Shown here: in pieces, positions 1 through 43,090 of the stretch
How positions within the stretch are numbered: position 1 is the first letter of the stretch
How the letters are laid out: every line of letters begins with the position of its first letter
Assembly (NCBI GenBank): GCA_025463365.1
Contig: JAOBWM010000131.1
Coordinates: forward strand, 1 to 43,090
Reading direction: 5' to 3'
Length of the DNA stretch: 43,090 bases
From: Acidimicrobiales bacterium
Lineage (GTDB): Bacteria > Actinomycetota > Acidimicrobiia > Acidimicrobiales > Iamiaceae
The notes under the pieces: model-generated
The model's input: only the letters and a program-made list of their open reading frames with translations
Database searches by the model: none
What the model was told of the DNA's origin: nothing
Made by a program: the position numbers and the translations under genes

Positions 1-688
1 GCCGTTCGAGCATCTGGTTCATCGTGCCCGCCAGTCGGTCGATCTCGTCGCCCGTGCCGGGGGTGACGACCCGACGGTGGAGGTCGGTCTCGGTGACCTC
101 TGCGACCTCGGCTCGGATGCGTTCCACCGGACGGAGGGCACGTGTGACCACGACCCGTGTCACCATCGCGACGAGTCCGACCAGGAGCGGCAGCCCCAAC
201 ACGAGCGCGGCCGTGACCGTGTGGATGGTCTTGTCGGCCTGCTCGAGCGAGGCGGACGAGTACACGGTGACGGGACCGCCTGAGGTGGCGACCGTGGTCG
301 CCACCACCACGAAGCGGGAGCCGTCGCCGATCGGTAGCCGGTCGACGATCTCCGAGACGGTCGAACCGACGCCGGGCCGAAGCGACGAGATGGGCTGCTC
401 GCCTGCGAGGTTGGCCGTGTACGAGATCACCCGACGGTGCGAATCCACCACCTGGGTCAGGCCCTCGTCCTCGCCCGGGTACGACAACCGGTGCGGAAGC
501 TGGCCGCCCTTCGCCAAGGCCGCGACGTCGGCAGCCCGGAGCATCGCGGCTGAGCGCTCCGCCGCGATCACCCGGGTCCGCAACAGCACGATCAACCCCG
601 CCGCGCCCACGACGAGCCCGATGGCCACGACGAGGGCCGCCACCGCCGTGGTGCGCCCGCGAACGGTGAACCGGCCGCGGGGGCTCAT
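1..688 (-). CDS. Sensor histidine kinase, N-terminal part (cut by window edge)
   Basis: The reverse strand from the ATG at 688 is open to the window edge (229 codons). Visible order: a short cytoplasmic start, a membrane helix around residues 14-36, an extracytoplasmic sensor segment of about 120 residues, a second membrane helix around 157-179, then a HAMP linker ending in a TGDEIDRLAGTMNQMLER-type sequence, which normally leads straight into the dimerisation helix with the phospho-acceptor His. The catalytic core lies outside the window. The ATG overlaps the stop of the upstream response regulator (ATGA, 4 nt), so the two are translationally coupled and form one two-component system. Membrane sensor; the signal is unknown. 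The divergent PepSY gene suggests an envelope-related stimulus (inference). Confidence 0.9.
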   Translation of the reverse strand, partial: MSPRGRFTVRGRTTAVAALVVAIGLVVGAAGLIVLLRTRVIAAERSAAMLRAADVAALAKGGQLPHRLSYPGEDEGLTQVVDSHRRVISYTANLAGEQPISSLRPGVGSTVSEIVDRLPIGDGSRFVVVATTVATSGGPVTVYSSASLEQADKTIHTVTAALVLGLPLLVGLVAMVTRVVVTRALRPVERIRAEVAEVTETDLHRRVVTPGTGDEIDRLAGTMNQMLER

Positions 689-1362
689 GTGCCATCCGCT
701 CGGAGGCGATAGCCGTGACCTCGGAGGGTCTCGATCGTGTGGCGACCGAACGGCGCGTCGATCTTGCGTCGCAGGGCCGAGATGTGGACCTCGACCACGT
801 TGAGGTCGCCCTCCCAGTGCATGTCCCACACGTGCTCGACGATGGTGCGCTTGCTGACGAGGTGCCCGGCGTTGCGGAGCAGGAACTCGAGGACGCCGAA
901 CTCCTTCACCGTGAGGTCGATCTCGACGTCGCCGCGACGGCAGGTTCGCTCGGCGGGGTCGAGGACGAGGTCGCCGGCTTCGAGGGCGACCGGCCGGGCT
1001 TCGTGGCCGCGGCGGATGAGGGCCCGGAGCCGGGCCAGGAGGACCACGAACGAGAAGGGCTTCCGGAGGAAGTCGTCGGCGCCCGTGTCGAGCGCCTCGG
1101 CCTCGTCCCACTCGCCGTCCTTCGCCGTCAGCATCAGGATCGGCGTCCACACCAGGTCAGCCCGCAGCTGTCGGCACACGGCGAAGCCGTTCAGACCCGG
1201 GAGCATGACGTCCAGGACGATGACGTCGTAGGCCTGCTCCACGGCGAGCCGAAGCCCGTCGTCCCCGCGGTCCGCGGTGTCCACCGCATACCCCTCAGCT
1301 TCCAGTCCCTGCCGCACCGAGGACAGCAATCGGGGCTCGTCGTCGACCACCAGGATTCGCAC
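685..1362 (-). CDS. OmpR/PhoB-family response regulator
   Basis: 225 residues, the usual size of the family. Receiver domain at residues 1-115: acidic pocket D7/D8, phospho-acceptor D51 in the VLDVMLPG motif, T79 switch residue and K101 in LRKPFSF. A winged-helix DNA-binding domain follows (about 125-222), ending in the typical ETLRGHGYRL wing. The start is GTG at 1362, preceded by GAGGAG at 1367-1372. It is the first gene of a minus-strand pair with the sensor kinase. It diverges from a secreted PepSY protein, and the shared intergenic region carries heptamer repeats spaced like an OmpR-type operator, so autoregulation and control of the PepSY gene are likely (inference). Confidence 0.95.
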   Translation of the reverse strand: MRILVVDDEPRLLSSVRQGLEAEGYAVDTADRGDDGLRLAVEQAYDVIVLDVMLPGLNGFAVCRQLRADLVWTPILMLTAKDGEWDEAEALDTGADDFLRKPFSFVVLLARLRALIRRGHEARPVALEAGDLVLDPAERTCRRGDVEIDLTVKEFGVLEFLLRNAGHLVSKRTIVEHVWDMHWEGDLNVVEVHISALRRKIDAPFGRHTIETLRGHGYRLRADGT

Positions 1363-1422
1363 GGATCTCCTCGTTCGGGTCAGCGATCTACCGGCGACGC
1401 GCAGGGGACCCTCGCATGGTCA

Positions 1423-1471
1423 CCTGAAGATCTCCTGAAGCACTCAATCACCGATCGCGTTCGGCTTCAGG
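1423..1471. promoter_or_regulatory. Candidate response-regulator operator: three CCTGAAG heptamers
   Basis: CCTGAAG occurs at 1423-1429 and again at 1434-1440, so the two half-sites start 11 bp apart, one helical turn, as is typical of tandem OmpR/PhoB-type sites. A third copy lies inverted at 1465-1471 (CTTCAGG). All three sit in the 181-bp region between the divergent response regulator and PepSY genes. Function is inferred from spacing and position only. Confidence 0.5.
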
Positions 1472-1543
1472 CTCACCACAGGCGTGACCCCGCATCGTGC
1501 TCGGGGCGAGTCGGGATCGACCCGGCCGCACCAAGGAGTCCAC

Positions 1544-2104
1544 ATGCGAACCCTCAGTGCCAGCAAGAAGGCTGCCTACGTCGCGGCAACCGTCCTCGGC
1601 CTGTCACTCGGCGGCGCCGGCATCGCCACGGCGGCCACCCACCAGGCCCCTCCCACCACGTCGTCGTCGACGACCGCGACCGCGCCAGGCCAGGACAAGG
1701 AGCAGGGCAAGGAGACGAAGGACGCCAACGATCCCCAGGAGAAGCAGGAGACGGCGGCCCTGGCGGCCAAGGCGAAGGTGACCCCGTCCGAGGCGCAGGC
1801 GGCGGCGACGAAGGCGGTGCCCGGTACCGCCGGCACCCCATCGCTGGAGGACGAGAACGGCACCGTGGTCTACGGCGTCGAGGTGACCACGAAGTCCGGA
1901 ATCGTCGACGTGAAGGTCGACGCCGTGACCGGGAAGGTGCTCAGCCAGGACTCCGGGAAGGCCGAGGGCTCGGAAGGGGCGGACAAGACCGAGACCGGTG
2001 ACAAGTCCGAAAAGGGCGACAAGGCCGACAAGGCCGACAAGGGCGCCGACACGCCCGAGCCGGGCGACACGCCCGACGCCTCCGGATCCACGACGAACGG
2101 CTAG
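1544..2104 (+). CDS. Secreted PepSY-domain protein with charged C-terminal tail
   Basis: 186 residues from the ATG at 1544, chosen because AAGGAG lies at 1533-1538; a longer frame from 1484 has no such site and would bury the signal peptide. An N-terminal signal sequence ends near a TAA motif around residue 31. A Thr/Pro/Ser- and Gln/Lys/Glu-rich linker follows, then one PepSY-like unit (about residues 85-140: TPSEAQAAA helix, VVYGVEV strand, VDVKVDAVTGKVL strand). The last 45 residues are a low-complexity Lys/Asp/Glu/Gly tail with DKADKADKG-type repeats. PepSY proteins are exported and often act as protease inhibitors or accessory sensors. Genes of this kind commonly lie next to a two-component system, as here. 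Its precise partner is unknown. Confidence 0.85.
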   Translation: MRTLSASKKAAYVAATVLGLSLGGAGIATAATHQAPPTTSSSTTATAPGQDKEQGKETKDANDPQEKQETAALAAKAKVTPSEAQAAATKAVPGTAGTPSLEDENGTVVYGVEVTTKSGIVDVKVDAVTGKVLSQDSGKAEGSEGADKTETGDKSEKGDKADKADKGADTPEPGDTPDASGSTTNG

Positions 2105-2105
2105 C

Positions 2106-2121
2106 CCCGCTGAGGAGCGGG
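2106..2121 (+). terminator. Small hairpin after the PepSY gene
   Basis: CCCGCT-GAGG-AGCGGG forms a perfect 6-bp stem with a 4-nt loop, beginning two bases after the stop codon. There is no T-run, so intrinsic termination is only possible, not shown. Confidence 0.4.
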
Positions 2122-2188
2122 TGGACATCGTCGTCTGCCTGCTCCTCGCGGCCGCCGCCTCCGCACCACGACCAGCCCGGAGTTCCGC

Positions 2189-3427
2189 GTGACCGCACTC
2201 GCGTCTGCTACCGACGCTTCCTCCATCGACCGGCCGCCGCGCCCTCCGGCCCGCCCCGTCCACTCCGATGGTCCGCGCCGGCATGGCCGCCGACGCCGCC
2301 GGGTGCGATCCGTCCGTGCCCGGCGATGCCGCCGCGCCGTGGTCGTGATCGTTCTCGTCCTGTTCGGCGTCATCGGTCGGTCCTACGGGCGGGCGCTGAC
2401 CTATCCAGGCTCAGCCTCCTGGTCGGTTCGCACCGTGGACTGGCTTCGCGAGAACGGCGGCGGGAGCCCCATCAACGCCCTCGAGGTCTGGTACTACTCA
2501 CGCCACGCCCCGCCGACGCACGGGAACCCGGCTCCCGGGCAACTCCCGCCGCCGCCGACGACAGCCCAGTCCCTCGAGGTCGCCCAGGCCGGTCGGGCCG
2601 GCCTGTCGCCGAGTCCGATCCCGCTCGTCGGCCCGGCCCGGCCGGGCGAGGGCCGATGGGTACCCGGACCCGATGCCGGCGGCTACCCGGCCTCCTACAC
2701 CACCTGGTTCCGTCCCGACCCGATGCACCCCACCCTGGTGGCCGGGGTGCTCTGGATGGATCAGCGGCACGTCCGATTCGATCTCGTGGCGGGAACGAAG
2801 GAGCCCGGCGGCGGTCCCTGGCCCGGCTCCGCCCAGGTCCCTGCGGCGCAGCGGTCACGCACCGTCGCGGCCTTCAACGCCGGGTTCCTGGCGGCGGACA
2901 GCGGGGGAGGGTTCTACGAGGCCGGCCGCTCGCAGGGCGCGCTGCGCGCCGGGGTCGCCTCGCTCGTGATCGATCGCTCCGGCGCCATCCGGATCGGCAC
3001 CTGGGGCCAAGGGCTCCACCGGACCGCCGACACCTATGCCGTTCGCCAGAACCTCCACCTCGTCGTGGACCACGGCGCTGCGGTCCGTGGCCTCGTGACC
3101 AATGCCCAGAAGCGGTGGGGGTCCCGGAGCAGCCAACTGCAGTACACGTGGCGATCGGGGATCGGCGTCGACGGCCACGGGCACGTGATCATCGTGGCCG
3201 GCGACCACTTCACCCTGACCACCCTCGCCGACGCCCTCGTACGAGCGGGAGCCACCGAGGCGATGCAGCTCGACATCCATCCGGAGCAGGTGACGACGAA
3301 CCTCTACGACCTGGGGCGCCTGGACCCTCGCAAGGCGCCGGTGAAGCTCTTGCCGAACATGGTCCGCCCGGCCACCCGCTACCTCTCGCCAGATCAGCGC
3401 GACTTCATCACCGCCCGCCTCCGCTGA
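2189..3427 (+). CDS. Phosphodiester glycosidase (NAGPA-domain) family membrane-anchored protein
   Basis: 412 residues from a GTG at 2189. The first 49 residues are basic and Pro/Arg-rich, followed by one membrane helix (about 50-63), so the rest probably lies outside the membrane. The C-terminal half (about 180-405) resembles the phosphodiester glycosidase/DUF2233 family: a FNAGFL motif near residue 228, a conserved GTWG segment, and the late EAMQLDIHPEQ stretch corresponding to the family's active-site region. Family members cleave sugar phosphodiesters; the best-known is the mammalian uncovering enzyme, and bacterial relatives are presumed to act on envelope glycans. Substrate not deducible here. 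No ideal ribosome-binding site precedes the GTG, so the start is uncertain. Confidence 0.8.
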   Translation: MTALASATDASSIDRPPRPPARPVHSDGPRRHGRRRRRVRSVRARRCRRAVVVIVLVLFGVIGRSYGRALTYPGSASWSVRTVDWLRENGGGSPINALEVWYYSRHAPPTHGNPAPGQLPPPPTTAQSLEVAQAGRAGLSPSPIPLVGPARPGEGRWVPGPDAGGYPASYTTWFRPDPMHPTLVAGVLWMDQRHVRFDLVAGTKEPGGGPWPGSAQVPAAQRSRTVAAFNAGFLAADSGGGFYEAGRSQGALRAGVASLVIDRSGAIRIGTWGQGLHRTADTYAVRQNLHLVVDHGAAVRGLVTNAQKRWGSRSSQLQYTWRSGIGVDGHGHVIIVAGDHFTLTTLADALVRAGATEAMQLDIHPEQVTTNLYDLGRLDPRKAPVKLLPNMVRPATRYLSPDQRDFITARLR

Positions 3428-3507
3428 CCGGGCGCTTCGGTCAGGTTCACCCTGGGAGAAACCCCGTGAGGACCGGGGGGAGGCCTGCGGGTCGGCGGGC
3501 GCTCTGC

Positions 3508-3513
3508 CACGAT
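3508..3513 (+). promoter_or_regulatory. Candidate -10 box (CACGAT) for a leaderless S4-protein mRNA
   Basis: CACGAT ends 6 nt before the GTG at 3520, and no Shine-Dalgarno sequence is present. The same -10/gap/start layout recurs before several other genes in this window. It matches the common actinobacterial leaderless arrangement only partly, because the first T is missing. Confidence 0.35.
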
Positions 3514-3519
3514 GCGGTC

Positions 3520-3882
3520 GTGGACGGGATCCGGGTCGACGCATGGCTGTGGGCGGTGCGGATCTACAAGACCCGGTCGGCCGCGACTGCGGCGTGCCGG
3601 GGCGGGCACGTCTCGGTGAACGGCACACCCGCCAAGGCAGCGACCAAGGTCCACGCCGGTGACCGGGTCGAGGCTCGTGCTGGGCAGCGGCAACGGATCC
3701 TCGAGGTGGTGCGCCTGATCGACAAGCGGGTGGGGGCACCGGTCGCGGCGGAGGCCCTCGTCGATCACAGCCCGCCGCCCCCTGCGCCCGAGCTCGCCGC
3801 CCCGACCCTGGTGCGCGATCGGGGTACCGGCCGCCCGACGAAGCGAGACCGTCGGGCGATCAACCGGCTCAAGCGGAGCTGA
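3520..3882 (+). CDS. S4-domain RNA-binding protein (Hsp15/HslR-like)
   Basis: 120 residues from the GTG at 3520. The start is set by the beginning of the S4 fold, IRVDAWLWAVRIYKTRSAA, immediately after the initiator. The domain covers residues 3-65, with the characteristic alpha-L motif (GGHVSVNGTPAK) and HAGDRVEA strand that contact structured RNA. The basic C-terminal tail ends in RPTKRDRRAINRLKRS, as in HslR/Hsp15, which binds stalled 50S-peptidyl-tRNA complexes in Escherichia coli. Length and layout fit that family. Cytoplasmic; a role in ribosome rescue or RNA handling is inferred from family membership. It stands alone between an envelope gene and a small membrane protein. Confidence 0.88.
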   Translation: MDGIRVDAWLWAVRIYKTRSAATAACRGGHVSVNGTPAKAATKVHAGDRVEARAGQRQRILEVVRLIDKRVGAPVAAEALVDHSPPPPAPELAAPTLVRDRGTGRPTKRDRRAINRLKRS

Positions 3883-3910
3883 GGCTCGGGGCCGGCCCGG
3901 GACCACGGAG

Positions 3911-3916
3911 TACGAT
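3911..3916 (+). promoter_or_regulatory. -10 box (TACGAT), likely leaderless promoter
   Basis: TACGAT (TAnnnT) lies exactly 6 nt before the ATG at 3923, so transcription would begin at or next to the start codon. No ribosome-binding site is present upstream, which fits a leaderless mRNA. Confidence 0.5.
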
Positions 3917-3922
3917 CGCTCG

Positions 3923-4282
3923 ATGTCGTTCGGCCGCAGGACCCTCGTCTGGGTTGCCGCGGTCGCGTTCGCGTTCATCGCCTGCGTCTCGCTGTCGGGC
4001 ACCTTCGAGCCCCAGCCGGTCGACGTGCAGGTGCGCACCGGCACGCTCGAGCACCGCACCGGCGACTCCATCGAGGTGGCCGGACATGCGCTCGTGGTGC
4101 GCGCCGGTACGAGCAATCGCCACGCACACGACTGGCGCGTGCTCCTCGGCCTGGGCCTGTCGGGCGGGGTCATCGCCTGGGAACTCGTTGCCCACCGGTC
4201 GCGCTTCTGGGCCGAATCCGGTGAGCTCGTCCTGTGGCGGGTCACCGGCCGGCGCGACCGCGCCCCACCCGCGCTGACCTGA
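3923..4282 (+). CDS. Small two-helix membrane protein of unknown function
   Basis: 119 residues. A hydrophobic N-terminal helix (about 7-26) is followed by a roughly 50-residue hydrophilic segment with regular beta-like alternation (VDVQVRTGTLEHRTGDSIEV), then a second membrane helix (about 69-88) and a basic tail. This topology places the middle segment outside the cytoplasm if both ends are inside. I recognise no family. Third-position G/C bias and the -10 box 6 nt before the ATG support it as a real gene. It has its own promoter, and the next gene-like signal is 400 bp away, so there is no operon context for function. Confidence 0.7.
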   Translation: MSFGRRTLVWVAAVAFAFIACVSLSGTFEPQPVDVQVRTGTLEHRTGDSIEVAGHALVVRAGTSNRHAHDWRVLLGLGLSGGVIAWELVAHRSRFWAESGELVLWRVTGRRDRAPPALT

Positions 4283-4630
4283 CCCCTTTCGCGAACGCGC
4301 GGCGAGTCGACCGGTCCACGGATCAGGCCATCGCGGCCTGACACGCTCACGTCGACGCGGCACCGCTCGCGTGGAGCGACCTCAGCGGCGGCCTCATGTC
4401 GACCGGTGTCCTGGAGACCGTTCAGCCGATGACCGTTCCGCAGGGCCGTGCGGCCTGCGCGTGCTCAGGAATCTCCTGAATGAGCGCCGAAGAAGTGTGG
4501 TCCCAAGTGGGACGACGGGGAACGACTGATCTTCGGGCAACGATCGCATCGAAGCGCTGACTGCGTCGCCCGAAGGTGCATTCGACGCTCGAAGTAGGGT
4601 CGCCAGAATGTACTCGTGACCTGCGAACAT

Positions 4631-4650
4631 GCCGCCCTTGATAGGGCGGC
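4631..4650. repeat. Perfect 7-bp hairpin upstream of amt leader ORF
   Basis: GCCGCCC and GGGCGGC flank a TTGATA loop. It is the strongest of four closely spaced palindromes, about 40 bp before an AGGAGG ribosome-binding site. No T-run follows immediately. Confidence 0.5.
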
Positions 4651-4698
4651 TTCGACGCGCCCGTATAGATGTTTAGCTCGACTGTTCTCAGGAGGTCC

Positions 4699-4812
4699 AT
4701 GATCCACAAAATCGAATGGATCGGTTCAGGCTATTGTCAGGTTCTAGCGCGGTGCCATTCACCTTTCGGGCATGGAGGCGAAACTGCCCGCTCGTACCTT
4801 TCCTGGCTATGA
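4699..4812 (+). CDS. Candidate 37-residue leader ORF upstream of amt
   Basis: The ATG at 4699 is preceded by a full AGGAGG (4690-4695) with a 3-nt spacer, and the frame runs to a TGA at 4810-4812. The peptide starts MIHKIEWIGSGY and shows no domain, signal peptide or strong codon bias. Its stop overlaps an ATG at 4809 that is in frame with the ammonium channel gene, giving an ATGA coupling arrangement. It could be a regulatory leader peptide or a chance ORF. The short spacer and the weak codon bias argue for caution. Confidence 0.3.
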   Translation: MIHKIEWIGSGYCQVLARCHSPFGHGGETARSYLSWL

Positions 4813-4937
4813 ACATGCTCCGACTGCCATGGGCCAGCGACGCGGGGGATCCCGCGCTCGCTGGTGTGGGGAACGCGGGACCCTCTTCCCGCGACGATGA
4901 GACGTCACCCGGGAGGAGGTCCCGGAGACGACTGCCG

Positions 4938-6542
4938 ATGAGCTCCTTCAAGGAGCGCGACGTCCAGAAGCGCTTCGGCGTGCTGCTCGCCGGGAAGATC
5001 GTCGGTGTCGCCGCCGTGTTCGCCTTCATCGCCGGCTTCGCCTTCTTCTTCGAGACCGCCGCCGGTGCCTCGCCGGGTCAGGCCGCCATGAAGGCGTCCA
5101 ACCTGATCAGTCCGATCAACACCATGTGGGTCCTCGTGGCCGCGTTCCTGGTGTTCTTCATGCAGGCGGGCTTCATGGCCCTCGAAGCGGGGTTCGCCCG
5201 CTCGCGGGAATCCGTCAACATCATGATGGAGTGCATCTTCGACACCTGCTTGTGCGGGATCCTGTACTACGCGATCGGATTCGCCTTCCAGTTCGGCGGC
5301 CCCGCGGCCCTGATCGGCACGAAGTACTTCTTCTTGCACGACGCACCGGCCACCTACGACTACGCCGGGGTGTTCGACACGAAGGTGGCCTTCTTGGCCT
5401 TCTTCTTGTTCCAGTTCGCCTTCGCCGACACCGCCTCCACCATCACCTCGGGGGCCATGGTCGGCCGCACGAGCTTCAAGGGCGACATCCTCTACAGCCT
5501 CGGCGTCTCCGGCTTCATCTACCCGATCTTCGCCCACTGGGTCTGGGGACCGGGTGGCTGGCTGAACTCGGGGACCATGGGTTGGTTCGACCCGCTGGTG
5601 AAGGAAGGGGTCATCTTCCGCGACTTCGCCGGCTCCACGGTGGTGCACACCGTGGGCGCCATGCTCGCCCTCATGGGTGCGCTCGCTCTCGGCCCGCGCC
5701 TCGGTCGCAAGTTCTCTCGTGACGGTGGTGGCCCCACGGCTCCGCACGACCTGAACATCGCCGCCATCGGCGCCGTCATCTTGTGGTTCGGCTGGTACGG
5801 CTTCAACCCCGGCTCGACCCTCTCCGCGATGGACTTCGTCGGCATCGGCCGGGTGGCCACCAACACCACCCTCGCCGCGTGTGCCGGCGGCCTGGTGGCG
5901 GTGTTCTTCGTCTATCCACGGTCCAAGAAGTGGGACGTGGGCATGGCGATCAACGGCTTCCTCGGTGGCCTGGTGGCCGTCACGGCCCCCTGCTATTGGG
6001 TTGGTCCGACCGGCGCCATCATCATCGGCGCCGTCGCCGGCATCATCGTCCCGCTGGTGGTCGACCTGCTCGAGCACCTGCGCATCGACGATCCGATCGG
6101 CGCCGTCGCCGTCCACGGTGGTTGCGGCATCTGGGGAACGCTCTCCATCGGCTTGTTCGCCTCGGGCTACGGGCTCCCCGGGCCCGACGGCGCCGACAGC
6201 AGCGTCGCCATCAAGGGCCTCTTCCACGGTGGCGGAACCGACCAGTTGCTGGCCCAGGGCATCGGCAGCCTCAGCGCCATCGTGGTGGTCGGTCTCGTCG
6301 GCGGGATCTTGATGTTCTCCATCGCCAAGCTGCCCGGCTCGTTCAACCTGCGCATCGCCGCCAACGACGAGCTCGAAGGCCTCGACCTCGCCGAGCACGG
6401 GCTCCCCGCGTACCACATGGAGTTCGGCCAGGGCTTCGCCTACAGCACCTATACGGGCAAGCCCTTCGACGCTCCAGCCGACGATCCAGTCCCAGTCGTC
6501 GGGCAGGACGCAGACGGCCACACCGAGACCGAGAAGGTCTGA
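4938..6542 (+). CDS. amt: Ammonium channel/transporter (Amt family)
   Basis: 534 residues from the ATG at 4938, which begins MSSFKERDVQKRFG. A frame extending further upstream encodes an Arg/Pro-rich stretch unlike any Amt N terminus; GGGAGGAGG lies at 4911-4919. About eleven membrane helices follow. Family signatures are clear: TASTITSGAMVGR, AHWVWGPGGWL and WFGWYGFNPGSTL. The paired pore histidines appear as H237 (GSTVVHTVGA) and H393 (AVHGGCGIWGT), matching the twin-His motif of AmtB. The cytoplasmic tail carries GLDLAEHGLPAY, the segment that contacts PII proteins. It conducts ammonium/ammonia across the plasma membrane. It is first in an operon with a winged-helix regulator and glnK, so GlnK probably gates it. 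Confidence 0.95.
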   Translation: MSSFKERDVQKRFGVLLAGKIVGVAAVFAFIAGFAFFFETAAGASPGQAAMKASNLISPINTMWVLVAAFLVFFMQAGFMALEAGFARSRESVNIMMECIFDTCLCGILYYAIGFAFQFGGPAALIGTKYFFLHDAPATYDYAGVFDTKVAFLAFFLFQFAFADTASTITSGAMVGRTSFKGDILYSLGVSGFIYPIFAHWVWGPGGWLNSGTMGWFDPLVKEGVIFRDFAGSTVVHTVGAMLALMGALALGPRLGRKFSRDGGGPTAPHDLNIAAIGAVILWFGWYGFNPGSTLSAMDFVGIGRVATNTTLAACAGGLVAVFFVYPRSKKWDVGMAINGFLGGLVAVTAPCYWVGPTGAIIIGAVAGIIVPLVVDLLEHLRIDDPIGAVAVHGGCGIWGTLSIGLFASGYGLPGPDGADSSVAIKGLFHGGGTDQLLAQGIGSLSAIVVVGLVGGILMFSIAKLPGSFNLRIAANDELEGLDLAEHGLPAYHMEFGQGFAYSTYTGKPFDAPADDPVPVVGQDADGHTETEKV

Positions 6543-6544
6543 CC

Positions 6545-7473
<929 letters not shown>

Positions 7474-7495
7474 CGGCCCCCCGTAGGCAATGCCT

Positions 7496-7538
7496 GACGC
7501 CGGTGGCCGACCTCGCAAGGGGATCGGCCACCGGCGTC
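7496..7538 (+). terminator. Strong hairpin ending the amt-glnK operon
   Basis: A perfect 15-bp inverted repeat (7496-7510 and 7524-7538) with a 13-nt loop begins 22 nt after the glnK stop. There is no marked T-run, which is normal for high-GC actinobacterial terminators. Confidence 0.8.
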
Positions 7539-7616
7539 GGCGGTTCCGGCCGCGGGACGCTGACGCCGCCACCCGGCGATCCGCGGGACGATTGCTCCAT
7601 CGGCCGAGGACGGGGC

Positions 7617-7651
7617 ATCGGAGCGATCCTGCGGACGGCTGCCGCTCCGAT
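7617..7651 (-). terminator. Hairpin at the end of the GGDEF-EAL gene
   Basis: ATCGGAGCG (7617-7625) and CGCTCCGAT (7643-7651) form a perfect 9-bp stem with a 17-nt loop. It touches the stop codon of the minus-strand gene ending at 7651. Likely terminator for that gene. Confidence 0.55.
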
Positions 7652-10155
7652 CACCCGGTCGTCAGCGCCGCCGTGGTCGCGGTCGTCCAGGCAGCGGGCG
7701 CCTCCACGAGTTGGGTCATCGCCGCGGCCGGCATCGGTCGAGCGAGGTGGAAGCCCTGGGCCCGTCGGCAGTGGAGGCCCGCGAGGATCGCGAGCTGTTC
7801 CTGGGTCTCGACACCTTCGGCCGTCACCTCGAGGCCGAGGGCATCGGCCATCGCGATGATGGCGGCCACGAGGGCGGTGTCGTGGGGGTCGGTGCCGAGC
7901 CCGTCGACGAAGGCTCGATCCACCTTGATGGCGTCGACCGGGAACCGCTTCAGGTAGCTCAGGGCCGAGTAGCCGGTGCCGAAGTCGTCGATCGACAACC
8001 GGACCCCGAGGTCCTTGAGGCGGGTCAGCAGCGTGCTGAAGTAGCCGACGTCGTCCATGAACAGGCTCTCGGTCAGCTCCAGGCAGAGGCTCGATGGAGC
8101 GAGGCCGGTGTGCTCGATGGCGTCGTGGATGCGTTCGACGATCTCCGGAGAGCTGAGCTGGCGCACCGAGAGGTTCACGGCGACGCTCATCGCCGGTCGG
8201 GTGCGCTGCCACTCGACGAGCTGCCGGCATGCCTGCTCCAGCACCCATGCGCCGATCGGGACGATGAGGCCGGTGTCCTCGGCGAGAGGGATGAAGTCGT
8301 TCGGGCCGACGAGACCGACGTCGGGTCGCTCCCACCGCACGAGGGCCTCGGCGCTCACCATCTCACCGGTCGCGAGGTCGATCACGGGCTGGTAGTAGAC
8401 GACGAACTCGTCTCGTTCGAGCCCGTGGCGAAGGGCCGCCGCGGTGGTCATGCTGCGCTCGGCTTCGGCCCGCAGCGCATCGTCGAACAGCTCGACGCGG
8501 CCGCGGCCGCGGGCCTTGGCCCGGTGCATGGCGACGTCGGAGTCCCGGAGCAGGCCTTCGGGCGTCGCATCCTCGCCGGCGACGGCGACGCCCAGGCTCG
8601 CGGTGATGCTCAGCACCTGGCTGCGACGATGCGACGGCTGACTCACGGCGGTGAGGAGGCGCTGGGCGATCTGCTCGCCCTCGACGATCGAGACGCCGTC
8701 GCACGTGACCACGAACTCCGTGCCGCTGCACCTCGCGACGGTGTCGCCGGGCCGGCTGACGCCCACGATCCGCTGGGCGGCCTCGCGCAGGAGGTCGTCG
8801 CCGAAGGGCCGCCCGTACGCATCGTTGATCTCGCTGAAGCGGTCGACGTCGAGCGAGATGACGGCCAGGTGCGTGTCGTGGGGCCTCGCGTGGGCGAGTT
8901 GGTGGCCGAGGCGGTCGATGAGCAAGGTGCGGTTCGGCAGCCCGGTGAGGGTGTCGTGCAAGGCCTGGTGGTGGAGCTCCGCTTCCATCTCCTTGCGGGC
9001 GGTGATGTCCTGGAACTGCGCCGACAGGTACCGAGGCTCGCCGGCGACGTCTCGCACCACCGTGACGTTGGTCGAGGCCCACACGATGGTGCCGTCAGGG
9101 CGCAGGTACCGCCGCTCGTCCTCGTACTTGTCATGGCCCTCGGCCATCCGCCCGAGCACGCGCTCACCGAGCGGCACGTCGTCCGGATGGCTGAAGTGGG
9201 TCCAGCGACGCCCGATCAACTGCTCGGCGGGCCGGCCCAGCAAGGCGCAGACCGCGGCGTTGACGCGTGTCGGGATCCCATCGAGGTCGACGATCACGGC
9301 CCCGATGCCCGACTGCTCGAAGCCGACCTCGAAGCGCTGTTCCGCGGCTTGGCGGACGCGTTCGGCCTCGTTGCGCTCGGTGATGTCGTGGGCGATCACC
9401 GACAGTCCGACCACGTGGTCCTGCTCGTCGGTCACGGTCGACACGGCGAGGAGCACGTCTACGGGCGTGCCGTCCTTGCGCAATCGAACGGTCTCGAGGC
9501 GTTCGGTCGGGCCGCCGAGGGCCAGGCGGGCCCGAACCCCCCGCTGCTCCTCGGCTCGTTCGGCCGGAGCGAGGACGGTGATGGGCTGGCCGACGATCTC
9601 CTCCGCGGTGTAGCCGAAGAGGCCTCCGGCGGCCCGGTTCCAACTCGTCACGACCCCGTCGGTGGAGCAACTGAAGATCGCGTCGCCGGACCCGTCGATG
9701 ATGGCGGCCAGCTGGCGGCGAGCCTCCTCGTCCGCCTTGTGCTGGGTCGTGTCGGTGCAGGTTCCGATGACCGCGACCAGCCGGCCCTGCGGGTCGTGGA
9801 CCGGTTGGTTGGTGACGCGCACCGAGAGGCTGCCGCCGGCGCGGCGCTGGATCTCGTAGTCCCCGGTCCAGCTCGCCCCTCGGCCCATGGCTTCGGCGAT
9901 CGCCCGTGTCTGCTCGGGTGTCTCGACGCGAGAGATGAGGTCGACGGAGCTCCGGCCGATGGCTTCCGCGGCCGACCATCCGAACATGGCCTCCGCGGCG
10001 CGGTTCCAGTAGATCACCACCCGGCGAAGGTCGACCGCGATGATGGGTTGGCCGACGGCGTCGAGCAGCTTGGACTGGAACCACGTGGTCTCGTCGGCTG
10101 GGGTGGGTCGATCGAGCTCGAGGATGGCATCGGCCCGCGTGGGGTCAAGGTCCAT
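7651..10155 (-). CDS. PAS-PAS-PAS-GGDEF-EAL cyclic-di-GMP protein
   Basis: 834 residues from the ATG at 10155 (MDLDPTRAD). A longer frame from a GTG at 10380 adds 75 Pro/Arg-rich residues with poor codon bias and is less likely. Order: three PAS domains (roughly 20-140, 145-265, 275-395), a GGDEF domain (about 400-560) and an EAL domain (about 575-820). The GGDEF signature reads SGTEF, encoded near 8712-8726, so cyclase activity is probably lost. The EAL half keeps EALVRW, VAVNLSVRQL, ELTES, DDFGTGYS, IKVD, TAEGVET and AQGFHLARP, so it should hydrolyse cyclic di-GMP. No membrane helices; a cytoplasmic sensor whose PAS signal is unknown. Monocistronic. Confidence 0.92.
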   Translation of the reverse strand: MDLDPTRADAILELDRPTPADETTWFQSKLLDAVGQPIIAVDLRRVVIYWNRAAEAMFGWSAAEAIGRSSVDLISRVETPEQTRAIAEAMGRGASWTGDYEIQRRAGGSLSVRVTNQPVHDPQGRLVAVIGTCTDTTQHKADEEARRQLAAIIDGSGDAIFSCSTDGVVTSWNRAAGGLFGYTAEEIVGQPITVLAPAERAEEQRGVRARLALGGPTERLETVRLRKDGTPVDVLLAVSTVTDEQDHVVGLSVIAHDITERNEAERVRQAAEQRFEVGFEQSGIGAVIVDLDGIPTRVNAAVCALLGRPAEQLIGRRWTHFSHPDDVPLGERVLGRMAEGHDKYEDERRYLRPDGTIVWASTNVTVVRDVAGEPRYLSAQFQDITARKEMEAELHHQALHDTLTGLPNRTLLIDRLGHQLAHARPHDTHLAVISLDVDRFSEINDAYGRPFGDDLLREAAQRIVGVSRPGDTVARCSGTEFVVTCDGVSIVEGEQIAQRLLTAVSQPSHRRSQVLSITASLGVAVAGEDATPEGLLRDSDVAMHRAKARGRGRVELFDDALRAEAERSMTTAAALRHGLERDEFVVYYQPVIDLATGEMVSAEALVRWERPDVGLVGPNDFIPLAEDTGLIVPIGAWVLEQACRQLVEWQRTRPAMSVAVNLSVRQLSSPEIVERIHDAIEHTGLAPSSLCLELTESLFMDDVGYFSTLLTRLKDLGVRLSIDDFGTGYSALSYLKRFPVDAIKVDRAFVDGLGTDPHDTALVAAIIAMADALGLEVTAEGVETQEQLAILAGLHCRRAQGFHLARPMPAAAMTQLVEAPAAWTTATTAALTTG

Positions 10156-10497
10156 GGGTCGGCGTCTCGGCGCCATCGGCGCCGGGGTGAACGAGATGTG
10201 TCGGGCCAGGTGCGGGCGTGGCAGCCATGACGGTCCCTCTGGATGGGCGGGCGGGGAGGGGCGTGGAGCCGGCGGGGGAGCGATCACGAGATCGTCCGAT
10301 CCGGACCAGTCGTCCCTCGGGTTTCGCCGCCCCATCGGCAGCACCGAGCGCGATTTGAAGGCGCAGCGCGTCCCACGCACGGGTCATATTGCGCCGCCAC
10401 GCTGGACACCGCCTCGAATTTGAAGATAATTGACGAGTTCGTCTCGCCCTGCATGGCGGGCCGTTTTTGCGGGCAACGACACCGGAGGTGACGGAGC
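10156..10497. other. Intergenic region between divergent EAL protein and subtilase genes
   Basis: Bases 10156-10380 are an open Pro/Arg-rich extension of the EAL gene that I judge non-coding. Bases 10381-10440 are clearly AT-rich relative to the surroundings and hold promoter-like elements. Bases 10441-10483 contain a short T-run and GC stems without recognisable riboswitch structure. Confidence 0.5.
10402..10430 (+). promoter_or_regulatory. Candidate promoter of the subtilase gene
   Basis: CTGGAC (10402-10407) and GATAAT (10425-10430) are separated by 17 bp within the only AT-rich patch of this intergenic region. Predicted transcription start is about 60 nt before the protease ATG. The -35 match is weak. 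Confidence 0.4.
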
Positions 10498-13400
10498 ATG
10501 CAGGTCGACAGGCGTCGGATGGCCACGGTCATCGGGATCATCGGATTGGTGTGCGCATCGCTCACCTTCGCTCCCGCCGGCCCGGCCGGCGCGCAGGCGA
10601 AGCCCGGCCGGCAGGTGGACCGCACCAAGCTGTCCGGCAAGGCGCTGCGGGCGTCGGGGCGCCAGACGGTCGCCAAGTCCGCCACCAGTCGCCTGGCCCG
10701 ATCGGATCGCGGACTCCTCGACCGAACCGATGCCAGGCCGGTGCCCGTCGTGGTCAAGTACGACTACGACTCGATCGCGACCTACCGCGGCCAGGCTGGG
10801 GGGCCTCGGGCCACCTCGCCATCGGCCACGGGCCGACCGCTCACCGAACAAGAGGCCCGCAGCGGTGCCTACGCGCAGGTCGTCGCGCGTCGCGAGGCAT
10901 CGATCTCCGGCGCCATCCGGCGGGCGGTGCCCGCTGCTCGCATCGGCCGCAGCCTCCGAGTGGTCTACGGCGGTGTCGCCATGGTGGTGCCCGCCAACCA
11001 GGCGAAGGCGCTCCTGAAGGTCGCGGGCGTCGTGGCCGTCCAGGAGGATTCGCTCGCCAAGCCGCTCACCGATTCGAGCCCCGGCTTCGTCGACGCGCCG
11101 CCCGTGTGGGACGCAGTCGGTGGCCAGTCGACCGCCGGTGCCGGCGTGGTCTTCGCCGACCTCGACACCGGCGTCTGGCCCGAGCACCCGTCGTTCGCGG
11201 CCAACCCCGACCTCCCCGCTCGACCGACGCGGCCCGGCGGCGGCGACATCGGCTGCGACTTCGGTGACAACCCCCTCACCCCCGCCACGGACGTGTTCGC
11301 CTGCACGAACAAGCTCGCCGGCGGCTACTCCTTCCTCGACACCTACAACTCGATCCACGACGACGAGACGTTCCCGGACACCGCACGCGACAGCGACGGC
11401 CACGGGACCCACACCACCTCCACCTCGGCCGGCGACATCGTCGACCACGCGAACCCGCTCGGCGTCGACCGCGGCACGATCTCGGGACTCGCCCCCGGCG
11501 CAGCGGTCGTCGAGTACAAGGTGTGCGGGCTCAGCGGGTGCTTCGCGAGTGATTCGGCGGACGCGGTCGGCCAGACCATCCTCGACGGCGCTGACGTCAT
11601 CAACTTCTCGATCAGCGGCGGCACCGACCCGCTCTCGGATCCGGTCGAGCTGGCGTTCCTCGACGCCTACGACTCCGGGGTGTTCGTGTCCGCGTCGGCC
11701 GGCAACGACGGTCCCACGGCGGGGACGGTCAACCACCTCTCGCCGTGGGTGACCTCGGTGGCGGCCTCGACGCAGTCGCGGGCGTTCGAGTCCCAGCTCT
11801 CGCTCACCGGCGACGATGCCGCGACCCTCACGTTGTCGGGTGCGTCGATCACCACCGGCATCGACACGCCGACGCCCGTGGTGCTCGCGAGCGCCGCTCC
11901 CTACGGCGACGCCCTGTGCCAGGCCGACCCGACCACGAGCGATGCCATCCCCGACGACGTGTTCGACGGCAAGATCGTGGCCTGCGAGCGAGGTGGGAAC
12001 GCCCGGATCGAGAAGGGCTACAACGTCAAGCAGGGCGGCGCGGTCGGCATGATCCTCTACAACCCGGACCTGGCCGACACCGAGACCGACAACCACTGGC
12101 TGCCCGCCGTCCACCTGGCCGACGGGCATGACTTCGAGGCGTTCGTGGCCGACCATGGTCCCGTCACCGCCACCTTCACGGCGGGCCAGAAGACCACCGG
12201 CAAGGGCGACGTCATGGCGTCGTTCTCGTCGCGGGGCCCCGCCGGCGCGTTCATCAAGCCCGACATCACCGCGCCCGGCGTGCAGATCCTCGCCGGCAAC
12301 ACGCCGGTGCCCGATGCCGTCGACCTGGGTCCTCCCGGCCAGTACTACCAAGCGATCGCCGGCACCTCGATGTCGAGTCCGCACGTGGCCGGCGCCGGCA
12401 TCCTGCTCAAGGCCGCCCATCCCACGTGGACCCCCGGCCAGATCCGCTCGGCGCTGATGATGACGGCCATCACCAACGTGGTGAAGGAGGACGAGACCAC
12501 CCCCGCCGATCCCTTCGACATGGGGGCCGGGCGCATCGACATCGCCCACGCATCGGCCTCCGGGCTCACGCTCGACGAATCGGCCGAGCAGTTCCAGGAC
12601 CTGACCGGCACGCTCGGGGCCATCGACCTCAACATCGCGTCGGTCGATGCGCCGATCATGCCGGGGGAGGTGACGACGAGCCGCACGTTCACCAACGTCG
12701 GCGCCGGCACCGCGACGTACCAGGTGTCCGCGTCGGCCCCGGCCGGCAGTTCGATCACCGTCAGCCCGAGCAGCTTCTCCATCAGTGCCGGGAGCACCCG
12801 CACGGTCCAGATCACGATCCGCTCGTCCCGACACGATGCCGAGCAGCAGTTCGGTCAAGTGGTGCTCACCGCCCCGGGCCGAACCACGCTGCACCTCCCC
12901 GTGGCGTGGGTGCCGACCCAGGGGGCGATCAGCGCGACCAGCTCGTGCGCCGACGCCACGGTCGCGTTCCAGGCATCGACGACCTGCGACGTGTCGGTCC
13001 GCAACGACTCGTTCGCCCAGACCACCGCCGGGGTGCACGCCGCGGTCAACGACCACCTGCAGATCACCGCCGCCGGCCCCGACGCCACCCACACCGCCAC
13101 GGCCGCCGACGCCTCCGGCGTCGATCTGGCCGGTCGTGAACCCGGCGTGCCGTCGCTCCAGGACGCCGACGGCTTCGACGGCTACCTCGAACTTGCCGGC
13201 ACGTTCGTGGAGTCGCCCGATCCGATCGGCGACGAGGAGTTCCTCAGCTACACGGGCTTCGGATCCTTCGTCTACAACGGCCAGTCCTACGACGAGGTCA
13301 ACGTCAACTCGAACGGCTACCTCGTTGCCGGCCCGGCCAGTTCTGCCGACGACGTGTGCTGCCCGCCGCAGCACTCTCCGGACGCGGCGCCGCCCAACAA

Positions 13401-14553
13401 CGTGATCGCGCCGTTCTGGTCCGACCTGGGGGGCGACTCCGACACCCCGGCAGGGGAGCCCGATCTCGGGGTCTACGCCGCGGTCCTGACCGACACCGGA
13501 ACCGGCCAGAGCTGGATGGTCATCGAGTCGCGGCTCCTCGACTGCTGCGCGAGCGATGCGAGCCACGGGACGACCAAGGTGTCGCAGGTGTGGCTCGGCC
13601 TGAACGGCGACCAGGACATCACCATCGACTACCCGCCGGAGGCGATCCCCGACACCAGCGGCATCGAGCAGGCCCCGGGAGACCCGCTCGCCCTCGTCGG
13701 CGTCCAGAACGAGCTCGGCGACGGCGCGGAGGTCGACCCGACCGCGACCCCTCTGCCGACCGACTTCTTCGTCACGAGCACGGACCCGGTGCCCGGCGAC
13801 ACCTACACGATGCACCTCGGCGTGAAGGGCGTCCGCGGTGGGGCCGGCGTCGTCACCTCGTCGGTCACCTCACCAGACGTCTTGGGCACCACGATCGTCA
13901 ACTCGGCGATCGCCGTCGGCGAACCGCCCCTGAGCGGTGTCGACGCGTTCGTGGCGCGCGCCTTCCAGGACTTCCTCGGTCGGGCGCCCACCTCTGGCGA
14001 GCTGGCCCACGACCGCAAGGCGCTCGACGACGGCTCGCTCACCCGACGCGCCTTCGTCCTGCGCCTGGCCCGGTCGGACGAGTACCTCGGCCACGAGGTC
14101 GACGCGCGCTACGAGGAGATCCTCGACCGGGCGTCGGATCCCGCCGGCCGGGCCTACTGGATCGGCAAGCTCCGCAGCGGCCTCAGCGACGTCGGGCTCG
14201 TCTCGTCGTTGCTGAGCTCGAACGAGTCCTTCACCAAGTCCGGCGGCACGGTGCCCGGCTACGCCGACCACGCCTACCAGGTGGTCCTCGATCGGCTTCC
14301 CACCACCGCCGAACGCCAGGCCTTCGTCGACCGGATCGAGGGCGGGACCTCGCGCGCCGGCGCGGCCCGGTTGCTGTACCAGACCGCGGAATCTCGCCGA
14401 CGGCGGGTGACCGGGCTGTACCTGCGCTTGTTGCACCGCACCCCCGACCCGTCCGGGCTCGCGTATTGGTCGCGGGTCATCCTCACCAAGGGAGACATCG
14501 CGTTGGCCGTCAACCTCGCGACCAGCAACGAGTACTTCAACCGCACCCGCTGA
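10498..14553 (+). CDS. Secreted S8 subtilisin-like serine protease with PA and DUF4214 domains
   Basis: 1351 residues; ATG at 10498 preceded by GGAGGTG at 10484-10490. A signal peptide ends near PAGAQA (about 34) and a propeptide follows. The catalytic triad is intact: D223 in FADLDTGVWPEH, H302 in DGHGTHTT and S624 in GTSMSSPHVAG, with oxyanion N403 in SASAGNDGP. A protease-associated (PA) insert lies between His and Ser (about 460-575). A beta-rich region follows, including Cys-rich spots VCCPPQ and DCCASD. Residues about 1149-1351 form DUF4214-like helical repeats (FQDFLGRAPTSGE, LDRASDPAGRAYW, LHRTPDPSGLAYW). It is an extracellular, broad-substrate protease by family. DUF4214 often marks exported surface or matrix proteins. 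Monocistronic. Confidence 0.95.
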   Translation: MQVDRRRMATVIGIIGLVCASLTFAPAGPAGAQAKPGRQVDRTKLSGKALRASGRQTVAKSATSRLARSDRGLLDRTDARPVPVVVKYDYDSIATYRGQAGGPRATSPSATGRPLTEQEARSGAYAQVVARREASISGAIRRAVPAARIGRSLRVVYGGVAMVVPANQAKALLKVAGVVAVQEDSLAKPLTDSSPGFVDAPPVWDAVGGQSTAGAGVVFADLDTGVWPEHPSFAANPDLPARPTRPGGGDIGCDFGDNPLTPATDVFACTNKLAGGYSFLDTYNSIHDDETFPDTARDSDGHGTHTTSTSAGDIVDHANPLGVDRGTISGLAPGAAVVEYKVCGLSGCFASDSADAVGQTILDGADVINFSISGGTDPLSDPVELAFLDAYDSGVFVSASAGNDGPTAGTVNHLSPWVTSVAASTQSRAFESQLSLTGDDAATLTLSGASITTGIDTPTPVVLASAAPYGDALCQADPTTSDAIPDDVFDGKIVACERGGNARIEKGYNVKQGGAVGMILYNPDLADTETDNHWLPAVHLADGHDFEAFVADHGPVTATFTAGQKTTGKGDVMASFSSRGPAGAFIKPDITAPGVQILAGNTPVPDAVDLGPPGQYYQAIAGTSMSSPHVAGAGILLKAAHPTWTPGQIRSALMMTAITNVVKEDETTPADPFDMGAGRIDIAHASASGLTLDESAEQFQDLTGTLGAIDLNIASVDAPIMPGEVTTSRTFTNVGAGTATYQVSASAPAGSSITVSPSSFSISAGSTRTVQITIRSSRHDAEQQFGQVVLTAPGRTTLHLPVAWVPTQGAISATSSCADATVAFQASTTCDVSVRNDSFAQTTAGVHAAVNDHLQITAAGPDATHTATAADASGVDLAGREPGVPSLQDADGFDGYLELAGTFVESPDPIGDEEFLSYTGFGSFVYNGQSYDEVNVNSNGYLVAGPASSADDVCCPPQHSPDAAPPNNVIAPFWSDLGGDSDTPAGEPDLGVYAAVLTDTGTGQSWMVIESRLLDCCASDASHGTTKVSQVWLGLNGDQDITIDYPPEAIPDTSGIEQAPGDPLALVGVQNELGDGAEVDPTATPLPTDFFVTSTDPVPGDTYTMHLGVKGVRGGAGVVTSSVTSPDVLGTTIVNSAIAVGEPPLSGVDAFVARAFQDFLGRAPTSGELAHDRKALDDGSLTRRAFVLRLARSDEYLGHEVDARYEEILDRASDPAGRAYWIGKLRSGLSDVGLVSSLLSSNESFTKSGGTVPGYADHAYQVVLDRLPTTAERQAFVDRIEGGTSRAGAARLLYQTAESRRRRVTGLYLRLLHRTPDPSGLAYWSRVILTKGDIALAVNLATSNEYFNRTR

Positions 14554-14572
14554 TCTGTCCGATTTCCGGCAC

Positions 14573-14596
14573 GAATCCGAGTGGATTCCGTACAAT
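14573..14596 (+). promoter_or_regulatory. Palindrome plus -10-like box upstream of cfa
   Basis: GAATCC-GAGT-GGATTC is a perfect inverted repeat (14573-14578 and 14583-14588) placed directly before TACAAT (14591-14596). A repressor bound there would cover the promoter. No good -35 is visible. Confidence 0.4.
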
Positions 14597-14693
14597 TCCC
14601 TCGACGCTTCAGCCAGACAGGCGTCGCCAGGTAGAGGATCCCGGCGACCGGTCTTCTGTGCCGGGACTCCGTTGCAGCATCCAGGAGTGTCCC

Positions 14694-16100
14694 ATGGCCA
14701 CGATCGAGCGCGCCGGTGCGGCGCGGACCGCTTCCCCTGAACCCGTCGAATCCACCACGTCCCCGGAGTCCACCGAGATCCCCGGGTTCGTGCACGACCG
14801 CGATCCCGAGATCATCGGCGTCGCCCAGCAGCTCGAGCCGCTCGTCCGCGCCATGCTCGGGGGCCAGGTCCCCCTGCGCGTCCAGGGCTGGGACGGTTCG
14901 GTGATCGGCCCCGCCGACAGTCCCGGCACGATCGTCATCAAGCGGCCCGACGCCCTGCGCCGCATCCTCTACGCACCCAACGAGCTCGGTCTCGGCCGCG
15001 CCTACGTGGCCGGCGACCTCGACCTCGACGGCGACATCTTCGCCCTGCTCGGCGTGCGCGATTCGCTCGGTGACCGCCAGGAGCACGTCGACCTCGGGTT
15101 CAGTCGCCGATCCCTCGTGGAGCTGTGGCGCGTCGCCCGGGAATGGAAGCTGGTCGGTCGGCCGCTCCCCGCCCCGAGCGAGGAGGCCCGCCTGACGGGC
15201 CGGCTCCACACCCGCGGCCGTGATGCCGACGCGGTCTCGCACCACTACGACGTCGGCAACGACTTCTACCGCCTGTTCCTCGGCGAGACGATGACGTACT
15301 CGTGTGGCTACTGGCCCGACACGACCACCGGGCTCGACGAAGCGCAGACGGCGAAGTACGACCTCATCTGCCGCAAGCTCGACCTCCGGCCGGGGATGCG
15401 GCTCCTCGACGTGGGTTGCGGTTGGGGCGGGATGGTGCTGCACGCGGCCCAGCACTACGGGGTCGAGGCCGTCGGCATCACCTTGTCGCGCGAGCAGCAG
15501 GATCTGGCCCGTGCACGCGTGGCGGCGGCGGGCCTCGACGATCGCATCGAGGTCCGCTACCAGGACTACCGCGACGTCGCCGACGAACCGTTCGACGCGA
15601 TCAGCAGCATCGGGATGTTCGAGCACGTCGGCATCGGCCGGTCGCGCGAGTACTTCGAACACCTGCATGGCTTGCTCCGACCGGGCGGACGGCTGTTGAA
15701 CCACGCCATCTCCCGGCCGCGGTCGGCGAAGAAGGCGGCCATCGACCGGCACTCGTTCGTGGCGCGCTACGTGTTCCCCGACGGCGAGCTGATCGAGGTG
15801 GGCAACACGGTCTCGGCCATGCAGAGCCTCGGGCTCGAGGTGCGAGACGTGGAGTCCCTGCGCGAGCACTACGCACGGACCCTGCGGGCATGGGTCACCA
15901 ACCTCGAAGCGAACTGGGAGGAAGCCGTGCGCCTGGTCGGCCCGGCCCGGGCGCGGATCTGGCGTCTCTACATGGCCGGCTCCGCGGTGGGCTTCGAACA
16001 GAACCGCATCAACATCCACCAGGTGCTCGCCGTCCGATCCGACGATGCCGGGCACAGCCACATGCCCCCCACGCGCACCTGGCTCACCGACCGGACCTGA
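14694..16100 (+). CDS. cfa: Cyclopropane-fatty-acyl-phospholipid synthase family methyltransferase
   Basis: 468 residues from the ATG at 14694, fixed by CCAGGAG at 14681-14687. The N-terminal 200 residues form the lipid-associating part of CFA synthases (GLGRAYVAGDLDLDGD is typical). The SAM-dependent domain then starts at SHHYDVGNDFYRLFLG, followed by MTYSCGYW, the SAM-binding LLDVGCGWGGM, GITLSREQ and SIGMFEHVG. The C-terminal region matches the LREHYARTLRAWVTNLE segment of the family. The reaction adds a methylene (or, in relatives, a methyl) group from S-adenosylmethionine to double bonds of membrane phospholipid acyl chains. It works at the inner face of the membrane. The gene has its own upstream region with a palindrome/-10 box. 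Confidence 0.93.
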   Translation: MATIERAGAARTASPEPVESTTSPESTEIPGFVHDRDPEIIGVAQQLEPLVRAMLGGQVPLRVQGWDGSVIGPADSPGTIVIKRPDALRRILYAPNELGLGRAYVAGDLDLDGDIFALLGVRDSLGDRQEHVDLGFSRRSLVELWRVAREWKLVGRPLPAPSEEARLTGRLHTRGRDADAVSHHYDVGNDFYRLFLGETMTYSCGYWPDTTTGLDEAQTAKYDLICRKLDLRPGMRLLDVGCGWGGMVLHAAQHYGVEAVGITLSREQQDLARARVAAAGLDDRIEVRYQDYRDVADEPFDAISSIGMFEHVGIGRSREYFEHLHGLLRPGGRLLNHAISRPRSAKKAAIDRHSFVARYVFPDGELIEVGNTVSAMQSLGLEVRDVESLREHYARTLRAWVTNLEANWEEAVRLVGPARARIWRLYMAGSAVGFEQNRINIHQVLAVRSDDAGHSHMPPTRTWLTDRT

Positions 16101-16127
16101 CCCGACGCATCGAACGCGCGTGTCACC

Positions 16128-16133
16128 TACGAT
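16128..16133 (+). promoter_or_regulatory. -10 box (TACGAT), likely leaderless promoter for the propeller operon
   Basis: TACGAT lies 6 nt before the GTG at 16140, and no Shine-Dalgarno is present. It marks the start of a separate transcript for the two propeller genes. Confidence 0.5.
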
Positions 16134-16139
16134 CCGGCG

Positions 16140-18089
16140 GTGCGCCGCACAGGGGGAGTGGTGGTGGCGCTCGCGGGGCTGCTTGCGGTCTGTGCGGGCT
16201 GCGGATCCGATGACCCGACCGCGAGCGCGACCGGGGCCGTCAGCGTGGGTCCCGCCCGGACGCACCAGGCGGTCGACTGCAGCTGGCCGATGGCCGGCGA
16301 GGACCTGACCCGCACCCACGCCACGACGTGTGCCGCCGACGACGCGATCGGCATCGAGACCGTCGACCGGCTCGCCCAGGTGTGGTTCACCAAGACCAGG
16401 GCCGAGGTCACCGGGGCGCCCGCGGTCACCGACGACGCGCTCTACGTCGGGGACTGGTCTGGCCGCATCTACGCCCTCGACCGCGCGACGGGCGCGATCC
16501 GATGGACGCGCGACACGCCGAAGCAGCCACTCGTCTACGCCGGCCAGATCCCTGCGTCGCCCACGGTCACGACGCTCGACGGTCGACCGGTCCTCGTGAT
16601 CGCCAGCGGCCGGACGGTGTGGGTGCTCCGCACCGCCGACGGCACGCCGGTCTGGCACAAGACGCTCGGTGACCCTGCCGACGACCGCGATCCGACCGAG
16701 ATCGAAGGATCGCCTGCCGTCGTGGGCGACCTGGTGGTGGTGCCGAGCGATGTGCACAACGACCAGCAGCACCGATCCGGCGTGGTGGCGCTGTCGCTGG
16801 CCGACGGCAAGGAGCGTTGGCACTTCGACCCCGAGCAGGGCAAGCCGCCGGGCGGCTGCGGGAGCGTCTGGGGCACGCCGTCGGTCGACCTCGCGTCTCG
16901 ACTCGTCGTCGTGGGCACCGGCAGCTGCTTCCACCAGCGGAGCTGGACCCGTTCCAGCGAGGCCATCGTCGGTCTCGACCTCGACACGGGCAAGCGCCGG
17001 TGGTCGTACCAACCTCGCGGCAAGGTCGGTGGCCAGGACTGGGACTACGCCGGCGCCGCCAACCTCTTCAGCATCGGCGACCGGAAGGTGGCCGGGGTCG
17101 GGAACAAGGACGGCTACTACTACGTCGTCGACCGCACCACCGGGGCGCTGGTGTGGAAGGCCGAGGCGATCCGCCAGTCGGCCAACGCGGACGGGTTCGC
17201 GTTCGGCGGGTTCATCGGCGCGACCTCCGCCGCGTCGGACTCGTCGGGTCGTCTCGTGATCGCGGGCGGCACGGCGGTGGGGGACTGTCCGTGCGAGCAC
17301 GCGTTCGACGCCGCCACCGGCGCCCCCATCTGGCGGAGCCCGAAGCCGGGTGGGACCTACGCCGCGTCGGGCGCGGCCGGTGGGTTGGTGTTCAACGCCG
17401 GGATCGACCAGACGCTGCGCGGCTACGACCTCGCCACCGGCGAGGTGCGATGGCAGCACCAGCTCGAGTCGATCTCGGCCTCGGGCCCGTCGATCGCGGG
17501 GAACTTCCTGGCGATCGGTGTGGGGTTCCGCGAGCCGGGAACGCCCGGCGCCCCGAGCGGCGGCATCCAGGCCTTCCGAGTCCTCGCCCGCGGGGAGGCT
17601 CCGCCCGCCACCACGACCACCACCCTGCCGGCGGGACCGGCGGTGACCGCCCTCGAAGCCTCACCGCAGGACTGCGTCGGCGCCCCGTGCGATGTGGACT
17701 TCACGCTCAAGGACCCGCCGAAGGGTCGCACGCCCACGATGACGTTGGAGATCGACCCCGATCCGTTGCGGATCACGATCCACACGACCGACCTCGGGCC
17801 ACCGTCCGCGTGGCTGGCGGACGACGGGCCCGGCCACGAGGCCGGGGCGACCGTCTACGCGCTGTTCATCACGCCCCGCGACGACAAGCCCGAGCTCGGC
17901 TCGATCCTCTGCGTCCTCGACGAGGACGGCTCGTGCTCGGCGGATCGGATCCGAATCCCGGCCGACAGCTTCACCCGGATCTCGCTCCTGGCGCTGGCCG
18001 ACGCCACATCACTGCCGACCGTCCAAGAGGGCTACGACCGCCTCGTCACCACCCACGCGCTCGATCCGGCCCTCGTCCCGGCGCGCTGA
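16140..18089 (+). CDS. Exported PQQ-type beta-propeller protein
   Basis: 649 residues from the GTG at 16140. A hydrophobic N terminus ends in LLAVCAGCGSDD, so this is probably a lipoprotein, though the lipobox is imperfect. Residues 50-480 hold about seven PQQ/quinoprotein-like blades recognisable by repeats such as YALDRATGAIRWTRD, VALSLADGKERWHFD, VGLDLDTGKRRWSY, YVVDRTTGALVWK and YDLATGEVRWQHQ. Cysteines at GGCGSVWG, GTGSCFHQ and GDCPCEHAFD are unusual. A Pro/Thr-rich linker (PPATTTTTLPAG) precedes a C-terminal beta domain of about 140 residues with paired cysteines that I do not recognise. It could be a quinoprotein dehydrogenase of the polyvinyl-alcohol-dehydrogenase type or a non-enzymatic propeller. 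First gene of a pair, 12 nt before the next. Confidence 0.85.
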   Translation: MRRTGGVVVALAGLLAVCAGCGSDDPTASATGAVSVGPARTHQAVDCSWPMAGEDLTRTHATTCAADDAIGIETVDRLAQVWFTKTRAEVTGAPAVTDDALYVGDWSGRIYALDRATGAIRWTRDTPKQPLVYAGQIPASPTVTTLDGRPVLVIASGRTVWVLRTADGTPVWHKTLGDPADDRDPTEIEGSPAVVGDLVVVPSDVHNDQQHRSGVVALSLADGKERWHFDPEQGKPPGGCGSVWGTPSVDLASRLVVVGTGSCFHQRSWTRSSEAIVGLDLDTGKRRWSYQPRGKVGGQDWDYAGAANLFSIGDRKVAGVGNKDGYYYVVDRTTGALVWKAEAIRQSANADGFAFGGFIGATSAASDSSGRLVIAGGTAVGDCPCEHAFDAATGAPIWRSPKPGGTYAASGAAGGLVFNAGIDQTLRGYDLATGEVRWQHQLESISASGPSIAGNFLAIGVGFREPGTPGAPSGGIQAFRVLARGEAPPATTTTTLPAGPAVTALEASPQDCVGAPCDVDFTLKDPPKGRTPTMTLEIDPDPLRITIHTTDLGPPSAWLADDGPGHEAGATVYALFITPRDDKPELGSILCVLDEDGSCSADRIRIPADSFTRISLLALADATSLPTVQEGYDRLVTTHALDPALVPAR

Positions 18090-18101
18090 CAGGAGCCATC
18101 C

Positions 18102-19385
18102 GTGCACCACCCATCCGCCCACCGATCCAGCCGGCCCGCCACGCACCGAGCCACCAGGCGCGGCAGGGTGCTCGCGGTGGCCGCCCTCGTGGCCGTGGTC
18201 GCAACGCTCGCGACCGGGTGCAGCTCCGGCTCGTCGGGCGGATCGTCGTCCTCGTCCGCGTCCCCGACCACCGCGACCACCGCGACCGCGCGAGCTGCGA
18301 GCGGTGGGGGACAAGCAGGTCCGGACATCGTCTTCGGTGGCGACGGGAACAACCTCGACGCCTATGCCACGAACCCCTCCGCCGACCGGACGTTCGCAAC
18401 CCAGCGCGTCGACCAGACGGTGGACACCGATCCGGTCCACGGCCGCGACCTCAACGCCCAGATCTGCTTCTTCCCGAAGACGAAGGCCGGTGAGCAGTGG
18501 TTCATCGCCGGGGAGGACACCCACCAGGACGACCCGGCGTTCCCGCCGGGGTGGGGCATCTTCCGGCTCACGGGCACGAAGCTCGGCCACCTCCACATCA
18601 CCCAGATCGGCAAGCTCGTGCCCACGTTCCAGCCCACCGCCGACGGGGCCGAGAACTACGGGTGCGCCGTGCTGCCCGACGGGCGAGTGCTCACCACCGA
18701 TGTCGGCAACCAGGCCGGTGGCGCCGGCGACGGCCAACTGATCATCTGGTTCCCGCCGTTCGTCGGAGGCGGCCTCCCGCACTTCGACCAGGTGGCGTAC
18801 TGCAAGCTCGACGTCGGGCTGGCGACCGCACAGTCGATCCTGTTGCAGGACGACACGGTCTACGTCGCCGCGTCGAGAGGCGCGGTGTACCGCTACCGCG
18901 GACCGTTCCCGACGTCGGCCGACGCCGCCGGCGGGTGCGGCAAGAAGGACGGGACGGGAGCACCGCTCGCCGACTCGGTGGACAAGTCGACCTTCATCCC
19001 CGCCGGACCGCACGGGTTGGCGACGCCCGCCGGCCTCGCCCACGCCCCCGACGGCGGCATGTACGTCTCGAGCGTGATCTCGGGCGTCATCGACGAGTTC
19101 GGTCCCGACGGCGCCTTCCGCCGGACCATCCTCGAACCGCCGGCGGGGGAGAAGCTCGGCCCGAAGCCGTACTCGACGGGCTCGCCGCTCGGCATCGCCG
19201 TCGACGGGAAGGGCAACCTCTTCTACGCCGACATCGGGATCGTGATCGGTGACGGCAGTGTCGGGCCCGGCGACCACACCGGCACCGTCCGGCGGATCCG
19301 CTTCGTCGACGGCAAGCCGCAGGAGCCCGAGACCATGGCCACCGGCCTCGACTTCCCCGACGGCCTGGGCGTCTTCCGTCCCTGA
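18102..19385 (+). CDS. NHL/SMP-30-like beta-propeller lipoprotein
   Basis: 427 residues from the GTG at 18102, preceded by AGGAG at 18091-18095. The signal peptide has a good lipobox, ATLATGC, with C40 as lipidation site, followed by a Ser/Gly/Thr/Ala-rich tether. The mature part has NHL/gluconolactonase-like features: YGCAVLPDGRVLTTDVG, GLAHAPDGGMYVSSV and GIAVDGKGNLFYADIG. It is probably a six-bladed propeller that acts outside the membrane. Distinctive features are a WFIAGEDTHQDDPAFPPGWG segment and several cysteines. Some relatives hydrolyse lactones or sugar esters. No catalytic assignment is possible here. It is co-transcribed with the preceding PQQ-type propeller, suggesting one extracytoplasmic oxidation or sensing unit (inference). 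Confidence 0.82.
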   Translation: MHHPSAHRSSRPATHRATRRGRVLAVAALVAVVATLATGCSSGSSGGSSSSSASPTTATTATARAASGGGQAGPDIVFGGDGNNLDAYATNPSADRTFATQRVDQTVDTDPVHGRDLNAQICFFPKTKAGEQWFIAGEDTHQDDPAFPPGWGIFRLTGTKLGHLHITQIGKLVPTFQPTADGAENYGCAVLPDGRVLTTDVGNQAGGAGDGQLIIWFPPFVGGGLPHFDQVAYCKLDVGLATAQSILLQDDTVYVAASRGAVYRYRGPFPTSADAAGGCGKKDGTGAPLADSVDKSTFIPAGPHGLATPAGLAHAPDGGMYVSSVISGVIDEFGPDGAFRRTILEPPAGEKLGPKPYSTGSPLGIAVDGKGNLFYADIGIVIGDGSVGPGDHTGTVRRIRFVDGKPQEPETMATGLDFPDGLGVFRP

Positions 19386-19420
19386 CACCCCTGAAACCGT
19401 CAGACCCCTGAAGCGGGGGA

Positions 19421-20332
19421 CTAGGTGCCGGGCTCGGGCCTTGGCTGGGGAGCGCCCGGCAGCGGCAGGGTGTCGATCTCGGGGTGCTCGACGCGGGCCA
19501 GCACCATGACCGACCACAACATGGCGGCGAGGGCCGCCGCCGCCAGGACGCGGCTCAGCGAATCGGAGGTCGAGATCTCCTCGCCGAGCAGGCCGACGCC
19601 GAGCACCACGCCCGACAGCGGCTGCAGGACCTGCTCGGCGCCGACGGCGGCGGCCAGCGCGCCCGTCTGGAACGCACTCTGGGCGAGGACGAGCCCACCG
19701 ATCGAGGACACGGCCAGGCCGTAGGGCTCCCAGTGCGGGACCCAGGCGACGGGACCGTCACCGAGGTAGTGGACGAAGGCCTTGGTGAGCACGGCGCTGA
19801 CACCGAAGGCCACGCCCGCTCCGGACGCGAGCAGCGCGGCGCGCCGTGGACCCTCCTGGGTCGACGCCACGCCGACGCACAGGAGGATGAAGGCCGCGAT
19901 CGGCGGCCCGGCGATCAACCACTGGCGGACCGGCGCCACCGAGGTGCCGCCGGTCGGGGACACCTGGTAGAGGAACAGCGACAGGCTCGCGGCGAGCAGG
20001 ATCGCCGCGATCCAACCTGCACTCGAGATGCGCCGCCCGTTGATGACGGCGGCAAAGACGAGCGAGAACACGAGCGCCGTGGCGAGGATCGGCTCCACCA
20101 ACACGAGCGTGCCCGCGCCGAGGGCCAGCGCCTCGAACACGTACCCCGCCACGTCGGCGCCGGTGCCGACGACCCAGCGAGGCTGGTGCGCAAGCTTGGT
20201 GAGCAGGCCGAGCCCCAGCGCGTCCTCATCGGCGATCTGCTCGGCTTCGTGCTGCTGGAGCACGTTGCTCAGCGCATAGGCGAGCGCCGCGACCAGTCCG
20301 CAGGCCACCGCGACGACGACGTGGTCGGTCAC
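19421..20332 (-). CDS. DMT-superfamily (EamA/NIPA-like) membrane transporter
   Basis: 303 residues from a GTG at 20332. Nine or ten hydrophobic helices are arranged as two similar halves, as in drug/metabolite transporters. The first helix pair carries ALAYALSNVLQQHEAE, typical of a small actinobacterial DMT group. The half-repeat boundary lies near residue 145. Later helices contain LVLAQSAFQTGALAAAVGAEQVLQPL and GVVLGVGLLGE, the conserved second-half motifs. Substrate unknown: metabolites, Mg2+ (NIPA-type) or toxic compounds are all possible. It is convergent with the propeller operon, and a GATACT -10-like box 7 nt before the GTG suggests its own leaderless promoter. The next minus-strand gene lies 34 bp upstream. 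Confidence 0.85.
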   Translation of the reverse strand: MTDHVVVAVACGLVAALAYALSNVLQQHEAEQIADEDALGLGLLTKLAHQPRWVVGTGADVAGYVFEALALGAGTLVLVEPILATALVFSLVFAAVINGRRISSAGWIAAILLAASLSLFLYQVSPTGGTSVAPVRQWLIAGPPIAAFILLCVGVASTQEGPRRAALLASGAGVAFGVSAVLTKAFVHYLGDGPVAWVPHWEPYGLAVSSIGGLVLAQSAFQTGALAAAVGAEQVLQPLSGVVLGVGLLGEEISTSDSLSRVLAAAALAAMLWSVMVLARVEHPEIDTLPLPGAPQPRPEPGT

Positions 20333-20339
20333 GGCTCCA

Positions 20340-20345
20340 AGTATC
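20340..20345 (-). promoter_or_regulatory. -10-like box (GATACT) for the DMT transporter gene
   Basis: GATACT on the minus strand sits 7 nt before the GTG at 20332. A GGAG is also present, but only 2 nt from the start codon, too close for normal initiation. Confidence 0.4.
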
Positions 20346-20366
20346 CCCGGTCCGAGCGGGAGTCCC

Positions 20367-21116
20367 TCACCCCAGCGTCGATGCGGCCTGCGCTTCGAGG
20401 GCGCGCTGCAGGGCTCGGGTCGCCACCGTCGTGGCCGCTTTCGTGCCCCTGGCCATCTTCGCCAGCCTCCCCACGTTGGCGGGCCGGCGGGCGACGTACC
20501 GGGCGAGGGCCGCCACGTTCGGCCGTCCGTCGTCGTGCATCAGCCCGATGGTGTGCTCGTCGATGAGGTCGTCACGCAGGTGGTCGCTGATGCCACGGAA
20601 TGCGATCCACGGCTTGCCCGCCGCTTGGCTCTCGGCGGCGACGGCCGCGGTCTCCATGTCGATGGCGGCGATGCCCGCGTCGGCGTGGGCCTGGAGGACC
20701 GAGCGGTCGGTGATCAGCTGGCCCGAGGTGACGAGGCGCCCTGCGGGCCGGGCGTCGCCCAGCGCCGTCGGGGCGTAGGACGCGCCGGTGTCGAGGTCGG
20801 TCACGGTCTCGGGGACGACGAGGTCGCCGATCTGGACCGTCGGGCCCAGGCCGCCGGCCACCCCGCACACCACGACCAGGTCGGGATCGTGGGCCTCGAT
20901 CATGCGCCGGGCGATGGCGGCGGCCGCGGCGGTCCCGATGCCGCCAAGGGTGGCGATCACCTCGATGCCCCCGACGCGACCCCGGCGGAGGTCGGCGCTG
21001 CCGCCTTCGCTGGCGCTGGCGCGGGCCAGCCCGAGCCGCTTGGCCACCGGCGCCAGCTCGATCGGCATCGGCGCGAGCACGAGCACCGACCTCAGGTCGT
21101 TCCCCACCGCCGACAC
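20367..21116 (-). CDS. MTA/SAH nucleosidase-like phosphorylase-superfamily protein
   Basis: 249 residues from a GTG at 21116. It belongs to the PNP/UDP phosphorylase fold: VLAPMPIELAPV at the start, the glycine-rich VVCGVAGGLGP, GDLVVPETVTD, then AIDMETAAVA with the ribose-contacting Met-Glu pair and GISDHLRDD with the catalytic Asp. These match 5'-methylthioadenosine/S-adenosylhomocysteine nucleosidases, which release adenine from spent SAM products. Other superfamily members (futalosine hydrolase, purine phosphorylase) cannot be excluded. Cytoplasmic. The C-terminal 40 residues are Arg/Ala-rich and longer than usual. It is transcribed away from the crotonase gene. Confidence 0.8.
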   Translation of the reverse strand: MSAVGNDLRSVLVLAPMPIELAPVAKRLGLARASASEGGSADLRRGRVGGIEVIATLGGIGTAAAAAIARRMIEAHDPDLVVVCGVAGGLGPTVQIGDLVVPETVTDLDTGASYAPTALGDARPAGRLVTSGQLITDRSVLQAHADAGIAAIDMETAAVAAESQAAGKPWIAFRGISDHLRDDLIDEHTIGLMHDDGRPNVAALARYVARRPANVGRLAKMARGTKAATTVATRALQRALEAQAASTLG

Positions 21117-21160
21117 GGTACCGGCGTGCGCTGCTCGGGGCTCGGGAGCCGGCAGATCGG

Positions 21161-21166
21161 TACGCT
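21161..21166 (+). promoter_or_regulatory. -10 box (TACGCT), likely leaderless promoter of the crotonase gene
   Basis: TACGCT ends 6 nt before the GTG at 21173. No ribosome-binding site is present, so a leaderless transcript is likely. Confidence 0.45.
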
Positions 21167-21172
21167 CCGGCG

Positions 21173-22135
21173 GTGGAGCTCAGGCTGACGACGGAGGCGT
21201 TCGTCCGCCTGATCGCCTCCCCGACCTCAGTCGACGACCTCGCGTCGGAGCAGGGCGGCCTCGTCGTGCTGGAAGACGGTTCGCCCGGTGAGCCCGTCAC
21301 CGTCCCACCGCTGCTCGCGGCCGTGGTCGTCCGCGTGTCGCCGCAGGGCGATCCGGCCACGGCCGGCGGCGCCGACGTGGCCTCGACCGCAGCGGGCCTC
21401 GACGCCATCCGCGCCGCCGTGGCCCACAACCCTCAGTCGACGACCTCACTCGCGATGCTGCTCCGTGGCGCGGACGAACGCCCGGTTGCCGACGGTCTGC
21501 ACGCCGAGTCGGCCGTCTATGGGGTGCTCCAAGGCGGCGCGGAGTTCTCGCGCTGGCGGGGCGACCACCCGGTCCGGCACCCGAGCTCGCTGCGCGACGA
21601 CCCGGTGATCGTGACGCGCGAGGGCGACGCCCTGACCGTGGTCCTCGCCCGGCCGGAGCTCCGCAACGCGCTCGATGTCACGATGCGCGACGCGCTGGCA
21701 AGCGCGCTGCTCGTCGCCCTCGAGGTCCCGGTCGTCCGCGTCGAGTTGCGAGGAGCGGGGACGTGCTTCTGTAGCGGCGGCTACCTCGACGAGTTCGGCA
21801 CCCGTCCTGACCCGGCCGTTGCACACCTCGTCCGGCTGTCGCGCTCGCTCGGCTGGATGCTCCACCAGCTCTCGGCACGCACCCACGTCCACGTCCACGG
21901 GCCCTGCCGCGGGTCAGGGGTCGAGCTTCCGGCCTTCGCGGCGCGGGTCACCGCTGACCCGGACGCCACGTTCGGCCTTCCCGAAGTCGCGATGGGCCTC
22001 ATCCCTGGCAGCGGCGGGACCGTGAGCCTGCCCCGCCGGATCGGTCGGGCCCGCACCGCGTGGCTCGCCCTGTCGGGTGCGGTGATCGACGCCCCGACCG
22101 CCCTCGCCTGGGGCTTGGTCGACGAGATCACCTAG
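21173..22135 (+). CDS. Enoyl-CoA hydratase/isomerase family protein with rearranged domain order
   Basis: 320 residues from a GTG at 21173. The crotonase core occupies residues 143-320: VVLARPELRNALD, the oxyanion-hole segment GTCFCSGGYLDEFG, GSGVELPAF and FGLPEVAMGLIPGSGGT. Both acid residues of the family are present (E251 and E271). The chain stops at GLVDEIT, without the usual 60-80-residue C-terminal helical part. Instead a 140-residue N-terminal extension contains VADGLHAESAVYGVLQGGAEF, which resembles the helical ESxxY...EF region normally found after the core. I infer a permuted architecture seen in some actinobacterial crotonases. Likely reaction: hydration or isomerisation of an enoyl-CoA, with the substrate unknown. 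Convergent with the thiolase gene. Confidence 0.85.
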   Translation: MELRLTTEAFVRLIASPTSVDDLASEQGGLVVLEDGSPGEPVTVPPLLAAVVVRVSPQGDPATAGGADVASTAAGLDAIRAAVAHNPQSTTSLAMLLRGADERPVADGLHAESAVYGVLQGGAEFSRWRGDHPVRHPSSLRDDPVIVTREGDALTVVLARPELRNALDVTMRDALASALLVALEVPVVRVELRGAGTCFCSGGYLDEFGTRPDPAVAHLVRLSRSLGWMLHQLSARTHVHVHGPCRGSGVELPAFAARVTADPDATFGLPEVAMGLIPGSGGTVSLPRRIGRARTAWLALSGAVIDAPTALAWGLVDEIT

Positions 22136-22142
22136 AGGCGTT

Positions 22143-22166
22143 TCCGCCGTGGCCCTAGGGGGCGGA
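22143..22166. terminator. Possible bidirectional hairpin between crotonase and thiolase genes
   Basis: TCCGCC (22143-22148) pairs with GGCGGA (22161-22166) around a 12-nt loop that itself contains CCCTAGGG. It lies in the 19-bp gap between two convergent stops and overlaps the thiolase end. Confidence 0.4.
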
Positions 22167-23369
22167 GCGCTCCAGGATGTGGACGCCGCAGGCCGAACCG
22201 AGGCCGATCACGTGGGCCAGGCCGACCTTGGCGTCGGCGATCTGGCGGTCGCCCGCCTCGCCCCGCAGGTGCTGGCAGACCTCGTAGACGTTGGCGATGC
22301 CGGTGGCCGCGATCGGGTGGCCCTTGGACTGCAGGCCGCCCGAGACGTTCACCGGCATGGATCCGTCACGCCACGGGGCGCCGGACTCGAAGAACGACAC
22401 GGCATCGCCGGGCTTGCAGAGGCCGAGGTTGTCGTAGTGGACCAGCTCGGCGGTGGCGAAGCAGTCGTGCAGCTCCACCAGGTCGAGGTCCTCGGGGCCG
22501 ACGCCGGCCGCCTCGTAGGCCTGGGCGGCGGCGTTGCGCGTGAGCGTGTTCACGTCGAACAGGACCTGGCACGCCTCGGTCCACGGGTCCGACGTCAGGA
22601 TCGAGGCCGACACCTTCACCGCACGCCGGCGCTGGGTGGCATCGAGCGACGCCAGCCGCTCACCCGACACGACGACCGCGGCGGCCGCACCGTCGCAGTT
22701 CGCCGAGCACATGGGCCGGGTGTTCGGGTAGGCGATCATCACGTCGCCCATGATCTGCTCGAGCGTGAGGCGCTTGGTGTAGGTGGCGAGGGGGTTGAGC
22801 GTGGAGTGGGCGTGGTTCTTCTCGCTGATGCGGGCGAACAGCTCGAGCTGCAGGCCGTCGTAGGGGTTGTCGTTGAGGTACTCCAGCCCGATCTGGGCGA
22901 ACACGCCCGGCATCGCCATCGTCCCGATGCGGCCGTCGAGGCCCGAGACGGCACCGACCCGCCCGTGGGGCTCGAAGACGTTGGTGTCGCGGGCCGGGCG
23001 CCCGGCGGCGCCGAGCAGACCGGCGCCCGAGAGCTTCTCGACACCCACCGCGAGGCCCATGTCGCACTCGCCGGCCTTGATCGCCATGATCGCCGTGCGT
23101 AGGGCGGTCGCCCCCGTCGCACAGGCGTTGACCACGTTGTAGACGGGGATGCCCGTCTGGCCGATCTGCTTCTGGATCTGCTGGCCGATGCCCTCGCCCG
23201 CCTGCATCAGGTTGCCGGCGGCCAGGACGCCCATGTCGCGCATGGTCACCCCGGCATCGGCGATGGCGGCGAGCGCGGCCTCCGAGCCGAGGTCGACCGT
23301 GTCCTGATCCGGGTGCTTGCCGAACTTGGTCATGTGGATCCCGAGGATCCAGACGTCGTCGGATGCCAT
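22155..23369 (-). CDS. Thiolase family protein (SCP2/lipid-transfer type)
   Basis: 404 residues from the ATG at 23369 (MASDDVWILGIHMTKFGKHP). C83 in VVNACATGATAL is the nucleophile position; the His motif SKGHPIAATG and the C-terminal cysteine in GLGSACGVHIL complete the thiolase active site. The VELHDCFATAELVHYDNLGL segment marks the SCP2/Ltp subgroup, which includes actinobacterial thiolases and retro-aldolases of sterol and other side-chain degradation. The start overlaps the DUF35 gene's stop by one base (TGATG). In characterised systems such thiolase-like proteins bind a DUF35 OB-fold partner, so a heteromeric complex is likely here. Probable reaction: C-C cleavage of a beta-keto- or beta-hydroxy-acyl-CoA. 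Confidence 0.9.
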   Translation of the reverse strand: MASDDVWILGIHMTKFGKHPDQDTVDLGSEAALAAIADAGVTMRDMGVLAAGNLMQAGEGIGQQIQKQIGQTGIPVYNVVNACATGATALRTAIMAIKAGECDMGLAVGVEKLSGAGLLGAAGRPARDTNVFEPHGRVGAVSGLDGRIGTMAMPGVFAQIGLEYLNDNPYDGLQLELFARISEKNHAHSTLNPLATYTKRLTLEQIMGDVMIAYPNTRPMCSANCDGAAAAVVVSGERLASLDATQRRRAVKVSASILTSDPWTEACQVLFDVNTLTRNAAAQAYEAAGVGPEDLDLVELHDCFATAELVHYDNLGLCKPGDAVSFFESGAPWRDGSMPVNVSGGLQSKGHPIAATGIANVYEVCQHLRGEAGDRQIADAKVGLAHVIGLGSACGVHILERSAP

Positions 23370-23770
23370 CACTCCGCCTCCATGGGTTCGAAGCCGAAGC
23401 CGATCGCTTCGGTTCCTTCGTCGTCGCGGTCGGTGACGAAGGTGGTCAGGCGCAGGGGCATCCCGAGGGTGAGGTGCTCGGGTGAGGGCTCGACCCCGAC
23501 GACGTTGCCGCGGACGCTCGTGCCGTCGCAATCGACCACGCCGGCCACGTACGGGACATCCACCCCAGGGGCGCCGAACGCCACGATCGTGTACGTCCGC
23601 AGCCGGCCTTCCCTGGGGACGTCGACCGGCGTGAACTCGGTGCCCGAACACGACGCGCACGCGTTGCGGCGGCCGAAGAAGCGCGCCCCGCAGCTCGTGC
23701 ACTCCTGCGCGACGAGGTGGGGCGGGTCGTCCAAGACGAGGTAGTCGACGAGTGGGAGTTGTCGGCTCAA
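23369..23770 (-). CDS. DUF35 zinc-ribbon/OB-fold protein, thiolase partner
   Basis: 133 residues from a TTG at 23770, chosen because a perfect AGGAGGA (minus strand, 23778-23784) lies 7 nt upstream; longer frames to 23926 have no such signal. A zinc ribbon with C24, C27, C38 and C41 (CTSCGARFFGRRNACASC) is followed by an OB fold (about 50-125) with the typical TYTIVAFGAPG and VPYVAGVVD segments. DUF35 proteins pair with SCP2-type thiolases and MaoC-like hydratases and bind acyl-CoA. The one-base overlap with the thiolase gene supports obligate co-expression in equal amounts. Cytoplasmic. It diverges from an acyl-CoA ligase gene across 82 bp. Confidence 0.9.
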   Translation of the reverse strand: MSRQLPLVDYLVLDDPPHLVAQECTSCGARFFGRRNACASCSGTEFTPVDVPREGRLRTYTIVAFGAPGVDVPYVAGVVDCDGTSVRGNVVGVEPSPEHLTLGMPLRLTTFVTDRDDEGTEAIGFGFEPMEAE

Positions 23771-23777
23771 AGTACGG

Positions 23778-23784
23778 TCCTCCT
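23778..23784 (-). promoter_or_regulatory. Ribosome-binding site that decides a TTG start
   Basis: AGGAGGA on the minus strand with a 7-nt spacer to TTG at 23770. It is the strongest Shine-Dalgarno in the island and the main reason for placing the DUF35 start at a rare TTG codon. Confidence 0.75.
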
Positions 23785-23852
23785 GCGCCAACCTGACAGT
23801 AGCGTTAGATCGATGGCCACCGGTCGAGGAGCTCCGTCCCCATGGTGAAGCG

Positions 23853-25331
23853 GTGAACATCGGATTGCTGCTCGAGATGGCGACGAGCCTCGACGAAGGC
23901 CGCGAGATCATCGAGTCCGGCTCCACGGCGATGACCGGTGCGGTCCTCTCCGAGCTGGCGACCCGGGGTGCCGCTGAGCTCGCCGGACGCCACGAGGCGC
24001 TGGTCTACGTCGGGGACCACGGGACAGCGTTCGCGGTCGCGCTCTTCGCGGCGGCGGCGGCCGGGGTGCCGCTGGTACCGCTGAACTACCGGCTTCCCGA
24101 CGAGGAGCTGTGCGCCCTCGCCGCCCGTCACCCGCACGCCCTGGTCCTGGCCCGCGATCCCGCTCGGCTCGGCACGGAGGTGGTGGATCCCGATGCCTGG
24201 GTGCGGCGGTTGTCCACGTCGGATGCCGGCGATGCCCACCCTGGCGCCGACGACGGCGATGCCGTCGCGGTGCTCCTCTACACGAGCGGCACGACGTCGG
24301 CGCCCAAGGCGGTGGTGCTGCGGCACCGCCACCTCTCCTCGTACATCATCTCCACGGTCGAGCTCGGCTCGGCCGAGCCGGGCGAGCGGGCGCTGCTGAG
24401 CGTGCCGCCGTACCACATCGCCGGCGTGTCCAACCTGCTGTCGAACCTCTATGCGGGCCGGCCCATCACGGTCCTCGACGCGTTCAGCCCCGAAGCGTGG
24501 CTGGCCCGCGCCCGGGACCGGCAGATCACGCATGCCCTGGTGGTGCCGACGATGCTCGCCCGCTTGGTCGGCCATCTCGACGGCGTCGAGGCCCAGGTCA
24601 CGAGCCTGCGCACCCTCGCCTATGGCGGTGCCCGCACCCCGCCGTCGGTCCTCGAGCGGGCGATGCGCTCGTTCCCGGGCGTCGACTTCGTGCACGCGTA
24701 CGGCCTCACCGAGACCAGCTCGACGATCGCGGTCCTCGGCCCCGAGGACCACCGCCTTGCCCAGCGTGGCACCGAGGCCGAGCGGGCCCGGCTGGCCTCG
24801 GTGGGCCGGCCGGTGCCGGGCATCGAGGTCGAGATCCGCGATGTCGACGGCTCGGTCGTCCCCGCCGGCGGCCTCGGTCGGGTCTGGCTGCGCGGCGACC
24901 AGGTCTCGGGCGAGTACGTCAGCACCGGGTCCACCCTCGACGCCGAGGGCTGGTTCGACACGCGCGACCGCGGCCGGCTCGACGAGGACGGCTACCTCTT
25001 CATCGACGGGCGCGACGACGACACGATCATCCGCGGCGCCGAGAACCTGAACCCGGCCGAGATCGAGGACGTGCTCGTCGGCCACCCCGGCGTGGCCGAT
25101 GCCGTGGTCGTCGGGCTCCCCGACGAGGAGTGGGGCGAGTGCATCGCGGCCGTGGTCGTGCCGAGCGCGCACCCCGTGCCGATCGACGAGCTGCGGGCGT
25201 GGGCCTCCGAACGCCTCCGCAGCTCCCGTCGCCCCGACGTGCTCGAGGCCTGGGACGACCTGCCTCGCACCGCCACCGGCAAGGTCATCCGTTCCCAGGT
25301 GGTCGCCCGCCTGACCGGCCCCGCCACGTAG
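23853..25331 (+). CDS. AMP-forming acyl-CoA synthetase/ligase
   Basis: 492 residues from a GTG at 23853. ANL-superfamily motifs occur in order: the P-loop LLYTSGTTSAPKAVVL (with PKA instead of the usual PKG), YGLTETSS, the hinge-region Asp in DTRDRGRLDEDGYLFIDGR, ENLNPAEIEDVL and the C-terminal lysine in PRTATGKVIRS. It activates a carboxylic acid with ATP to an acyl-adenylate and then to an acyl-CoA. The acid specificity cannot be told. The protein is slightly short because the N-terminal domain is compact. Upstream, a 4-codon ATG frame with GAGGAG overlaps the GTG, hinting at translational reinitiation. It diverges from the DUF35-thiolase pair and likely belongs to the same pathway. Confidence 0.9.
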   Translation: MNIGLLLEMATSLDEGREIIESGSTAMTGAVLSELATRGAAELAGRHEALVYVGDHGTAFAVALFAAAAAGVPLVPLNYRLPDEELCALAARHPHALVLARDPARLGTEVVDPDAWVRRLSTSDAGDAHPGADDGDAVAVLLYTSGTTSAPKAVVLRHRHLSSYIISTVELGSAEPGERALLSVPPYHIAGVSNLLSNLYAGRPITVLDAFSPEAWLARARDRQITHALVVPTMLARLVGHLDGVEAQVTSLRTLAYGGARTPPSVLERAMRSFPGVDFVHAYGLTETSSTIAVLGPEDHRLAQRGTEAERARLASVGRPVPGIEVEIRDVDGSVVPAGGLGRVWLRGDQVSGEYVSTGSTLDAEGWFDTRDRGRLDEDGYLFIDGRDDDTIIRGAENLNPAEIEDVLVGHPGVADAVVVGLPDEEWGECIAAVVVPSAHPVPIDELRAWASERLRSSRRPDVLEAWDDLPRTATGKVIRSQVVARLTGPAT

Positions 25332-25340
25332 TCCCGGCCC

Positions 25341-26483
25341 CTAACGGGCATCGACGTCGGCGACGGAGGCGGCGACATCGGCCATGGACACGTCGAGCAG
25401 GCCGCGCGTCCCGTTCGCGAGGGCTTCGAGCGCGGCGGCCGCCGCGGCCAGGCCCGACAGCGGGTCGGCGATGGCATCACCGCAGAACAGCGGCGCGCCG
25501 TGGTGCCAGGCGACCAGCCCTCCGGCGGCCGCCGCCACGTCGCCGAACGCCACCCGGTTGCCCTCTGCTCGCCCGTACCCGGTGATCGAGATCCACAGCC
25601 GCGGGCCGGCCGGTGCGGCGAGGAGGTCGTCGGCATCGAGCCCGAGCTGGAGGAGGGCGCGGGGGCGCGAGCCTTCGATGACCACGTCGGCCGCGGCCAC
25701 CACATCGTGGAGCCGAGCGAGGCCCGCGGTCGTGGCGAAGTCGAGCTCGACCTGCTCCTTGGCACCGTTGAGGCGCTCGAAGAACCCGGGAGGCCCCGAC
25801 CGGGCCGCGTCGGGCCGGGCGACCGACTCGACCTTGGTCACCCGCGCCCCTGCGGCGGCCAGCAGCGCGCCGCACAACGGCCCGGCCCACAGCGAGCTCA
25901 GGTCGACGACGCGGACCGCGCCCGAGGCGATGACCGCGCCGCCGCCCGCGCCGGTTTCGCGGTCGCTGCCGACCCGGCGGAGACGCACGCCACCGAGCTC
26001 CGGCCCGCTTGTGGTCGGTCGCTCACCGAGCGCGGCGACCGGGAGGCCGAGCTCGATCGCCTGGGCCGCCAGGTCGGCCGCCGTCGCCGCTCGACACGCG
26101 GCATCGATCGCAGCCCAGGGATCGGCCTCGGTCACGAGCGGGTCGACGTGGGCGGCGAGCCAGGCCGGGACCAGTGCCTCGTCGTCCGGGCGGGCCAGGC
26201 ACACGGCGAGCCACCCCGCGCGCGTTCGGACCAGCCTCGTCCCCCCACCGCAGCTCTCGGCGCCACGGCGACGCAGGCCGGCTGCGGCGGCCCGTTCGGC
26301 CAGCACGGCCAGGGGATCGATCCGCACCTCCCGTCCCAGCGCGGCGCTGTGGCGGGCGATGTCCTCGCCCACCCGGTGCAGGGCCGCCACGAGGCGGGAC
26401 GGGGGGCCGAGCCCTGGGCCGTCGGCCGGGCCGGTGAGGTCCTGCATCCCGCTGCCGGCCCAGTCGGCCGCGGGATGGGCCAT
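25341..26483 (-). CDS. Type III (CaiB/BaiF) CoA-transferase with rearranged domain order
   Basis: 380 residues from the ATG at 26483 (MAHPAADWAGSG). The recognisable CaiB N-terminal Rossmann-type block (VRVVDLSSLWAGPLCGALLAAAG, KVES, FFERLNGAKE, LWISITGYG) lies at residues 190-305, and the catalytic-Asp region GDAIADPLSG, with D340 as the likely nucleophile, is near the C terminus. The protein ends at MADVAASVADVDAR, where typical family members have another 150-200 residues. The first 165 residues (ADWAGSG, SCGGGTRLVRTRAGWLAVCLARPDD) resemble material usually found after the core. This suggests a permuted or half-duplicated form. Role: moving CoA between carboxylic acids without ATP. It is 5 bp downstream of an SDR gene in the same operon. 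Confidence 0.8.
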   Translation of the reverse strand: MAHPAADWAGSGMQDLTGPADGPGLGPPSRLVAALHRVGEDIARHSAALGREVRIDPLAVLAERAAAAGLRRRGAESCGGGTRLVRTRAGWLAVCLARPDDEALVPAWLAAHVDPLVTEADPWAAIDAACRAATAADLAAQAIELGLPVAALGERPTTSGPELGGVRLRRVGSDRETGAGGGAVIASGAVRVVDLSSLWAGPLCGALLAAAGARVTKVESVARPDAARSGPPGFFERLNGAKEQVELDFATTAGLARLHDVVAAADVVIEGSRPRALLQLGLDADDLLAAPAGPRLWISITGYGRAEGNRVAFGDVAAAAGGLVAWHHGAPLFCGDAIADPLSGLAAAAAALEALANGTRGLLDVSMADVAASVADVDAR

Positions 26484-26488
26484 GGGTG

Positions 26489-27298
26489 TCAGGCGCGCTG
26501 GTCGGCGAACTCCATGGCCGCGGCCAGGAACTCGTCGATCTGTGCGGTCTTGTACTCGGCGATGGCCCGCATGTCGGGCAGGTAGTGCTCGAAGCGGCCC
26601 CCCTCGATGGCGTCGGCGATGCCTGTGGCCAGCGTCTCGACCGGTTCCAGCTCCCCGTCGTACAGCGGCGGGTCGTTGTCGGGCTGGTCCCAGATCTCGG
26701 TGGCGATCGCGCCGGGCAGCACGAGCCGCACGCCCACGCCGGTGTGCCAGAGGTCGAGGGCCATCGCTTCGCTCCATCCGCACAGTGCGAACTTCGACGC
26801 GCAGTACGCGGCCTCACCCATCACGCCGACGCGCCCCGCGAAGCTCGCCACGTTGACCACGAGCCCAGCATCGCGCTCGAGCATCCTCGGGAGCAGCGCC
26901 AAGGACATCCGCACCGGGGACTCGAAGTTCAGCGTCATGGTGTTGCGCACGTCGTCGATGTCGAGCTCGGTGACCGGCTTGCGGCGGGGCGCGCCCGCGT
27001 TGTTGACGAGCACGTCGAGTCCGTCGAAGGCGTCCCACGCCTCGAGGGCGAGCGCAGCGGCGGCCTCGGTGTCGGAGAGGTCGGCGACCCACATCCGCGA
27101 GGCCGGGGTGTGCCGGCGGCAAGCCTCGAGCACCTCGGCGAGGCGGTCCTCCCGGCGGGCGACGAGGCCGACTGTGGCGCCCCGCTCGGCGAGCGTGACC
27201 GCCGACGCGGCCCCGATCCCGGACGATGCGCCGGTGATCAACACCGTGGCCCCGTCGAGCGAGATGGGCTGGTCATGATGCGATTCCGGGGGTGCCAC
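26489..27298 (-). CDS. Short-chain dehydrogenase/reductase
   Basis: 269 residues from a GTG at 27298 with GGAGG at 27308-27312 on the minus strand. Classical SDR: TGASSGIG cofactor loop at residues 22-29, NNAG at 99-102, and the catalytic set N124, S152, Y165 and K169 (YCASK). The R48-R49 pair after the second strand (LVARRED) suggests NADP(H) preference. It oxidises or reduces a hydroxy/keto group; given the flanking CoA enzymes it may act on a 3-hydroxyacyl-CoA or a related alcohol (inference). First gene of a two-gene minus-strand unit with the CoA-transferase. It diverges from the substrate-binding-protein gene over 114 bp, which should hold both promoters. Confidence 0.92.
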   Translation of the reverse strand: MAPPESHHDQPISLDGATVLITGASSGIGAASAVTLAERGATVGLVARREDRLAEVLEACRRHTPASRMWVADLSDTEAAAALALEAWDAFDGLDVLVNNAGAPRRKPVTELDIDDVRNTMTLNFESPVRMSLALLPRMLERDAGLVVNVASFAGRVGVMGEAAYCASKFALCGWSEAMALDLWHTGVGVRLVLPGAIATEIWDQPDNDPPLYDGELEPVETLATGIADAIEGGRFEHYLPDMRAIAEYKTAQIDEFLAAAMEFADQRA

Positions 27299-27412
27299 GA
27301 CTCGCCCTCCAAGGCTCGGCCGACTGGGCTACGCTCCAAATCTAACTCCGGCGTCACCTTTGAGGGGTGGTCGAAGCGGGGTTCCCTGCAGGGGCAAGAA
27401 CGGGGATCAATC

Positions 27413-28774
27413 ATGACAAGACCTCATCGTCGGGTGATCATCGCCACCGCTGCGTTGCTGCTCGTGGCGGCGTCGTGTGGCAACGCAACGGGGACAGCGG
27501 GGAACAGTTCCGACAAGAAGGTGAAGGCGCCCACCGACGGTGGCGAGGCCAACCGCAAGACGCACAAGGTGATCAGCGGCGTCCCGGGTGTGAGCGACAA
27601 GGAGATCGCCTACGCGGTCGTCGGCACCAAGCAGAACAACCCCCTCGGGACCTGCATCCTCGACTGCTACCTCGACGGCATCAAGGCGTACTTCGACTAC
27701 CGCAACGACCAGGGCGGGATCTACGGGCGCAAGCTGGTGGTCGGCGAGGTGACCGACGATCAGCTCGGCAACAACCAGGCCGATGCCCTGGCCATCACCT
27801 CGGGCAACAAGGCGTTCGGGTCGTTCCAGGCCGGCCTGCTCCAGCAGGGCTGGGGCGAGCTCAACGACGCCGGCGTCCCCACCTACACCTGGGGCATCGA
27901 CGGCACGTCTGCCGCGAACCGTGACGCGATCTTCCCGAGCACGGTCATCGGCTGCCCCGACTGCACGCGTCGCGTCGTGCCCTACGTGGCCATGCAGGCC
28001 GGCGCCAAGCACGCGGGGGTGCTCGGGTACAGCACCAGCCAGAACTCCCAGCTGTGCGCCGACTCGACCGGCGCGTCGTTCAAGAAGTACGCCCGCGACA
28101 CCGGCGTCGACCTGGCGTACCTGAAGGACGACCTGCCGTACGGCCTCGCCAACGGCATCGGGCCCGAGGTGACCGCGATGAAGAAGAAGCACGTCGACTT
28201 CATCTCGACCTGCTTCGACCTCAACGCCATGAAGACGCTCGCCCAGGAGCTCAAGCGCCAGGGCATGTCCGACGTGCGGCTGTACCACCCGAACACCTAC
28301 AACCAGAAGTTCGTGCAGGACGCCGGAGGCTTGTTCGAGGGGGACTTCGTCGACGTGCAGTTCCGCCCGTTCGAGGCCGCGACCAACACGGCGCTGACCG
28401 CGTTCAAGAAGTGGATGGGCAAGAACAACAGCGACCTGACGGAGCTGGCCATGGTCGGATGGATCAACGCCACCCTCGCCTACGACGGCCTCCTCGCCGC
28501 CGGGCCGCAGCTCGACCGGGCCAAGGTCCTGGCGGCCACCAACGCGATGAAGGACTTCACCGCCGACGGGCTCATCAGCGCGATCGACTGGTCCACCGCG
28601 CACAAGCCCTACACGCAGGCGACACGTTCGAAGGTGAAGGACCTGGAGTGCGGGACGGTCGTCGAGGTGGCCAACGGTCGGTTCCGGCAGCTCGGGTCGA
28701 AGGACAAGCCCTGGCTCTGTTGGGATTCCACGGACCTGACGTGGTCCAAGCCCGTCCCGACCAACTTCGACTGA
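27413..28774 (+). CDS. Branched-chain-amino-acid-type ABC transporter substrate-binding lipoprotein
   Basis: 453 residues from the ATG at 27413. The signal peptide ends in the lipobox LLVAASC, with C22 as the lipid-modified residue, followed by a Gly/Ser/Lys tether. The mature domain is a type I periplasmic-binding fold of the LivJ/AmiC kind: GIKAYFDYRNDQGGIYGRKL, TSGNKAFGSF, MKKKHVDFISTCFDLNA and LAYDGLLAAG. It is unusually rich in cysteine for this family (GTCILDC, IGCPDC, LCADS, STCFD, LECG, WLCWD), so several disulfides are likely outside the cell. It delivers a small amphipathic solute, not necessarily an amino acid, to the permease encoded 22 bp downstream. First gene of the importer operon. 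Confidence 0.9.
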   Translation: MTRPHRRVIIATAALLLVAASCGNATGTAGNSSDKKVKAPTDGGEANRKTHKVISGVPGVSDKEIAYAVVGTKQNNPLGTCILDCYLDGIKAYFDYRNDQGGIYGRKLVVGEVTDDQLGNNQADALAITSGNKAFGSFQAGLLQQGWGELNDAGVPTYTWGIDGTSAANRDAIFPSTVIGCPDCTRRVVPYVAMQAGAKHAGVLGYSTSQNSQLCADSTGASFKKYARDTGVDLAYLKDDLPYGLANGIGPEVTAMKKKHVDFISTCFDLNAMKTLAQELKRQGMSDVRLYHPNTYNQKFVQDAGGLFEGDFVDVQFRPFEAATNTALTAFKKWMGKNNSDLTELAMVGWINATLAYDGLLAAGPQLDRAKVLAATNAMKDFTADGLISAIDWSTAHKPYTQATRSKVKDLECGTVVEVANGRFRQLGSKDKPWLCWDSTDLTWSKPVPTNFD

Positions 28775-28796
28775 TCCGGCGGCCGGACCACTCCTC

Positions 28797-30896
28797 ATGC
28801 TGCTTGGCGCCTCAGCGGGTTCGGATCTCCTCCGGGCCCTGATCCAAGGAACCCCCGCCGGGACCGTCTACGCGCTCTTGGCGCTGGGCCTCGTCCTGAC
28901 GTACAAGACGTCCGGCGTGTTCAACCTGGCCCTCGGTGCCCAGGCGTACGTCTCGGCCGCGCTCTACTTCCAGGCCCGCGTGACCTGGGGTTGGGGGATC
29001 GTCCCGTCGCTCCTCGTCTCGGTCTTCCTGCTGGCGCCCGCGATCGGGTGGGTGCTCGAGCGCTTCGTCTTCCGCCACCTTCGCACCGCATCCGCGGTGG
29101 CCAAGCTCGTGGTGACCATCGGCCTCGCGGTGGCCCTCCCCGCGCTGTTCGACCTCGTGGTCGGGTTCCAGTCGATCGCCGGGCAGACCCCGGTCGGCAT
29201 CGTCCCCGGTGGGGCGACCGTCTTCTACGACCCGTTCGGGGTGTACGCACTGAGCCGCAACGAGCTGACAGCCGTCGCGGTGGCCGCGCTGGCCATGGCC
29301 GGCCTGGCCGGCCTCTTCCGGTACACCACGGTCGGGCTGCACATGCGCGCCGTGGTCGAGAGCCCCCGCATGACCGAGCTGAACGGCATCCGCGCCGATC
29401 GCGTCTCGTCGTTCTCCTGGGCCCTGTCGAGCTTCTTCGCCGGCCTGGCCGGCGTGCTGATCGCTCCGCGGTTCAACACGCTCGCGGCACCGGACTTCTT
29501 CAACCTCGTCGTGATCGCGGTGGCCGCGGCGGCCATCGGGATGTTGGTGAGCCTCCCGCGGACCCTCGCCGGCGGCCTGGGGCTCGGTCTGCTGATCGCC
29601 GTGTTCCAGACGTTCCTGCCACGGTGGTCGGACAGCTGGCCGTGGCTGAACACGGTGCGCCAGAACATCACGCCCGCCATGCCCTTCGTCGTGCTCTTCG
29701 CGGTGCTGGTGTTCTGGCCGGCCATCCGTCGCAGCCGAGCCGCCTCCGATCCGCTGGCCGGCGTCGACCCACCGCCGCCGGCGCTCGCCTCGCTGAGCCG
29801 CAGCCGCGGCCTGACCGTGGCCACCCGTGCCTTCGCGGTCGTGTTCCTCACCATCACCGGCCTCACGGTGTTCTTCCGAGCTGACGCGTCGTGGACCTTC
29901 GTGGTCACGCAGGCGGTCATCCTCTCGCTGATCTTCTTGTCGATCACCGTGATCACCGGCCTGGCCGGCGAGATCTCGCTGTGCCAGGGCACGTTCGCGG
30001 CCGTCGGTGCCTTCGCGTCGTTCCAGCTGGTCAACCACATGGGGATGTCCGTCCTCGTGGCCGCCCTCGTCGGCGCGGTGATCGCCTCCGCGGTTGGCGC
30101 GCTGCTGTCGCTGCCGGTCCTGCGGCTGGGCGGCATCTGGCTGTCGATCGCCACCCTCGCCTTCGCCTACTTCTTCGACTCGGTGATGGTGAAGTTCTCT
30201 TGGGTCGGCGGCGGGCAGAAGGCGCTCGAGGAGGGCACCCGCCTGCCGCGGCCCACCCTCGGGCCGTTCAACATGAACGACAACCGCACGTTCCTCGTCT
30301 TGTCGATCGTGCTGCTGGTGGTGGTGGCGTTCGCGGTGGTGCGCATCCGGGAAGGCACGATCGGCCAGACGCTGCGGGCGCTGCGCGGGAGCGAGCTGGG
30401 CGCGCAGTCGATCGGCATCTCGCCGGCCCGCGCTCGCGTCACGGCGTTCGCCATCTCCGCCTTCATCGCCGGCCTCGGCGGTGCGCTGCTGGCCATCCAC
30501 CAGCAGAACGTCAACTACTCCAGCAACTTCTCCCCGTTCGCGAGCCTGTTCTGGCTCGTCCTCGTGGTGTCGCTCGGCGCCCGTACCGTCGAAGGCGCCA
30601 TGCAGGCCGGCGCCGCCTTCGGTCTGTTCGACGCGGTCCTCCTGAAGGGCGCGATCTTCGGGTGGATCCTGCGGAGCCCCGAGCGGATCCCGAGCTTCTT
30701 CCCGCTCTCGCCCACGTGGACCTACGTGCTGTTCGGCCTCGGTGCCCTCCAGTTCGCCCGTCACCCGGAGGGACTGGTCGAGAGCGGCAAGCGGCGCTCC
30801 ACCGAGAAGGTCGAGCAATGGTGGGCCGCTCGCCACCAAGGCGTGGAGCCGGCCGAGCAGGCCGCGGAGCCCGCGGAACCCGGGGTGATCTCGTGA
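28797..30896 (+). CDS. Fused LivH-LivM branched-chain-type ABC permease
   Basis: 699 residues, about twice the size of one permease. Residues 1-300 are LivH-like (GTVYALLALGLVLTYKTSGVFNLA, ELNGIRADRVSSFSWALSSFFAGLAG). A Pro-rich linker around 320-340 (GVDPPPPALASLS) leads into a LivM-like half (LSITVITGLAGEISLCQGTFAAVGAF, LRGSELGAQSIGISPARARVTAF). The protein ends in a cytoplasmic Glu/Ala/Pro-rich tail. Both halves contain the coupling-loop segments that dock the two ATPases. The fusion secures a 1:1 assembly of the heterodimeric channel. Start ATG at 28797; no strong ribosome-binding site is visible. Its stop overlaps the next gene (GTGA). Confidence 0.93.
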   Translation: MLLGASAGSDLLRALIQGTPAGTVYALLALGLVLTYKTSGVFNLALGAQAYVSAALYFQARVTWGWGIVPSLLVSVFLLAPAIGWVLERFVFRHLRTASAVAKLVVTIGLAVALPALFDLVVGFQSIAGQTPVGIVPGGATVFYDPFGVYALSRNELTAVAVAALAMAGLAGLFRYTTVGLHMRAVVESPRMTELNGIRADRVSSFSWALSSFFAGLAGVLIAPRFNTLAAPDFFNLVVIAVAAAAIGMLVSLPRTLAGGLGLGLLIAVFQTFLPRWSDSWPWLNTVRQNITPAMPFVVLFAVLVFWPAIRRSRAASDPLAGVDPPPPALASLSRSRGLTVATRAFAVVFLTITGLTVFFRADASWTFVVTQAVILSLIFLSITVITGLAGEISLCQGTFAAVGAFASFQLVNHMGMSVLVAALVGAVIASAVGALLSLPVLRLGGIWLSIATLAFAYFFDSVMVKFSWVGGGQKALEEGTRLPRPTLGPFNMNDNRTFLVLSIVLLVVVAFAVVRIREGTIGQTLRALRGSELGAQSIGISPARARVTAFAISAFIAGLGGALLAIHQQNVNYSSNFSPFASLFWLVLVVSLGARTVEGAMQAGAAFGLFDAVLLKGAIFGWILRSPERIPSFFPLSPTWTYVLFGLGALQFARHPEGLVESGKRRSTEKVEQWWAARHQGVEPAEQAAEPAEPGVIS

Positions 30897-31669
30897 CCGA
30901 CGTGCCACTGCTGCGGGCCCGCGGGATCACCAAGGCCTTCTCGGGGATCATGGCGGTGCAACACGTCGACGCCGTCGTGGCCGAGGGCGAGCGGGTGGGC
31001 CTCATCGGGCCGAACGGAGCCGGGAAGACCACGTTCTTCAACTGCCTCCTCGGGGTGATCCCGACCGACCAGGGCGTGGTCGAGATCGACGGTGTCGACG
31101 TGAGCGGCCTGCCGGTGCACCATCGGTCGAAGCGGGGGATCGGGCGGACGTTCCAGCGCATCGAACTGTTCGCCGAGGCCACCGTGCGCGAGCACCTGCT
31201 GATCGCCGAGCGCACCCGTCGGGCCGACGGTCGCCTGTGGAAGGACCTCATCGGGCGGGGCCGGCCCACCGTCGACGAGATCGAGCGCTGCGACCGCATC
31301 CTGGAGCTGCTCGGACTGGTCGAGCTGGCCGAGCAGCCGAGCGAGCACCTGAGCCTCGGGCAAGGGCGGCTGCTGGAGGTCGGGCGGGCGCTCATGACCG
31401 AGCCGCGGCTCCTGCTGCTGGACGAGCCGTCGTCCGGGCTCGACCATGAGGAGACGGTCGACCTGGCGCGGACGCTCCGGGACGCGCAGGCCGACCGCGG
31501 CTTCGCCGTGCTCCTCGTGGAGCACGACGTCGAGTTCGTCGCCGACTTCACCGATCGCTGCCTGGTGCTCGATGCCGGGAAGCTGATCGCCGAAGGGCCC
31601 ACCGGGCAGGTGCTCGCGAGCGACGCCGTGCGCGAGGCCTACCTCGGGACCGCGGGGGCAGCGTCGTGA
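30893..31669 (+). CDS. livG: ABC transporter ATP-binding protein (LivG-like)
   Basis: 258 residues from the GTG at 30893, overlapping the permease stop by 4 nt. Walker A GPNGAGKTT, Q-loop GRTFQRIELF, signature LSLGQGR (in place of LSGGQ), Walker B LLLLDEPSSGLD and the switch His in LLVEHDVEF are all present. The insert between Q-loop and signature is typical of LivG, as is the C-terminal PTGQVLASDAVREAYLG. It powers uptake with its LivF-like partner encoded directly downstream. Cytoplasmic face of the membrane. Confidence 0.93.
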   Translation: MTDVPLLRARGITKAFSGIMAVQHVDAVVAEGERVGLIGPNGAGKTTFFNCLLGVIPTDQGVVEIDGVDVSGLPVHHRSKRGIGRTFQRIELFAEATVREHLLIAERTRRADGRLWKDLIGRGRPTVDEIERCDRILELLGLVELAEQPSEHLSLGQGRLLEVGRALMTEPRLLLLDEPSSGLDHEETVDLARTLRDAQADRGFAVLLVEHDVEFVADFTDRCLVLDAGKLIAEGPTGQVLASDAVREAYLGTAGAAS

Positions 31670-32397
31670 CCGCGGTCCTCGAGCTCCACGACGTGTGCGC
31701 CGCCTACGGGCCTTTTCGCGCCCTGTTCGACGTGTCGCTCACCATCGGACCCGGGGAGGCGGTCGCCCTGCTCGGGCCGAACGGTGTCGGCAAGACGACC
31801 GTCGCCCGCGTGGCCAGCGGGCTCGTCGCACCGACGTCTGGCCGCGTCGAGGTCGACGGCGTCGACCTCAGCGGCGCGCCGGTTCACCGCTATTCGCGGG
31901 CCGGCGTCGCCCACGCGCCCGAAGGCCGTTCGGTCTTCGCCACCTTGTCGGTGGAGGACAACCTGGTGCTCTCGTTCCGCCAGTCCAAGGGCCGCCAGGG
32001 CGTGGCCGACGCGCTGGCGCGGGCGTTCGAGTTCTTCCCGGTGCTCGAGCCCCGCCGCCGCCAGCTCGCCGGGACCCTCTCGGGCGGCCAGCAGCGCATG
32101 CTCTCCATGGCGCGGGTCATGGTCGAGGCGCCCAAGCTGCTGGTGGCCGACGAGCTGTCGCTCGGGCTCGCGCCGATCGTCGTCGACCAGGTGTACGACA
32201 CCCTCGGCCGCCTGCGCGAAGCGGGCACGGCGCTGTTGATCGTGGAGCAGCACGTGCCGCACGCCCTCGCCCTGTGTGACCGGGTCGTGCTGCTCGGCCA
32301 CGGCGCGGTGGTATGGGATGGTCCGGCGGCCGACGCCGCCGACGTGATCGCCGACAAGGTCTTCCGCCAGGCCCAGGACGAGCCCACCGGTCCCTGA
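31666..32397 (+). CDS. livF: ABC transporter ATP-binding protein (LivF-like)
   Basis: 243 residues from the GTG at 31666, overlapping livG by 4 nt. Walker A GPNGVGKTT, Q-loop/LivF hallmark APEGRSVFATLSVEDNL, signature LSGGQQRML and switch His in IVEQHV are clear. Walker B reads LLVADELSLGLAP, with Leu where most family members have Pro after the catalytic Glu; the Glu itself is kept, so it should hydrolyse ATP. Last gene of the four-gene importer operon. Its stop lies only 3 bp from the stop of the convergent amine oxidase gene. Confidence 0.93.
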   Translation: MTAVLELHDVCAAYGPFRALFDVSLTIGPGEAVALLGPNGVGKTTVARVASGLVAPTSGRVEVDGVDLSGAPVHRYSRAGVAHAPEGRSVFATLSVEDNLVLSFRQSKGRQGVADALARAFEFFPVLEPRRRQLAGTLSGGQQRMLSMARVMVEAPKLLVADELSLGLAPIVVDQVYDTLGRLREAGTALLIVEQHVPHALALCDRVVLLGHGAVVWDGPAADAADVIADKVFRQAQDEPTGP

Positions 32398-32400
32398 TCG

Positions 32401-34275
32401 TCAGTGGCAGTGGCTCGTGGGCGGGACGTCGAGCGCCGGGTTGGCGTCGAAGAACCCGACCGGGGCCAGGCGGAACCCGCAGTGCTCCACCGGCATCACC
32501 GGCCAGTCCTCCGGCCGCGGGACGTGGGTGACCCCGAACGCGTGCCACACCACCACCGACGTGTCCGCGAGGGAGCGATCGGCCTCGGTCCAGCGGGGAA
32601 GCCCGTCGCCGCCGGGATGTTGGTTCGGGTGGTCGCCCGCGGCCCGGCGCTCGTCGGGGGCGGGCGGGGTGACCCAGAGGTTGTGACGGGCGAAGCCGGC
32701 CCGGGCCGACACGCTCGATCCCTCGCCGGCCAACAGGGTGGGCGATGACCCGGGCACCAGCTTGTAGGCGGTGGGGCGGCCGAGCCCGTTCTGGCGGGTG
32801 GGGTTGACGATCTGCCACGTGCGGCTGCGAGCCGGGTCGACGTCGCGGCATGCCGCCAGCTCATGGTCGAGGCGCGTCCGCACGGGCTCGAAGCCGTTCT
32901 CCCACGGGTTGTCCTCGCCCGGGGGCATCGGGACCACGTCGACCTCGTGGACCTCGTTGATCGGGCCGTCGACGGCCGTGTCGAGGCGGACGCAGAACAA
33001 GTGCTGGTGGACCGGAGCGGCGAGGCCCGGCGCCAGCTCGGGGGCATGCACGGTGGCCTCGCCCGGCGTGATCGCCTTGGTCGACAAGATGCCCGTGAGC
33101 TTGACGTCGAGCTCCATCGAACCATCGAGGTAGAAGTACCAGTAGAAGGCGTACTCGTAGTTGCCGACCGTGGCGATCGACGAGACGACCATGCGGCGGG
33201 AGCGGCGGACCTCGGTGCGGCCCGTGAGGAGGTCGACGTGCTTCCAGAGGATGCCGACGTCCTCTTCGTGGAGGCAGATCGCGTTGGTGAGGGTCGCGGG
33301 AACGCCGTGCTCGTCGGCCGAGGTGGCGTGGAGGTAGCGGATCTCGCCCAGGCAGTCGCAGCCGAGCGTCAACGAGTTCGCCATCCGGCCAAGGCCCCAC
33401 TCGCCCACGTCGAACGCGTTCTTCCACCCGTGCGCCGGGTCGGGGTCGCCGTAGGGCACGACCATCTCGCTCATCGCCGCCCGGCGCAGGATCGGCCGGA
33501 CGTGGCCGCCGTCCTCGTAGCCCACGTCGTGCAGGACCAAGCCCTCGAGCGGGTCGAGCGACACATGCATCGACCAGCGCTGCCAGCGCAGCACGTGGCC
33601 GTCGAGGGTGAAGCTGGGCCCGTCGGGCTGGGTGATGTCGAGGCGTCGCAGGTCGTGGCGGTGCGGCTCGTGGTCTGCGGGGAGGTAGCTCCCACGCTCG
33701 ACCGGCAGTGGCACCAGGCCGTGGTCGATGATCTCGAGCACCTCGCCGCGGGCCATGTCGACCACCGCGAGCAGGCCCTCGATGGGCCGGGCGTAGCCGT
33801 TGTCGCTCGGGTGCTCGCGGAAGTACGAGATGCAGCGGGCGACGCGCTTGCCCTCCTCCGCGGGGTCCCCGAAGCTCCCGGTGGGCCACGGGTCGATCTG
33901 CACCTGGGTGAGGTCGGTGATGCCCCGCCGGGCCAGGGCCTCGCGGTAGCCGTCGTGGCCGTGGAGGGTGGCGATGGCGACGAGCGATTCGTGGAATCCG
34001 AGGGCCGGCCGCACCCCGTCGCGCACATCCCACCCGACGAGCTCGCCGCTGGCCACCTCGACGACGGCCTCGACCACCGACGCGTCCGGCCCGTCGACGA
34101 TCACGAGCCGGGCTCGTCTCGGGCGGGTGGTGATGTCGACCCCCGGCGGCTCCTCGAGCGTGATGGTCGAGAACCAGGCGGCTTCGCCGAGACGACCGGT
34201 CGCTCGGACGGCGGCGACCACCGCGACGATCTCGGCCGCGTCGAGGGGGTCGAACGGGTGGGGCGTGGGGGTCAT
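32401..34275 (-). CDS. Copper-containing primary amine oxidase (TPQ type, AGAO-like)
   Basis: 624 residues from the ATG at 34275, which overlaps the dehydrogenase stop (ATGA). All active-site elements of bacterial copper amine oxidases are present: catalytic base D289 in AFDVGEWG, Y373 in GNYEY as the precursor of the topaquinone cofactor, and copper ligands H423, H425 (HQH) and H584 (THVPR). The spacing of these matches Arthrobacter globiformis phenylethylamine oxidase (84, 50-52 and 159 residues apart), and even the C terminus ends SHCH as there. The reaction is RCH2NH2 + O2 + H2O to RCHO + NH3 + H2O2. No signal peptide, so cytoplasmic. The aromatic or aliphatic amine used is unknown. Confidence 0.96.
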   Translation of the reverse strand: MTPTPHPFDPLDAAEIVAVVAAVRATGRLGEAAWFSTITLEEPPGVDITTRPRRARLVIVDGPDASVVEAVVEVASGELVGWDVRDGVRPALGFHESLVAIATLHGHDGYREALARRGITDLTQVQIDPWPTGSFGDPAEEGKRVARCISYFREHPSDNGYARPIEGLLAVVDMARGEVLEIIDHGLVPLPVERGSYLPADHEPHRHDLRRLDITQPDGPSFTLDGHVLRWQRWSMHVSLDPLEGLVLHDVGYEDGGHVRPILRRAAMSEMVVPYGDPDPAHGWKNAFDVGEWGLGRMANSLTLGCDCLGEIRYLHATSADEHGVPATLTNAICLHEEDVGILWKHVDLLTGRTEVRRSRRMVVSSIATVGNYEYAFYWYFYLDGSMELDVKLTGILSTKAITPGEATVHAPELAPGLAAPVHQHLFCVRLDTAVDGPINEVHEVDVVPMPPGEDNPWENGFEPVRTRLDHELAACRDVDPARSRTWQIVNPTRQNGLGRPTAYKLVPGSSPTLLAGEGSSVSARAGFARHNLWVTPPAPDERRAAGDHPNQHPGGDGLPRWTEADRSLADTSVVVWHAFGVTHVPRPEDWPVMPVEHCGFRLAPVGFFDANPALDVPPTSHCH

Positions 34276-35516
34276 CGCTGCGGGTCGATCGCGACCTTGA
34301 CGGCACCGCTGTTTGCCTGGTCCGCCAGGGCCACGAACGCCTCGCGCCACGCCGACAGGCCGAAGGTGTGGGTGAGCAGGCCGGTCAGGTCGATGCGACC
34401 GTCGGCGACCAGGTCGAGGTAGTGGGCGATGGCGTGTTGGCGGACGCCCCCGACCTCCTCGATGCCGAAGGCGTTCGAACCCACGAGGTCGATCTCCTTG
34501 AAGTAGTGGGGGCTCCACTCCCATCGAGTGGGCGCGTGCACGCCACTGACGACGAGGGTCCCCCGCGCCGCGAGGACCCGCGTCTCCACCTCGAACGTCT
34601 CGCCCTTGCCGATGGTGTCGTAGGCGACGTCGATCCCGCCCGGATGGCACATGGGCAGGCCACCCAGCCCTTCCATGGTCGGTCGCAGGATCCCGCCCGA
34701 CCATGCGGCCAGGTCCTCGACCAGTTCGAGTTGCGAGGCCGGCCGGATGACGTGGTGCGCACCGAAGCGCCGGGCGAGGTCGGCCTGGGCGTCGAAGCGG
34801 GCCACCACCGCGATCTCGACGTCGGCGAACAACGCTCGCAGGACCGCGATGGCACACAGGCCGAGGGCGCCGGCACCCCAGACGAGGACGCGCCCACCAG
34901 GTGGCGGCGGGTGGCGGGTGACGCTGTGCAGCGAGACGGAGAACGGATCGGCGAACACCGCGAGCTCGTCGTCGATCTCGTCCGGGACGGCGAACAGCAT
35001 GGTGGAGTGGGCGGGCATCAGCTCGGCGTAGCCACCGGTGGCATCGGTCGACGTGCCGGTGTGGATGCCCGGGCTGATGTCCCCGGTGGTGAAGTTCCAG
35101 CACAGGCTCGAGTCGCCGGCGAGGCACGCCGGGCACGGGGGCGTGATCCCCCGCGGCGCGCAGCTCAACCACGGGTTGAGCACGACGCGCTGGCCGACGT
35201 CGAACCCGGTGGCCTCGGGGCCGAGCTCGACGACCTCGGCCACGACTTCGTGCCCCATGACCTGGGGGAACGAGCACAGCCCGCTGAGTGCGCTGTCGTG
35301 GTCGCCGTCGCCGAAGTCGAGGAGGATCTGCTTGGAATCCGACCCGCAGATGCCGGTGAGGAGCGGCCGGGTGAGCAGCCAGTCAGGCCGCAGCGGACGG
35401 GCATCGGGGACATCGCGCAGTCCCACCGGCGTGACGCTCAGGTTGGTCGTGAGTCGGTTCGCGTCGGGCGGCGCGTCCCACGGGTCGGCCGCGACGCCGA
35501 ACACCAGCGCCCTCAC
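34272..35516 (-). CDS. Zinc-type medium-chain alcohol dehydrogenase
   Basis: 414 residues from a GTG at 35516, chosen because GAGGGG lies about 8 nt upstream; the frame extends to a TTG at 35555 without such a signal. Zinc-site residues: C in GICGSD and HE in MGHEVVAEV. A structural-zinc-like Cys loop is partly kept (PPCPACLAGDSSLCW). The Rossmann motif is WGAGALGLCA. The region LLDFGDGDHDSALSGLCSFPQVMGH is longer than in common alcohol dehydrogenases. It overlaps the amine oxidase gene by 4 nt, so it may process the aldehyde made by that enzyme or an amino-alcohol upstream of it (inference). Upstream partner in a two-gene minus-strand operon. Confidence 0.88.
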   Translation of the reverse strand: MRALVFGVAADPWDAPPDANRLTTNLSVTPVGLRDVPDARPLRPDWLLTRPLLTGICGSDSKQILLDFGDGDHDSALSGLCSFPQVMGHEVVAEVVELGPEATGFDVGQRVVLNPWLSCAPRGITPPCPACLAGDSSLCWNFTTGDISPGIHTGTSTDATGGYAELMPAHSTMLFAVPDEIDDELAVFADPFSVSLHSVTRHPPPPGGRVLVWGAGALGLCAIAVLRALFADVEIAVVARFDAQADLARRFGAHHVIRPASQLELVEDLAAWSGGILRPTMEGLGGLPMCHPGGIDVAYDTIGKGETFEVETRVLAARGTLVVSGVHAPTRWEWSPHYFKEIDLVGSNAFGIEEVGGVRQHAIAHYLDLVADGRIDLTGLLTHTFGLSAWREAFVALADQANSGAVKVAIDPQR

Positions 35517-35566
35517 CGCGATCCCCTCATGCCCAGCACGTCCAGAACGTACCAACCCGATTCGCC

Positions 35567-35572
35567 TAACGT
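35567..35572 (+). promoter_or_regulatory. -10 box (TAACGT), likely leaderless promoter of the FGGY kinase
   Basis: TAACGT (TAnnnT) lies 7 nt before the GTG at 35580, which supports that start codon over the GTGs at 35571 and 35598. Confidence 0.4.
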
Positions 35573-35579
35573 GACGCGA

Positions 35580-36992
35580 GTGTCAGAAGCCAGGGGGGTG
35601 ACGGCCGGGATCGACATCGGGACCACGTCGGTGAAAGCCGTCGTGGCCGATGCCGACGGCACGGTCCTGGCCCGGGCGCGCGTGCCACACGCCGTGTTGG
35701 CCTCGGCCGACGGCGAGTTCACCCACGATGTCGACCAGGCGTGGCGCGCCGACGTGCTCGATGCGCTGGCGCAGGTCGAACAGGTCGCGCACGCGTACGC
35801 ATCCGGGCCGATCGATGCGATCTCGGTCTCGGCGATGGTGCCATCGCTCGCGGCCGTCACTGCGGCCGGCAACGCGATCGGCCCGGGCCTGCTCTACGGG
35901 GACCGGCGCGGTCGGCACGAGGACCGCAATCCGAACATGCCGGGTGACGGTGGCGAGGTGGTGGCATTCCTGGCGTGGCAGGCGGCCCACGCGCCCGAAG
36001 CCGCCGGCTTCTGGCCGGCCCAGGCGGTGGCCAACCACGCCCTGTGCGGCTCCGGCTCCATCGACGCCAACACCGCGATGACGGCCTGGCCGCTGTTCGA
36101 CCTCGAACGGTGGGACGTGGCGATCGCGGCATCGGCCGGGGTCGACGTGGCCAAGCTCGCCCGCGTCGTGCCTGGCCTCGAGCCGGTCGGCCGGGTGCCG
36201 ACCGGCCGACCTGGCGGGGGAGCACTCGTGGGCGGCGGCACCGTCGATGCCTTCGCCGAACAGCTGGTGTCGGGGGCCACGGAGGCCGGCGACGTGATCG
36301 TGCTGTGCGGCACCACGCTCATCACGTGGTCGGTCGCCGACGGCTGGCCCACCGCGCCAGGCCTGTGGTCCGTCCCGCACCACGTGCCCCAGCGCTGCCT
36401 CATCGGGGGCCCGAGCAACGCCGGCGGGCTCTTCCTCGACATGGTCACCCGCTGGCTCGGGCCGGACGCGCTGGCCGGCCTCCCGGCGCTCGCGCCCGGC
36501 GACCTCCCGGTGTGGCTACCCTACGTCCGCGGCGAGCGCACGCCCCTGCACCGCCACGACCTGCGCGCCGGGCTCCACGACGTCTCGCACCGCCATGGCC
36601 CGGCCCACGTCCTGGCCGCCGCCTACGAGGCGAGCGCGTTCGTGGTCCGCCACCACGTCGACCTGGCCCGCGAGGCGGGTGTCGAGCCGCGGCGGATCGT
36701 CGCGAGCGGCGGGGGCACGCGGTCGGCGGCGTGGATGCAGGCCCTGGCCGACGTCACCGGGCTGACCGTCGACGTGTCGGCCCTGCCCGAAGGCGCCGCC
36801 CTCGGCGCCGCCTTCCTCGCTCGCTGCTCCGCCGGCCTCGAGAACCATCCCCGCGACGCCACCCGCTGGGCCCGCACCGGCCACACGGTGGAGCCCCGCC
36901 CAGCCTGGCTCGCCCCCGCGACCGAGCGCTACACCCGCTTCCGCAGCCTCACCGCCGAAGCCCTCGCCAACCCCCAACCCCGACCGACCTGA
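35580..36992 (+). CDS. FGGY-family carbohydrate kinase
   Basis: 470 residues from a GTG at 35580. N-terminal ATPase motif GIDIGTTSVKAVVAD and the GDRRGRHED segment place it in the FGGY/actin-like kinase fold. The second domain has LIGGPSNAGGLFLDM, VWLPYVRGERTPL and the C-terminal signature region IVASGGGTRSAAWMQALADVTG. It transfers phosphate from ATP to a hydroxyl of a sugar, polyol or related compound; relatives include xylulokinase and fuculokinase, but the sequence does not settle the substrate. It stands alone on the plus strand between two minus-strand operons. Its product could feed the class II aldolase of the neighbouring operon (inference). Confidence 0.87.
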   Translation: MSEARGVTAGIDIGTTSVKAVVADADGTVLARARVPHAVLASADGEFTHDVDQAWRADVLDALAQVEQVAHAYASGPIDAISVSAMVPSLAAVTAAGNAIGPGLLYGDRRGRHEDRNPNMPGDGGEVVAFLAWQAAHAPEAAGFWPAQAVANHALCGSGSIDANTAMTAWPLFDLERWDVAIAASAGVDVAKLARVVPGLEPVGRVPTGRPGGGALVGGGTVDAFAEQLVSGATEAGDVIVLCGTTLITWSVADGWPTAPGLWSVPHHVPQRCLIGGPSNAGGLFLDMVTRWLGPDALAGLPALAPGDLPVWLPYVRGERTPLHRHDLRAGLHDVSHRHGPAHVLAAAYEASAFVVRHHVDLAREAGVEPRRIVASGGGTRSAAWMQALADVTGLTVDVSALPEGAALGAAFLARCSAGLENHPRDATRWARTGHTVEPRPAWLAPATERYTRFRSLTAEALANPQPRPT

Positions 36993-37011
36993 CCGGCCCT
37001 CGGCGGGTCAG
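36989..37011. terminator. Shared hairpin spanning two convergent stop codons
   Basis: CTGACC (36989-36994) pairs with GGTCAG (37006-37011), and inside them GCC pairs with GGC around a CTC loop after one mismatch. Each stop codon lies inside one arm. Likely a bidirectional terminator for the kinase and GMC genes. Confidence 0.5.
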
Positions 37012-38699
37012 TCAGCGAGGAGGGTTGCGGCCCGGTGGGAGAGAGCGGCGAGCGTGAGGGTGGGGTTGTAGCCGGCCGAGGTCACGAAGACCGAGGCGTC
37101 GCAGACGAGGACGTTCGGCACGTCCCACAGGCGCTGCTCGGGGGAGACCACGGACGTGGCGGGGTCATGGCCCATGCGGGCCGTGCCCATCACGTGCCGG
37201 CTGGCGGGTGCGACGCCGATGGGGCTGATGTCGCCGTGCAGGTCGATGTGGTCCTGGGGCGGTGACGTGGCGGAGAAGGCGGCCTGGGAGCCGGCGTCGG
37301 CGAGGATCGCCTCGTGGACCCGGGCGGAGTACGCCGACGCGACCAGCTCGTGGCGATGCGGCCGGTAGGTGACCCGGCCGGCGGGGAGCCCCCAGGCATC
37401 ACGGACCGACGGGTCGAGGTCGATCCGGTTGTCGGGCTGGGCCAGGTCCTCGCCCTGCATGGTCAGGACCCACAGACGCCGGCGCAGGCTGCTGTCGACC
37501 ATCGCGGCGAGGTGGCCGGCGCCGCCGGGGTACATGGCCGCCTCGTCGACCGGCCCTGCCGCCGAACCGTGCTCGGTCACGCCACCGCGCAGCCACGGGA
37601 GGCCGGCCTGGCGCGCCGCGGCCCGGAGCTCGGGGGTGTCGATCATGAGGTCGTCGTGGAGGTGGGTCACGTCACGGCCGCGATCGCCGCCGGTGTCGTC
37701 GGCGAAGACGCCGACCGTGAACGTCTGGAAGTGGTACGTGAGGTTCCGGCCGACGAGGTCGCCGCCCAGGTCGTTGCGCAGCAGGAGCCGGGCCGTCTCG
37801 AACGACCCGCCGGCCACGATCACCGCGCGGCTGGCCCGCAGCTCCACCACCGGCGCGTCGGGGTGCTGCGTGAGGTCGAGGTAGCGCACGCCGGTGGCCC
37901 GCTTCCCGGACGCGTCGAGCACGATCTCGGTCACGAGCGCTTCTGGCCGGACCTGGCCCCGACCGGTCCGCAGCATCCGCTGCAGCGATGCGATCGGGTC
38001 GCCCTTGGCCGCGATCGGGCAGCCGTAGCGACCACAGAACCCGCAGTCGACGCAGGCCGGCCGGCCGTCGTACTCGACGCTGTTCGTGCCGGTGGGGGCG
38101 CGGTACGGGTGGAGCCCGGCCCGCTCGGCCGCGGCCGACGACACCAGCGCCATCGCCATGTCCGGCCCGGACGGCATGGGGTACCCGGAGCTGCGCCAGG
38201 CGGCGAAGGGGTTGGTGCCCACCTCGCCGGCCACCCCGATGATGCGCTCCACCGCGGCGTAGTGCGGCTCGAGGTCGGCGTAGGAGATCGGCCAGTCGCG
38301 CACGTCGGCACGGTCGATCGGTCCCCGAGTGGTGTGGAGCGCGAAGTCCTCCTCGCGGAAGCGGGGGAGCTTGGCGTCGGCGTGGAACCCGCCGCCGCCC
38401 ACCGTCGACGGCAGGTTGTTGACCTCACCGGTGAGCAAGCGGTCGCCGTCTTCGACGCTGCGCCGGTAGGTCCGCGGCTCGAGGAGCGGGTCCGGGCCGA
38501 GGAGGTGGCGGTGGACGAGGGCGATCTCGTCGTTGGCCAGGTGACGGAGCGGGTCGTGGGGCGCGTCGAGGTCGACCAGGTGGTTGCGACCCTTCTCGAG
38601 GACGATCACCGACCAACCCGCCGCGGTGAGCACGTCGGCCGCGGTGGCCCCGCCGGGCCCGCTGCCGATGACGATGGCGTCGCAGTCGGCGTCGGTCAC
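37008..38699 (-). CDS. GMC-family FAD oxidoreductase (dehydrogenase large subunit)
   Basis: 563 residues from a GTG at 38699 that overlaps the small-subunit stop. FAD-binding IGSGPGGATAADVL near the N terminus, then GEVNNLPSTVGGGG. The Cys-rich CVDCGFCGRYGCPIAAKGD, found in GMC dehydrogenases that carry an iron-sulfur cluster, follows. Late motifs: catalytic H502 in HVMGTARMGHDP and N545 in AGYNPTLTLA. It oxidises an alcohol or sugar hydroxyl to a carbonyl and passes electrons to a carrier instead of oxygen, by analogy with gluconate/glucose dehydrogenases. No Tat or Sec signal is visible, so it is probably cytoplasmic or membrane-attached from inside. Last gene of the six-gene operon; a hairpin follows. 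Confidence 0.92.
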   Translation of the reverse strand: MTDADCDAIVIGSGPGGATAADVLTAAGWSVIVLEKGRNHLVDLDAPHDPLRHLANDEIALVHRHLLGPDPLLEPRTYRRSVEDGDRLLTGEVNNLPSTVGGGGFHADAKLPRFREEDFALHTTRGPIDRADVRDWPISYADLEPHYAAVERIIGVAGEVGTNPFAAWRSSGYPMPSGPDMAMALVSSAAAERAGLHPYRAPTGTNSVEYDGRPACVDCGFCGRYGCPIAAKGDPIASLQRMLRTGRGQVRPEALVTEIVLDASGKRATGVRYLDLTQHPDAPVVELRASRAVIVAGGSFETARLLLRNDLGGDLVGRNLTYHFQTFTVGVFADDTGGDRGRDVTHLHDDLMIDTPELRAAARQAGLPWLRGGVTEHGSAAGPVDEAAMYPGGAGHLAAMVDSSLRRRLWVLTMQGEDLAQPDNRIDLDPSVRDAWGLPAGRVTYRPHRHELVASAYSARVHEAILADAGSQAAFSATSPPQDHIDLHGDISPIGVAPASRHVMGTARMGHDPATSVVSPEQRLWDVPNVLVCDASVFVTSAGYNPTLTLAALSHRAATLLAD

Positions 38700-39157
38700 G
38701 TCGCCTCGGCTGGCGTGGCGTCGACCGTCTGCGCCGCCCGGGCCGGGGGGAACATCGGGTCGGGGAAGCCGATGCGCTGCCAGCCGCCTCGGTCGCGGTT
38801 GCCGCCGTAGGCCGGGTCGCCGTAGGTGGCCTCGCACGCATGGTCGTGGAGCATCCGGCGATCGGCCTCGGTCGCGTCGCCCGCGGCCACCCGTGCATAG
38901 GCGACTCGCATGGCGTCGATCCGCTGGGCCCACGCGGCGCGCTCCCACGCACCCAGTTCCAGCCACTCGGCTCCGGAGGCCTCGGGCGCGGCCCAGATCC
39001 GTGGCGGGTCGTGGTCGAGCGCGGTCAGCAACTGCTCCACGTACGCGACGGCACCGAGGTCCGACGCGCCCGGCACCTGCGCGTCGAGCGCGGCCGCGAC
39101 GACGATGCGGGAGGCTTCGTCGAACACCGGCTGCGTCGTGGATCCGCCGGTGCTCAC
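38696..39157 (-). CDS. Gluconate-2-dehydrogenase subunit 3 family protein
   Basis: 153 residues from a GTG at 39157. The sequence fits the small (gamma) subunit family: a helical protein with YVEQLLTALD, WERAAWAQRIDAM and the conserved end CEATYGDPAYGGNRDRGGWQRIGFPDP. In known enzymes this subunit binds and stabilises or exports the GMC large subunit. Typical members have a Tat signal; here none is present, which suggests the complex stays in the cytoplasm. It overlaps both neighbours by 4 nt (GMC downstream, aldolase upstream), strong evidence for a joint enzyme in this pathway. Confidence 0.88.
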   Translation of the reverse strand: MSTGGSTTQPVFDEASRIVVAAALDAQVPGASDLGAVAYVEQLLTALDHDPPRIWAAPEASGAEWLELGAWERAAWAQRIDAMRVAYARVAAGDATEADRRMLHDHACEATYGDPAYGGNRDRGGWQRIGFPDPMFPPARAAQTVDATPAEAT

Positions 39158-39816
39158 GGGTTCTCCCGGATGAACCGGTACACGCCGGCCATGTCGCGGT
39201 TCACCTTCTCGGGCAGCGGGTGGATGGTCGCCCCCATGGCCCTCGTGCCCCACACGATCTTGGCGGTGCGCTCCACCAGCGCCGCGTTGTGCAGCGCCTT
39301 GGCCGGCGTGGACGCGCAGGTCACCAGACCGTGGTTGGCGAGCAGGGCCGCGCCCCGCTCGGCGAGGTGGTCGGCCACCTCGTCGCCCAGCTCGGCGGTG
39401 CCCGTCCCCTTGTACTCGCAGCACGGCACGTCGCCGCCCAGGTACACGACGACCTCCTCGATCACCGCCGGGATCGGCTCGTGGGCGAGGGCGAACATGG
39501 TGGCGTAGACCGCGTGCGTGTGGATCACCGACCCCAGTTCCGGATAGCGCCGGAGGGCACCGAGGTGGAGGTCCTTCTCGGTCGTCGGTGACCGTTCCCC
39601 GCTCACCACGGTGCCGGCGAGGTCGACGATCACGAGGTCGTCGAGGGTCATCGTGTCGTAGGGCACCGACGACGGCGACAGGCACACCAGCCCGTCGGGC
39701 AGGCGGCCGGAGATGTTGCCCGACGTTCCCTCCACCAAGCCGTCGGCGAGCATCTGCTTGGCCGCGGCGAGGACCTCCTCGGGGGTCGTGGTGGGCGAGG
39801 CGGCGGCGTCAGCCAT
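39154..39816 (-). CDS. Class II aldolase/adducin family protein (fuculose-phosphate-aldolase-like)
   Basis: 220 residues from the ATG at 39816. It matches FucA-type aldolases residue by residue at the metal site: E80 (SPTTEKDLH), H99 and H101 (HTHAVYATMFA) and H162 (NHGLV), with the phosphate-site segment GTSGNISGRL near 30-39. The family splits ketose 1-phosphates to dihydroxyacetone phosphate and an aldehyde, or decarboxylates or epimerises related compounds, using Zn2+. Presence in an operon with a GMC dehydrogenase and a D-2-hydroxyacid dehydrogenase fits breakdown of a sugar acid or polyol derivative (inference). Its start overlaps the hydroxyacid dehydrogenase gene by 8 nt. Confidence 0.9.
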   Translation of the reverse strand: MADAAASPTTTPEEVLAAAKQMLADGLVEGTSGNISGRLPDGLVCLSPSSVPYDTMTLDDLVIVDLAGTVVSGERSPTTEKDLHLGALRRYPELGSVIHTHAVYATMFALAHEPIPAVIEEVVVYLGGDVPCCEYKGTGTAELGDEVADHLAERGAALLANHGLVTCASTPAKALHNAALVERTAKIVWGTRAMGATIHPLPEKVNRDMAGVYRFIRENP

Positions 39817-40798
39817 GGGTGCGAACCTCCGGGTTGGCGAGGTTGGCGGGGGACTCGCCCCGGAGCAGCGCCGCCAGCCCCTCGGCCATCAGGGTCGTGT
39901 GGGCGGTCTCGGTGTCGTAGGTGGCACCGCCGATGTGGGGCGCCAGGAGCACGTTGTCCATGGCGATCAGCGGGTGGTCGATGGCGATCGACTCGCCGTC
40001 GAAGTGATCGAGCGCGGCAGCTGACAGGTGGCCCGACTCCAGCGCCTCCACCAGCGCGTCGAGATCGTGCAGCCCGGCCCGCGCCGTGTTCACGTAGACC
40101 GCGCCGTCCTTCATCTGAGCGAAGCGCGCCGCCGACATGAGCCGCAGCGTGTCGGGCGTGACCGCGGCGTGCATCGACACGACGTCCGCTTCGGCCAGCA
40201 GGTCGTCGAGGCTGTGGGTGGCGTCAGGGCTGAAGGGATCGCTGGCGATGACGCGCATGCCGAGCCCTTCGAAGCGCCACTTGGCGGCCTGACCGACGGC
40301 ACCGAGACCGACCAGGCCGATCGTCTGGCCGGCCAGCTGCCAGCCGCGCATCCGCTGGTAGGGGATGGTGCCGTCGGCGAACACCCGGCCCTGACGGACG
40401 TCGCGGTCCGCGGCGAGCAGGTGGCGCGTCAGGGCGAGGAGCATGGCGACGGCCATCTCGGCCACGCCGTCGGCGTTGCGGCCCGGTGCCCGCAGGACCG
40501 GGATGCCGTGCTCGGTGGCGCCGGCCAGGTCGACGTTGGTGGGATCGCCGCGGGTGGACCCGATGGCGACGAGCGGCAGGTCGAACACCGGGCCCTTGCA
40601 CTGATCGGCCTCGCAGATCAGCACGGTCGCCCCCTCGGCCGCGGCCCGCTCGGCCAGCTGCGCGGCGTTGTAGATGCGCAGCGGTCGCTGGTCGATCCAG
40701 GGGTCGCAGATCACCGTCCCGAGGTCCCGGAGGGCCTCGAGACCGGGTCCCCGCAGCGGTGCGGTCGAGAAGATGACCGGTCGGTCCGTACTGGTCAT
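39809..40798 (-). CDS. D-isomer-specific 2-hydroxyacid dehydrogenase
   Basis: 329 residues from the ATG at 40798. NAD-binding GLVGLGAVGQ at 161-170 and the complete catalytic set R240 (VNTARAGL), E269 (HFDGES) and H288 (APHIGGAT). An early GRNADGVAEMAVAMLLAL helix is typical of the D-2-hydroxyacid dehydrogenase/phosphoglycerate dehydrogenase group. Reaction: D-2-hydroxyacid + NAD+ to 2-oxoacid + NADH. No C-terminal ACT domain, so not a classical serine-pathway enzyme. It overlaps the hotdog protein gene by 4 nt and the aldolase gene by 8 nt. It may oxidise a hydroxyacid made by the GMC complex or reduce an oxoacid (inference). Confidence 0.92.
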   Translation of the reverse strand: MTSTDRPVIFSTAPLRGPGLEALRDLGTVICDPWIDQRPLRIYNAAQLAERAAAEGATVLICEADQCKGPVFDLPLVAIGSTRGDPTNVDLAGATEHGIPVLRAPGRNADGVAEMAVAMLLALTRHLLAADRDVRQGRVFADGTIPYQRMRGWQLAGQTIGLVGLGAVGQAAKWRFEGLGMRVIASDPFSPDATHSLDDLLAEADVVSMHAAVTPDTLRLMSAARFAQMKDGAVYVNTARAGLHDLDALVEALESGHLSAAALDHFDGESIAIDHPLIAMDNVLLAPHIGGATYDTETAHTTLMAEGLAALLRGESPANLANPEVRTHG

Positions 40799-41982
40799 CG
40801 TTCGCTCCGGGGGTCGTCGGTGGGCAGGTCGACCTCGACGTCGGCCTTGGCCAGCACGGCATCGTCCTGGTTGCGCAGCTCGACGTGGACCATCGCGAGG
40901 TGGTGTCGGCGCTCGACGCGGGTGTCGGTCACCTCGCCGGAGATGATCGTGATGTCGCCGGTGAAGGCCGGGTTGCGGTACTGCGAGCTGGCGTGGGTGA
41001 TGAACCCCCACTCGCCGGCCCAGCCGGACACGAAGTCGAGGATCCACGCACCCATCGAGGCCCCGTAGCCGTAGCCCCGCGGCATGCCGACGTGCTGGGC
41101 CCAGCGTGGTTGGAGGTGGCCGCGCGACGGGCCGTAGTAGGCGCCGTCGGTCAGCTCTGGGTTGGTGCGCTCCATGCGGCGGTCGCCCTCGAAGCCCGCC
41201 ATCTCCTTGGTGTAGCCGAGCTCCTCGGCGCTCACCGTGGTGGGGCCCTTGGCCATGCCGCCCCAGGCCGTCATCGGGTAGGCCCGCCACTCGGTCGTGA
41301 AGCTGGCCAGGCTGTGCGGTCCGAGGATGTGCTCAGCCAATAGGTCGCCCGCCTTCACGTCGGAGAACAAGCGAGGCGCGTGGCCGAGCGACTGGATCTG
41401 GTCGACGAACCCGAGCTTGCGCTCTTCGAGCTCGGCCAGCTGCACATCGGTCCACTCGGGCTCGGACGGCTGGTCGAACAGTTGCTTCTCCTTGGCCTGG
41501 CGCACCTGGTAGCGGATCGAGGTGGAGCGCTGCTGGGCCACCCGCTCGCCACGCTGGTTGATGTAGAGCGTGTCGCCGCGCTGGAAGCAGGTCGGCCCGG
41601 CGAACTTGGTGTCGGTGACGCGGTAGTCGTAGGGCATCCGGTGGCAGACGAGCTGGTCGCCGGCGGCGATGCGCGGGCCGAAGAACCACCAGTCGTCGCC
41701 GCCGAAGATGAGGTGCGAGCGGGGGATCCGGCCGACCTGCGCGGGCGAGCAGCCGTGGCTGGTGTCGCACGCGACCGCGAACGACTGCGGTGCCACCAGG
41801 TCGCCGAAGCGGCTCTCGGCCGCCCACGCCGCGTCGTAGTGCAACGGGTTGGGGTAGTGCATGCCCTGCACCCACCGCCGGATGTCGTTGCGGGCCACCG
41901 GTTCGGTCAGCTCACCGGGTCGCATGGGCACGCCCATGTGGCGTGCCAGGTCCGAGGTGTCGAGCCCCTCGTTGTCGGTCAT
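40795..41982 (-). CDS. MaoC/FAS1-like hotdog dehydratase family protein
   Basis: 395 residues from the ATG at 41982. Two hotdog halves are visible: residues about 20-190 (MHYPNPLHYDAAWAAESRFGDLVAPQSFAV, then IRYQVRQAKEK) and about 250-390 (a degenerate MaoC-like half with GASMGAWILDFVSGWAG, TGDITIISGEVTDTRVE and VHVELRNQDD). Such FAS1-like/MaoC proteins hydrate or dehydrate acyl-CoA or acyl-carrier substrates. The usual Asp/His hydratase pair is not certain here, so activity is inferred from fold. Its position directly after an acyl-CoA ligase supports a CoA-ester substrate. It overlaps both flanking genes by 4 nt. Confidence 0.83.
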   Translation of the reverse strand: MTDNEGLDTSDLARHMGVPMRPGELTEPVARNDIRRWVQGMHYPNPLHYDAAWAAESRFGDLVAPQSFAVACDTSHGCSPAQVGRIPRSHLIFGGDDWWFFGPRIAAGDQLVCHRMPYDYRVTDTKFAGPTCFQRGDTLYINQRGERVAQQRSTSIRYQVRQAKEKQLFDQPSEPEWTDVQLAELEERKLGFVDQIQSLGHAPRLFSDVKAGDLLAEHILGPHSLASFTTEWRAYPMTAWGGMAKGPTTVSAEELGYTKEMAGFEGDRRMERTNPELTDGAYYGPSRGHLQPRWAQHVGMPRGYGYGASMGAWILDFVSGWAGEWGFITHASSQYRNPAFTGDITIISGEVTDTRVERRHHLAMVHVELRNQDDAVLAKADVEVDLPTDDPRSER

Positions 41983-43090
41983 GTCCCTCCTCGGACGTTC
42001 GGGCCGGATGTGGCCAGGCGGCGGGTGGCCAGCGCCACCAGCTCGGGATCGCGCACCTTCGAGCCGCTCGACGTCATCGGGATCTCCCCGTCGTCGAAGA
42101 ACAGCACGTGCTTGGGAACCTTGTAGGGCGACACGCGCGTGCGCAGGAACGACGTGATGTCGTCGGCGTCGGCCGCGGCCCCGTCGGCCAGCGTGACGCA
42201 GGCGACGACCACCTCACCGAGGCGCTCGTCGGGGAGGCCGAGCACGCGCGCCACCTTCACCGGCGCGCACGCCCGCAGCTGCACCTCGATCTCCGCGGGG
42301 GAGACGTTGGCGCCGCCGGTCTTGATCATCTCGGTGCGGCGCCCGACCCAGTGCAGGTTGCCGTCGGTGTCGTACCGGCCGACGTCGCCGGTGTGGAACC
42401 AGCCGTCCTCGTCGAGGCACTCCGCCGGGGTCATGCCGAGGTAGCGGAGCATCAGCGTCGGGCCCTTGATCACGAGCTCGCCGTCGGTGTCGGGGCCGAG
42501 CTCCCGGCCGGTGTCGGGGTCGAGGACCCGCGCCTCGTTGCCGGGGAGCAGCGGCCCGTGCGACGCCCGGAGCAGCTCGCGCGGCGTGGACGCACCGTGG
42601 GCGCTGAAGAAGGCACAGGTCTCCGACAGGCCGTAGCCGACCGGGCTGTTCCAGGTGGTGTCGCCGTGCACGGTCGGGTGCCGGGCGAGGGCCGACTTTC
42701 CGTAGACGCAGCGCAGCGACGACAGGTCGGTCGTGGGCCACGCCGGGTGCTCCGCGAGCGCGGCGGTCTGGTGGGGGAGCGCGTACGGCTCGGTCACGCG
42801 CTCGCGCTCGAGCAGCGCGAGCGCCGCGCCCGCCTCGAACGTCTCCTGCATCACCCAGCAGCCGCCGGCGGCCAGCGTGGCGCCCATGGCCGAGTTGAGC
42901 CCGGCGGTCCAGAAGATGGGCAGCGCGGCCCACATGCGGGTGGCCTCGTTGCGGCCGAAGATGCCGGACTGGAACCAGAACTGCAGCGTCGCGGCCCGCT
43001 GGTTGTGGACCACGCCCTTGGGTTCGGCGGTGGTGCCCGAGCTGAACAGCACCAGCCCTTCGTCCGCAGGGTCGGCCTCGGCCGGCTGCC
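41979..43090 (-). CDS. AMP-forming acyl-CoA ligase, C-terminal part (N terminus beyond window)
   Basis: The frame is open from the window edge to a TGA at 41979-41981, about 370 residues visible. It enters just before the P-loop LFSSGTTAEPKGVVH, then shows the middle-domain YGLSETCAFF, WFHTGDVGRYDTDGNLHWVGRR with the conserved Asp, and TGGANVSPAEIE. The C terminus IPMTSSGSKVRDPE carries the position of the catalytic lysine. It activates an organic acid to its CoA ester. It is the first visible gene of the coupled minus-strand operon; upstream members may lie outside the window. Differs from the ligase at 23.9-25.3 kb in all variable regions, so it is not a duplicate. Confidence 0.93.
   Translation of the reverse strand, partial: QPAEADPADEGLVLFSSGTTAEPKGVVHNQRAATLQFWFQSGIFGRNEATRMWAALPIFWTAGLNSAMGATLAAGGCWVMQETFEAGAALALLERERVTEPYALPHQTAALAEHPAWPTTDLSSLRCVYGKSALARHPTVHGDTTWNSPVGYGLSETCAFFSAHGASTPRELLRASHGPLLPGNEARVLDPDTGRELGPDTDGELVIKGPTLMLRYLGMTPAECLDEDGWFHTGDVGRYDTDGNLHWVGRRTEMIKTGGANVSPAEIEVQLRACAPVKVARVLGLPDERLGEVVVACVTLADGAAADADDITSFLRTRVSPYKVPKHVLFFDDGEIPMTSSGSKVRDPELVALATRRLATSGPNVRGGT

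Follow-up and report, generated by a model that had tools for sequence, protein, structure and literature searches.

The window, by which we mean the whole 43,090-nucleotide stretch analysed, appears to hold, with a probability of roughly 0.6, the 3' portion, six genes out of eight, of a catabolic operon of the Acidimicrobiia which is translationally coupled and was joined from separable modules (Table 1). Based upon sequence comparison, the best reading of the full gene order is ACADalpha-ACADbeta-LIG-MAOC-HDH-ALD-SML-GMC, and the best reading of its origin is that a catabolic operon captured a ketose kinase/aldolase/2-hydroxyacid dehydrogenase module. Judged from the families represented, module 1 (the acyl-CoA dehydrogenases [ACADs], LIG and MAOC) would convert a bulky or ring-bearing carboxylic acid to its CoA ester and begin its beta-oxidation. 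Module 2 (HDH, ALD, the FGGY kinase and sometimes ADH) would handle a polyol or ketose: an alcohol may be oxidized to a ketose by ADH or by GMC-SML, the ketose would be phosphorylated by FGGY, and the ketose phosphate would be cleaved by ALD to DHAP and a short aldehyde, HDH presumably interconverting the ensuing 2-hydroxy/2-oxo acid.

Table 1. Operon genes and linked genes of the window, with the matches on which their labels rest
Gene	Product	Position	Strand	Evidence
LIG	Acyl-CoA ligase (AMP-binding)	41979-43090	minus	AMP-binding 127.8 bits; AMP-binding_C 51.2 bits
MAOC	Hotdog-type protein, 395 aa	40795-41982	minus	FAS1_DH_region 108.7 bits
HDH	D-2-hydroxyacid dehydrogenase family	39809-40798	minus	2-Hacid_dh_C 169.5 bits
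ALD	Class II (FucA-type) aldolase	39154-39816	minus	Pfam and NCBIfam profiles, conserved residues
SML	Small subunit, Gluconate_2-dh3 family	38696-39157	minus	Pfam 26.1 bits (cut-off 23.4)
GMC	FAD large subunit with iron-sulfur cysteine motif	37008-38699	minus	Pfam, best PDB matches
FGGY	FGGY-family sugar kinase	35598-36992	plus (convergent with operon)	FGGY_C 90.5 bits; FGGY_N 43.1 bits
ADH	Zinc-dependent dehydrogenase	34272-35504	minus	Pfam
CAO	Copper amine oxidase	32401-34275	minus	Primary-amine oxidase NF008559 837.6 bits (cut-off 651)
	Branched-chain-amino-acid-type ABC importer: binding protein, fused permease, two ATPases	27434-32397	plus	

Pfam backs all six gene labels, that of SML by a narrow margin. 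LIG is truncated at the contig edge (43090) and lacks its 5' end. The preliminary description had reported six genes joined by five overlaps of 4, 4, 8, 4 and 4 nt, and the sequence confirms this: LIG/MAOC and MAOC/HDH share ATGA, HDH/ALD share the 8 nt ATGGCTGA, and ALD/SML and SML/GMC share GTGA. Since 4-nt overlaps also occur in 4 of the 17 other same-strand neighbour pairs of the window, as called by codon usage, the coupling by itself is ordinary; the gene order is not.

A search for the ordered set in other genomes, which the preliminary description had proposed, found all six genes in the same order at 9 of the 23 distinct Acidimicrobiia loci, the window among them, whose MAOC is at least 74% identical. 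The tally takes in the MAOC-bearing genomes G025, G045, G077 and G302, and leaves out L137, the same stretch as L042. At L083 the order stands on a 4.66-Mb contig; at L038 GMC is cut by a contig edge. In the relatives LIG is complete (581 aa in L032, for example) and the operon begins two genes farther upstream with a pair of acyl-CoA dehydrogenase genes, from which we conclude that the operon has eight genes. The extent first given to it was thus right for the six genes and missed the two that fall off this contig; it also left out, inside the window, the linked genes for the sugar kinase, the zinc-dependent dehydrogenase and the importer. A convergent FGGY sugar-kinase gene often follows the operon on the opposite strand (9/23 loci).

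The junctions are conserved as well. Over the 17 loci submitted to the count, where the in-frame start nearest -4 was chosen and a count means that such a start exists, its use not being implied, a start compatible with a -4 overlap is present at all ACB/LIG junctions (12/12), and overlap-compatible starts at LIG/MAOC (13/13), MAOC/HDH (11/11), ALD/SML (7/8) and SML/GMC (7/8); ALD starts at -8 relative to HDH in eight of ten cases and at -4 in the other two. Of these loci, L039 and L040 (no MAOC call) and L042 (no adjacent pair) do not enter the counts; L134, L135, L136 and L138 lay outside the set. Genes were called with a home-made codon-usage caller, which also set the starts of ADH and of FGGY (at 35598); it gave no output for L043, L089, L111 and L128 and missed the HDH of L109, known from tblastn. 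The anatomy and its conservation in relatives support the single transcription unit originally proposed. The arrangement does vary: L026 has the MAOC most similar to that of the window, yet its operon has no LIG, and at L136 the six genes are dispersed over about 14 kb.

Module 1 occurs as a separate unit (ACADs-LIG-MAOC, without HDH) in three relatives, L030, L036 and L037. At L032 a full-length (388 aa) and a short (322 aa) ACAD gene adjoin, whose products may form an alpha2beta2 assembly of the steroid side-chain type. MAOC had been described as a hotdog dehydratase. The hotdog family stands (Table 1), and the second half of the label is doubtful, as the canonical hydratase Asp is absent from both halves of the protein. 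The motif of (R)-specific enoyl-CoA hydratases (MaoC) is an Asp-x4-His dyad; in an alignment of 17 sequences MAOC keeps an invariant H48 and a GPSRGH block, and neither half of the window protein has D-x4-H, the residues five before the invariant H48 and H289 being Y43 and G284. The predicted structure of MAOC was poor (pLDDT 54.5, 18-sequence alignment). At L048 a MAOC homologue adjoins a 3-ketosteroid-dehydrogenase-like gene.

Of the other genes in the window, ADH is linked to the operon in 5 of the 23 loci and CAO only in the window and L026 (2/23); genes of the same clusters as those of the importer lie close to the operon or to module 1 in L033, L036 and L083. One might imagine a single substrate bearing both parts, in which a ring-bearing acid is conjugated to a sugar or polyol and each module treats one half. 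The physical union of acyl-CoA and sugar modules with an importer nearby, and the sulfatase and SDR genes upstream of the operon in L032, L033 and L035, are consistent with such a conjugate. Against it, no glycosidase or esterase was identified among those genes of the window and of the operon loci that were typed, and we consider it distinctly unlikely.

ALD and HDH of module 2 retain their presumed active-site residues, and ALD, HDH and FGGY score below the cut-offs for the named functions of their families. In ALD, E80, H99, H101 and H162 are invariant in 11 sequences; after E. coli FucA we take them to be the catalytic Glu and the zinc-binding His residues. Its scores lie below the FucA equivalog cut-offs of NCBIfam (TIGR01086, 106.8 of 400.25 bits; NF004527, 253.3 of 308). 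HDH likewise has invariant R240, E269 and H288 (10 sequences), presumably the catalytic Arg, Glu and His, and is below the equivalog cut-offs for D-3-phosphoglycerate dehydrogenase and glyoxylate reductase (TIGR01327, 173.8 of 454; NF009714, 174.2 of 455); among proteins of solved structure it comes closest to glycerate dehydrogenase/glyoxylate reductase. FGGY is below the xylulokinase (XylB) cut-off (TIGR01312, 139.1 of 380.25 bits). ALD lies within five genes of HDH for 21 of 22 called HDH genes. HDH neighbourhoods were taken at 20 of the 65 HDH places. A role of HDH in serine biosynthesis was rejected, since it is below the PGDH cut-off and ALD or FGGY is close in the neighbourhoods examined. 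The 5-deoxyribose and apiose pathways were considered and dropped. Plasmid searches for ALD and GMC gave only matches below 60% identity.

The preliminary description had envisaged one linear route, in which GMC-SML oxidizes a hydroxylated compound, ALD cleaves the product, HDH oxidizes the 2-hydroxyacid and LIG captures the acid as a CoA ester; cleavage would then proceed without phosphorylation, and the ester would pass to MAOC. The conserved order and coupling would suit it, as would the enoyl-CoA hydratase and thiolase-family gene found within five genes of HDH-ALD for 11 of the 22 called HDH genes (these families were typed on L121 only). However, FucA-type aldolases act on ketose-1-phosphates, and the route omits the adjacent kinase; of 21 MAOC-bearing genomes searched for FGGY, 17 had a match, which points to phosphorylation ahead of cleavage. 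Module 1 also stands without HDH in the three relatives named above, and the ACAD pair would imply a saturated acyl chain rather than a newly formed 2-oxoacid. We consider the linear route unsupported and quite improbable. As to the accompanying statement that no described pathway with this exact set was known, none turned up in searches of an open-access library either.

The co-occurrence of the parts was surveyed in a class-wide draw of 296 genomes, many of them fragmented assemblies. GMC-bearing genomes nearly always have HDH as well (46/49, a count uncorrected for shared ancestry), and the two genes lie within 10 kb in 8 of these 46 and not near each other in the other 38; no MAOC match was found in 53 of the 64 HDH-bearing genomes. 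The six genes being usually apart, which had been named beforehand as the result that would count against the operon, is half borne out: across the class the parts share genomes, mostly without adjoining. G346 and G354, both draft MAGs, have the module 1 genes and neither HDH nor an FGGY match, so that the partnership of the modules is not obligate. Both modules are present in G302 and in G348, on different contigs. It is highly improbable that the sugar module merely came under a promoter already in place and is co-regulated without a common pathway. Either module does occur without the other, and in the class the genes often do not lie together. Against this reading, overlap-compatible junctions are retained in many loci, and linkage of the modules takes at least three other forms (G327; G342 with G349; L136). 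In G327, G342 and G349 a distance of roughly 9-15 kb separates MAOC from FGGY-HDH on the same contig.

HDH-ALD-FGGY also stands by itself, beside secY, an M24 peptidase gene and LCM methyltransferases, in L109 and L110, which we take to be mycobacterial genomes; the locus is presumably the serA2-fucA-xylB region, Rv0727c-Rv0729, whose members carry the labels of serine-synthesis, fucose and xylulose enzymes. The same three families are present, FGGY and HDH being divergent with ALD next, and an ADH 69-70% identical to that of the window lies a few kb away. The L109 aldolase is above the NF004527 cut-off (465.2 vs 308 bits), whereas ALD of the window is below it, and the 20-kb stretches of L109 and L110 contained no match to the ligase, ACAD, MAOC, SML or GMC. 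Searches of an open-access library found no pathway for the region. In the parts of PMC12119724 and PMC3955624 seen, the phosphoglycerate dehydrogenase or serine-pathway label of Rv0728c is repeated and the label itself is not examined; the part of PMC5748942 seen merely lists deletions. A three-gene set of two apparently mycobacterial genomes is hereby tied to a conserved catabolic operon of uncultured Acidimicrobiia, which gives a genomic handle on its substrate. A more speculative and rather unlikely proposal is that the operon encodes a pathway of actinobacteria as yet undescribed. Its substrate, a ring or chain compound bearing hydroxyl groups, would undergo cytosolic iron-sulfur GADH-type oxidation, phosphorylation by FGGY and FucA-type cleavage, the acyl remainder passing to CoA ligation and beta-oxidation by the same operon. 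Were it true, mycobacterial serA2-fucA-xylB would be a reduced form of that pathway, catabolic and not serine-biosynthetic.

The two-subunit FAD dehydrogenase of the preliminary description is supported. SML-GMC is a widespread pair: of 31 loci, the window among them, whose GMC match reaches 56% or more, 30 have SML adjoining GMC; the sole exception, L028, has a GMC remnant and no adjoining SML, and the weak GMC of L134 (35%) likewise comes with no SML match. The best PDB matches of GMC are the large subunits of FAD glucose and fructose dehydrogenases, while for SML the PDB yielded no matching sequence with an E value of 1 or less; the predicted structure of GMC was poor (pLDDT 34.9, 7 sequences). 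The cysteine motif of GMC (C216, C219, C222, C227) recurs as C..C..C....C in 25 of 26 GMC proteins, L100 excepted. C216, C222 and C227 align with Cys212, Cys218 and Cys222 of BcGDH, given as ligands of its 3Fe-4S cluster in PMC6719666. GMC-SML, read as a GADH-type FAD dehydrogenase, is probably cytosolic and would in that case represent a cytosolic form of the iron-sulfur FAD sugar dehydrogenases.

Clusters for the degradation of steroid or alicyclic acid side chains contain ACAD pairs, a ligase, a hotdog protein and OB-fold/thiolase genes. The operon resembles them in its ligase, its hotdog protein and its two ACADs, of which the second is a short subunit, and at 22155-23770 the window encodes a thiolase together with a ChsH2_C protein of the OB-fold kind. 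Unlike them, the operon carries an attached sugar module, and none of the window genes typed was identified as one for ring degradation. Steroid catabolism was rejected for the operon as a whole, the L048 neighbour and the ChsH2_C/thiolase genes being hints only. The fucose and rhamnose pathways have kinase-aldolase pairs, FucK-FucA and RhaB-RhaD, which FGGY and the class II aldolase recall; here no isomerase was identified among the typed genes and HDH and GMC-SML are present instead. With the GADH-type dehydrogenases (Burkholderia glucose and fructose dehydrogenases) the pair shares a GMC large and a Gluconate_2-dh3 small subunit. Those enzymes are Tat-exported with a multihaem cytochrome, whereas no twin-arginine-like N-terminus was seen by eye in the first 75 residues of 26 SML proteins and no CxxCH protein was among the gene calls of the 17 operon loci. 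The cysteine spacing of GMC is C-x5-C-x4-C, as against C-x5-C-x3-C in the GADH type, with Cys219 as an extra cysteine.

The preliminary description claimed six overlapping genes, and these can be read from the sequence of the window as claimed: an acyl-CoA ligase (LIG), a hotdog-type protein (MAOC), a D-2-hydroxyacid dehydrogenase family member (HDH), a FucA-type class II aldolase (ALD), a Gluconate_2-dh3-family small subunit (SML) and an FAD large subunit (GMC), with successive overlaps of 4, 4, 8, 4 and 4 nt. LIG is truncated by the contig end, the window being the entire contig (43090 bases), and the operon start lies further upstream: in relatives two acyl-CoA dehydrogenase (ACAD) genes, ACA and ACB (388 and 322 residues in locus L032), precede LIG with a like overlap. 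Since 4-nt overlaps are common in the window (4 of the 17 remaining pairs of adjacent same-strand genes), translational coupling alone is ordinary, and the notable feature is the conservation of the entire gene order rather than coupling. Overlap-compatible starts were present in the 17 loci examined at ACA/ACB (-4 in 10/13), ACB/LIG (12/12), LIG/MAOC (13/13), MAOC/HDH (11/11), HDH/ALD (-8 in 8/10, -4 in 2/10), ALD/SML (7/8) and SML/GMC (7/8), counts which, the start-picking method being biased to -4, demonstrate the existence of such starts only.

Genome contigs searched with MAOC as query yielded 23 loci, 16 with a MAOC identity of at least 74%. We counted those 16 plus the window, L049, L083 (a single-contig genome) and L134, L135, L136 and L138 (from further genomes), that is, 23 distinct loci in 22 genomes. 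The six genes are ordered and close in nine (window, L029, L031, L032, L033, L038, L039, L083 and L135), the GMC of L038 being cut. HDH lies downstream of MAOC, on the same strand and within 1.5 kb, in 15/23; it does not do so in L030, L036, L037, L042, L134, L138, L027 and L034, the last two having only 1.2–1.5 kb of sequence downstream of MAOC. L035, L040 and L049 are truncated by contig ends, and LIG is absent from L026.

L136 keeps all six genes in order on one strand, spread over about 14 kb. Its spacing is looser, with 1.4 kb from MAOC to the HDH start and SML-GMC about 7 kb past ALD. In L028, from a Microthrix MAG, no SML match was found and GMC is a remnant of about 79 codons, the remainder of the operon being kept; this hints that GMC-SML is dispensable. 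Another contig of the window's own genome (C63) carries, in L049, a further ACAD-ACAD-LIG-MAOC-HDH copy which stops within HDH at the contig end. Its LIG, MAOC and HDH are 84–87% identical to those of the window, and it represents either a true paralogue or mixed strains.

Coordinates of the operon, its neighbours and related features
Feature	Sequence	Coordinates	Position	Linked loci
Six-gene operon	window	37008–43090	minus strand	
FGGY sugar kinase	window		downstream of operon, opposite strand	9/23
Zinc-dependent dehydrogenase (ADH)	window		beyond FGGY	5/23
Copper amine oxidase	window		beyond FGGY and ADH	2/23
Branched-chain-amino-acid-type importer	window	27434–32397		
Thiolase and OB-fold ChsH2_C protein	window	22155–23770	adjacent	
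Large subtilase (PA, fibronectin III, DUF4214 domains)	window	10519–14553		
Loosened operon	L136	828–17587		
GMC remnant	L028	12899–13135		
Further operon copy	L049 (C63)	5108–11079		
Thiolase homologue	L042	862–2028	adjoins LIG	
Copper amine oxidase-ADH pair	L101	15267–17998		
MAOC homologue and 3-ketosteroid-dehydrogenase-like gene	L048	7198–10067		

The operon is best interpreted as catabolic and as the union of two modules, one predicted to act on a ring-bearing or bulky acid and the other on a polyol or ketose. The ACAD-ACAD-LIG-MAOC unit occurs without HDH in L030, L036 and L037, in whose genomes HDH and FGGY are adjacent to each other, away from the unit. They lie about 9–15 kb from MAOC on the same contig in genomes G342 (L030) and G349 (L037), and on a contig other than that of MAOC in G348 (L036) and G302; neither was found in two draft MAGs, G346 (L034) and G354 (L042). 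Conversely, HDH-ALD-FGGY stands without the other operon genes, ADH being a few kb away, in L109 and L110 (two genomes of another family of the phylum), where it adjoins SecY, M24 peptidase and LCM methyltransferase genes, a region which we take to be the mycobacterial Rv0727c–Rv0729 neighbourhood. ALD is within five genes of HDH for 21 of 22 called HDH genes, and in 11/22 the surroundings of HDH also include enoyl-CoA hydratase and thiolase-family genes (families typed on L121). L134 shows a different arrangement again, MAOC-LIG and FGGY-HDH-ALD falling inside about 13 kb. The linear route first proposed, from GMC oxidation through retro-aldol cleavage and HDH oxidation to CoA capture, is possible but leaves the FGGY kinase out of account. 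No description of the gene set was found in the open-access literature among the matches listed.

The operon lies in a region rich in acyl-CoA genes: beyond the importer, the window carries AMP ligase, class III CoA-transferase, SDR and enoyl-CoA hydratase genes in addition to the thiolase and the ChsH2_C protein. The thiolase/ChsH2_C pair resembles a steroid side-chain aldolase pair. A homologue of this thiolase is found in L042. In L048 a proteobacterial MAOC homologue (55% identical) immediately precedes a 3-ketosteroid-dehydrogenase-like gene. Genes of the importer's clusters are also found in L033, L036 and L083. The copper amine oxidase-ADH pair recurs in L101, where a further SML-GMC pair lies no more than 7 kb away; HDH and ALD had no match in that stretch.

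The SML-GMC pair is widespread in the class. A draw of 296 genomes of this class gave 49 with GMC (E <=1e-80), 64 with HDH (E <=1e-60) and 12 with MAOC (E <=1e-80). GMC and HDH occur together in 46 (Fisher 2.5e-35, uncorrected for shared ancestry), on one contig in 13 of these and within 10 kb in eight; in G327 the GMC near HDH is the weaker one (39%). MAOC and HDH occur together in 11 genomes, within 5 kb in four. Other Acidimicrobiia SML-GMC pairs (L088, L091–L094, L096–L098) lie near hydantoinase A/B family genes, typed in L094 and assigned by clustering in the rest.

MAOC was previously called a dehydratase. The hotdog family match holds, but the dehydratase label is doubtful because the Asp-x4-His dyad is absent from both halves. 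In alignments ALD retains a Glu and three His (E80, H99, H101 and H162) and HDH retains Arg, Glu and His, residues which we assume to have catalytic or metal-binding roles. The SML-GMC enzyme is, from its sequence, probably cytosolic, because no twin-arginine signal was seen by eye in the SML N-termini of 26 proteins and no CxxCH protein was among the gene calls of 17 loci. The closest solved relatives of GMC are the large subunits of glucose and fructose dehydrogenases. According to one account (PMC6719666), three cysteines hold the 3Fe-4S cluster of Burkholderia glucose dehydrogenase, and C216, C222 and C227 of GMC align with them.
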